64,000 bases of DNA. Source: Clavelina lepadiformis (taxonomy: Eukaryota; Chordata; Ascidiacea; Aplousobranchia; Clavelinidae). Below the pieces are notes generated by a model, which had not been told where the DNA came from, ran no database searches, and worked only from the letters and a program-made list of their open reading frames with translations. A program made the translations under genes and the position numbers. The stretch covers positions 3,040,501 to 3,104,500 of the forward strand of contig NC_135247.1 of assembly GCF_947623445.1 (NCBI RefSeq), written 5' to 3'. Shown here piece by piece: positions 1 through 64,000 of the stretch (position 1 is the stretch's first letter; each line of letters opens with the position of its first letter).

Positions 1-3000
1 ATAGAAATATACAAAATGATGAATTTTTCACTTGAAGCACTTCTTACCACTTTGCAATCACTACCATAATAACACATTTCTTTGCATAAATTATAACACA
101 GACTGTGCAGGTACAAAGCAAACAAGATAGTGTTAAAATATGTTATCCCTTGCTGGAGATTTGGTCCAAATTGAGAATGATGTAATGATCACCTCATTTG
201 GTGGACTTGCTTGCTCAGACCCAAGTGATTCTGGTATCTCGTGCATGGATTCAAAATCTGACAGAACTTCAGTATCGGCAAGATGTTCTGTTTTTTCATC
301 TTTTTGTTCGTCTTTTACCCCTAAACTCTTAACTTTCTCAGTTTGGTGCATAGATTCAGTGTCTATTGAGCAAAGCAGGTATTGTTGGCCTGAAAGTGTG
401 TGTTGCCAGCCTAACTTTATATGTTACTAAATTACATCACTTTCGCTTCACTTAATCACTTTTCGTTGACACAACAGCTATTTACAAAAAATACACAAGA
501 CGAGTGAAAAAAACGCTACCTAGTTGTCTGTCTTCTTTGAGTGAAGCTTCTTGAGAAGAGGGACCCAAGTAACTGAAGTTCTGGTCATCGTGTGGTGATA
601 ACGGTGGTAGTTTGTGACAATCTAACATGATGAGATAATTTCAATACAAAGAGTGTTTGTTAACGAAAGTATAAATCGGTGGTTTACAGTTTTATTGCTA
701 AATTAATACCTCCGATTGCTGTCATTTCAAATGAGAGCATGTTTGTAAAGTTGTCGTCTTCCTGATTCTCGTGATTGTGTTTCACTTCTTGTGGTGGATG
801 GCACGAGAATTTTCTACTAATATGGGAGTAATCTAAATAAAACAGTTATTTGTTATATATATGTTACATAATTACTACAAAATACCTATTTTAACGAATT
901 ATATAATTCTCTTATGTGTTGCTGTGTTTCATCTGTTAGTTTATTTGATCATACAGTCAATCAACTTTCTTTAGTATAACCGTAATTCTCAATTGGAACC
1001 CTTTTGTTCATCAAGGGATGAAATGCAGCTGAATAGAAAAAAAAACTGGAAAGATTTTGGGTTTATTATTTCTGCGCCCTTTGTAGACATAACTTTTCTT
1101 AAAAATTTCTATTCTATGGATGCTTGTTATATTCCTGGTACCTTGTTCAGATTCAGAAGCATCATAAGACATCGACGGAATAGATGGCAGGTTGTCCTTT
1201 GTGACCACATTCACTGTACACCATATTCTATTATAACACATGAGATTTTTAAGAGATAAATATTTGTATAAAAAATCGAAGCACTATGTCTGACATTGCC
1301 AAATAAGCATAGTGAAAAAATCTTTGATGAATTAAGCTCATAATTGAGAAACACAAAATACGTCAAGAGAAAAGCAGTTACCTTGGACCGAAACGACGAC
1401 CAGAACGAGATAATCTCCATGACGACGTGTAAGCGCATGGGTGACTTGGAGCAAAGTGACTCACTGCTATCACAGCAGTTTCACTGTTGTTAACATTTGG
1501 CAATGGAACACTTTGTTTCTCTGGACCCCATTTTCTTTTGACTAGATCAACTTCAGCTGGCTGGATCTTTCCTCCATCCTCAGAAGTAGAGGGATCAACC
1601 GGAGTACCATCGGAAGGAGGACGTTCCTCAAGGAGTTCCAGCTGCAAAAATGACAAGAGAGGCGTGATCAGTCACAAAAACATACATCATAATATGCATT
1701 GTTGATGGTGGCAGAACTAGATATCTCGAGAACTCTTATTTCCATGTAAATAAAAAGGCAATAAAACACGCGTTGCACCTAACAAGTTAACTTTTATTTG
1801 TTAATAGTTAATAAATTAAGGTTATTACATTCTTCTATAGTCTTTATTGTAAAATATATTAAAACGGTAACGTTATAGACATTTAAAACTGGGTATGGTG
1901 CAATGAACTACTTTTAACACTATATGACTCGATTTAAATATGATTGGTCATGTCACGTTCTTTTGTTTTGACAACAATAGGGAAAGAAGAGACACTTGGC
2001 CTTTCACTGCAATAATAACACACATACATGCGATGACTTTTTTACTTTGAGCTCAGCTGGTCAATACATGAGCTGATTCAAAAAGGTATGATTCATAAGG
2101 TGTTGTCAAGCCATGCATTTCGAAATGGAAAAATAGTTTGGATAAGCTGTTGTGATAGTAGGTAAACAAGCTAATAACATATATGCACCTGTATCGTATG
2201 GTCCCAGGCTTCTGTACCCTCATTTTTAAGCACCCAGTACTTGACAAAATGTTGTCCGGTTTCAATACAGCTTCCATCCAGAAGATTCTCACATATAAAG
2301 CTGGCAGCATATTTTCTAACAAAAAAGACAAAATGTAACATTGTCAATTTTTGGAAAAATATAATACGACTTACGAAGATGAATGATTAGATTAATCAAG
2401 CCAAAACAAATGAACAACAGGGACTAATGGTATTTGTGTGAAAGTTTTGGTGTATCCTTGTCATAGTTAAGATTAAGTACAATCAATTTAGAAAAATTTA
2501 AGAACATCATTTGAACAGAATACCAGAGAAAAGACAAAACCGTGTTTTTTTTCATCCTAACATAATATGTTACATTTGTATGGACTTGGATTCAAGAAAC
2601 AGTTTATGATTTGTAAAAGCAAACAGAACATAAGTCAAGGAACAAATGGTAAAAAGTTAAATATTAACCCAAATAATAAAATAGTTAAATATTAATCCAG
2701 TCAAAATGTGAACGTTACATTTGCGAGATCTTAATTAATCTGCACCATTATGAATAACCAACGAACACTGCAAGTAGCAATGTACATCATTATATCTGCA
2801 AATGTTTGGCCCAGTGCTTCTCAACCAGGAGTCTGAGAAGCCTTGTTTGGAGTCGGTGAAAACCTTTTATTTTGTAAGATTAAACAACACGTCCATCCTA
2901 TAATACTTTTATTGTGCTCTTTAAATTTACTCAAGTTGTACTGGCTGGACATTAAGTTTCTTGTTTTTTGTTTGTTTTTTTTATAACCTCAGAAGCAGTA

Positions 3001-6000
3001 CATCATATGGTATCATAAGCTTAATCCTCAGACTGAAGACAGTCTTACAATGCAAAAATTTGCGTAATGTAAATCCGACAATGATTCCTCATCGTTCAAG
3101 TCCCGGCTACCACTGGTGCAAGTTCCGATAGACACAAACATTATTTGTTTGTTTTTTAACTTTTATAGAGTATTGCTTGAATTTGGAACTGTCCATGTCA
3201 CTGAACAGAGCAAGTGTCATCAATGCCTTGCCCAAGAGCATTACAATGACAGCTTCCCTAGTATTGAGCTTAGACCGCTTTATTGCAAGTCGAGCACTCT
3301 AACCACTTCGGTACCAAGTCAACTTGCACCTGGAAGCAAACTTTAAAATTAAATTTATTTTAAAAAACAAACACTAGTCCTTCCCTGGAAGAAAAAAGTC
3401 TGCAAAGGCAAAAAGATTGAACACCACTCTGATTCAATAGCCAATGAATCAAAAACGTCACATGCCCCATAAGAAAATATCAGAGCATTTCAATATTTTG
3501 GAGCACTAGAGATATGTTTAAAAATAAATATCATTTTAATTATCACATCAATAAAAATGAAGGTAAATATGCTATCCTAAACCGTACAATTATTGGTTCA
3601 GTGATATCACGTATCACATGATACATAATCATGGATTTATCATGTGATGTGAGCATGATTATGACTAATCTACAGGCAAAAACAGTAGTCTATAATAGGT
3701 CAGATATGTCTTTCAGGAATAAATGGTAAGTTTCAAATCACACACATATCAACTATCTAAATAATAATTTATGTGTGTATGTATAGCTGTATATGTAGGA
3801 ATACACCTTAAAGCCTGTTTTGTAATAAACTGTTTATCATGAACTGGCTATTCATAACACAGGATAACTTACGAAATTGAATGCAATGCCAACCCCAAAA
3901 TAGATTGAGCTCCAAATATAGAGATATTTGTCATTGCTTTAATAAAATTACCCAAACGTTTTCAGAATTTGATTCGTTTTTATCATGATCGTAACTTTTA
4001 ATATTTCAAAATAATTTTGGTCATGTTAATCATGTTAGTTGTGTACTATTTAAACATTAACAAAGCAAGTAAACAAATAAAAGCAATCTAATTGTGATGA
4101 ATCAAGTCATACAAAATGTCTGCTGCCTATGTTAGAGAGTTTAACTGCGACACTACACTGTTGGCGAATATTATGATGTAACATTGAAAGAGCTGTTGAC
4201 GTGAGACTAAAAAACAAGACCACTGCTCCTGTTGACTAATGAAAACATGATATACCTTGATTGTCTTGTCGGGCTTTTGACAACAGCTGCTTTTGATAGA
4301 GCACTTTCGGCTTTTAGTTGTTTCTTCAGTTGTTGTGCTGCTTTCATTTCCCGTTTCAATTCCCTAAACCATATGGTGTAAAATACACACGATTACAATA
4401 AAAATAAAACGTGCAATGTTGTGCAAATTTGTTTTTTAATTTATAAAATTAACTCAAAAAATATGTCTGCAATACATTCACATTCATTTAATGGAATGGT
4501 AACATGCTTTTAATCAATGGTGATATTGACTTCACCATATGTTACACGTTAGCTTACTTTATTTCACTTTTGATTGCTCTAGGCGATCTTGGGACATATT
4601 GTGAACATTCACCTTTTGAAGCATCTTTCTGAACACCTTTGTAAATTCAACACATTTGATAAATAAAAAGTTTTCTTCTATTTTTTAAAGCTATAACTAT
4701 AACTTTTATAACACCACAATTGTCCACACCACCACAATGAGATTTATGGTAAACGTTTAGTCCACAAAGTGTCATACCTTTGTTTTGTAATTTGTAACTG
4801 GTTGTAATTTCTTCACGCAGTGCAGATATTTCGTGAGAAATTGCTTTCCTCACCTCCTTTAAAACAACATTATTGTATTGATTTAAGCACTAAACCAAGA
4901 AAAACATGTTTTTAACCACAGTGTTTTCATTCACAATAAATTTTGCCCCGTCTCCGTTTAATTAATTTCAGAGCCAAGTTTGGGGATATCGTGCTCACTG
5001 CTGCTTTGGGTTGGTGATTAAAGGTTTTTCCAACCAGGATTTACCACATAATATCTTTTAGTTTTAATTCGAATAAGAAGAAGACATTTTCTTTTTCAGT
5101 CTGCCCAACATAACAGATATATTAAAAGCACTGGCACATGCTTTTCTAACCTCGCATTTTAAAGCAAACAATATAATAAATACACATCTGATCATATCAT
5201 ATTTATATGTCAGAGTATGAAAAAACATACCTCCTTAATAGTCTTTACAAAGTCTTTCGCGTTTTCATTGTCTTCTTTCTCATTTTCCCTTTGATCTTTG
5301 AAAGATGATGAGATTGGAAGCTTGACAGTAAGCTCATCTGCATCACTAATCTCACTCGTTGAAACTGAAATCTCAGGTGTTTCCAACACAGTCTTAACAA
5401 CAGTTTCAGATTCAAGCGGCAAGTATGGAACCGAGTATAATTGCGATTGATCCAGCGGTGCATCCTGCTCTTTGCTTTCAAGATTATCGGCTGAAATTGC
5501 ATTTGCAAATGGATCTTCTTCAAGACTGTGAAACAGTAAAAGACAAAAAATTAACTAAGGACATAGTAAGATATGCTTTACATAAAACAATTTAAATAAA
5601 CTATCGCAACAACTTATCAATCTCATTGAGAAAATTACCCTGATTGTAAATTAAAAGTAGATTTCATTGCGATTTACCTTACGGCATCATCATTAACGGA
5701 AGCGGATCGAATGTTTCTCCCAATTTCCTGAACTGCCGACTTTACAAGGTTTGAAGCCCAATCTAAACTCGTGGACATGGATGCTCGAGCATTCTGAAAA
5801 GACAAATAGCCTAGCATGAGGTGGTAATATAGGTTTAATAAATCATAAGTCAAAAATATACAGCGGCTGGTTAACAAGGAAGAGTATGCAACTCCAAAAC
5901 AAGATAATATTCCAAGTAGATAAACTGAACTTATCTGAATTGCAATATCTATGTTCAATACTTACTTCGAGATTATCATGTAGTCTTGTTGGTGTTTGCT

Positions 6001-7413
6001 GTGTGGTCTTGGTTGCTTTTTCTACCTTCTTCGAAGAAACTAACGGGGCTGTACCTGGTTTTCGCATTTGTACATGAAGAACGTCATTATTCTTTCGACA
6101 GATCTTTGACACAAAACAACTTGTTAAAGTCTGGTGTAAAAAGCCAAGGTCGAACTTGCTTATATGTAGTTATGTTATATATTGATGATTACATTTAAAA
6201 ATTTTGTGATTTCTTCAAAAATTATATATAATTTAATTCAAATAAAAAACAAATTTATATCAGAACACAAAACCCATTAGTTATTTAAATCTAGAAAAAA
6301 ATAACAAGAGGAGGGAGAAATGGTAAATGAATAAAAAATATGGAAAAAATTGTGAAAAAATTTTGAAGGCGAATCTGTCGAATGACTGATCCCATGATCA
6401 CTTAAAACTATTGAGCAAAGCAATCAAACCAGGACAGTTTTGAAAAAGTAACCTGCCTTAACCATATGTTTACAACTCACATGTAGCTCTAGTTTTATTC
6501 AAAACTAGTATTTCCTATGTAAAACAAAATTCCACATAGTTCCGAAGCCAAGAAAAATGAGCAATGTATAAGAAAAATCACAAGTACAAGCAATGTACAA
6601 GAAAAAATCACAAGTTTAAACATGCCATTAAAGATTAAAGTTAGAATCAAACAAAACACAAAATGTTAAAAATGAAACTCACCTTTAAGGCTTCATCAAA
6701 TCCTTCTGTAAAGAAAAAAAATCAATATTTGAAAGTCAGAAAAAAAGTTGCAGGTGTATTTAACAAACAATATAGCTTAACATTCTTGCTGTGATTTTCA
6801 AACGAATTCTTCTACAAAAATATCATCTCAATAAAACTTCACACATTACAATGAAAAGCAACAGCTAACCTTGTGAATCAAGTGCTATGTAATCCTCATC
6901 TTCATCGGTATATGTGAAAAGAGGAGCTTCTTCATGACCATACTTCACTTGAAGCTAAATGTATATAAATATACATTAAACATTCTGCACTAAAAGAATT
7001 ATTGTCTTTTGTGGTAGACAATTTATAAGGATATGCTTAGCTGAACTATAATTAGTTACCACAGTAGATATATACATAAACGTTCACAGCAAACAAACCG
7101 AAAAATTTACAATCATGCAGTCGATTTGACTCAAAGTCTCTATTATATACTTTAAACAAAATTAAGCAACATAATGCAGAATTAAAATGAAATTTAAAAA
7201 AAATGTATAAACTTTACAGTGAAGATTTCTACATAGATCATAGATTTATGATATCCAATTGTCCATACTGAAGCATAAAAATACATAATGTACCATAACA
7301 GCCAAATCTTCCCATTTGGTGTCGTACATCAACTGCAAAATATCCATATCTCCTTCACTGTCAACCACCAAAACATAAATGTTTGCCACTGAACCTTCTT
7401 GATTTGACTCCAT
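1..7413 (-). CDS. NBR1: NBR1-like selective autophagy receptor (PB1 + FW domains), 3' end uncertain
   Basis: Fifteen exons join in phase: 7413-7294, 6954-6870, 6705-6683, 6091-5966, 5793-5678, 5525-5231, 4856-4778, 4624-4558, 4363-4256, 2315-2189, 1641-1382, 1227-1142, 832-710, 621-520 and from 389 leftward. Residues about 10-92 form a PB1 domain with an acidic OPCA-type stretch (TDEDEDYIALDSQEGFDEAL). Residues about 265-330 are Lys/Glu-rich and probably coiled coil. Residues about 341-480 match the four-tryptophan (FW/NBR1) domain: AASFICENLLDGSCIETG, then YTSSWRLSRSGRRFGPRIWC. NBR1 family proteins polymerise through PB1 and bring ubiquitinated cargo to Atg8 proteins in the cytoplasm. FSYL preceded by acidic residues (about 554-557) is a candidate LIR. 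I find no ZZ zinc finger in the phase-consistent chain. The last exon stays open to a stop at 133-135, but a donor-like GTGATC inside it means the C-terminal UBA may lie off the window. ILRUN shares the FW domain but lacks PB1. Confidence 0.82.
2316..4255. other. Long NBR1 intron with SINE-like tRNA-derived fragments
   Basis: This intron separates the coiled-coil exon from the first FW exon. It holds AT-rich sequence and two short stretches resembling the B box of tRNA-derived SINEs: GTTCAAGTCCCGGC near 3097, and an antisense-looking stretch around 3220-3320 of a type common in invertebrate SINE tails. I saw no further exon or zinc-finger coding sequence in it. Confidence 0.5.
3060..3345. repeat. 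Degenerate tRNA-derived SINE-like fragment
   Basis: A B-box-like GTTCAAGTCCCGGC lies near 3097-3110. About 110 bp downstream is a stretch with the wording of antisense tRNA-derived repeats (TTGCCCAAG, TTGCAAGTCGAGCACTC, TAACCACT). The open frame across it (3116-3346, plus) has no coding character and is read as part of the repeat. The family is not identified. Confidence 0.4.
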
Positions 7414-10063
7414 GTTGGTCAATTAGGTAAGAGAATATACTTGCACAGATTACAAACAAAACATTTGTTTATTTGTGTAAAACTATTTCTTCTTTTCACT
7501 AAAAAAGTGCAATCACCGAAGCAGTAGTTAGTTATAAAGTAGTAAAATATGTCAAAATCTAAAAAGTAATTGTTTGAAATGTCTAAGTTTACTGTGGTGA
7601 GAAAAAGCAAAGGTTTATCTCCCAGTCAGGAGACACTAAACCTGAAAGGGCTGGATTTAACAAAATTGTTTCTTTATGTTTTTCTGAAAACAAAAATTTA
7701 AAAAATCACAGGCAATGCAACAGCAAAATATATTTAAATATGGCAAATACAAGGACTGAAGTCGACTATATTGAAAAAGGCTGAAAGCAACTACAATATA
7801 ATAAATAGGGCAAAAAATTAACTCTAGGACAAAGAACGTTAAGATTGGATATGGTTGAACTTGAACACGAGTATATTAAATTAGACTAAAAATGACCATA
7901 GTACATAAAGGTGAAAAGCCAGATTAGAAAGGACAGAAAATACGTTGAATAGGGCTTAAAACAACAAGATTGGATAAGTCTGAAAACAAGGGTTAGGCTG
8001 GAAAAGCTAAGATTAGAAAGGGTTGGAAATGAGCATTTATTAAGCTATCACAAAGTATAGTATAGACCAAACACTGCAAATGGTGAGATTAAGTTGGGCT
8101 GAAAAGGATGAATGATATTAAAAAAGGTTAAAAATGACCATAATTTTAAGTTGGGATGATGATCAGCAAGATTTGATATAGCTGAAAATAAGAAGATTGA
8201 TTGAGTGTCAGATTTGAAAATGATGAAACTGAATACATATGGTCTAGGACTGAAAAAATGAGATTTGAGAAGGGTAAAATAAATAAGGTTGAAAATAATC
8301 AGGTTCAATGTGACAAAGTGTGTCGCGCACTTAGTTGCATAAAATTGGTTAATTTTGAATTTCAAAAAAACTTAGGGAAACACTGTCCTCAACTTTAACC
8401 TTTTTGTCAGGTTCCCCCAGATGCTACTAACACCCAGACTGGAAAGTGTGGCAGTTTTTGAAGAGACTTTGTGTAATGATCGGAGACAAAAACTTTGGCC
8501 AGTTGGAGAGACGGCATGCGTTGAAACCTAAGATCTTTGTTTATTTTTGTTATACTTTGGGGTAACGACAGTATTGCACCCACGCGTAATTCCACCAATC
8601 CTATTCCAGCAAGGTATCAAATATAGAAATAGACTATAGACTGTCGTGTTATTTTATTGTTTTCTTAAACGCAAGGCAAGCATCCAAGTTTTCTTTATCG
8701 ACAAAAAGATACAAAACCAGATATCCCAGTTTTTCATGAATCAGTCTTTACATAATATCTTTAGAACTTGTCGGTTTCGCTGAAATCGAATTACAACATA
8801 GGCTAACTACAATCCACTTGCCTCACTGCCTGCCTGTATAATGGTAACTAATAGCCTACAAGTATTATTTTATTGGTACTGGTATATGATCATGTGGTAA
8901 CTATATACAATTCCATACCATTTATCCATAAGCTAATAAAGTCTATACGGCCAACTCGCGAACTATTTCAACGTATACGATAAGTTACGTGAATGGATTT
9001 TAATGATTCTGTCATGGACAGAAAAGATGACGTCGATATTATTACTAGTTCCCCATTGCACAAATCATCCGCAACACAAGCGAAAAGAAACTTCACACTC
9101 AGGGGAATCCATTGTTTACAGCCAGAACGACAATAGTCACGTGGGTCAACGTCATCATCATGTGATCATGCGTGACTGCAGTAACATACGTGACAATTCA
9201 ACATATAACAAGTGACGAAACTACAAGTCAACACATGACAAAAATATGGTGACGTTCTAAACGTGAACGCCTATCAACAACCATAAGCTCATGCTGAAAA
9301 GAATTTTTGAGGATTTAGGCTATAATTCTTGGAAATCATAAATTTTCTAAAAAACATTTTTAGTTTAGAAACTCTGGCAATTTTATTACATACTGATAGA
9401 TACAATACAAAAGACTGCACACTAACACTCCTGTTAATTTAGTGTCTGCATCTTTATGACTATTAGAAAAAAAACAAATCAAAAAGATGGAATACTTGCT
9501 ATCACTGAGGATGCTATGAGCTGTAGTTCATTTGGGACGCGTAACAATTAAGTACAAATTTAAACACATCGGAATTTTTTAAACAGGATAATACTGTAAA
9601 AATAGAAACAATTAAGCTACACAAGAAATAAAAAAATTAGAAGTGGTAATAGAATAAATAAGTTGACTGCAATATTGAAATGCAAATTTTCAATTTTGAA
9701 AAGATACATTAATTGATCAGCGCCAGTGCTCTGTCACTGATACGTCTATGGTCTGTCTCTTTGGAAATGAAGTTTTCTCCAACGTAGCTTTAAAACTTTC
9801 TGTCATGACAAGTCAATAGTCCCAAAAAAAGCTGTTTTTGGTTGAAATAATTTTTTCTTTTTCTTTTAAATTATAAAAAAAATTTCATAATTAGAATGTG
9901 AAAGCCACAATTGTTACTAAGATTTTTACAAATTTGCAGTTTGATCAAACGGGGAAATCCCAAATTACATCAACCAAGAATCAAGAAAATGTGAACAGAC
10001 AGATTGTGATCCTTCCCTTGCATGGTGGTTACAGTGAATCAAACAGTGATTTAGTTACGCGCA
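7414..10063. other. Intergenic region between divergent NBR1-like and NELFE
   Basis: This 2.6-kb gap holds the promoters of two divergent genes. It is AT-rich, with a purine-rich degenerate repeat at about 7770-8320. I cannot assign a TATA box or a CpG-like island. Several short open frames here have no recognisable product. Confidence 0.5.
7770..8320. repeat. Degenerate purine-rich minisatellite-like tract
   Basis: Phrases such as AAGATTGGAT, GGCTGAAAA and AAAAATGACCAT recur at irregular 30-50 bp spacing on the plus strand, interrupted by AT-rich sequence. This suggests an old, decayed tandem repeat. No sharp unit can be defined by eye. Confidence 0.35.
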
Positions 10064-12493
10064 ATGGTTTCAACAAAACTAACAGAAGAAGAAGAGTATT
10101 TAAAGAAACAGTTTCAAACTCTTCGAAATTTGGTAATGCAGTTTGTCTTGCCATAGCCTATATGATACGGTCAGTAGGGTACACTAAAATTGGGCTATTA
10201 CTGCATTAAGGCCTGGCAGAACCATGTCAACCTCGTATGATTTTTAAATAGTAAACAAGATTGAACTCTCAATTTTACCTCACTTTTCATTCTTAGTGAA
10301 GGATTTTTTGCAGGCATTGTTGAATTATTGCATGAAAAGTGCCAACGGCAACAAGTTTAGGTCAAGCTGCATAAGCAAAAAAATAATTAAATGAAAGAAA
10401 GGTTCTTCTTTGGCTATGATCAAATCTAAACCGATTTGGTTTAATAAATAGCTTGTAATGCTATTTTATTCGTTTTATTAAGACAAAATTGTGCTTATTG
10501 AATTCCTATTTTATTTCAATTCAGAAAAAAGAGTTGAAACAATTGACGCTAAAGCGTAAGCAAGAGCAAGCTGTCGCTGCTGAAAATGGTCCACCAAGTG
10601 CGAAACAAAAGAAAGCTATCATACAGGTTAAATGGTTTTTTAAAACAATGTGCAGAGTTTAAAATATAACTTACACTCATGTTTTTCCTGGTATATTGAT
10701 TTGGCCTCACGTTATTTCAAATATCACCAAATTGTTCAGGCATTCCTCTAACTTTTCACTCCTATTTTTAACAATGGGCCGCGTTACCTACTTATCTCTA
10801 AAATAGTCACTCACTTTTTATTAAGTATAGTATGAATTTTATTCAACTTGCTTTATGAGTAGTTTAATCTATTACTATCTAACTAAATGTTACTTGCAGG
10901 CTACTTTTTTCAGGGTAGTACGCCAGCAAACCAGCAAGAGTTTTCACATTCCAGTTTCAACATGAAAACTAAAGTAATTAAGTCATGGGATGCTGCAGCC
11001 AACACTGAGGCAGCAAAAAAACTGTTAAAATCTGGAGCAGTTAAAATAAAACTAGAAACCAAAACCTCCTTCAAGCGATCTTCAAACCTTAAAAGAAAGT
11101 TAACGGTATATATTTCTAAAGTACATATAGATAATTATTTTAATAGCCCATACTTTACATATGAAATACTTTATGCTAAAACACTGGTTTATGTTTTTGG
11201 TGGTTAGTGATGGCGGCCTCCTGCTGTTCATTGAATCTCATTCTGTTGTACACAACTTTTGAATTTGAGCAGGACCCATAAAAAAAATAAATATACCAAT
11301 ACATAAAAATTGCATTCATCGGATAATGCACAAACACAAGCTCTGTAACCGGGGCTAAAGTTTTTTCTCAATACAAGAATATGTATTTTTGGCACAAAAA
11401 GACTTTATTATCGTACAGGATTCTGAAGGCCAGCGCAAACCAGTGTTCCAGCCATTCAACGCTGATGAAAGCACAGAAGACGACATGCCTGATGAAATCA
11501 AAGATAAAAAGGTTTTGCATCACATGATATTATTGATATATATAGAATAATTTTGTGGCTTGTATATCTAACTAGAAGCTATGTTATTGTTCCACACTGA
11601 AATATTTTTTGGGGTTTTATTTGTAAGACAATTTTGAAAGGGACAGTGTTTTTAAGAACTATAGTTCTACATATGACACATTTCAAATACATTTAACTGA
11701 TCACAGGAGAGTAGGCCAAGTGGCTTCACATCACCCAAAGTCAACAGACCCCATGACCATAACAAAGACAATAGGTCAAGGTTCAACAGAAGAGATAAAA
11801 AGACGGAAAGAAAGGGCCCTCGCAGAGGCAAGTACTGCTGTACTGTTAATTTCGAATACACCATTCCAGTGACATCTGAAAGCATACCGATACAGCATAT
11901 AATTTTACTGTATCTGTAGTTATCGTTTGCGTTAATTTATGCAGGGAATACATTGTATGTCCACGGACAGGGAGTGAGTGAAAAGATGATTAGAACCCAC
12001 TTTGGAAAGTTTGGTAATATCGTCAACGTTAACATAGAACGTGGAAAAAGGTAAGTTCGGAAAAGAAAATAAAACTACTGTAAACCCAGCACAATATGAA
12101 CATGGATCACGATAAACTCTGTCACATTTTACAAAATATTACTGAAACTTTTAAGAGTGTGCACAAATTCTCTGCAGCTCCGCGTTTGTCAGTTTTGATA
12201 CATTTGAAGCAGCTGAACAAGCAATTGATGACATGGATGAGGCTTGTATCGAAGATTGCCGACTCAAAGTGTCACTTGCAAGACGCCAACCGATGCTCGA
12301 ATCCGTCAAAGCAAGTACACCGTGGGCAAATATGAGTAAGTCGTTAAGTCTGACGTAAGCATGTGGTGATTATCTTTGAAACTTTTGACTTTCTTTCAAC
12401 ATAAATATCATATTAACAGCTGAAAGGGGAGATAAAGGAAGCTCGACCCCCGATATGCGAACCCCAGTTACATACGACGATGACTTTGTTTGA
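10064..12493 (+). CDS. NELFE: Negative elongation factor E (NELF-E)
   Basis: Eight exons (10064-10132, 10525-10626, 10914-11105, 11419-11511, 11707-11827, 11945-12050, 12178-12335, 12420-12493) total 915 nt, or 304 residues; the human protein is about 380. The N-terminus MVSTKLTEEEEYLKKQF matches the family's LSEEEEALQKKF region. Exon 3 carries WDAAANTEAAKKLLKSGAVK, matching the conserved AKQLVKSGAI segment. Residues about 193-270 form an RRM with RNP2-like TLYVHG and RNP1-like SAFVSF, followed by the conserved RKQPML-type tail (RRQPMLES). The C-terminus is acidic (YDDDFV). NELF-E is the RNA-binding subunit of the NELF complex, which holds promoter-proximal Pol II paused in the nucleus. The long Arg-Asp dipeptide tract of vertebrate NELF-E is absent. 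The intron after exon 5 uses a GC donor (AG|GCAAGT). Confidence 0.93.
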
Positions 12494-13969
12494 ATTTGCT
12501 ATCACCTATGGAAGAACTTCATTGTTAACTTCAACATAAGTGGTGATGAACTTGGGTCATGGTGCCCTTGATTGTGAGCTGGCTTTCAACTGCAATCTTG
12601 GGAGAATTTCTGGCAAAAGTCACCAAATAGACACAAAAATGTGGCATTATGACGTACACAAACTTTCAGTTTGTAAGGTGGTATTATTGAATCATTGTTA
12701 CTGATTCTCTTGTTTTTTCCGCTTTTTACAGTATACATAAACTGATTGAAAAAATATGTACTTTACTGAATCCTGACTACAAACACAGCCATTAAGACAA
12801 ATAGAATTTAATTCAGTAAATCAGAAAGAAAATTCGCTTAGAATAAAACGGAGACAAGTTAACACAACATGCATGTAATGCACGGAATGGTCTTGTAAAT
12901 GACATAATTTTACCTAATAGGTAAGTGAAACAAAGTAAAAAGAAAACAAGCAAAACACAGCATGAAGGAGTGGTCATACAAGCTAAAATCGATTATGATT
13001 TGAAAATTATGATCAGAATGTTTTGACTTAATATAAAATCAAGAGCAAAAATGAAAATTCACTTTTTGTATTCGTGCTATGTATTTGTTTTGTTGTTTAG
13101 TATTTACATTTTACACCCAAGAAATGATACGAATTAGAGTCACTGAAACCAGCAGAAGTAAAAGACAAAAATAATCAAAATGTAACCAAGCCTATAACAA
13201 AAAAGGGTTTGCAAAATAACACACATCAGACTACTGCAATTACTCTTTAATATTCAAAACAGCCATGAAATCAAAGTTACTATGTAAGATGGCAATTCTT
13301 TGAAGAAAGTGAATAAAAACTATCAGAATATTTATAAAATGGCACAACAGCATCTATAACATGTTAATAAGGCCATTTTTCAAACGCACTCACATCTTAG
13401 AGTTTAGACACTGTTTGTGTTTATACATTTTAATAAAATCATCGATATAAATCTTTATCATATTTCTTTAAAAATAAGCCACATGTAACCAAGAAAATAA
13501 ACACAAGTAACTATTAAATTATTATTGAACATCAGGCAGTGACAGAATCAGTATTTCACAAAAATAAAGTTGCATTCTATTGTAATAGAAGGCTGTGAAA
13601 AGGAATTGTGACTGAGTTAACATAGGTTTGCAAAAGGTTATTTTGTTAGGCTTGCGCTACCAGACAAACACAAAAATAAAGTAGACCACTCTTGTTCCAC
13701 TGCTGTTCACAACAAACAGTCTTAAATGCAAGTTGCAGCTCATATTCGAAGAAATGCGATACTGGCACACTGCAAATCAATTTTTTTAATTTAAAGGTAA
13801 TGCAGTAGCTAATTTTACATTTTTTCAAAATTTTAAAAATGCAACACAAATACACGTGGTACAAAAATTACATACACAATAGTGGGATTTGTAAAAGGCT
13901 TTGCCTTTAAGCTTAGATATTGAGATAAACATTAAAAAACCATTGGTGGGTGAAAGAATCAGAAAGTAG
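12494..13969. other. Convergent intergenic region, NELFE to DAXX
   Basis: Both flanking genes end here, so it should hold both 3' UTRs. It is AT-rich. An AATAAA at 12842-12847 (plus) could serve NELFE. I see no further gene; short open frames such as that at 13646-13864 (minus) lack any coding signature. Confidence 0.5.
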
Positions 13970-16900
13970 TTAATTTTCATCACTCAGTTCTATGACATCG
14001 ACTGACTCATTGCTTGAAACAACGTCATCAGACTCTTTTTCGAAATCTGCTTCCTAAAAACCAATTGAACACGATTAATCATAATAAATATGTGATAATG
14101 GAACACAGAACCTGTGAACCACAATTAGGTCACTCCATCCTAATGGATTGCATTCATACAAGTCTAACTGCATTTAAATAGGAAGTCGGTAAAAAGTAAA
14201 TTCCATCGTGTACAAAATACTTGGTTAATTTGTAAAAAAAACGCCATGGAATGAAGTTTTGTGTAGAACTGACGTTGACAGCAAATGTCAACTGTTAAGT
14301 AAAACTCTAACCGGAAAGCACAAATTTCATAAACTTTAAATAGTTTTCTTACGCTAGGAGGGTCACTTCCAGAAGCATTTCCCTCACCATTATCTGGTAT
14401 TTTAGATGAACTGGCACCCAAGTCTTCTTGTTCTTTTGAATACTTTTCGATAACTGTCTTCAAAGCAAGTTTAGATTGTGCTCTAAACATAAAATAGGTT
14501 AAAGTTTACAAGTGTAAGTGGAAACAGTACGCACTGGTCATTGAAATTTTATATTTACCTGTTCTCACTCAGTTTTTTCTGTAGTTCTGGACTCGATTTT
14601 GCAGGGTCAGAGGCAATTTGAAGTGTATTGTCGGTTAAATACGAACCAAAGTTGTAAACGAAGTCATAGTGCCTAATTCGCTAAACATATAGTCACAATT
14701 ATATTTGGAATAAAACTTTTTCTGCCCAAGGCTTCCATAGATCTTACGTAAACATTTCTATTAACAGACGTTAAAGGACAAATGATGTTGGTACACAAGC
14801 TGCATAAATAACCTCCTATGCTGGAGTCTTGCCTTAGCTGATACCTGCAACTGTTCTCCAACTTCTTTGAAGAGGTTTTCAGCCTCATTTTGAATTTGTG
14901 ATGTAGTCAACTGAAGGTTGCGCTTTTCACTGCCTTTTTTAACCAGGTACTGGATGTCCTGATAATCAGGAAATTTCTTTACACTGCAACAAAAGTGTAC
15001 CAGGTGGTACAAGGTAATATCGAATGGTAATAGTAGTCATACCAGGTAATATTTAACAAAGCATGCATTTTTAATTCATAAAATATAACTAACCGGTTAA
15101 CGTAAGATTCAACCTTTTTATTAAGCTCAGGAAATCGCGTCCCAGACAGCTTAATATTCCTCTCAATAACTCGACCAGTTCGCATGGGCACTTTTTGAAT
15201 ATCACAAAGTTTTTGAAACACCTGTTGGATAACAGTTCAGATAAAACACAAAAAACTAAACATCAAATATACACTATAAGAAGAGCTAGATGAGTTAATC
15301 AAGTTCTATTTGTGCAACTAGTTAGACCGAAAATTTACCTTCATGCATTTCTTCTTAAGTAAGCCCTCTTGAATATAAATGGAATCCTCTTCCTCCATCT
15401 CATCGAGAGTAAGTTCGTGAGCTTGGAGCCGTTTTATTTCATCAGAAAACTGTAAAATCATTTACAGTAACAAAACGCTTTAAAAAACCTGTCTGTGTTT
15501 GAGTGGGTATTGCTTCAGTATTTTTTGTCACCTTTTTCAGCAGACCTTCTAAATGTTCGATTTTCCTCTGAGTACGTTTAGTCTCCTCATCATCTTGCAA
15601 AGTGCCTGAGGGTTGATCTTCGTGGTTGGTCACTGAACTTTCAGATTCATTGTTAACTGATTCTAAAAATACAAACTGCCTTTCACTGAAAAAAGAATAA
15701 AAAGGGCTGGACAGAAATTTAAAAGAAACTAATTACTTGTATCTTTGTGCAGTCAATTTTTTTTATTAATTAACGTTATACCTAGCCACATAGAAACATT
15801 AAAAATCTTTGAAAGAAAGGTGCACTGACCACTGTCACTTGGGAATGGGATTGGTTGAATTCGAGCCTTTTTTATTGCACTTTCTGAAGCATCATTATTA
15901 TTACCGGTAAGCGAAAGATGTCTCCTACAAAACAAATCAGGAACTGAGATTTTCAACAAAATGAACGTGCATTATGCAGCACAATAAACTGCCAAGAACA
16001 CGTCCGATCCAGAATATTGCAATTTCCATGGTTAGACGCCATGCTTTAACCTTCTTGAACCAATTATAGGCCAGTATGGTCAGCGATGTTTTTCAGTGCA
16101 GAAAGTACCCTTGCACTTGGTGTGTCAAAATCAGTTGCACCAAACTGTGCTTAAAAACTGATGAAATTGTTTTTGGGGCCCGAAATTGTAGACTTAAGTT
16201 TAGCAAGCCATTGTAGGAGTTTGAGATATGTGCTTTTTGTGGATTTTATAAAATAATAGCCTAAGCCATACTAAATTAACATGCAAAATTTCAGAGAGGC
16301 CCATAATTGCAAGTTTAGCAATTTTACTAAATAATTCAATAACTTTAGTAATACAATAGTTTTAGCTGACAAGATCACATCAATGATTTTGTTAAAAATA
16401 CTAGTATACAACAAGCCTATTTCTGACTTTCAGTATGTCAGACAAGTATGAATAGGATTACAAATACCACATGTATTTAGGCAGGATGCAATATTATTCA
16501 GGCAACATATGATGTTATTCAGCAAAAATATGGTATTACTCAGTCAAAGTATGACATTATTCCAGTACTGGGTTGTGCATAGGTTGGTAATTACCTATTT
16601 TATCATATTATGACTTTGATATTGATATTATCTTAATATTTACATGCTAATGGAAGTAAACTAGTGTTGATAAAATGGTAGCATTGTGATTATTGCTTTG
16701 TGAACTTGTTCAGACGTTGAACGCTTGCACCTGCTGCAACAATTACTATGTTGATACAAGTCTCGCTTTGATATCATTCAACTGTTGCTCTTTTTATGTT
16801 GATTTTGGTATTATCTTTGTCTTGGTACTATTCAGCTAATGATATCAACATAGGTGTCAGTTGTAAACTGTAGCGGGAAGTATTCAAGTATAAACTTTTT

Positions 16901-18693
16901 ATTAGTACTAGGTACTGTGGATATTTATTCAATCAGTTTTTGTTCTTCTACTGTAATAAAACCAGCCTACGGTACTTGTTTTAGCACACATTAAAATTGT
17001 AAAATATGCCACTAACATTAGTATCAAAGTACTTTGATAACTTGAAATATAGTCCGTATACTGATACTGTACTCATACTCACAATTCAAATTTAGTACTG
17101 CCGTATGAGATGAATACAGTTCTAGACTGGTTATAGATGTGTAATAATACAAAATAAAATGCACAGGCATTATACGTGCATTGACATTATTGCCCAGACG
17201 TCCTTACCTCACTGGTTTCTTTCTGTGTTGTTCAAGTACAGTTGTTATGTCATTGATATAAACATAAACACACTTGCGGCCAGCCTGAAGTTTTTTAATA
17301 TACCTAAATAAAACAGATAAAAACAACCAGCTGTCCCAAAAGAGTAAATAATAATTAAACAAACACATAGTTTGTAACATAATCTAAAACTGTCGAACCT
17401 TAAAGAGCACTTCGACAACCAATTAATACATCATCTACCTGTTGAGCATATCAAAATATGTTGTGGAAGACTTAAACTCATTTGAAGCTTTTGCATGTCG
17501 AGTTCTAATTAATTTAATCAGCTTGTCAGGGTTATGTGCTTCTTCAATTAGAGGTTGGCAGGCTTGGATGAACTAGAAATATTTGAAAAATAACTTAAAT
17601 GTACCATATACAACATTCCTATACATCTACACATATATTTTGCTGCTTTTTTCACATTTAACCTTCCATTGCAAAGTTTACATAGGTGCTGATGGTAATC
17701 ATTTTACTGGTTTCCACCTACCGAAAGCTGATACACGTAACACATTAATTAAATAAGTCCTGCCCAATGATGTCTCAGCCCAAGCTCGCATCTTAGCAGC
17801 AAGCACTGTGGTCTAGACCAGTGACAGGTAAAATATAACACATTGGCCAAATACAGCCTCAACAAAGTTTTATGAAGCTTGGTATCAAGTCAAAAACTTA
17901 CATTTTTTAGAGACAAAACAACGTTTATGGAAAACATTGTTTACAGACTGGTCTATTTAGAGAAAGACTGATAAATTAATAGCCAAATGTAACAACCAAG
18001 AACCCAATCCATATTATTATGTAATATCATAGCAACCGTATAAAAACAGGTTTCACACCATACATGCTTCCAAGAAAAAGTCTTTTGGCACAAAGCTATA
18101 ACAACTTGTAAAAGCTTTTCTAAATTTGGTAACTCAGGAATAAGATTATAAGACTTCATTATATCAAAAACCGGTTTATGACATTATAAAAGTTTTTGGC
18201 CAGGCTTGCCTCTGAAGATTTTATATCAGTATCCAATGCAGAACTTGTGTCAAAAAGTTAGTTCACCGCTTGTATAGACACCAGTGGATGTTATCCGCAG
18301 TTGGCATATTGTGAGTCTTGGGAATGAACTTTATTACGGTGACATGATTTGACATCACAATGACAACATAGTGAAATTAAATAGGCCTATACATTGATAT
18401 CCATCCTCCATGCAAGTGAAAGAGTAAAAATGTATTGTTTATTGATTAGCTGAACAACACACCTTTTCTAAAAAAGTTTCAATTGTATCATCATCATTAA
18501 TGTGGTCAACAGAATCAGATTTTACATGTGCTACATTACGACAGTTCTCTGTAGCATGCCCATTCTGAGAAGCAGAGTTTGGGCTTTTGGGTGGGTTGTC
18601 TAAATTGCTGTTTGACTCATCACTTTTTGTTTGGCTTGGGATCGGTAATTCTTCTTCACTTTCGGACGAAATTAGAATGATATCATTGCTCAT
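13970..18693 (-). CDS. DAXX: DAXX, histone H3.3 chaperone and SUMO-binding corepressor
   Basis: Eleven exons (18693-18463, 17572-17439, 17303-17208, 15924-15830, 15662-15532, 15449-15339, 15221-15094, 14983-14813, 14672-14559, 14482-14353, 14053-13970) total 1425 nt, or 474 residues; human DAXX is 740. Residues about 75-155 match the N-terminal helical bundle (ending YVYINDITTVLEQHRKK). Residues about 200-400 match the histone-binding domain: LQAHELTLDEMEEEDSIYIQ, TGRVIERNIKLSGTRFPELN, FPDYQD, and RRHYDFVYNFGSYLTDN. DAXX with ATRX deposits H3.3 and acts at PML bodies. There are SUMO-interacting motifs at both ends: IILISSESEEE at residues 5-15 and VIELSDEN at the extreme C-terminus. The long acidic and Ser/Pro-rich tail of vertebrate DAXX is reduced to about 60 residues. 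The gene runs convergently with NELFE. Confidence 0.93.
15925..17207. other. Large DAXX intron
   Basis: This 1.28-kb intron lies between the helical-bundle exons and the linker exon. It is AT-rich and includes three to four imperfect copies of a roughly 22-bp unit at about 16490-16565 (TTATTCAG followed by CAA and ATATG). No other gene is seen. Confidence 0.5.
17573..18462. other. First DAXX intron
   Basis: An 890-bp intron after exon 1. Nothing is recognised beyond AT-rich sequence; a short open frame on the minus strand (17953-18159) has no coding signature. Confidence 0.45.
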
Positions 18694-20084
18694 TTTTCAC
18701 AGCATGTAATTCCACAATACCTACTTATCTTCAGGAACGGTTTGACAGTCTGCAAAAATATTAAATACTCTTCAAAACAGCACAAAAACAATGCAATACT
18801 GAAAATGTAGAAAAAGAATCATATATGGAGATTTTAACTTAAATATAGATCATAATGTCACATAAAGTGGACAGAAATTGAAGTAATCGAGGTTGCATTA
18901 TAATCCTTATACGTAAACATATATCACGCCATAGTATCAAATTCTAGACTCAAAATGTAGAAATACACTATGATGTGGTAACGACTGTTATTCAACAATT
19001 GCTTGAGTAATCAATTTAAAACCCTGTTTAGCTTGATACAGGCCACCATAACTGAACAAAACATGTTATTAAAGAATGGACACTTTTTGATTAATTACCT
19101 GAAATTCATCACAACGTTCACGAACCAACTGAAAACTTTTCGCAGACTTTCAACTGGTCCATGAACCTCAGGTTAAGAATATCTGCCATAAATATTTATT
19201 TTATATTTGGGTTTTAGTTTTATGTGATAATACCCAAATTTTTAACTGATTTTCAGTATTCACCAGGAGTACTGCATAGCCGGGTGGGAACTGGGAACGG
19301 GATAGGCTACTACTGAAATGTACAGGTTCGAATGCTACCACTAGGTTCGAGTGGTACCATCAATGGTTCAAATGGCACCATTCTACTGAATCTGTATATT
19401 TTAGTAGTATCCGTTAAGGGCATGAAGTCTATTGTGGAGATGGTGGTGTGGCTTGCTTTTAGGTTGGCCTAAAGCCAAGACTATTAGTCTTATTGTTAGA
19501 CTCCTATAGACAATAGTCTTTGACTCCGTTGCGTTTGCTGTCTCTATAATGTTTCTTCAAATCAACACCAACTTCATAAAGTCTAATTGTTATATTGTCC
19601 GAATAGGTTGTACCAAATTAGAAACATTTACACCATCTTTCCACATTTAAACCAAGCTATATCTCAAATTCAGTAATGATTCCAATTCCGAATAATTCAG
19701 CAATAACTTCAATTCAGCAGAACAGAAGTATAGCTAAGAGCGACAAAAGAACAGAGTGAAGAGAGAGATTTAGATCAAACCTTAGCTTTTATACTCCCGT
19801 ATTTTAACCAAAGGTCGAGTACCAAACTAGCCATACAATGACACGTATCTACGTGTCCATGTTACATTCTAAGCTTTTATCACAAAGAATTAAAATCGAT
19901 TTTGCACCGAGTACAGAAAACCACTTGACACATTTAACTACGTCACATGTCGATTTGGAACTAAGATTGAATACGGATTAAACTAGGAACACTACACTTC
20001 AAATATTGTAAAGAATTTAACTGGAGACACAAAAATTGCTTAACAAATGCCAATTATAGAACTTGTTTAATTTGATTACTGTAT
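18694..20084. other. Intergenic region between DAXX and the tRNA-Ser array
   Basis: Contains the DAXX promoter side and the left approach to the repeat array. The only structured element noticed is a triplet of B-box-like sequences at 19325-19375. No gene is recognised. Confidence 0.45.
19325..19375 (+). promoter_or_regulatory. Three clustered B-box-like (TFIIIC) motifs
   Basis: GGTTCGAATGC at 19325, GGTTCGAGTGG at 19344 and GGTTCAAATGG at 19365 each resemble the Pol III B box (GGTTCGANTCC). They are spaced 19 and 21 bp apart, with no tRNA body around them. They lie about 0.9 kb upstream of the first tRNA-Ser relic. They could be TFIIIC-binding relics or a decayed minisatellite built on a tRNA T arm. 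Confidence 0.35.
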
Positions 20085-20129
20085 ATATAGATATAGTCAT
20101 AAGTAAAACTAAAATTTATGAATTTCTTC

Positions 20130-20144
20130 AACTGCCGACAACGG
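20130..20144 (+). pseudogene. tRNA-Ser 3'-end fragment
   Basis: Only the last acceptor-arm bases (CTGCCGACAACG) survive, fused to the AT-rich leader of a block. They are followed by the normal inter-tRNA spacer that leads into the next relic, which suggests a deletion removed the MITE, the minisatellite and most of this gene. Confidence 0.55.
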
Positions 20145-20220
20145 CGATATTACTTTTGCAATCTCATATGGATATTCGGAAAAGTGCTATTTTATCTATT
20201 TCATCTATGCATTAAGCACA

Positions 20221-20281
20221 GTTGTCGTGGCTGAGTGGTTAAGGCGACAGACTTGAAATCTGTTGGGCTATGCCCGCGTAC
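20221..20281 (+). pseudogene. Truncated tRNA-Ser (UGA)
   Basis: The acceptor 5' strand, D arm (with CTGAG for CCGAG) and anticodon arm with loop CTTGAAA (UGA) are present. The sequence breaks after the variable arm and continues directly into the end of the tRNA-like element (GAGCCAACAA), so the T arm and acceptor 3' strand are missing. Confidence 0.8.
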
Positions 20282-20320
20282 GAGCCAACAATCGTTTGAT
20301 GACCATTTGACTGTCTAGGC

Positions 20321-20985
20321 CAGTGGTTCTCAACCGGGGGTCCGCGGACCCCCAAGGGTCCGCGAAACGTTTTCAGGGGGTCCGTGAGAACTTCGAAATT
20401 TGCAACATAAAGTACGAGTTTTTAAAAAGTTTTTGCTGTTTATCATTGCTGTTTGGAATAGGCTTGAACATTTGCTTAATTGCCTATTGTGATGGGACAA
20501 TATAAAAGCTTATTGAGATTTATCACCCGCGGGGAAGGCCTATTGTGATGCAATAGATTGCGGATTATACGAGAAGACAGCTGGATACAGTGATTTTAAG
20601 TTGCTGGAGATTGCACATAATCGATTTCTCAGTTTCTGCTCTCGTTCATATAAAATCGAAGTCACGTAACCAACTAAATGTTGAAGACGACATGCGACTA
20701 TCGATTTCGAAAACACAACCCCGTATTTCAAGACTTGTTTCTAATATGCAACAGCAAAACTCCCATTAAGTGTATTCGCTTTGAAATAAATAAAAATATC
20801 CGCATAGTTTGATGTTATTTTGATTGAATAGCGCAGTTGTGCACCAAGACTATTAAGTAAAACTAAGCAAAGAAACATTTAAGTGCAGTCTCAGAACCCT
20901 TAGTTTGCTTAAACTTCAGGGGTCCGCCAACTGCTTTGACAGCACCAAAAGGGGTCCGCCAAGATCAGAAGGTTGAGAACCACTG
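20321..20985. mobile_element. Non-autonomous hAT-type element
   Basis: Perfect 15-bp terminal inverted repeats (CAGTGGTTCTCAACC and its complement) bound 665 bp. The 8-bp target duplication GTCTAGGC is exact at 20313-20320 and 20986-20993. The left end holds the 18-bp palindrome GGGGGTCCGCGGACCCCC, and both subterminal regions carry GGGTCCGC-type sequence. The TIR is of the hAT/Charlie type. No transposase is encoded. It sits in the first minisatellite unit. Confidence 0.88.
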
Positions 20986-21196
20986 GTCTAGGCCACCAGC
21001 TGGCTAGACTCACGTAAATCCTGAGTATTTAGGAAGCTGCCGGAAGCTGTAAAAAAAGTTGCAAAAGTTGCAAAAACTTGCCCTACTAATCACCTATTCC
21101 TAATCCTAATCACTTACCTTATATAATATATATAGATATCTATATATAGATATAGTCATAAGTAAAACTAAAATTTCTGATTTTCTTCACGTTTAA

Positions 21197-21645
21197 GGGG
21201 TCACTTTCCAATAAAACGACAATTTTATGCCGGCAACACAGTGATTGTGACCGTGTTGCACTCAATGCGTCATATTAAAAAAAGTAAAAATTATCCGGTC
21301 CATTGCGCATGTGACGTCGATGTGGAGTAGTTCGTCGTTACTTTGACGACAGCTGGTTCCAGGTCTAGGCTAAGTTGTAAATTTTGTGTGGGTTTGAATT
21401 TTTGTTTTTTTGGAGTATTTGTCATAAATTGTTAAGCTAAAAACTTGTTGTAAAGTTTAGGCAATTGTTATAGAAAACTGAGTACATGGATTTTGTCCAA
21501 ACTAAGACGGTAGACAGACATAACCTAGGTCTTGTTGCAAGCCAAAATTCAGGGTAGGTTTATGATGTAGTTTTGCGTTGGTAGCTTCTTGATTTAATGT
21601 ACTTTGCATTGAAAAGCCTATCTCTTTGAATTGGGACATGACCCC
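21197..21645. mobile_element. TTAA-flanked MITE, copy 1 (piggyBac-like)
   Basis: 449 bp between TTAA at 21193-21196 and 21646-21649, with ends GGGGTCACTTTCCAAT and ATTGGGACATGACCCC forming an imperfect inverted repeat. TTAA target sites suggest the piggyBac superfamily. No transposase domain is present. Because all blocks share the same insertion point, it predates block amplification. Confidence 0.75.
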
Positions 21646-21749
21646 TTAAGCAAATAACAGAAGTTTACTTTAGTACTTAAAATTTAGTTGAAACTAGCTT
21701 ATAGTTAATACACTACAGAGACGTAGGCGTAGCTAGGTCTCGAAATCAG

Positions 21750-21975
21750 CTTGATTTTCATCTAGACTACGCTAGCTTGATTTTCATCTAGACTACGCTT
21801 GCTTGATTTTCATCTAGACTACGCTAGCTTGATTTTCATCTAGACTACGCTAGCTTGATTTTCATCTAGACTACGCTAGCTTGATTTTCATCTAGACTAC
21901 GCTAGCTTGATTTTCATCTAGACCACCCTAGCTAGATTTTTATCTAGACTACGCTAGCTACATTTTCATCTTGTC
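21750..21975. repeat. 26-bp minisatellite, block 1
   Basis: About eight to nine copies of a 26-bp unit containing CTTGATTTTCATCTAGACTA and ending CGCTAG. The last units drift to GCTAGATTTTTATCTAGAC and then run into the constant linker before the tRNA genes. Confidence 0.9.
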
Positions 21976-22081
21976 AGATTTGAAAGTCAGGAGAAGGTTC
22001 CGGAAACACCGACATGGTGGAATCTATCTAGTGATTCCAGAAAAGTGCCATTTTATTTATTTGCATTTCACATTAAGCACA

Positions 22082-22163
22082 GTTGTCGTGGCCGAGTGGT
22101 TAAGGCGACAGACTCGAAATCTGTTGGGCCCTGCCAGCGTAGGTTCGAATCCCGCCGACAACG
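22082..22163 (+). tRNA. tRNA-Ser (CGA), cluster A1
   Basis: 82 nt fold as a type II tRNA: acceptor GTTGTCG/CGACAAC with discriminator G, D arm GCCGAGTGGTTAAGGC, anticodon stem ACAGA/TCTGT around loop CTCGAAA, a 14-nt long variable arm, and T loop TTCGAAT. The T stem GTAGG/CCCGC has one A-C mismatch. A T4 terminator follows about 10 nt downstream. The layout matches animal tRNA-Ser-CGA. Confidence 0.92.
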
Positions 22164-22240
22164 CAGATGTTACTTTTGCAATTTCATATGGATATTCGGA
22201 AATGTGGTATTTTAACTATTTCATCTATGCATTAAGCACA

Positions 22241-22322
22241 GTTTTCGTGGCCGAGTGGTTAAGGCGACAGACTCGATATCTGTTGGGCCCTGCCCGCGTA
22301 GGTTCGAATCCCGCCGAAAACG
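22241..22322 (+). tRNA. tRNA-Ser (CGA), cluster A2, compensated acceptor
   Basis: The acceptor reads GTTTTCG/CGAAAAC, a compensated change of the fourth base pair. The anticodon loop is CTCGATA, with A37 changed to T beside the CGA anticodon, which may impair decoding. T stem is GTAGG/CCCGC. A T4 terminator is present. Confidence 0.85.
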
Positions 22323-22399
22323 CAGATATTACTTTTGCAATTTCATATGGATATTCGGAAATGTGTCATATTAACTATTTCATCTATGCATTAAGCACA

Positions 22400-22481
22400 G
22401 TTGTCGTGGCCGAGTGGTTAAGGCGACAGACTCGAAATCTGTTGGGCCCTGCCCGCGTAGGTTCGAATCCTGCCGACAACG
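22400..22481 (+). tRNA. tRNA-Ser (CGA), cluster A3, fully paired
   Basis: Standard acceptor and anticodon stems, with T stem GTAGG/CCTGC paired throughout (one T-G wobble). This is one of the best-folded copies in the array. A T4 terminator follows. Confidence 0.94.
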
Positions 22482-22558
22482 CCGATATTACTTTTACAAT
22501 TTCATATGGATATTCGGAAATGTGGTATTTTAACTATTTCATCTATGCATTTAGCACA

Positions 22559-22640
22559 GTTGTCGTGGCCGAGTGGTTAAGGCGACAGACTAGAAATCTG
22601 CTGGGCTCTGCCCGCTTAGGTTCGAATCCTGCCGACAACG
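22559..22640 (+). tRNA. tRNA-Ser (AGA), cluster A4
   Basis: Anticodon loop CTAGAAA gives AGA (read as IGA). The stem ACAGA/TCTGC has a terminal A-C mismatch, and T stem TTAGG/CCTGC a terminal T-C mismatch. The 3' flank is the block-end type, with the first T4 about 48 nt downstream. Confidence 0.87.
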
Positions 22641-22751
22641 CGGAATTGGAATCACGCTTCCATAAGTGATTTGCGAAAAGTGTGATTTTATCTATTTTCA
22701 TGGAAATACTAAAGCAATAAAGTCAAGATGCGCAGAAAGCACGGGGTGATC

Positions 22752-22829
22752 GGGACGGAACCCATAGCACAGTGGAAAAACTGGAGAACGGCGACAGACA
22801 AGCTGCAGGTTCAAACCAGCGAGCCGCAG
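22752..22829 (+). repeat. tRNA-like element with A and B boxes, copy 1
   Basis: TAGCACAGTGG matches the Pol III A box and GGTTCAAACC the B box, 32 nt apart, inside a roughly 78-bp sequence that does not fold as a normal tRNA. It reads as a tRNA-derived SINE head or tRNA relic between the AGA gene and the second minisatellite. Confidence 0.6.
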
Positions 22830-22866
22830 AGCGACGAGCCAACAACCGTTTGATGACCATTTGACT

Positions 22867-23006
22867 GTCTAGGCCACCAGCTGGCCAGACTGACGTCTAG
22901 GCCACCAGCTGGCTAGACTGACGTCTAGTTCACCAGCTGGCTAGACTGACGTCTAGTTCACCAGCTGGTTAGACTGACGTCTAGTTCACCAGCTGGCTAG
23001 ACTCAC
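22867..23006. repeat. Roughly 28-bp minisatellite (CCAGCTGG units), block 1
   Basis: Five units built on GTCTAGGCCACCAGCTGG plus CTAGACTGAC; later units read GTCTAGTTCACC. The palindrome CCAGCTGG is constant. Confidence 0.88.
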
Positions 23007-23189
23007 GTAAATCCTGAGTATTTAGGAAGCTGCCGGAAGCTGTAAAAAAAGTTGCAAAAGTTGCAAAAACTTGCCCTACTAATCACCTATTCCTAATCCT
23101 AATCACTTACCTTATATAATATATATAGATATCTATATATAGATATAGTAATAAGTAAAACTAAAATTTATGAATTTCTTCACGTTTAA

Positions 23190-23645
23190 GGGGTCACTTT
23201 CCAATAAAACGACAATTTTATGCCGGCAACACAGTGATTGTGACCGTGTTGCACTCAATGCGTCATATTAAAAAAAGTAAAAATTTTCCGGTCCAATGCG
23301 CATGTGCCGTCGATGTGGAGTAGTTCGTCGTTACTTTGACGACAGCTGGTTCCAGGTCTAGGCTAAGTTGTAAATTTTGTGTGGGTTTGAATTTTTGTTT
23401 TTTTGGAGTATTTGTCATAAATTGTTAAGCTAAAAACTTGTTGTAAAGTTTAGGCAATTGTTATAGAAAACTGAGTACATGGATTTTGTCCAAACTAAGA
23501 CGGTAGACAGACATAACCTAGGTCCTAGGTCTTGTTGCAAGCCAAAACTCAGGGTAGGTTTATGATGTAGTTTTGCGTTGGTAGCTTCTTGATTTAATGT
23601 ACTTTGCATTGAAAAGCCTATCTCTTTGAATTGGGACATGACCCC
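23190..23645. mobile_element. TTAA-flanked MITE, copy 2
   Basis: Same element as at 21197, but 456 bp: a 7-bp CCTAGGT duplication makes the 456-bp allele shared with the copies at 25257, 30031 and 34386. Confidence 0.75.
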
Positions 23646-23749
23646 TTAAGCAAATAACAGAAGTTTACTTTAGTACTTAAAATTTAGTTGAAACTAGCTT
23701 ATAGTTAATACACTACAGAGACGTAGGCGTAGCTAGGTCTCGAAATCAG

Positions 23750-23946
23750 CTTGATTTTCATCTAGACTACGCTAGCTTGATTTTCATCTAGACTACGCTT
23801 GCTTGATTTTCATCTAGACTACGCTAGCTTGATTTTCATCTAGACTACGCTAGCTTGATTTTCATCTAGACTACGCTAGCTTGATTTTCATCTAGACTAC
23901 CCTAGCTAGATTTTTATCTAAAATTCGCTAGCTACATTTTCATCTT
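23750..23946. repeat. 26-bp minisatellite, block 2
   Basis: About seven and a half units. The penultimate unit carries the variant TCTAAAATTCGCTAG, shared with blocks 3 and 5. Confidence 0.88.
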
Positions 23947-24055
23947 GTCAGATTTGAAAGTCAGGAGAAGGTTCCGGAAACACCGACATGGTGGAATCTA
24001 TCTAGTGATTCGAGAAAAGTGCCATTTTATTTATTTGCATTTCACATTAAGCACA

Positions 24056-24137
24056 GTTGTCGTGGCCGAGTGGTTAAGGCGACAGACTCGAAATCTGTTG
24101 GGCCCTGCCAGCGTAGGTTCGAATCCCGCCGACAACG
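24056..24137 (+). tRNA. tRNA-Ser (CGA), cluster B1
   Basis: Same sequence class as A1: variable arm ending CCAGC, T stem GTAGG/CCCGC, T4 terminator. It is the first gene after the block linker. Confidence 0.92.
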
Positions 24138-24214
24138 CAGATGTTACTTTTGCAATTTCATATGGATATTCGGAAATGTGGTATTTTAACTATTTCATCT
24201 ATGTATTAAGCACA

Positions 24215-24296
24215 GTTTTCGTGGCCGAGTGGTTAAGGCGACAGACTCGAAATCTGTTGGGCCCTGCCAGCGTAGGTTCGAATCCCGCCGACAACG
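24215..24296 (+). tRNA. tRNA-Ser (CGA), cluster B2, uncompensated acceptor
   Basis: The acceptor 5' strand is GTTTTCG but the 3' strand is still CGACAAC, leaving a T-C mismatch at the fourth pair. Loop CTCGAAA is normal. It looks like the uncompensated form of A2. Confidence 0.83.
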
Positions 24297-24373
24297 CAGA
24301 TGTTACTTTTGCAATTTCATATGGATATTCGGAAATGTGGTATTTTAACTATTTCATCTATGTATTAAGCACA

Positions 24374-24455
24374 GTTGTCGTGGCCGAGTGGTTAAGGCGA
24401 CAGACTCGAAATCTGTTGGGCCCTGCCAGCGTAGGTTCGAATCCCGCCGACAACG
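24374..24455 (+). tRNA. tRNA-Ser (CGA), cluster B3
   Basis: Normal acceptor GTTGTCG/CGACAAC, variable arm ending CCAGC, T stem GTAGG/CCCGC with the A-C mismatch, T4 terminator present. Confidence 0.92.
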
Positions 24456-24532
24456 CAGATGTTACTTTTGCAATTTCATATGGATATTCGGAAATGTATC
24501 ATTTTAACTATTTCATCTATGCATTAAGTACA

Positions 24533-24614
24533 GTTGTCGTGGCCGAGTGGTTAAGGCGACAGACTCGAAATCTGTTGGGCCCTGCCAGCGTAGGTTCGAG
24601 TCCTGCCGACAACG
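24533..24614 (+). tRNA. tRNA-Ser (CGA), cluster B4
   Basis: Paired T stem GTAGG/CCTGC with T loop TTCGAGT. The 5' flank reads AAGTACA instead of AAGCACA. T4 terminator present. Confidence 0.92.
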
Positions 24615-24691
24615 CCGATATTACTTTTACAATTTCATATGGATATTCGGAAATGTGGTATTTTAACTATTTCATCTATGCATTAAGCACA

Positions 24692-24773
24692 GTTGTCGTG
24701 GCCGAGTGGTTAAGGCGACAGACTAGAAATCTGCTGGGCTCTGCCCGCTTAGGTTCGAATCCTGCCGACAACG
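24692..24773 (+). tRNA. tRNA-Ser (AGA), cluster B5
   Basis: Same AGA form as A4, at the block-end position before the constant 3' flank, with the same terminal mismatches in the anticodon and T stems. Confidence 0.87.
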
Positions 24774-24884
24774 CGGAATTGGAATCACGCTTCCATAAGT
24801 GATTTGCGAAAAGTGTGATTTTATCTATTTGCATGGAAATACTAAAGTAATAAAGTCAAGATGCGCAAAAAGCACGGGGCGGGC

Positions 24885-24962
24885 GGGACGGAACCCATAG
24901 CACAGTGGAAAAACTGGAAAACGGCGACAGACAAGCTGCAGGTTCAAACCAGCGAGCCGCAG
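24885..24962 (+). repeat. tRNA-like element, copy 2
   Basis: A box TAGCACAGTGG and B box GGTTCAAACC are intact. The 5' flank is GC-richer (GGGCGGGCGGG) than in copy 1. Confidence 0.6.
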
Positions 24963-24999
24963 AGCGACGAGCCAACAACCGTTTGAGGACCATTTGACT

Positions 25000-25080
25000 G
25001 TCTAGGCCACCAGCTGGCCAAACTGACGTCTAGGCCACCAGCTGGCCAGACTGACGTCTAGGCCACCAGCTGGCCAGACT
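25000..25080. repeat. Roughly 28-bp minisatellite, block 2
   Basis: Three units with the CCAGCTGGCCAGACTG form; shorter than in block 1. Confidence 0.85.
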
Positions 25081-25256
25081 CACGTAAATCCTGAGTATTT
25101 AGGAAGCTGTAAAAAAAGTTGCAAAAGTTGAAAAAATTTGCCCTACTAATCACCTGTTCCTAATCCTAATCACTTACCTTATATAATATATATAGATATC
25201 TATATATAGATATAGTCATAAGTAAAACTAAAATTTCTGATTTTCTTCACGTTTAA

Positions 25257-25712
25257 GGGGTCACTTTCCAATAAAACGACAATTTTATGCCGGCAACACA
25301 GTGATTGTGACCGTGTTGCACTCAATGCGTCATATTAAAAAAAGTAAAAATTTTCCGGTCCAATGCGCATGTGACGTCGATGTGGAGTAGTTCGTCGTTA
25401 CTTTGACGACAGCTGGTTCCAGGTCTAGGCTAAGTTGTAAATTTTGTGTGGGTTTGAATTTTTGTTTTTTTGGAGTATTTGTCATAAATTGTTAAGCTAA
25501 AAACTTGTTGTAAAGTTTAGGCAATTGTTATAGAAAACTGAGTACATGGATTTTGTCCAAACTAAGACGGTAGACAGACATAACCTAGGTCCTAGGTCTT
25601 GTTGCAAGCCAAAATTCAGGGTAGGTTTATGATGTAGTTTTGCGTTGGTAGCTTCTTGATTTAATGTACTTTGCATTGAAAAGCCTATCTCTTTGAATTG
25701 GGACATGACCCC
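25257..25712. mobile_element. TTAA-flanked MITE, copy 3
   Basis: The 456-bp allele between intact TTAA sites at 25253-25256 and 25713-25716. Termini as in copy 1. Confidence 0.75.
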
Positions 25713-25816
25713 TTAAGCAAATAACAGAAGTTTACTTTAGTACTTAAAATTTAGTTGAAACTAGCTTATAGTTAATACACTACAGAGACGTAGGCGTAGC
25801 TAGGTCTCGAAATCAG

Positions 25817-26013
25817 CTTGATTTTCATCTAGACTACGCTAGCTTGATTTTCATCTAGACTACGCTTGCTTGATTTTCATCTAGACTACGCTAGCTTGAT
25901 TTTCATCTAGACTACGCTAGCTTGATTTTCATCTAGACTACGCTAGCTTGATTTTCATCTAGACCACCCTAGCTAGATTTTTATCTAAAATTCGCTAGCT
26001 ACATTTTCATCTT
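25817..26013. repeat. 26-bp minisatellite, block 3
   Basis: About seven and a half units in the same order of variants as block 2, supporting common origin of these two blocks. Confidence 0.88.
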
Positions 26014-26124
26014 GTCAGATTTGAAAGTCAGGAGAAGGTTCCGGAAACACCGACATGGTGGAATCTATCTATAGTGATTCGAGAAAAGTGCCATTTTATT
26101 TATTTGCATTTCACATTAAGCACA

Positions 26125-26206
26125 GTTGTCGTGGCCGAGTGGTTAAGGCGACAAACTTGAAATCTGTTGGGCCCTGCCAGCGTAGGTTCGAATCCCGCCG
26201 ACAACG
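26125..26206 (+). tRNA. tRNA-Ser (UGA), cluster C1
   Basis: Loop CTTGAAA gives UGA. The anticodon stem ACAAA/TCTGT has an internal A-C mismatch not seen in the UGA copies at 30896 and 35173, so this copy may be weakened. T4 terminator present. Confidence 0.82.
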
Positions 26207-26283
26207 CAGATGTTACTTTTGCAATTTCATATGGATATTCGGAAATGTGGTATTTAAACTATTTCATCTATGTATTAAGCACA

Positions 26284-26365
26284 GTTGTCGTGGCCGAGTG
26301 GTTAAGGCGACAGACTCGAAATCTGTTGGGCCCTGCCAGTGTAGGTTCGAATCCCGCCGACAACG
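26284..26365 (+). tRNA. tRNA-Ser (CGA), cluster C2
   Basis: Variable arm ending CCAGT, T stem GTAGG/CCCGC, normal acceptor and anticodon arms, T4 terminator. Confidence 0.91.
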
Positions 26366-26442
26366 CAGATATTACTTTTGCAATTTCATATGGATATTCG
26401 GAAATGTGGTATTTTAACTATTTCATCTATGCATTAAGCACA

Positions 26443-26524
26443 GTTGTCGTGGCCGAGTGGTTAAGGCGACAGACTCGAAATCTGTTGGGCCCTGCCCGCG
26501 TAGGTTCGAATCCCGCCGACAACG
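26443..26524 (+). tRNA. tRNA-Ser (CGA), cluster C3
   Basis: Variable arm ending CCCGC, T stem GTAGG/CCCGC, T4 terminator; the most frequent CGA form in blocks 3 and 5. Confidence 0.92.
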
Positions 26525-26601
26525 CAGATATTACTTTTGCAATTTCATATGGATATTCGGAAATGTGTGATTTTAACTATTTCATCTATGCATTAAGCAC
26601 A

Positions 26602-26683
26602 GTTGTCGTGGCCGAGTGGTTAAGGCGACAGACTCGAAATCTGTTGGGCCCTGCCCGCGTAGGTTCGAATCCCGCCGACAACG
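26602..26683 (+). tRNA. tRNA-Ser (CGA), cluster C4, proximal terminator lost
   Basis: Body identical to C3, but the spacer reads ACTTTAGC, so the proximal T4 is reduced to T3. The next T4 lies at 26730-26733, predicting a longer 3' trailer. Confidence 0.91.
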
Positions 26684-26760
26684 CAGATATTACTTTAGCA
26701 ATTTCACATGGATATTCGGAAATGTGTCATTTTAACTATTTCATCTATGCATTAAGCACA

Positions 26761-26842
26761 GTCGTCGTGGCCGAGTGGTTAAGGCGACAGACTCGAAATC
26801 TGTTGGGCCCTGCCCGCGTAGGTTCGAATCCCGCCGACAACG
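26761..26842 (+). tRNA. tRNA-Ser (CGA), cluster C5
   Basis: The acceptor 5' strand is GTCGTCG, giving a C-A mismatch at the third pair. The rest matches C3. T4 terminator present. Confidence 0.85.
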
Positions 26843-26919
26843 CAGATATTACTTTTGCAATTTCACATGGATATTCGGAAATGTTTCATTTTAACTATTT
26901 CATCTATGCATTAAGCACA

Positions 26920-27001
26920 GTTGTCGTGGCCGAGTGGTTAAGGCGACAGACTCGAAATCTGTTGGGCCCTGCCCGCGTAGGTTCGAGTCCTGCCGACAAC
27001 G
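26920..27001 (+). tRNA. tRNA-Ser (CGA), cluster C6
   Basis: Paired T stem GTAGG/CCTGC with T loop TTCGAGT, as in B4. It is the penultimate gene of the block, where CCTGC copies tend to sit. Confidence 0.93.
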
Positions 27002-27078
27002 CCGATATTACTTTTACAATTTCATATGGATATTCGGAAATGTGGTATTTTAACTACTTCATCTATGCATTTAGCACA

Positions 27079-27160
27079 GTTGTCGTGGCCGAGTGGTTAA
27101 GGCGACAGACTAGAAATCTGCTGCGCTCTGCCCGCTTAGGTTCGAATCCTGCCGACAACG
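27079..27160 (+). tRNA. tRNA-Ser (AGA), cluster C7
   Basis: AGA form with an extra G-to-C change in the variable arm (CTGCGCTC for CTGGGCTC), shared only with the last gene of block 5. Block-end position. Confidence 0.84.
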
Positions 27161-27271
27161 CGGAATTGGAATCACGCTTCCATAAGTGATTTGCGAAAAG
27201 TGTGATTTTATCTATTTGCATGGAAATACTAAAGCAATAAAGTCAAGATGCGCAAAAAGCACGGGGTGGGT

Positions 27272-27349
27272 GGGACGGAACCCATAGCACAGTGGAAAAA
27301 CTGGGAAACGGCGACAGACAAGCTGCAGGTTCAAACCAGCGAGCCGCAG
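27272..27349 (+). repeat. tRNA-like element, copy 3
   Basis: A and B boxes intact. The sequence between them differs by one base from copy 2. Confidence 0.6.
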
Positions 27350-27386
27350 AGCGACGAGCCAACAACCGTTTGATGACCATTTGACT

Positions 27387-27640
27387 GTCTAGGCCACCAG
27401 CTGGCTAGACTGACTGTCTAGGCCACCAGCTGGCTAGACAGACTGTCTAGGCCACCAGCTGGCTAGACAGACTGTCTAGGCCACCAGCTGGCTAGACTGA
27501 CTGTCTAGGCCACCAGCTGGCTAGACTGACGTCTAGGCCACCAGCTGGCTTGACTGACGGCTAGGCCACCAGCTGGCTAGACTGACGGCTAGTTCACCAG
27601 CTGGCTAGACTGACGGCTAGTTCACCAGCCGGCTAGACTC
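27387..27640. repeat. Roughly 28-bp minisatellite, block 3 (longest)
   Basis: Nine to ten units, the longest stretch of this repeat. Units change from GACTGTCTAGG to GACGTCTAGG to GACGGCTAG from left to right, so variants are grouped. Confidence 0.9.
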
Positions 27641-27742
27641 ACGTAAATCCTGAGTATTTAGGAAGCTGCCGGAAGCTGTAAAAAAAGTTGCAAAAGTTGC
27701 AAAAACTTGCCCTACTAATCACCTGTTCCTAATCCTAATCAC

Positions 27743-28400
27743 TAGGGCAACCAGTTTTTTGACCTAAAAAGTTTAAATTTTGACCTTAAAATTTGCAAAT
27801 TTTGACCTCATTTTGACCTAAAAAGTTTATATTTTGACCTTATTTTGACCTAAAAAGTTTACAATTTTACATTATTTTGACCTAAAACGTTTAAATTTTG
27901 ACCTTATTTTGAAAAACGCTATACTGATAGTCTCTACACTGTCTACAGCAACTTTCTAATCTAAAGCTGCATTTAAAAATGACAAAATTCTTTTCTAGTG
28001 TTGACTTTTTTTTCGTTTCTGCGTATTAAGATTGACAACTTGCAGTTTCAAATGCAATGCTGTCACATCGTGACGTCACCAAACGCGCTGAAAATCCTTC
28101 CCTCTCTTTGTGTCTTTGGTTCTAAGTAAAATTTGCGGGACTGGAATTGTTTGCGGTACAAGAAAAGAGAAAAACGGAAGAATAATATTACAAAATTACA
28201 AGTTTAATAGATTTTGACCTAAAAAAAAGACCTAACGAAACAATTTGACCGTATTTTGACCTAACGTAACATTTTGACTTTATCTGACCTAATAACTTCT
28301 ATACCACACGTCGTACAAAGCTGAAATTTGTTTTGTGCTTGTTTCATAGCATTCTGAGCAGGTAAAAAAAAATTGACCATATTGACTTTTGGTTGCCCTA
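27743..28400. mobile_element. Non-autonomous hAT-type element with empty sibling sites
   Basis: 658 bp with inverted ends TAGGGCAACC and GGTTGCCCTA and an exact 8-bp target duplication CTAATCAC (27735-27742 and 28401-28408). The other blocks carry the uninterrupted site CCTAATCACTTACC, so the insertion postdates block duplication. Internal TTTTGACCTAAAAAGTTTA-type subterminal repeats recur near both ends. No transposase is seen. Confidence 0.9.
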
Positions 28401-28491
28401 CTAATCACTTACCTTATATAATATATATAGATATCTATATATAGATATAGTCATAAGTAAAACTAAAATTTCTGATTTTCTTCACGTTTAA

Positions 28492-28940
28492 GGGGTCACT
28501 TTCCAATAAAACGACAATTTTATGCCGGCAACACAGTGATTGTGACCGTGTTGCACTCAATGCGTCATATTAAAAAAAGTAAAAATTTTCCGGTCCAATG
28601 CGCATGTGACGTCGATGTGGAGTAGTTCGTCGTTACTTTGACGACAGCTGGTTCCAGGTCTAGGCTAAGTTGTAAATTTTGTGTGGGTTTGAATTTTTGT
28701 TTTTTTGGAGTATTTGTCATAAATTGTTAAGCTAAAAACTTGTTGTAAAGTTTAGGCAATTGTTATAGAAAACTGAGTAAATGGATTTTGTCCAAACTAA
28801 GACGGTAGACAGACATAACCTAGGTCTTGTTGCAAGCCAAAATTCAGGGTAGGTTTATGATGTAGTTTTGCGTTGGTAGCTTCTTGATTTAATGTACTTT
28901 GCATTGAAAAGCCTATCTCTTTGAATTGGGACATGACCCC
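28492..28940. mobile_element. TTAA-flanked MITE, copy 4
   Basis: The 449-bp allele, as in copies 1 and 7, bounded by TTAA on both sides. Confidence 0.75.
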
Positions 28941-29044
28941 TTAAGCAAATAACAGAAGTTTACTTTAGTACTTAAAATTTAGTTGAAACTAGCTTATAGT
29001 TAATACACTACAGAGACGTAGGCGTAGCTAGGTCTCGAAATCAG

Positions 29045-29215
29045 TTTGATTTTCATCTAGACTACGCTAGCTTGATTTTCATCTAGACTACGCTAGCTTG
29101 ATTTTCATCTAGACTAAGCTAGCTTGATTTTCATCTAGACTACGCTAGCTTGATTTTCATCTAGACTACGCTAGCTAGATTTTTATCTAGACTACGCTAG
29201 CTACATTTTCATCTT
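29045..29215. repeat. 26-bp minisatellite, block 4
   Basis: About six and a half units. The first unit starts TTTGATTTTC and one unit carries GACTAAGCTAG. Confidence 0.85.
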
Positions 29216-29324
29216 GTCAGATTTGAAAGTCAGGAGAAGGTTCCGGAAACACCGACATGATGGAATCTATCTAGTGATTCGAGAAAAGTGCCATATTATT
29301 TATTTGCATTTCACATTAAGCACA

Positions 29325-29406
29325 GTTGTCGTGGCCGAGTGGTTAAGGCGACAGACTCGAAATCTGTTGGGCCCTGCCAGCATAGGTTCGAATCCCGCCG
29401 ACAACG
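29325..29406 (+). tRNA. tRNA-Ser (CGA), cluster D1
   Basis: Variable arm CCAGC followed by T stem ATAGG/CCCGC, so both the first and third T-stem pairs are mismatched. Acceptor and anticodon arms are normal. T4 terminator present. Confidence 0.86.
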
Positions 29407-29483
29407 CAGATGTTACTTTTGCAATTTCATATGGATATTCGGAAATGTGGTATTTTAACTATTTCATCTATGTATTATGCACA

Positions 29484-29565
29484 GTTTTCGTGGCCGAGTG
29501 GTTAAGGCGACAGACTCGAAATCTGTTGGGCTCTGCCCGCTTAGGTTCGAATCCTGCCGACAACG
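29484..29565 (+). tRNA. tRNA-Ser (CGA), cluster D2, CGA/AGA recombinant
   Basis: The 5' half is B2-like (GTTTTCG acceptor, loop CTCGAAA, TCTGTT). The 3' half is AGA-like (GGGCTCTGCCCGCTTAGG, CCTGC). A crossover inside the gene therefore produced a CGA gene in the block-end position. The fourth acceptor pair is mismatched. Confidence 0.82.
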
Positions 29566-29676
29566 CGGAATTGGAATCACGCTTCCATAAGTGATTTGCG
29601 AAAAGTGTGATTTTATCTATTTGCATGGAAATACTAAAGTAATAAAGTCAAGATGCGCAAAAAGCACGGGGCGGGC

Positions 29677-29754
29677 GGGACGGAACCCATAGCACAGTGG
29701 AAAAACTGGAAAACGGCGACAGACAAGCTGCAGGTTCAAACCAGCGAGCCGCAG
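29677..29754 (+). repeat. tRNA-like element, copy 4
   Basis: Same as copy 2, including the GGGCGGGCGGG upstream motif; A and B boxes intact. Confidence 0.6.
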
Positions 29755-29791
29755 AGCGACGAGCCAACAACCGTTTGATGACCATTTGACT

Positions 29792-29848
29792 GTCTAGGCC
29801 ACCAGCTGGCCAGACTGACGTCTAGGCCACAAGCTGGCCAGACTGACG
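29792..29848. repeat. Roughly 28-bp minisatellite, block 4
   Basis: Only two units, the second with CACAAGCTGG in place of CACCAGCTGG. Confidence 0.82.
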
Positions 29849-30030
29849 TAAATCCTGAGTATTTAGGAAGCTGCCGGAAGCTGTAAAAAAAGTTGCAAAA
29901 GTTGCAAAAATTTGCCCTACTAATCACCTGTTCCTAATCCTAATCACTTACCTTATATAATATATATAGATATCTATATATAGATATAGTCATAAGTAAA
30001 ACTAAAATTTCTGATTTTCTTCACGTTTAA

Positions 30031-30486
30031 GGGGTCACTTTCCAATAAAACGACAATTTTATGCCGGCAACACAGTGATTGTGACCGTGTTGCACTCAAT
30101 GCGTCATATTAAAAAAAGTAAAAATTTTCCGGTCCAATGCGCATGTGACGTCGATGTGGAGTAGTTCGTCGTTACTTTGACGACAGCTGGTTCCAGGTCT
30201 AGGCTAAGTTGTAAATTTTGTGTGGGTTTGAATTTTTGTTTTTTTGGAGTATTTGTCATAAATTGTTAAGCTAAAAACTTGTTGTAAAGTTTAGGCAATT
30301 GTTATAGAAAACTGAGTACATGGATTTTGTCCAAACTAAGACGGTAGACAGACATAACCTAGGTCCTAGGTCTTGTTGCAAGCCAAAATTCAGGGTAGGT
30401 TTATGATGTAGTTTTGCGTTGGTAGCTTCTTGATTTAATGTACTTTGCATTGAAAAGCCTATCTCTTTGAATTGGGACATGACCCC
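30031..30486. mobile_element. TTAA-flanked MITE, copy 5
   Basis: The 456-bp allele between intact TTAA sites; nearly identical to copy 3. Confidence 0.75.
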
Positions 30487-30590
30487 TTAAGCAAATAACA
30501 GAAGTTTACTTTAGTACTTAAAATTTAGTTGAAACTAGCTTATAGTTAATACACTACAGAGACGTAGGCGTAGCTAGGTCTCGAAATCAG

Positions 30591-30787
30591 CTTGATTTTC
30601 ATCTAGACTACGCTAGCTTGATTTTCATCTAGACTACGCTTGCTTGATTTTCATCTAGACTACGCTAGCTTGATTTTCATCTAGACTACGCTAGCTTGAT
30701 TTTCATCTAGACTACGCTAGCTTGATTTTCATCTAGACCACCCTAGCTAGATTTTTTCTAAAATTCGCTAGCTACATTTTCATCTTG
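30591..30787. repeat. 26-bp minisatellite, block 5
   Basis: Variant order as in blocks 2 and 3, with a short deletion in the penultimate unit (GATTTTTTCTAAAATTCG). Confidence 0.87.
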
Positions 30788-30895
30788 TCAGATTTGAAAG
30801 TCAGGAGAAGGTTCCGGAAACACCGACATGGTGGAATCTATCTAGTGATTCGAGAAAAGTGCCATTTTATTTATTTGCATTTCACATTAAGCACA

Positions 30896-30977
30896 GTTGT
30901 CGTGGCCGAGTGGTTAAGGCGACAGACTTGAAATCTGTTGGGCCCTGCCAGCGTAGGTTCGAATCCCGCCGACAACG
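30896..30977 (+). tRNA. tRNA-Ser (UGA), cluster E1
   Basis: Loop CTTGAAA with an intact ACAGA/TCTGT stem. Variable arm CCAGC, T stem GTAGG/CCCGC, T4 terminator. First gene of the largest cluster. Confidence 0.91.
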
Positions 30978-31054
30978 CAGATGTTACTTTTGCAATTTCA
31001 TATGGATATTCGGAAATGTGGTATTTAAACTATTTCATCTATGTATTAAGCACA

Positions 31055-31136
31055 GTTGTCGTGGCCGAGTGGTTAAGGCGACAGACTCGAAAGCTGTTGG
31101 GCCCTGCCAGTGTAGGTTCGAATCCCGCCGACAACG
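31055..31136 (+). tRNA. tRNA-Ser (CGA), cluster E2
   Basis: The anticodon stem 3' strand is GCTGT, giving an A-G mismatch next to the loop. Variable arm CCAGT, T stem GTAGG/CCCGC. Probably weakened. Confidence 0.83.
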
Positions 31137-31213
31137 CAGATGTTACTTTTGCAATTTCATATGGATATTCAGAAATGTGGTATTTTAACTATTTCATCTA
31201 TGCATTAAGCATA

Positions 31214-31295
31214 GTTGTCGTGGCCGAGTGGTTAAGGCGACAGACTCGAAATCTGTTGGGCCCTGCCCGCGTAGGTTCGAATCCCGCCGACAACG
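31214..31295 (+). tRNA. tRNA-Ser (CGA), cluster E3
   Basis: Standard CCCGC/GTAGG form. Its 5' flank has the marker AAGCATA, which recurs at E7, E11, E13 and G3. T4 terminator present. Confidence 0.92.
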
Positions 31296-31372
31296 CAGAT
31301 ATTACTTTTGCAATTTCATATGGATATTCGGAAATGTGTGATTTTAACTATTTCATCTATGCATTAAGCACA

Positions 31373-31454
31373 GTTGTCGTGGCCGAGTGGTTAAGGCGAC
31401 AGACTCGAAATCTGTTGGGCCCTGCCCGCGCAGGTTCGAATCCCGCCGACAACG
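31373..31454 (+). tRNA. tRNA-Ser (CGA), cluster E4, T-stem C50 form
   Basis: T stem GCAGG/CCCGC: the second pair is C-G instead of the T-G wobble, while the A-C mismatch remains. The proximal T4 is lost (ACTTTAGC). Confidence 0.9.
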
Positions 31455-31531
31455 CAGATATTACTTTAGCAATTTCACATGGATATTCGGAAATGTGTGA
31501 TTTTAACTATTTCATCTATGCATTAAGCACA

Positions 31532-31613
31532 GTTGTCGTGGCCGAGTGGTTAAGGCGACAGACTCGAAATCTGTTGGGCCCTGCCCGCGCAGGTTCGAAT
31601 CCCGCCGACAACG
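31532..31613 (+). tRNA. tRNA-Ser (CGA), cluster E5
   Basis: Same body as E4. The downstream spacer reads TTCCTTTGG, so there is no proximal T4. Confidence 0.9.
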
Positions 31614-31690
31614 CAGATATTCCTTTGGCAATTTCACATGGATATTCGGAAATGTGTCATTTTAACTATTTCATCTATGCATTAAGCACA

Positions 31691-31772
31691 GTTGTCGTGG
31701 CCGAGTGGTTAAGGCGACAGACTCGAAATCTGTTGGGCCCTGCCCGCGCAGGTTCGAATCCCGCCGACAACG
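31691..31772 (+). tRNA. tRNA-Ser (CGA), cluster E6
   Basis: Same body as E4, with spacer ACTTTAGC (proximal T4 lost). Confidence 0.9.
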
Positions 31773-31849
31773 CAGATATTACTTTAGCAATTTCACATGG
31801 ATATTCGGAAATGTGTCATTTTAACTATTTCATCTATGCATTAAGCATA

Positions 31850-31931
31850 GTTGTCGTGGCCGAGTGGTTAAGGCGACAGACTCGAAATCTGTTGGGCCCT
31901 GCCCGCGTAGGTTCGAATCCCGCCGACAACG
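31850..31931 (+). tRNA. tRNA-Ser (CGA), cluster E7
   Basis: GTAGG/CCCGC form, with the AAGCATA flank marker and an intact T4. It lies exactly four units (636 bp) after E3. Confidence 0.92.
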
Positions 31932-32008
31932 CAGATATTACTTTTGCAATTTCATATGGATATTCGGAAATGTGGTATTTTAACTATTTCATCTATGCAT
32001 TAAGCACA

Positions 32009-32090
32009 GTTGTCGTGGCCGAGTGGTTAAGGCGACAGACTCGAAATCTGTTGGGCCCTGCCCGCGCAGGTTCGAATCCCGCCGACAACG
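32009..32090 (+). tRNA. tRNA-Ser (CGA), cluster E8
   Basis: GCAGG/CCCGC form with the TTCCTTTGG spacer, matching E5. No proximal T4. Confidence 0.9.
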
Positions 32091-32167
32091 CAGATATTCC
32101 TTTGGCAATTTCACATGGATATTCGGAAATGTGTCATTTTAACTATTTCATCTATGCATTAAGCACA

Positions 32168-32249
32168 GTTGTCGTGGCCGAGTGGTTAAGGCGACAGACT
32201 CGAAATCTGTTGGGCCCTGCCCGCGTAGGTTCGAATCCCGCCGACAACG
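32168..32249 (+). tRNA. tRNA-Ser (CGA), cluster E9
   Basis: GTAGG/CCCGC form. Downstream ACTTTAGC removes the proximal T4. Confidence 0.91.
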
Positions 32250-32326
32250 CAGATATTACTTTAGCAATTTCACATGGATATTCGGAAATGTTTCATTTTA
32301 ACTATTTCATCTATGCATTAAGCACA

Positions 32327-32408
32327 GTTGTCGTGGCCGAGTGGTTAAGGCGACAGACTCGAAATCTGTTGGGCCCTGCCCGCGCAGGTTCGAATCCCGC
32401 CGACAACG
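32327..32408 (+). tRNA. tRNA-Ser (CGA), cluster E10
   Basis: GCAGG/CCCGC form with spacer ACTTTAGC. E10 and its spacer match E6, four units earlier. Confidence 0.9.
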
Positions 32409-32485
32409 CAGATATTACTTTAGCAATTTCACATGGATATTCGGAAATGTGTCATTTTAACTATTTCATCTATGCATTAAGCATA

Positions 32486-32567
32486 GTTGTCGTGGCCGAG
32501 TGGTTAAGGCGACAGACTCGAAATCTGTTGGGCCCTGCCCGCGTAGGTTCGAATCCCGCCGACAACG
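32486..32567 (+). tRNA. tRNA-Ser (CGA), cluster E11
   Basis: GTAGG/CCCGC form with the AAGCATA marker, four units after E7. T4 intact. Confidence 0.92.
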
Positions 32568-32644
32568 CAGATATTACTTTTGCAATTTCATATGGATATT
32601 CGGAAATGTGGTATTTTAACTATTTCATCTATGCATTAAGCACA

Positions 32645-32726
32645 GTTGTCGTGGCCGAGTGGTTAAGGCGACAGACTCGAAATCTGTTGGGCCCTGCCAG
32701 TGTAGGTTCGAATCCCGCCGACAACG
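32645..32726 (+). tRNA. tRNA-Ser (CGA), cluster E12
   Basis: Variable arm CCAGT as in C2 and E2, with normal anticodon stem and T4. The following spacer has ATGTATGC for CTATGC. Confidence 0.91.
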
Positions 32727-32803
32727 CAGATGTTACTTTTGCAATTTCATATGGATATTCGGAAATGTGGTATTTTAACTATTTCATGTATGCATTAAGC
32801 ATA

Positions 32804-32885
32804 GTTGTCGTGGCCGAGTGGTTAAGGCGACAGACTCGAAATCTGTTGGGCCCTGCCCGCGTAGGTTCGAATCCCGCCGACAACG
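32804..32885 (+). tRNA. tRNA-Ser (CGA), cluster E13
   Basis: GTAGG/CCCGC form with AAGCATA marker and intact T4. It repeats the E3-type unit. Confidence 0.92.
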
Positions 32886-32962
32886 CAGATATTACTTTTG
32901 CAATTTCATATGGATATTCGGAAATGTGTGATTTTAACTATTTCATCTATGCATTAAGCACA

Positions 32963-33044
32963 GTTGTCGTGGCCGAGTGGTTAAGGCGACAGACTCGAAA
33001 TCTGTTGGGCCCTTCCCGCGCAGGTTCGAATTCCGCCGACAACG
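32963..33044 (+). tRNA. tRNA-Ser (CGA), cluster E14
   Basis: The variable arm has CCCTTCCCGC, and the T stem pairs GCAGG with TCCGC (G-T wobble at the loop-closing pair plus the A-C mismatch). Proximal T4 lost. Confidence 0.84.
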
Positions 33045-33121
33045 CAGATATTACTTTAGCAATTTCACATGGATATTCGGAAATGTGTCATTTTAACTAT
33101 TTCATCTATGCATTAAGCACA

Positions 33122-33203
33122 GTTGTCGTGGCCGAGTGGTTAAGGCGACAGACTCGAAATCTGTTGGGCCCTGCCCGTGTAGGTTCGAATCCCGTCGACA
33201 ACG
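33122..33203 (+). tRNA. tRNA-Ser (CGA), cluster E15
   Basis: Variable arm CCCGT; T stem GTAGG/CCCGT with a G-T pair at the base. The spacer reads ACATTTGC, so the proximal T4 is lost. Confidence 0.85.
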
Positions 33204-33280
33204 CAGATATTACATTTGCAATTTCATATGGATATTCGGAAATGTTTCATTTTAACTATTTCATCTATGCATTAAGCACA

Positions 33281-33362
33281 GTTGTCGTGGCCGAGTGGTT
33301 AAGGCGACAGACTCGAAATCTGTTGGGCCCTGCCCGCGTAGGTTCGATTCCTGCCGACAACG
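33281..33362 (+). tRNA. tRNA-Ser (CGA), cluster E16
   Basis: Paired T stem GTAGG/CCTGC but T loop TTCGATT, a B-box change. Penultimate position, as for C6. T4 intact. Confidence 0.89.
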
Positions 33363-33439
33363 CCGATATTACTTTTACAATTTCATATGGATATTCGGAA
33401 ATGTTTCATTTTAACTACTTCATCTATGCATTTAGCACA

Positions 33440-33521
33440 GTTGTCGTGGCCGAGTGGTTAAGGCGACAGACTCGAAATCTGCTGCGCTCTGCCCGCTTAG
33501 GTTCGAATCCTGCCGACAACG
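33440..33521 (+). tRNA. tRNA-Ser (CGA) on an AGA backbone, cluster E17
   Basis: All diagnostic positions are AGA-type (TCTGCTGCGCTCTGCCCGC, TTAGG, CCTGC) and the closest relative is C7 (AGA). The loop is CTCGAAA, so one base converts AGA to CGA. Block-end position. Confidence 0.84.
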
Positions 33522-33632
33522 CGGAATTGGAATCACGCTTCCATAAGTGATTTGCGAAAAGTGTGATTTTATCTATTTGCATGGAAATACTAAAGCAATA
33601 AAATCAAGATGCGCAAAAAGCACGGGGTGGGT

Positions 33633-33710
33633 GGGACGGAACCCATAGCACAGTGGAAAAACTGGAAAACGGCGACAGACAAGCTGCAGGTTCAAACCAG
33701 CGAGCCGCAG
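33633..33710 (+). repeat. tRNA-like element, copy 5
   Basis: A and B boxes intact, GGGTGGGTGGG upstream form as in copy 3. Confidence 0.6.
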
Positions 33711-33747
33711 AGCGACGAGCCAACAACCGTTTGATGACCATTTGACT

Positions 33748-33820
33748 GTCTAGGCCACCAGCTGGCTAGACTGACTGTCTAGGCCACCAGCTGGCTAGAC
33801 TGACTGTCTAGGCCACCAGC
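33748..33820. repeat. Roughly 28-bp minisatellite, block 5, broken by a tRNA segment
   Basis: Two and a half units that stop at GGCCACCAGC and continue directly as TTAAGCACA plus a tRNA gene. This junction marks an unequal recombination. Confidence 0.85.
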
Positions 33821-33829
33821 TTAAGCACA

Positions 33830-33911
33830 GTTGTCGTGGCCGAGTGGTTAAGGCGACAGACTAGAAATCTGCTGGGCTCTGCCCGCTTAGGTTCGAATCC
33901 TGCCGACAACG
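33830..33911 (+). tRNA. tRNA-Ser (AGA), isolated copy F1
   Basis: Standard AGA form, alone between two copies of the block tail. Only nine bases of normal 5' flank remain before the minisatellite junction, so its upstream context differs from every other copy. Confidence 0.86.
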
Positions 33912-34022
33912 CGGAATTGGAATCACGCTTCCATAAGTGATTTGCGAAAAGTGTGATTTTATCTATTTGCATGGAAATACTAAAGTAATAAAGTCAAGAT
34001 GCGCAAAAAGCACGGGGCGGGC

Positions 34023-34100
34023 GGGACGGAACCCATAGCACAGTGGAAAAACTGGAAAACGGCGACAGACAAGCTGCAGGTTCAAACCAGCGAGCCGCAG
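34023..34100 (+). repeat. tRNA-like element, copy 6
   Basis: GGGCGGGCGGG upstream form as in copies 2 and 4; A and B boxes intact. Belongs to the duplicated tail after F1. Confidence 0.6.
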
Positions 34101-34137
34101 AGCGACGAGCCAACAACCGTTTGATGACCATTTGACT

Positions 34138-34200
34138 GTCTAGGCCACCAGCTGGCCAGACTGACGTCTAGGCCACCAGCTGGCCAGACTGACCAGACTC
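34138..34200. repeat. Roughly 28-bp minisatellite after F1
   Basis: Two units plus a partial one ending GACTGACCAGACTC. Confidence 0.82.
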
Positions 34201-34385
34201 ACGTAAATCCTGAGTATTTAGGAAGCTGCCGGAAGCTGTAAAAAAAGTTGCAAAAGTTGCAAAAATTTGCCCTACTAATCACCTGTTCCTAATCCTAATC
34301 ACTTACCTTATATAATATATATAGATATCTATATATAGATATAGTCATAAGTAAAACTAAAATTTCTGATTTTCTTCACGTTTAA

Positions 34386-34841
34386 GGGGTCACTACCCAA
34401 TAAAACGACAATTTTATGCCGGCAACACAGTGATTGTGACCGTGTTGCACTCAATGCGTCATATTAAAAAAAGTAAAAATTTTCCGGTCCAATGCGCATG
34501 TGCCGTCGATGTGGAGTAGTTCGTCGTTACTTTGACGACAGCTGGTTCCAGGTCTAGGCTAAGTTGTAAATTTTGTGTGGGTTTGAATTTTTGTTTTTTT
34601 GGAGTATTTGTCATAAATTGTTAAGCTAAAAACTTGTTGTAAAGTTTAGGCAATTGTTATAGAAAACTGAGTACATGGATTTTGTCCAAACTAAGACGGT
34701 AGACAGACATAACCTAGGTCCTAGGTCTTGTTGCAAGCCAAAATTCAGGGTAGGTTTATGATGTAGTTTTGCGTTGGTAGCTTCTTGATTTAATGTACTT
34801 TGCATTGAAAAGCCTATCTCTTTGAATTGGGACATGACCCC
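34386..34841. mobile_element. TTAA-flanked MITE, copy 6
   Basis: The 456-bp allele. The left end reads CACTACCC, and the right flank has lost one A, so only the left TTAA is intact. Confidence 0.73.
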
Positions 34842-34944
34842 TTAGCAAATAACAGAAGTTTACTTTAGTACTTAAAATTTAGTTGAAACTAGCTTATAGT
34901 TAATACACTACACAGACGTAGGCGTAGCTAGGTCTCGAAATCAG

Positions 34945-35063
34945 CTTGATTTTCATCTAGACTACGCTAGCTTGATTTTCATCTAGACTACGCTAGCTTG
35001 ATTTTCATCTAGACTACGCTAGCTAGATTTTCATCTAGACTACGCTAGCTACATTTTCATCTT
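34945..35063. repeat. 26-bp minisatellite, block 6
   Basis: Four and a half units; the shortest complete stretch of this repeat. Confidence 0.85.
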
Positions 35064-35172
35064 GTCAGATTTGAAAGTCAGAAGAAGATTCCGGAAACAC
35101 CGACATGGTGGAATCTATCTAGTGATTCGAGAAAAGTGGCATTTTATCTATTTGCATTTCACATTAAGCACA

Positions 35173-35254
35173 GTTGTCGTGGCCGAGTGGTTAAGGCGAC
35201 AGACTTGAAATCTGTTAGGCCCTGCCCGCGTAGGTTCGAATCCTGCCGACAACG
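35173..35254 (+). tRNA. tRNA-Ser (UGA), cluster G1, fully paired
   Basis: Loop CTTGAAA, intact anticodon stem, T stem GTAGG/CCTGC. The best-folded UGA copy. Variable arm begins TAGGCC. T4 terminator present. Confidence 0.93.
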
Positions 35255-35331
35255 CCGATATTACTTTTGCAATTTGATATGGATATTCGAAAAAGTGCGA
35301 TTTTATTTATTTCATATATGCATTAAGCACA

Positions 35332-35413
35332 GTTGTCGTGGCCGAGTGGTTAAGGCGACAGACTCGAAATCTGTTGGGCCCTGCCAGCGTAGGTTCGAAT
35401 CCTGCCGACAACG
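35332..35413 (+). tRNA. tRNA-Ser (CGA), cluster G2, fully paired
   Basis: Variable arm CCAGC, T stem GTAGG/CCTGC, T loop TTCGAAT. The spacer before it is more diverged than elsewhere (GATATTCGAAAAAG). Confidence 0.94.
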
Positions 35414-35490
35414 CAGATGTTACTTTTGCAATTTCATATGGATATTCGGAAATGTGCCATTCTAACTATTTCATCTATGCATTAAGCATA

Positions 35491-35572
35491 GTTGTCGTGG
35501 CCGAGTGGTTAAGGCGACAGACTCGAAATCTGTTGGGCCCTGCCCGCGTAGGTTCGAATCCCGCCGACAACG
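35491..35572 (+). tRNA. tRNA-Ser (CGA), cluster G3
   Basis: GTAGG/CCCGC form with the AAGCATA flank marker; T4 intact. Confidence 0.92.
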
Positions 35573-35649
35573 CAGATATTACTTTTGCAATTTCATATGG
35601 ATATTCGGAAATGTGGTATTTTAACTATTTCATCTATGCATTAAGCACA

Positions 35650-35731
35650 GTTGTCGTGGCCGAGTGGTTAAGGCGACAGTCTAGAAATCTGCTGGGCTCT
35701 GCCCGCTTAGGTTCGAATCCTGCCGACAACG
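35650..35731 (+). tRNA. tRNA-Ser (AGA), cluster G4
   Basis: Anticodon stem ACAGT/TCTGC around CTAGAAA has two mismatches, including the loop-closing pair. The most damaged AGA copy; block-end position. Confidence 0.8.
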
Positions 35732-35846
35732 CGGAATTGGAATCACGCTTCCATAAGTGATTTGCGAAAAGTGCGATTTTATCTATTTGCATGGAAGTAT
35801 TAAAGCAATAAAGTCAAGATGCGCAGAAAGCATAGGGTGGGTGAGA

Positions 35847-35920
35847 GGGAACCCATAGCACAGTGGAAAAACCGAAGAACGTCGACAGACAAGCTGCAGG
35901 TTCAAACCAGCGAGCCGCAG
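35847..35920 (+). repeat. tRNA-like element, copy 7
   Basis: More diverged than the others (GAGAGGGAACCC, ACCGAAGAACGTCG), but A box TAGCACAGTGG and B box GGTTCAAACC remain. Confidence 0.58.
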
Positions 35921-35957
35921 AGCGACGAGCCAACAACCATTTGATGACCATTTGACT

Positions 35958-36090
35958 GTCTAGGCCACCAGCTGGCTAGACTGACGTCTAGGCCACCAGC
36001 TGGCTAAACTGATGTCTAGGCCACCAGCTGGCTAGACTGACGTCTAGGCCACCAGCTGGCTACGTCTAGGCCTCCAGCTGGCTAGACTCA
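35958..36090. repeat. Roughly 28-bp minisatellite, block 6
   Basis: Four to five units, one shortened (GGCTACGTCTAGGCC). Confidence 0.85.
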
Positions 36091-36273
36091 CGTAAATCCT
36101 GAGTATTTAGGAAGCTGCCGGAACTGTAAAAAAAGTTGCAAAAGTTGCAAAAACTTGCCCTACTAATCACCTAATCCTAATCCTAATCACTTACCTTATA
36201 TAATATATATAGATATCTATATATAGATATAGTCATAAGTAAAACTAAAATTTATGAATTTCTTCACGTTTAA

Positions 36274-36722
36274 GGGGTCACTACCCAATAAAACGACAAT
36301 TTTGTGCCGGCAACACAGTGATTGTGACCGTGTTGCACTCAATGCGTCATATTAAAAAAAGTAAAAATTTTCCGGTCCAATGCGCATGTGACGTCGATGT
36401 GGAGTAGTTCGTCGTTGCTTTAACGACAGCTGGTTCCAGGTCTAGGCTAAGTTGTAAATTTTGTGTGGGTTTGAATTTTTGTTTTTTTGGAGTATTTGTC
36501 ATAAAATGTTAAGCTAAAAACTTGTTGTAAAGTTTAGGCAATTGTTATAGAAAACTGAGTACATGGATTTTGTCCAAACTAAGACGGTAGACAGACATAA
36601 CCTAGGTCTTGTTGCAAGCCAAAATTCAGGGTAGGTTTATGATGTAGTTTTGCGTTGGTAGCTTCTTGATTTAATGTACTTTGCATTGAAAAGCCTATCT
36701 CTTTGAATTGGGACATGACCCC
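36274..36722. mobile_element. TTAA-flanked MITE, copy 7
   Basis: The 449-bp allele, with CACTACCC at the left end as in copy 6. It lies in the terminal partial block that has no tRNA genes. Confidence 0.74.
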
Positions 36723-36826
36723 TTAAGCAAATAACAGAAGTTTACTTTAGTACTTAAAATTTAGTTGAAACTAGCTTATAGTTAATACACTACAGAGACG
36801 TAGGCGTAGCTAGGTCTCGAAATCAG

Positions 36827-36883
36827 CTTGATTTTCATCTAGACTACGCTAGCTTGATTTTCATCTAGACTAGGCTTGCTTGA
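36827..36883. repeat. 26-bp minisatellite, truncated block 7
   Basis: About two units, ending at the array boundary where sequence changes to an unrelated AT-rich stretch. Confidence 0.8.
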
Positions 36884-36977
36884 AAAGTGCCACTTTAATG
36901 ATTTCCTTTATACATAGATCATTAATAATGATGATCATAATTAATAATTAATATAGATCAAAATGGGTAATGTTGGG

Positions 36978-37452
36978 TACTAGAGTATTAGAGCACTAGA
37001 GCACTAGAGCACTAGAGCACTAGAGCACTAGAGCACTAGAGCACTAGAGCACTAGAGCACTAGAGCACTAGAGCACTAGAGCACTAGAGCACTAGAGCAC
37101 TAGAGCACTAGAGGACTAGAGGACTAGAGGACTAGAGGACTAGAGGACTAGAGGACTAGAGGACTAGAGCACTAGAGCACTTGAGCACTAGAGCACTAGA
37201 GCACTAGAGCACTAGAGCACTAGAGCACTAGAGCACTAGAGCACTAGAGCACTAGAGCACTAGAGCACTAGAGCACTAGAGCACTAGAGCACTAGAGCAC
37301 TAGAGCACTAGAGCACTAGAGCACTAGAGCACTAGAGCACTAGAGCACTAGAGCACTAGAGCACTAGAGGACTAGAGGACTAGAGGACTAGAGGACTAGA
37401 GCACTAGAGCACTTGAGCACTAGAGCACTAGAGCACTAGAGCACTAGAGCAC
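36978..37452. repeat. 8-bp satellite (GAGCACTA)n
   Basis: About 59 copies of GAGCACTA. Two runs of the variant GAGGACTA (near 37112-37166 and 37367-37400) are each followed by a single GAGCACTT. The two ACTTGAGC marks lie 232 bp apart, exactly 29 units, showing a higher-order duplication. Confidence 0.95.
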
Positions 37453-38274
37453 AATTCATTACATTCCTTAATTAATTTTGCGTTAATTGCTTTGCTTTAT
37501 ATTCCGTTCACCGTTTAGCAAGTCATTCAATGGTTCATTTGTTTCTTAAGTTACGGGTTCAATACAAATATATTTTCTTATACGTCTTCACCGATCAACC
37601 TCTGCGAAAGTGCTGCCGTGAAAGACACGCAACCTCATAAGGAGAAAAGCTTTCCGCACCACTCTCCCTGAAGATTCTCAGCCGTCGTGCAAGTCGACTT
37701 TCATGATACTAGGCTGTTCGTCGGAAGACCGTCCTGAGAGCTTCATAACAACCACACACCCACACGGAATATTTGATCATCTGGTAGTAATCATTAGTTT
37801 GTAATATTAACTGAACTTATAATGGTATTATATACTGTGGATAACTCCCTTTAATTTCTTCGTTTTACTGAATTCTTTCCATTCCCCTATTAAATTCTCT
37901 TTTCCATTGATAGCGCATTCATTAACCCCTGATAGCCAGTTATAAGCATCACAGTACCAAAACCAAAACTGTTAATGTCTTGAATAGTTATTTATTTATT
38001 ATTGGTTCTCAACGAAACGGTTACTGTTTTCAGATCACAAAATAAAGCTGCATTCGGTAGACCCCAAATTACTCCAATATCATCCAATATCAGTATCTCC
38101 AATATCAGTAGACTCCAATATCATTGTAAGAACTAAGTCGTTAAGTGCTTTAGTACGAATAACGTAATTCGGAAGTAATCAAAATCGGGTCTTGTATACT
38201 AAACACGGGCAAAATATAATACAGTGCTTTTTGTTAAACAGTCAGGGCACTTTCTTATTTTAACTTATGTTATG

Positions 38275-38690
38275 TTAACTTAATTTACCTGTTAAATTAT
38301 CTGACTCTATTGTTGCGTGCGGTTAGAAAACTCTAACCTTTTGTTGGCCGAAAGGTTTTAATGTTACAACAGAAATAGTTTACAAGAAAAGTTTTTTTAT
38401 TGTAGGTGCTGTACACTTTCTCAATACATATTACGCATAATCAAGAACACAGTAACTCCACAGCTTATAAGATGTCTATTGAGTTGCCATCACCATAACT
38501 AGCGTAGAAAGATAACCTGTTCGTTGCGGTGATTTTCTCATCTGCCTCTGTTCGCTGGTAGAATTGCGAGCTTATCAAACGTGAAGAGATGGGAGTGAAA
38601 ATGTTCGACAAGAAAAACGCAGCATTTCAGAACATGTGCAGCGAGTAAAACAATGTGTTGGCAATGGCAGTTACATGTAGTTGAAGCTGA
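38275..38690. repeat. Diverged direct repeat, left copy
   Basis: Shares a long stretch with the copy at 39250 (for example TTGCGTGCGGTTAGAAAACT and AAGATGTCTATTGAGTTG), roughly 80-90% similar at the start and weaker later. The family is not identified. Confidence 0.7.
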
Positions 38691-39249
38691 CGCGTACATA
38701 AATTATTTATCAGTATAAATAGGCCTAACTGGAAAACACTTTTCCAAGAAATGATGTAATGGTATTAGAAATACCACCCAGGCCGCTACAAACACAAGAA
38801 ATAGAACACAAATAACATTATGATATCATCAGATTTGCACGAGAATTCCGTAGGAATTATGACAATTAGCACACTATCTCGCCCCTCGGGCATTTCAAAA
38901 AGAGTGTGCTCAAGGTAGAATCCCATGTGACATTACTTTAGGCATCACAACAAAAATGGTATTCTTAGATAAATACAGTAGATTACTAATATTTAGTGGG
39001 ATAGTGAAGGTACTAGGTTATATATTAAAGTTAAAAGTAACACATCAAAAAAACATACATATGTCATTACGAACTCATTTAAGAGTAACAAGAGGAATCG
39101 AATGCTTTTCGATGAAGTAAGGTGTTGCTCGTTCCCAAAGAAGAATAAGAAGATAATTCCGTTCTCGTTCTAGCTTTTAATGACGGTCTGTCTGTCGGTC
39201 GGTCTGTCCAAGTCGGCTTGAAGAGACCTTTTTAGCAAATGAGGATATC

Positions 39250-39650
39250 TTTACTTAATTTCCTTGTTAAATTATTATCTGACTCTATTGTTGCGTGCGG
39301 TTAGAAAACTCTAACCTTTTGTTGGCAGAAAGGTTTTAATGTTACAACAGAAATAGTTTACAAGATAAAGGTTTTTATTACACACTGTACAGTTAGGCCT
39401 ACTCAATATTACGAATAACCAAGAACATAAGTAATACCACTGCTTATAAGATGTCTATTGAGTTGCAATCATGATGGTTAATTCAGACAACTCTTTTGTT
39501 GATTTCTATGATTCACTCCGCTAACTTTGCTCGCTGGAAGAAGTGCGAGCTTATATAACGTGAAAGCGATGGGAATTAGAATGTTCAACACGAAAAACGC
39601 AGCGAGCAAAGCGATGTTCAGACAATGGGAGGTACATACTTATCACAATA
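39250..39650. repeat. Diverged direct repeat, right copy
   Basis: Second copy, same orientation, about 975 bp downstream. Two copies of one dispersed element, or a local duplication, are both possible; no coding part is seen between them. Confidence 0.7.
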
Positions 39651-40281
39651 GATGTTGGAAAACAACCTGGGAACGTATTAAAAGCAGTGTTCACACAAAG
39701 TTCTATATTTCTAAATATTTTAAAGCAAAATATGTTGGTTGTAAGAAATATATTAGGAGTAACAAAAATTTTTAAGAGAAACATTTTTAAAGAGATGAAA
39801 ATAGTTTTCTTTTTATTAATAAAGAGAGGTGAATCGGAAAATTGTTTTGGAAGTTTTAAATATATTTGTCGGTTTCCTAAAAATGTTTTGTTCAAAGAGA
39901 AAAAAATTTGATGAATCGACGGGGCCACCTTATTTGAGAAAAGATTATAGTAGATTAACTTGAATGCTATAATAGATTATCAGTAACAAATTCAAGATCT
40001 CCCTATAGTTTAGGGTAGGTTAAATTATTCTTCAATTAGACCTAAATTAATGGGTGCGATAAGCAAAGAAAGAGATTTTATTTACTCAGTTGTCAACTAA
40101 GCTTACAAGGTTAGATCAGGCTTAGATACATTACAGCAAAAAACAAAAGCGAAATATTATATAACAGATCGGAGCTAGTGGTCCACCGAATCTCCGGGCT
40201 CATGTCGCACATTAGGAAAGGGCAATGACCATTATAAATATAAACTATAGCCAATTATGCTTGCACAGTTGTAAGAGTTGC

Positions 40282-41990
40282 TCATTCTGCAATCAATCTC
40301 TTTAAGATTTCTTTGTTTGCTTTGGACCAGTCATAGAATGACATGACGTCTTTATCCAGTGACATTGTAGTGATTTGATTGTTTCGTTGGACGCCACGTG
40401 TCAAGTAGTCAAAGTAATTGGCCATGTCCTCAACTCCATCCCATGAATGGCGGGCAATAAACTCCTCTGGGGTGACCTAAGGAGAAAACATCTTGAACAA
40501 AGTGAAATGGCTCGAGCTGAGTTAAATCATTCCTCTGAACTGTGACCGTACATTGCTCAGTTTTATCATCAAGCACAGCAAAGCAACTTATAGGCTACTT
40601 TTAGTGGTGATATGTAGCCTACATACTGACAATAACTTGACTTACAGGAGCGTCTTCTATGTTACAGGGAAAAAGATGATGAGTCAGTATTTGTGCGTAT
40701 TCCTGCAAATTATATATAAATAAACTGTAGGCTATCTCTGTTTTGAAATACGTAATTAAATATTTAGACACATCAACACTAAAAACACTCAATAGCTTAG
40801 CATTGGGTCTTTTGGTACTACGTATTCTATACCTTTAGAGTCATTTTATCACCCGATAATGTGATCGTCTTTCCAACCCATTGTTTGCAGTCCTTGAAAA
40901 TGGAACAAATACACGAACCGAGGTCTTTAAAACTTATCAAATCAATTGGTATATACCCGGTTGGTGCAACTAAAACGCAACATTAGACTATTCCAACTTT
41001 TAATCAATCTATAACAAAGTTGGTTTTACAGTATACTGTATATAAAGAACGAAAGGTTTAACAACACATTCTGCAATGATACTTCAAGTAAACTAAGCTT
41101 ATATTTAGACATACCGATCTTGTACAAGTTGTCCCTATCTGTTTTAAGCGGTTTGAAAACCCCGTGAGAGAAATCTTCATAAAGAGGCGGGATTACAAGC
41201 AGCGTCCTGGGTAAACCGATGTTTGTGAAGTAATCAGCAATATGAGCTTTTGAGTCGCATGGATCCGATCTCAAACCGATGGAAGCGTACACATGCATCT
41301 GTGTGCTATAGATCACGTGCTTTATTCCGCATTTCAAGCATGCGTCACCCACGGCCCTTCCGATGGCTACTTCCTCCTAAAAATCAATGATATTTCATAA
41401 ACCTAGCAGATTCCAGAATGTTCCAGTTTTTTTCCGAAACGTTTTAGGCTAAGAATTTCAAAAACAAAGAGACTTTTAGACATTATATCATACTTCAACC
41501 GACGTTCCTCGGTCGTAGATTGTATCAGTGACAAGGAAAACGCCGAAAGACCCATCGATTTGCTTTGCTACTTCCGAGGTTTTTTCAACGGCAACCCCAG
41601 ATAAAACTATGTCTGGTTTTAGGGATTTCAATTTGCGCACGAGTGAAGAATCTTTATGTGCAATATAAGAAGGTTATTGTTAAGCAATATTCACTTTCTT
41701 CTTGCACTAAATGATTGCTGTAAAATCGTGGCATTAATGATGGGCTTAATAATAATATTGAATCTATAGATCATGTTCTTACCGGAGGATGCAGATGTTA
41801 ATATTTTGACCAAAAACTCTTCCCGATTTTGAAGAAGTGCTCGAGTTGCAGAAATACATTGATTGGCAGCAGAAGAATGCCAATACCTTTCATTGCAAGT
41901 AAAATATTCCTGACTTACCCCATCTCCCCTGTCGTTACCTTCTCTGTTTATTTCAGGAAAAGCTGCTATAATGCACACCGCTTTCTTCAT
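40282..41990 (-). CDS. NMRAL1: NmrA-like family protein (NMRAL1/HSCARG-type)
   Basis: Six exons (41990-41783, 41651-41494, 41376-41115, 40969-40833, 40702-40646, 40476-40282) total 1017 nt, or 338 residues; human NMRAL1 is 299. Family matches include KHVIYSTQMHVYASIG (human LHYVVYSGLENI), PTGYIPIDLISFKDLG (PTGDVPMDGMSVSDLG), EYAQILTHH, and a C-terminal VTPEEF...MANYFDYL...WSKANKEIL block. The family is an atypical SDR-type NADPH sensor without dehydrogenase activity, cytosolic. Here the glycine-rich nucleotide-binding loop is not recognisable: the region aligning to GATGAQGGSVARALL reads SAANQCISATRALL. A roughly 30-residue insert follows the first strand unless an unrecognised intron removes it. 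Orthology to NMRAL1 rather than another NmrA-like paralogue is not certain. Confidence 0.8.
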
Positions 41991-42975
41991 TCCGCTAATT
42001 GATCTTTTCAAAGCAGGTATTTTATAAATGCTGATTTTTGGTTACAGAGGTTTGGTTACTTGTATTCGAGCTTCAAACAAAACGAAAGAAAACTTTTAAA
42101 AATCTCGATTTTTAAAGAGACTCGGTGTTAATCATCGCTGCTGTTTATACAAGATGTCATACACACGAGCCAGGCGGAGAATTCAACAAAAGGCATAAAG
42201 ATAGCACAAAGATGGTTGTGTTCGAAGATCGGTCGGGCAATTGTTTGTAATCGTGTTACGGTGTTTTCTGTGGATGACCTCCTCTTAACCTAAGCACCTC
42301 TATTCTTTTGTACGATATTATCGTTCAAAATCGTTCAGGCTTTGTATTGCACAAGAACAGATTCCATCTCAAGTGTCGTTTAATGTATTATAAATCAAAC
42401 AAAATATTCTGAGAGATAATGGAAGTTGTAATACAAGCAGTGGCTGGGAATATTGCAATCTATTACTGCTGCATACTGTGCAAGTGCAAAGAGAATTAGG
42501 TCTCGCAATAAGGACAGACTGACACAAAAAGAAACCTATTTTTATGACCGTTGAATTTCGCAATGATATTTCAATGCTCTGCAGCTTTTAATTCTTCAAA
42601 TACCACCGTGTTGGCTATTTTAAAATTATGCACAGCAAAATGGGTAATTATGTTCATGTCAAAATGTTCTGTGCGGTTACTAAATTCTTCAGCGTGAGTC
42701 TGTGGTAAACAAGACATGTCATGTTAATCGTTTTTACATTTCCTGACAAAAAAAATGACAACTTTTTTGAAATTTATGCTCGAAGATACTCCAGTAAATG
42801 AGCTGCAACGAGACAAGTTAACACAGTAATTAGAGATCTGCGGTCGCTCACCAGGCAATGTCCATTTCCCGGCCACAAAGGGAAATCTTTTCGGAGCTTG
42901 CCTATAAAGCCCTTGTTATTTTCGAGGAACCAAACGTTTTCGGATGCTTCTTTCAGCAATCACAGAAGAAGAGTT
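41991..42975. other. Divergent intergenic region, NmrA-like to GPCR
   Basis: A 985-bp gap with the promoters of two divergent genes. No TATA box or repeat is recognised. Confidence 0.45.
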
Positions 42976-45150
42976 ATGGAACGACACTTGTTAAACCTTC
43001 TTTGCATCTTAATCATCGCTTATGCAAAGACATGTGAGGCAATCGAAAGCTTGCATGACGTGGATACGCTTAAGGAAAGTTGTACTTCAGCCCCAGCCTT
43101 GATCATACAAAATGAGACGAAGAGACTGGAATGCTGCAAGGAAGTAAGCGGCAGTGTCAACTACTATTGGTTGAGAAGAGATTATTACTTGAGCAGGCGA
43201 CTGTCGACTTTGCAAGTGTTGGATTGCCCCCAATTTGAAGTAGAATGCCACAATCGGCCTTTTGCGGCTCTACCTTTTACATCGCTGATGTACGACAGGT
43301 TCTGTAACCTTTCTAATCTGATAGAAACCTGTCGAGAGAAAGTGCAGAACCCCGCCGTGCTGGGTAATTAACCTTCTTTACTTCCTCTTGCAATGTTTTA
43401 TCAATTAATATTCAATGTTTTTTTTTTTGAATGTAAACTAATTCTTTGATATTTTACTGTAAAGACAATGAAGAGCTTTTGCCGTTCACGCTCGAAACTT
43501 GGACGAAACTAACAAGCAGTTTGAACTCGTCGACTCTCTCCTTCTTACAGTTGCAAGATCCTTGCATTCAGGTATAGTAAAAGCACGATTGAAAGTAGGG
43601 AAGGTAAATTTAAATTAAAATAGGCAAAAAGAAAATTTTAATTTTTTGTCTTTACTGAAATTTTCTGTTTATAGTTTCAAAAAAGTTGCAAAACCGTTCT
43701 GCTAACACAGGAAAGCAGGCAAACATTACAGCTAAATTTTCAATATTGCGTCTTTGCAATACACTTTTCAACACAGGTGGCATTGTACGACTCTCCTAGC
43801 GGCAGTTCAGGTCACTATCACGAACTTACGCCTTTTTCCTTCTTTTGCACCACCATGTGGTGCGGTTTTGACGAAGATTCCATCACAAGGTGGCAGATCT
43901 CATCATGGGCTTGGATGCCTACCAGGTAATTTAACATAAAAATGTATGTTTTATCGAGTGAACGTAGACCTCCTGTTTCTGAATTTTCAAGGATTGTTGA
44001 CTGTTACATAAATTATAATTAGTTACGTTTTAGCGGTTATTGTTAAACAAGTGTCAGGTACTGAAAAAAATCTCATCTCCATCTTTTCAGATGCCAAATA
44101 AATATTGCCGTCGTTTTGATCATTCTTGTTCTTCTGGCATTTACAATCACCGTGGGAAACGTCACCATCATGTGGGTATACGTAAGCGAGAGAAAAAAGC
44201 TTCTAAACAGCCAAACCATATTTCGGCTAGGGTTGGCCGTTGTAGATCTTATGGTTGGTGTCATTGTACTCCCATACGGGGTTTGGATTTTCTATCAACT
44301 CTATTTCAACCCAATTAAAGTAGAAACCTTGTATAACGTAACTGGTAAAGTAAACAGAGAAAATAGTTTTGAGCTGGTGCTGGAGTATCGTGAAATCATT
44401 TATACGGAAGACGAAATTCTTCAAAGCGTTGCCATACATGTCATCGGGTTCATCACAGATTTTTCATTATTTGTTTCGATATTTCTTTTGGCAATTTCCG
44501 GGGTTGATCGTTTAAACGCCATTTGGCGGCCGTTGCAGTACAGGAAAGATAAAGCGAAACGTTTCGCCACCATTGCTTGCGTTTTTATATACTCTCTTCT
44601 AATAGTCATATCGTCCCTACCTTACCTCGTTGCCAGCATCAGCTACAACGGTTTGATGGGGAGTGCAATTGTGATTATTTACGGCCATTCTTACCTTACT
44701 TATTACGCTTGCGTTTTCGTTGCCCCGCTTGTGTTTACCTGGGTGGTATCTGTGGCAATCTACGCAGTTTCCAGGAAAAATTTTAAGAAGCGGCGACACC
44801 TGTTCGGAAACTCGAGGCAAAACATTGCACAGCAGCAGCGTCTTAATAGGACCCTGGGCTTAATGGTGTCCGCTTTCTCGTTCAGCGTTTTTCCTTCTCT
44901 ATCATTCACTTGGGTGTGGGTCTTGCTATCAACAGATCCTCCACAGGATAAACTCATCTACGTCCCTGAGGCAGCAAACATTATACAAGAAGTGAGCGTC
45001 ATACTACTGGTGAGCAATAGCCTGTGGAATTGCTTAATCTACAGCGTCAGACAGAAAGAATTTCGTCAGGTGGCAACTGAAAAATACCGACGACTTTTCC
45101 GGTTTCCAGCGTCGTTGCTGATTCGAGCCATTTGTGGACGACTTGATTGA
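42976..45150 (+). CDS. Class A (rhodopsin-like) GPCR with large cysteine-rich ectodomain
   Basis: Four exons (42976-43363, 43465-43571, 43777-43925, 44091-45150) total 1704 nt, or 567 residues. The start gives a signal peptide (MERHLLNLLCILIIAYA); an in-frame ATG at 42898 would bury it. Residues about 20-215 form an ectodomain with about a dozen cysteines and N-glycosylation sites (NET, NLS, NSS). Seven hydrophobic segments follow, all in the last exon, with TM1 GN (TITVGNVTIMWV). The DRY motif is DRL (SGVDRLNAIWRPLQY) and NPxxY is NCLIY (NSLWNCLIYS); TM6 reads FSVFPSLSF rather than FxxCWxP. Such receptors signal through G proteins at the plasma membrane. I do not recognise the ectodomain or a ligand class. 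AATAAA at 45157-45162 is 7 bp past the stop. Confidence 0.85.
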
Positions 45151-45633
45151 TAACATAATAAAATATCTATTATGTCAGAGCTCTAACTGTATATAATGTG
45201 AACCATGGACAATAAATTTTATGTCACGTGCCCCGTCTTGTTTATGTATTATTTGTCTTTGTTTATTTGTCGAATAAACTATATCGCAACAGAGTCAATA
45301 TGAAGACAAACTATACCTTATATTCTTTCTAACGTGACAATTACGTTCAGACAAAACATTACAGCTAATGACGCCATATGCATTCAGATGCACCGGAGGT
45401 AATTTAACAAACAGTTAGTTTACCATTCAGGACATTTCGGAGATAACAAAAGCCTTACAGCAGTGACGTGAACGCAAATGCCACAATTATGTGTCAGATG
45501 TCCTTGGTATTTATTATATATATACTTACAATACAATATCTCACACAACACACAGCTCAGAGATTATGGGGTTTCATGTACGTTTGTCATTTTGAGCAAG
45601 AGTTTCAGGTGACAAAGCACCAAAGTACATCTT
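45151..45633. other. Convergent intergenic region, GPCR to ZP gene
   Basis: AT-rich 3' UTR space with a second AATAAA-type signal near 45213. No other feature seen. Confidence 0.45.
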
Positions 45634-48613
45634 TCAGCATTGGAGTTTTTTCCCGGAAGTGCGCCATTTTTGATAGAAGAATCTGAGTATGCCACCTGTT
45701 ACTACCAGCACAAGTGTAACCATGGTTACCGTTATGATGAAAGTCTGACTGCTCGATAGATTGATCACAACAATGTGTTCGCTTTCCGATTCTGTCACTA
45801 TGGAAAAAAGCAACCGGGTTAAATTAATTATTTAGTAAGTTATCTTATGGGCTGAAAGTGAATAGGCTAACGTTTTGTTGCAGTCACAGACATTTTTCGT
45901 ACAAATTAAGCAACAGACAAATATGAACAAGGTTACTTTTTGCTAATATACCAACCAACGTGTTGGCGAGGTTAAGAAATATGTTCGATTTTAATAGAGG
46001 GGGTTTTCTTACCGGCACAAGTCTTTCCATTTTCTTGCAGCAGTTTTCCTTCAAAGCATGAACAAAATATGGCATCACCATGCATCTCGCATATCTCGCT
46101 ACATCCGCCGTTGTTCTAACAATAAAGCAATTAATAAAGACACAGATGAAAAAAATCATGCGAATACCAACATGTTATTTCTTTAGAACAAATAGGTTCC
46201 TAATACGTTCCAAAAGCTGTTGGAGTATCGGGGAATTTGAAGATCTATTCTATAGGATACGTTTTCGGGTATGGTTTTTTGTATGCAAGCAATTTTCCGC
46301 AAACAAAAGATTTAGGTTACTCGTGTTAAGTCAATCCTCTAGGGATTTGTTTTTTATTTAATTCATTCTTCCCTTTTTATGTAGCACGATTAGCGAGTAA
46401 ATCGGAAACTGCCAGTGATTAATTGTTCTGTTGCACAAACGAGTAACACCACACCCAATACTAAACGTAACGCTTTGACAGAAGATATTCGATAGATAGT
46501 ATATAAGCCACTGCGCCAGTGCTATGCAAGGCTTATCGAAACGTCTATTTTCTGTATGCAAAAATACCCAACCTTTTCGCAATTCGGTTTTTCTGGGGTT
46601 TTTAAATTGATCGGTCCTGATGAAGCCAGTTTGTGCCGGTAGCCTTCCGTGATCTGCGGCGCATCGCGTCGTTTTCTCTTGTCACACTGAATATATGAAT
46701 AAGAAAAGGTGGTATTAAGAAATGGATGATATGACATAAATATGACAAATATGACAAATACCTCCTCATTTTTATTGATGTAAACGATTGTTTGGAAATT
46801 TCACGTTAAATTGCACAATCAGTGATTACACGTTTCGTGTTTACTTGATTGAATTCATTGATTAATTAGCTAATGCACTGATACATTGGTTAATTATAAC
46901 CTCAAATACGCAAAACAACCAGTTCAAGTTTTTTTTAGAGCAGTAAATTGAGAAAACTTACTGGAGAGGAGCAGTCTTCTTCACCTGGCAGGCATATGAC
47001 AAGGTTGCAATAAACAAAAATCCTTTGTAGATCTTGACTCCGGCCGGACCAAACGAATGACTGAAAACGAAACTTAACAAAATTTGATTCGTAATTCTCG
47101 GTGACCACAATAGCGTCTTCGTCCTCCCACGCTTTACTGGCCTTGCACCTGCGAAATGAAGACCACCGTGAACAATCAGGTATCAGCTGTTCAGCTTATT
47201 TTTAGAAGCACTTTAAATACCAACCCTCCTTGTATGATTGGGTACATCGGGCTCATACTTCCCTCTTCCGCAGATGCCCAGCAGTGTTCAGCCTAAAATG
47301 AAGAGATGGTCAACATATGTGACCAAGAAGACGACAATAAAAAATCAAAAGACAAGAAAATTTACAAAATTGTCTAAACCTGCAAGACATAATCGTCTTC
47401 CACTCCAGGGTCCACCCTCAGTGTTGCTTTTACATACAAGTAGTCAGGAACTTTGACAGAGGAAACGTTGAGTTCCGTAGAAAAATCCTCGTTTGCTTGA
47501 TAAGCCAACGATACGTCAAATTCACCAACATTTTCGACAGGATCCAACTCAAGTTTCCTATTTCGTAAATTGAAATAGGGACAATCAATTGAGCCGAAGT
47601 TAAGAAAATGATTCAAGAAGACGTATTAGCAGTTATAGAAATATCTATACCAAAAATGTCAAGCGCTGAAAAAGTACATAATTGCGAATCTTACCTGATT
47701 TGTGGGTAAATTCCATCAGAGCTGTTTAGGAGAAGATTAATATCGAATGAGCAAGTTACATTCAGGCAGAAATTTGTGAACCTCTGGATCACGAACGATG
47801 TATTGACATTTGGAACTGATCGAATGGTGTAAGTTACCGTAAGAGTATCGTTGTCTTGCTGCATTAACAAAACATGTCCTTGCTTCATGAAACGACAAGA
47901 ATGTCAGAAATCGATAATTTTTTCTAACATTGCTGCTAACCGTAATATAAGGATCACAGTCCAGTAGGGAAGTGAGGTTAAAGGTCACGGCATCGTTATC
48001 TGCGTAAACTCTGCACTGTGACGCAACACTCGACGCGTCCTCAACGGCTGTTTTCGAGATGACCAAATATCCTGGACCGTCCGTTAGCATAATGACTTCG
48101 CTTTCATCTAGGCTTAAAAAAAATTTAAATGCGTCCTTTTTAAAAGCCTAGTTTGTTATAGGCCATGTATGGTTCATACGTCATACTTACTAAATATCGG
48201 GTGCTTCACTACAAACTGTTTCGTTTTGAGCCCAGGCAATACCTGATTTAAAAAAGGTTCATTAAAAATGGTATTTTCACACTTGATTATGTAGGCAGCA
48301 CTCCTCTTAGCTCATATTAAAAACTCTTTTATTAAACTAAAAGCGAAACGTTAGATTAACGGTCTAAAAACTATGCGGCAACATATTGCATTTGGGTCTA
48401 CTTCATTTACGCACGCCCATAGGAAGAAGTGAAAAAGGTAAAGACGTTATTATTCCGAAATGCTCAAAACTCTATCCAAGCATTTGAACTAGATTTTTAA
48501 CCTCGAACTGCAATTGAAGTCTCTTCAGGAAGTAGTTTATTGGTTCAGGTCCCTATAACTTCAAACTTACTCTGAAATTGAAAGAATAGCAGCAGAAACC
48601 ACAAAAGGGTCAT
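45634..48613 (-). CDS. ZP-domain type I membrane protein with furin site and EGF domain
   Basis: Ten exons (48613-48571, 48242-48191, 48112-47941, 47882-47695, 47557-47380, 47292-47225, 47148-46962, 46686-46573, 46115-46013, 45797-45634) total 1269 nt, or 422 residues. Order: signal peptide MTLLWFLLLFFQF; N-terminal Cys-containing region; a ZP module whose C-terminal half is clear (EHCWASAEE, IIQGGCKAS, VKFRFQSFVW, IFVYCNLVICLPGEEDCSSPC); a furin-type site KRKRRD; a six-cysteine EGF domain (NNGGCSEICE to NGKTC); one transmembrane helix (TFIITVTMVTLVLVVTGGIL); and a short basic tail. ZP domains polymerise into extracellular coats after cleavage at such a site. An EGF domain between the cleavage site and the membrane would remain with the anchor. 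Vitelline-coat or apical matrix roles are possible but not shown. The N-terminal ZP half is assigned by position only. Confidence 0.84.
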
Positions 48614-50694
48614 CTTCGCTGATGCTTTAAATCCTTGCTTGTACTCTGCAATGTTTTCTTGATTTTACGCGAGGTATCGTGCTTTAATCGAACCGTACAA
48701 ACAATGGTTGCAAGGAATGGAACACCCTGCTCTGCGTTTCTTTGTATTCGCCCTGAGACAATTACAGCGGTACAATATGATTCATAATCTTGCTTTCCGC
48801 CCGTTTTGTGGAAGCAACGTATGTAGATACAAGACCCTTAATAAATTTCCTTCGTGTAAGCTCGCATACTTAATGTGATATCATATACACGTTGTTTGTG
48901 TTCTACACTATATGCCGATTGTCGAATCGTTTAAATCGTCCTAAAACTATAAGTTAAAACAAATACTTCTCATTAATGAATGCACAGGCGGCCAGGGGTT
49001 TTTGAATCCTTTTTGAACTGCAGGCCGCAAAACTAAAGAGATGAGTGACCGCTGGTCATACCTAAAGAAAGAAGCGAATAAAAATTAGAAAGGAACTTTT
49101 AAAGATGTTAAAGAGCATTTACCAATTTACTCAAGAGCGCTAAAAATCCCATTAAAAGTTATAAAAATCAAATTTGTTTAATACTACATATTGTTAAACA
49201 TGTTTACCACAGATCACAATCAAAACTTCAGTGAAAAAAAAACACTGGTTCACTTGCGGTTAAAAAAGAAGTTCAATGGCCCAAAGTGTGACGTAAAAAC
49301 GAGTGACAATTGTCGTACAACCGTACAACAGCACAAAAACAATCAGTAGTGCAAAGAAAATTTCAGAATACTGTATTTTCATTATTGGACTTAACAAAAT
49401 TGGTTGGATCTCTCGTAAAATAAGCTCATTGACACCTCGGGACTCAGGTTTTGATTTAGGGGACCTTTGATGTAGGATTGTAGATCTACAATCATGCGAG
49501 CGGGTCGTTAAGCTACAAGTTTAACGAATATTGATGAACAAAAATTTCCGGGTAGTGTTCATGAAATAAAAGATTGCATTTGCAGTGTGAACCCCCATTC
49601 ATGATTTACTTCCTTAGTTTAAAGATATGCTTTTAAGGTAATTGAGTTATTGCTTCGGCTGAAATGCTCTCCTAAAGATACATCTCTTCGAGCTTTTTAA
49701 TCAATTACTGCTGTGTTTTGATATGCTGTGTACGTGTGTGACGTGCGTGCGTGTGTTTTTGAATTTCATTGGTATCTACAAAACTTTGCATGAAATAACG
49801 GCGTGCGCGTGCGAATTACCTTTTTTCAAACTTTAACTTATTTTAGCAAAACTGGATTGTTGTGCACACTATGGTGACTCACAGTCATGCAAGTCTCGTT
49901 TACATGAATACGACTAACTATCATGTTTATGGACGATGGTGTCGTTTTATTGCAAAACACCTGATTGATGTATAACCTAAAGCTGACGTGTCCACTGTCA
50001 AGAATCTACCGAAAACGTGACGCAATATAGGGTAACTTTCGCTTGCGTATCCAGTGTGCTTTGTGTTCAAACAAACGATAAACTCACCGGAGTGAGCTGA
50101 TGCAACTTTTTAAAGCGTACGGTAACGTTTACTAATTTTTCGAAAACAACGCACAGTCAGCACTATTTACACTTCGTCATGCGACGTAATGATACCCTTC
50201 AACCAATCAAAATCGAACACACAAATTACTCGATTACGGTGATTCCCCTAAGACAGGACTTTAAAAAGCTGGCAACAGGCCTGCACTCATTGAGAATTTG
50301 GTTTAAACGACAAGTTAGCAAGTTTGTCTGCACAGCAAGGTCGTAATTCGTAACACAGGTGAACGTAATTGAAATTTATCGTAAAAAAGCAGATTTGGAA
50401 AACAGAAAATTAAAAGTTTGGCCTTATACAAAATTGATGCTAGTAGGCGCAGAACGTTATTAATACGATAGGGTAGAAATTAGAAGTAGACTTTATTAAA
50501 TCGGAGCATACCGTAATTTAAGTTTGCTGGAAAATTGAAAAAAAATACTTTTAATTTCCAGTGATTTGTGGAAAAATTTGTAGAAACAATTGTTTCAATT
50601 TTTAACACTAAATTGAAAGTATAAGTATTAAGTATACGTATTCACGAATATTACAATTCTTTTGTTCTGTGATCGTATAAAAGACAAAATTACC
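48614..50694. other. Intergenic region upstream of HSPA5 copy 1
   Basis: Holds the ZP gene promoter and the HSPA5 copy 1 promoter. A perfect 18-bp palindrome lies at 49476-49493 (GATTGTAGATCTACAATC). No additional gene is recognised. Confidence 0.45.
50203..50268 (+). promoter_or_regulatory. HSPA5 copy 1 putative promoter (degenerate ERSE, TATA-like)
   Basis: CCAAT at 50203-50207 is followed after nine bases by ACACA, a weak match to the ER stress element CCAAT-N9-CCACG. A TATA-like TTTAAAAAG lies at about 50260-50268. The start codon is about 430 bp downstream, a spacing similar to copy 2. Confidence 0.4.
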
Positions 50695-54310
<3,616 letters not shown>

Positions 54311-57199
54311 AAACCAGGCACTTGTTTCTTTATTCTGCAAAGCGTTTTTATTTGTTGAAGATTATTTGTTTGTGCACCGTAAAAATGCTATTTTAATGCA
54401 TTTTTTAGAAATGTATTGTTTTTCTTGATTTCTAAAGTAAAAGCCGCTTACCCTTCACTTTGATTATAGCAATGGCCATACATTCTTGCTATTAAATGCT
54501 GCTGTACTATTATGAGTCTAATAGCAGCTGCCATGCATTATGCGCCAATAACTGATCTCATGTAACAATGGCTTATGTTATGTCTAACACGAAGCATACT
54601 GTACCCTTTTTATAAAATAAAAATTGGTTGTGCTTAAAGCATTCAGTGATTTTATTCTTAAATTCCACATCTAATGACATTGAACTGAATTTCATAACTA
54701 TATTTCAAGATGGATCATTTAGAAATCTTAACACAGTACATAATGTGAATTATACATCTTTTCAAAGCATGGTAGAAATAAATGACAAACACATGATAGT
54801 GTAGCAATTAGGTTAGTGGTTTTCAAAATGTATACCATGACAATTTTACAAGTGTTCCACAAAACTTTTGAAAAGTACTTAATACAATACTTTCTTTATC
54901 GTTGGAATGGCTGCAAGCTACAGTAAGGTATGCCAGAATATCACATGAGCCTAAGTATATAAAGCCTATAGAGTAACTACACATATTTGCAAAAGTGAAA
55001 TATATTCTCTAAGGTCTTTGGTGCTATGATGTTTTTTTGGAGTGGAGGTAGGGTATCTTAATTTTCAGGTGTCAACCTATGTTTCTGTAACATTGTAATT
55101 GCTAAAGCGATTTTTGCGTTGTCTGTTTATAAATATGCAATGTGCTGAAGTTAGATCCTGTCAGTGTGCAGTTCAAGAACTACAAAAGTTTGAAAACCAT
55201 TATATTAATATATGAGAATGTTTAAAAAACATTCCAAAAACAACCTCCATGTAGAAACGCCATAAACAAAGCTTATTGCGCTGTGATTTACCGAATTATA
55301 CATGGCGTTTTGGTGATAATTGAAATACCATTATAGTAATTGCTGAATAAATTTTTTATCATTTTACTTTAATAACAACGTGCTAGGGCCAATAATCAAC
55401 ATCACCTTTTCAAAATATTTGGGTTATACACTGCGCAAGACAATTGCTACCAGAATACAAGACAGCACTATCTAATATTGCAAATTTTGATGCCAATAAA
55501 AAGTTAAAATTAAATCAGTGTTGAAAAAGTACGGTTAAGCTTTCCAACTAACACATGGCCTATAAGTTTAAACCAAAGAACATTCACAAAAACTCATTTC
55601 TAATATTACTGTATGAACTACTGCAGCCAGCAGCCTCCAGGTATCCTACATACCTTGACAATATAATTGCACTCACTACAACAATGTTTTTAAGCCACAT
55701 GAAACAATCTGTCTGTTTAATAATACATCATGATGTGTAAGCAATGTTTACATTTGTAAGTGAAATGACTTAAGTGACACAAATGCAAGAAAAAGATGTA
55801 AGTTATTATTATCTGGAAATAAATCAACTTTGCAGCAATGTTAACAAAAACAGAGAAATAAGAAATTAGATTTTTGGATTAACCTTTCAATAAAATAAAA
55901 TTTTGCTGCCCAAAAACACAACTCAGTAAAAAAATGAACGTAATAAAAACCTTTTTGTTCACATCCACCCGATTCGTCTGCTTTCCGCCCATTAAAATGG
56001 GTGGAAATGCGGTAATATTTTCCCATTGGAATGGCAGGAAGTAGGCCTTTCTTACCCTAGAGTAAGAAATATGCATTTGGAATGGGGAGATGTTTACTTC
56101 GGCAGAAATATGGTTTGTGGGAAACCCCATTGCTGAAAGCAGGTCCATTTTAATGGGCGGAAAAATAGACGAATGGGGTTCACAAACCATACTTGTGCCG
56201 AAGTAAAATTCTCCCCATTCAAAAGGCATATATCTTACTCTAGGGTAAGAAAGGCATACTTTGAACCATTACAATGGGAAATAATTCCCTAACTCTGGAC
56301 CATTTTAATGGGCGGAAAGTAGACGAATGGGGTGTCACATCAGCATATGCTGGATAAATTATATTAGCTTTCAATCTTACATTCAGATTCAGGCAATCTT
56401 AAAGCTGCAACATAGTTCAAAAAAAATTTTAATTTTTTTTTTATTTCCATGTCCATATTACATCATGAAATGGAGCTTATAATAGTACAGAGAATTTCTG
56501 GAGTGAATGAGTAATTTATATTACAACAATTCTATGCTTAAAAAGACACTTTGCATGTTCAACTTTTAATGACTCTTGGTGAATGTAAATTTCTGATAAA
56601 ATATTTTGACATCACACATGAATAATGATGATCAACTTTTTTCCATGCGTGAATGACGTCCGCATCACAGCAGTAAAAGATGAATGAAACATTCTTACAA
56701 CAATTATAAATATAAACATGAAAGAAGTTGATAAACACAACAAAGTATAATAAATAATAGCTATCCAAAAAGAAGAACATTTTATGAACACGAACATATA
56801 CAAAAAATTACTAAAATGAAGTGTGGTGTGGAAGATGTTGCGCCATGTTATTACAACTAGCTTAAAGCAATTAACTACACGTAACAAATTAGCCTCGTAC
56901 AAGTAACACAAATTTGTAAATAAAAGGCTTTTGTGTGTTAAAAATAAAGCTTTGGTAATTATTTCATTTCCAGTTAAGTTAAAATGAAGTTATTTTTTCA
57001 AAATATTGTGCAATTTTATAGTAATTATACTGATCTACTGTTTCCAGTAAAACATCGACGTATAACACTTGCGTGTCCTTATGTCGGTAATATCCCTACA
57101 ATGCCATTGTAACATCAATTGTGATATCTGTTTGAGGTACTTTATGCTGATGCTGACTAATGTGTAATATCTGTCAAGTCATACGACGTACAAAATTAC
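54311..57199. other. Intergenic region between the two HSPA5 genes
   Basis: AT-rich. An AATAAA at 54616-54621 suits the end of copy 1. A fold-back transposable element occupies 55966-56334. No extra gene is recognised; open frames at 55555-56911 lie in the element or in AT-rich sequence. Confidence 0.5.
55966..56334. mobile_element. Fold-back MITE with long inverted repeats
   Basis: 369 bp with about 35-bp near-perfect inverted termini (containing ATTCGTC and CTTTCCGCCCATTAAAATGG) and further internal inverted pairs (CTTACTCTAGGGTAAG-type segments). The 7-bp TCACATC flanks both sides (55959-55965 and 56335-56341) as a likely target duplication. No coding capacity. Family unknown. Confidence 0.75.
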
Positions 57200-57293
57200 C
57201 CAATCGACCTAGTGCACACGTGGCGAATTCGACCAATCAGAGAGCACCACACAACGGTTTCGTACAGGATGAATCAACATGGCTTTTTATAAG
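57200..57293 (+). promoter_or_regulatory. HSPA5 copy 2 promoter with ER stress element and TATA box
   Basis: CCAAT at 57233-57237, nine bases, then CCACA at 57247-57251 match the ERSE (CCAAT-N9-CCACG) with one mismatch. It lies 36 bp upstream of TATAAG at 57288. A second CCAAT at 57200 and an ACGT core (CACACGTGG, 57215-57223) precede it. The arrangement resembles mammalian GRP78 promoters bound by NF-Y and ATF6. Confidence 0.6.
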
Positions 57294-57755
57294 TGTCTAA
57301 TACGAAGTTTACCACCTCAGCAGTTGGACGAAATTATGCGGGTTGATAACGTGCCATAGTGACTTAAAAGTCTCGGCAGGTGCAAAAGGTTCCTCTTTCG
57401 AAGTAACATATATACTGTTAAGTAATAATGCTTAGATTAGCTTATCAAGCAATTGTCTAAAGCGCCTCAAATAACCGATGCCGGTAATTTAAGACTAGCA
57501 TATGGCGTACCGTACTCAAAGTTGTAGGCTGCTTGTAAGAAGACGTTTTGAAAGGTGTCCTTGTCTCGCTTTAAGAACTACTTACAAGGAAAACATATTT
57601 TGTATCAACCCAAAGTAGCCTGCAAGCGCTGAGGCAGTCTCTGACCGGTTTTTATCAGCTTATCATGGTGTATTTTAATTTTACGACCTATATTTCATGT
57701 TTTATATTGCTTGTAGGTAGATGAAGTTATAGTAGAAATAATATAAATGGTAGAA

Positions 57756-60496
<2,741 letters not shown>

Positions 60497-61620
60497 GATG
60501 AAAGTTTGGTCTTGAGTTGTGAACACCATCGTTGAAGCAGTATGCATTTATTTTTCTACCACGTGATCCAAGTTACAGATTGTGTCATAAATGCAAAAAC
60601 TTTCTAAAATGAAGCAGCCCGTATTTAGTATAATTCCCGCAGTTTGACATATGAAAGCATTTCCTGCTGCCATTTATGAAAATACAGTTATTTATTCAAT
60701 ACTGGTGAGATTTTTTTGAGTGAAAAGCTCTTTGGAAACAAACATTGCAAGGTGTTGCCATATCATTTACTAATAAATGTCTTAGATAATTTCTGGCGTG
60801 GTCACCTGCTATTTCATATCAACAACAAACCTTTCATAAAGCTAGTTTATTGAAGTGCAAAATTAACTCGCAGTAAAGAAAAATTGGACTTACAAAAGGC
60901 ACTACAACAAAATCAAGTTAGATCAAGTGTATGGTTACAATGGAACACTTTCTGACCTCAAGATATATTGTCTTTGATCTAAATCAGGGTTAAGATAATA
61001 GGGGTATAAATAACATAAGTAAAAATCTAAATTTACATAAATAGCAAAGAAAAACACTACAATTCACTGCATCCTATGATTTGGGCTTAAAGTTCAAATG
61101 TGATGTGATTGTTGGAAATATATTGAAAAAGCAAGTATACGGGTGTTGTTACACATTACTACATACATTTAATCTTGACATAAATCTACATGACTAATTT
61201 GCTTAATCATAACATGGCAATTTGATTTTAAGAATTTTGCCAAAAATTGGTCGACCTTAAACATGAACATGCTGACAAAAAAACAAGGTGAAGTCCCTTA
61301 CTAACACAGTGGAAAAATTGTCAGTAGAAAAGTATTCGACTTTCAACACCAAACAAATAGAAAGGATGCAGTTTCTACTTCAACTAAGATAAGAATATAA
61401 AGCAAAATACTATATATGCATCTGAAATAGAAATTAGCACATATGGATTTTATTAAAGCTATAGGCTATCAGTTCACGGCACAAAAACTATGTCTATTAA
61501 CTTATAGCGGCAAGCAAAAAATTAAATAGAAAAATTGCACAAAAATAAGCTACTTTCGCCTAAAAGAATTAAATTTGTCTATGTTAAAACAATTTCTAAA
61601 ATAGTAATAGCGGAGTTGTT
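60497..61620. other. Convergent intergenic region, HSPA5 copy 2 to UAP1
   Basis: 3' UTR space for both neighbours, AT-rich; no gene or repeat recognised. Confidence 0.45.

Positions 61621-64000
<2,380 letters not shown>

What the first reader, a model, noticed from the sequence alone, without database searches (positions are those of the whole stretch)
22082..35731. Forty tRNA-Ser genes with three isoacceptors in one nested tandem array
The sequence shows 40 full-length type II tRNA-Ser genes on one strand, at an exact 159-bp period within clusters of 1-17. Anticodons are CGA (32), AGA (5) and UGA (3), so all UCN serine decoders are together. The dominance of CGA, which reads the UCG codon, is unexpected in an AT-rich genome. 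It argues for amplification by recombination, or for a use other than bulk decoding.
Basis: partly seen in the sequence, partly recalled or inferred. Interest (0 to 1): 0.85.

Follow-up and report, generated by a model that had tools for sequence, protein, structure and literature searches.

The report
Amplified tRNA-Ser gene array, sea squirt
In this sea squirt genome a serine tRNA gene has been copied hundreds of times in nested tandem blocks on many chromosomes, with its codon-reading letter changed in many copies, while a small ordinary set of serine tRNA genes sits elsewhere; the block in this window is one partly worn branch.

Summary
In detail: 40 full-length type II tRNA-Ser genes (CGA 32, AGA 5, UGA 3; exact 159-bp spacing within seven clusters) plus one truncated copy. 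The array is one of many: exact patterns find 857 UCN-type places genome-wide, dispersed genes included.

The interpretation changes. Outside the arrays the genome holds ordinary serine genes: three AGA and one CGA gene, three UGA and three GCU pattern matches; five of these ten were read. All 40 window copies, whatever their anticodon, lie 2-6 changes from a dispersed AGA gene and 18-23 from the dispersed CGA and UGA genes, base 34 excluded. This is one AGA-type family with anticodon shifts, so anticodon counts here do not measure codon demand. Only 6 of 40 copies have every tested stem pair; a chromosome-7 array has 30 of 41.

Best reading: birth-and-death amplification by unequal exchange; Pol III-competent but largely redundant. 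An egg-supply role, as suggested for zebrafish repeats, is the main open rival. tRNA clustering is already reported in tunicates.

The parts
20221..20293 (+). truncated tRNA-Ser(UGA) relic, 41st copy
   Evidence: Rfam 30.8 bits; 3' part lost
20321..20986 (.). inserted element with inverted ends (CAGTGGTTCTCAACC), flanked by TCTAGGC on both sides; looks hAT-like (label recalled)
   Evidence: read from the sequence
22082..22641 (+). cluster 1: 4 tRNA-Ser genes (CGA, CGA, CGA, AGA)
24056..24774 (+). cluster 2: 5 tRNA-Ser genes (4 CGA, AGA)
26125..27161 (+). cluster 3: 7 tRNA-Ser genes (UGA, 5 CGA, AGA)
29325..29566 (+). cluster 4: 2 tRNA-Ser genes (both CGA)
30896..33522 (+). cluster 5: 17 tRNA-Ser genes (UGA, 16 CGA; the last is an AGA-type body with CGA)
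33830..33912 (+). cluster 6: one tRNA-Ser(AGA) gene in a 390-bp repeat
35173..35732 (+). cluster 7: 4 tRNA-Ser genes (UGA, CGA, CGA, AGA)
22642..24055 (.). linker between clusters 1 and 2: 28-bp and 26-bp tandem repeats and a segment bounded by TTAAGGGGTCA and its inverse; relatives of it separate the other clusters
   Evidence: best matches 92.3-94.8% on C2, C6, C7
36979..37452 (.). 8-bp satellite ACTAGAGC, 59 copies, beyond the last linker

Best explanation
The window holds one branch of a genome-wide tRNA-Ser family of AGA type. A 159-bp unit (gene plus spacer) was copied head to tail, and blocks of such units plus a linker of about 1.4 kb were copied again (shown by the repeat structure). 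Unequal exchange and gene conversion change copy number and move variants between copies (inferred). Changes at base 34 turned AGA bodies into CGA and UGA (inferred from closeness). Blocks spread to at least seven of the nine large contigs by an unknown route. Most copies keep the internal Pol III promoter boxes and a T run, so transcription is plausible but not shown. Ordinary serine genes outside the arrays can do everyday decoding, so array copies are largely redundant (inferred): some arrays stay homogeneous and well paired, others, this one included, gather stem mismatches.
For: Nested structure and cluster sizes. Four pairs of identical non-adjacent units in the 17-gene cluster. Linkers alike within the window and on C2, C6, C7. 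All 40 window copies, and all 41 C7, 215 C6 and 81 C2 copies compared, are nearest the dispersed AGA gene. Neighbouring anticodons differ by base 34 alone in two pairs. Dispersed well-paired AGA, CGA and UGA genes score 64.3-67.5 bits. Mispaired stems in 34 of 40 window and 190 of 218 C6 copies but only 11 of 41 C7 copies. A box identical in 40 of 40; TTTT begins within 47 nt of the 3' end in 40 of 40.
Against: No expression data. Gene bodies vary less than spacers in the window (diversity ratio 0.44-0.47), on C6 (0.70-0.74) and among C7 CGA units (0.53-0.63), which could mean that the copies are under selection; on C2 the ratio is above 1. The intact T-arm tail (485) outnumbers the mismatched one (208) genome-wide. 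CpG sites are not decaying. The direction AGA to CGA/UGA, and the completeness of the dispersed set, are not proven.
Confidence: 0.6

Rival explanations
1. Egg supply: the arrays are a second serine tRNA gene set, transcribed strongly in oocytes to stock the egg, while the dispersed genes serve somatic cells.
For: Two-set layout (arrays plus few well-paired dispersed genes) is like zebrafish, where tRNAs taken to be maternal come from highly repetitive regions and later ones from single or few isolated genes (PMC11417395, passages). Promoter boxes and T runs kept. CpG not depleted: observed/expected 1.02 in the array, 0.57 and 0.84 in the flanks. C7 array homogeneous and mostly well paired.
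Against: No expression data. Most window copies carry a stem mismatch, and the commonest body does not fold to a cloverleaf by minimum energy.
Confidence: 0.2
2. Silenced satellite: the array is inert repeat DNA, switched off by chromatin, as reported for clustered tRNA genes of Arabidopsis.
For: Stem mismatches in 34 of 40 copies. Arabidopsis clusters were reported silenced (PMC10701932, passages).
Against: No excess of CpG transitions in any of four arrays and no CpG depletion; C7 array well kept.
Confidence: 0.1
3. The arrays are needed for bulk decoding of UCN codons.
For: Hundreds of copies; 485 intact T-arm tails.
Against: Ordinary AGA, CGA and UGA genes exist outside the arrays; CGA share differs widely between arrays; UCG is 25 of 99 UCN codons in a small, impure sample.
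Confidence: 0.05
4. Chromatin boundary: the array acts as an insulator, as proposed for a human tRNA tandem repeat.
For: Analogy only (PMC4041453, abstract).
Against: Nothing here tests it.
Confidence: 0.03
5. Assembly artefact.
For: None found; exact copy number in long arrays may still be off.
Against: Private insertions and 1-6% divergence between linkers; 117-fold HiFi, QV 67.4.
Confidence: 0.02

Closest known systems
tRNA gene clusters of other tunicates (PMC5006418, passages)
   Same: tandem tRNA genes: about 90% of tDNA in clusters in Ciona savignyi, about 40% in C. intestinalis and Botryllus schlosseri
   Different: the passages seen give no nested serine array or anticodon shift; Didemnum vexillum has almost no clusters
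large tRNA clusters of Nematostella and some fishes (PMC2888827, passages)
   Same: clusters of fifty or more tRNA genes, arisen many times independently
   Different: mostly mixed clusters there (Nematostella, zebrafish); here one serine body type, with other tRNAs seen only in the C1 array
zebrafish repeat-encoded maternal tRNA genes (PMC11417395, passages)
   Same: repeated set beside isolated genes for the same amino acid
   Different: expression is measured there, unknown here
Arabidopsis Ser-Tyr-Tyr array, 27 units (PMC10701932, passages)
   Same: tandem units that include tRNA-Ser
   Different: three genes of two kinds per unit, one locus, reported silenced; here many loci and no sign of CpG decay
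Entamoeba tRNA arrays (PMC2652664, passages and abstract)
   Same: tandem tRNA units with short tandem repeats between genes
   Different: almost all tRNA genes arrayed there and a telomere role proposed; here ordinary serine genes lie outside the arrays and two chromosome ends read are TTAGGG

Membership tests
cytosolic tRNA-Ser gene | tRNA fold with long variable arm and serine UCN anticodon | tested here: met
   41 Rfam and ARAGORN calls, 40 full length
cytosolic tRNA-Ser gene | acceptor, anticodon and T stems fully paired | tested here: not met
   6 of 40 in the window fully paired (3 of these with all four variable-arm pairs too); C7 30 of 41, C2 27 of 107 matches, C6 28 of 218
cytosolic tRNA-Ser gene | internal A and B boxes and a T run | tested here: met
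   A box identical in 40 of 40, B box GGTTCGANTCC in 39 of 40 (consensus recalled), TTTT within 47 nt in 40 of 40
cytosolic tRNA-Ser gene | transcribed and charged | not testable with these tools
   no RNA data held
tandem tRNA cluster | neighbouring tRNA genes within 1000 nt (definition of PMC2888827) | tested here: met
   159 bp within clusters (definition)
oocyte-type (maternal) tRNA array | expressed in oocytes, replaced by other genes in soma | not testable with these tools
   no expression data
Entamoeba-type arrayed genome | almost all tRNA genes in arrays | tested here: not met
   AGA, CGA and UGA serine genes outside arrays; other isotypes not surveyed
tRNA-derived SINE | dispersed retroposed copies with a 3' tail and target duplications | tested here: inconclusive
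   window copies sit in a regular head-to-tail array with constant spacer; target duplications were not searched for

The most novel reading that the evidence does not exclude
Clavelina keeps a second serine tRNA system: hundreds of AGA-type bodies with CGA, UGA and AGA anticodons, expressed only in the germ line or egg, so that the same codons are read by different tRNA bodies in egg and soma, the arrays being kept alike by exchange within and between chromosomes.
Probability: 0.13. Interest if true: 0.75.

Novelty: new member of a known kind. Interest (0 to 1): 0.45.

Why it matters
It shows that counting anticodons in an array can mislead: the CGA genes here are re-lettered AGA-type genes, while a CGA gene of the ordinary type stands elsewhere. 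Gene counts of this sort are often used as a stand-in for tRNA supply. The same genome offers homogeneous, intermediate and decaying arrays of one family beside ordinary genes, so birth-and-death, anticodon shift and a possible egg-versus-soma division of labour can be tested in a chordate with a chromosome-level assembly.

Tried and rejected
Codon demand as the cause of CGA excess: only a small test was possible. Ten open frames of 150 codons or more in fetched DNA (2413 codons, some frames transposon-like or partly non-coding) gave TCT 34, TCC 11, TCA 29, TCG 25. Too poor to lean on. A random codon sample was asked for and not granted.

Protein-coding reading: an 870-codon frame runs through the 17-gene cluster at 30938-33550. 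It exists because 159 is 3 x 53; other arrays have steps of 156-158 bp, so it is rejected as a gene.

Methylation decay: no excess of CpG transitions in window, C6, C7 or C2. Telomere replacement: the two chromosome ends that could be read are TTAGGG. Naming the species by COX1: no match; the name rests on contig lengths against the published table. Selection by diversity: mixed, C2 goes the other way, and on C7 the ratio is 1.08 when all anticodons are pooled. Minimum-energy folding is a weak guide for tRNA and is used only as support. In one search the acceptor pairs were counted one base out of register; one search replaces that count. In one search the CGA and UGA genes outside the arrays were set out of register, so its distances for them are wrong; one search replaces them.
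Full report
What is there. ARAGORN and Rfam agree on 41 tRNA-Ser genes on the + strand of the window. Forty are full length, at 22082-35732, in clusters of 4, 5, 7, 2, 17, 1 and 4, exactly 159 bp apart within a cluster; anticodons are CGA 32, AGA 5, UGA 3. The 41st, at 20221, has lost its 3' part. Between clusters lie linkers of about 0.3 to 2.2 kb; the long ones carry 28-bp and 26-bp repeats and a segment bounded by TTAAGGGGTCA and its inverse. Long linker alignments within the window are 94-99% identical. A 59-copy 8-bp satellite follows the last linker.

Where it is. The window is contig C8:3040501-3104500 of a 209.06-Mb genome in 95 contigs. Contig lengths returned (C1 28.78, C2 26.53, C3 25.73, C4 25.07, C6 20.77, C7 20.45, C8 19.51, C9 15.73 Mb) match the chromosome table of Clavelina lepadiformis kaClaLepa1 to about 0.01 Mb (28.79, 26.54, 25.74, 25.07, 20.77, 20.45, 19.51, 15.73; PMC10884593, passages). 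The published totals, 210.1 Mb in 102 scaffolds, differ slightly. The species name is an inference from lengths. That assembly used 117-fold HiFi reads, QV 67.4.

The family in the genome. Exact patterns from A box to anticodon stem count CGA 449, UGA 206 and AGA 202 places; reversed patterns give 0. These 857 include the genes outside arrays and miss diverged copies. Places seen lie on C1, C2, C3, C4, C6, C7 and C8; lists were cut at 100 rows, so C5 and C9 are not excluded. Three further arrays were scanned, in fetched stretches of 40, 60 and 60 kb. C7: 41 genes, mostly in 2309-bp blocks of UGA-CGA-CGA-AGA, 30 of 41 with all tested stem pairs. C6: 218 matches, 210 CGA, in inverted blocks, 28 of 218 fully paired. 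C2: 107 matches, 25 of them misphased, 27 of 107 fully paired. The window: 6 of 40. Family copies of 30.6-59.7 bits lie 39-108 kb from the ends of C4, C7 and C8, and others lie 42 kb from the end of C1. The right ends of C1 and C7 are TTAGGG; the stretches asked for at the left ends of C4 and C8 read N. A 4-kb piece of the C1 array has 157-158-bp steps and also holds a tRNA-Arg(TCT) and what I read as an intron-bearing tRNA-Leu(CAA). A Lys-Leu-Leu array of about 1180-bp period lies within C9:4.936-5.171 Mb.

The ordinary set. Patterns that exclude the array's anticodon stem, or ask for an unbroken T stem, uncovered other serine genes. AGA: C1:7752319, C8:16195071 and C8:16196856, each the only tRNA in the 600-1000 bases read; the two on C8 are 1.7 kb apart and look like duplicates. 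UGA pattern matches: C3:21784660, 21912779 and 21914290; CGA: C7:478421. GCU pattern matches: three on C7. One UGA and the CGA were read; both have all tested stems paired, score 64.5 and 67.5 bits and fold to a cloverleaf. The other two UGA and the three GCU places are pattern matches only. Two further UGA matches (C4:6605318 and 6605476, 158 bp apart) look like array members and are not counted. The searches were exact patterns, so this set may be incomplete.

The deciding comparison. With base 34 left out, all 40 window copies are 2-6 changes from the AGA gene of C1:7752319 and 18-23 from the CGA and UGA genes outside the arrays. All 41 C7, 215 C6 and 81 C2 copies with a CGA, UGA or AGA anticodon are likewise nearest the AGA gene (3 C6 and 26 C2 matches with other triplets were left out). 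Window genes 24056 (CGA) and 30896 (UGA) differ at base 34 alone, and so do 33440 (CGA) and 27079 (AGA). The array is one AGA-type family whose anticodon letter changed. The direction, from AGA outward, is an inference.

Are the copies sound? All 40 score above the Rfam cut-off, at 47.2-64.3 bits, against 64.3-67.5 for the five genes read outside arrays. The A box is identical in all 40, the B box conforms in 39 (consensus recalled), and TTTT begins within 47 nt in all 40. But 34 of 40 have a mispair in the acceptor, anticodon or T stem. The commonest body (8 of 40) has one T-stem mismatch and does not fold as a cloverleaf by minimum energy, while its one-base variant 22400 does; the array AGA body does not and the AGA gene outside does. 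Genome-wide the intact T-arm tail is found 485 times, the mismatched one 208 times. Diversity is lower in gene bodies than in spacers here (ratio 0.44-0.47), on C6 (0.70-0.74) and among CGA units of C7 (0.53-0.63), but not on C2 (1.18-1.58 among CGA units, 2.91 pooled) nor on C7 pooled (1.08). This is mixed evidence for selection. CpG sites show no excess of transitions, and CpG observed/expected is 1.02 in the array against 0.57 and 0.84 in the flanks, which speaks against long germline methylation.

How it most likely works. Shown: nested repeats, the range of copy number, four pairs of identical non-adjacent units, linkers shared across chromosomes (best matches 90.6-97.5%), and well-paired genes outside the arrays. 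Inferred: unequal exchange and conversion as the motor, anticodon shift by point change, transfer between chromosomes, Pol III competence, redundancy. The main open rival is an egg supply, on the zebrafish pattern (PMC11417395, passages); amphibian oocyte-type 5S genes are a further parallel (PMC3565088, passages), and Xenopus oocyte tRNA arrays are recalled only.

Against what is known. Tandem tRNA clusters arose many times in eukaryotes (PMC2888827, passages) and are reported in tunicates, with 90% of tDNA clustered in Ciona savignyi (PMC5006418, passages). Anticodon shift in tRNA families is described (PMC7884595, start of abstract in a search listing only). Searches for Clavelina with tRNA gene and nuclear genome (2 papers) and for tunicate tRNA terms (11 papers, 10 listed) showed no title or abstract on this array; only open-licence papers are held. 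I file it as a new member of a known kind.

Noticed in passing
G000:C9:4936235-5171852 (L001-L008, L035-L038): A second amplified tRNA family: Lys(TTT)-Leu(TAG)-Leu(AAG) units of about 1180 bp, seen at many places across about 235 kb.
   Followed up: partly
window 20321-20986: Element with inverted ends and a short flanking duplication, inserted in the first linker next to the truncated tRNA; looks hAT-like (label recalled).
   Followed up: no
window 21193-21649 and relatives in other linkers: Segment bounded by TTAAGGGGTCA and its inverse, inside the linkers; may be a small transposable element carried along with the array.
   Followed up: no
window 27740-28300: One linker alone carries an AT-rich insert with TTTTGACCT-type repeats.
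   Followed up: no
window 30938-33550: 870-codon open frame through the 17-gene cluster, a by-product of the 159-bp period; likely to be misannotated as a protein.
   Followed up: yes
window 22740-22840 and the same place in other linkers: Downstream of the clusters the linker holds a stretch with A-box-like and B-box-like motifs (TAGCACAGTGG, GGTTCAAACC), perhaps a worn tRNA-derived piece; no Rfam match.
   Followed up: no
window 53371-59781: Several HSP70 exons, apparently more than one gene or gene piece in a row; a rhodopsin-type receptor exon lies at 44116-45150.
   Followed up: no
C6 array (L023-L028): Tail and head of tRNA blocks alternate in large inverted repeats; some linkers there hold long open frames that look transposon-derived by eye.
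   Followed up: no
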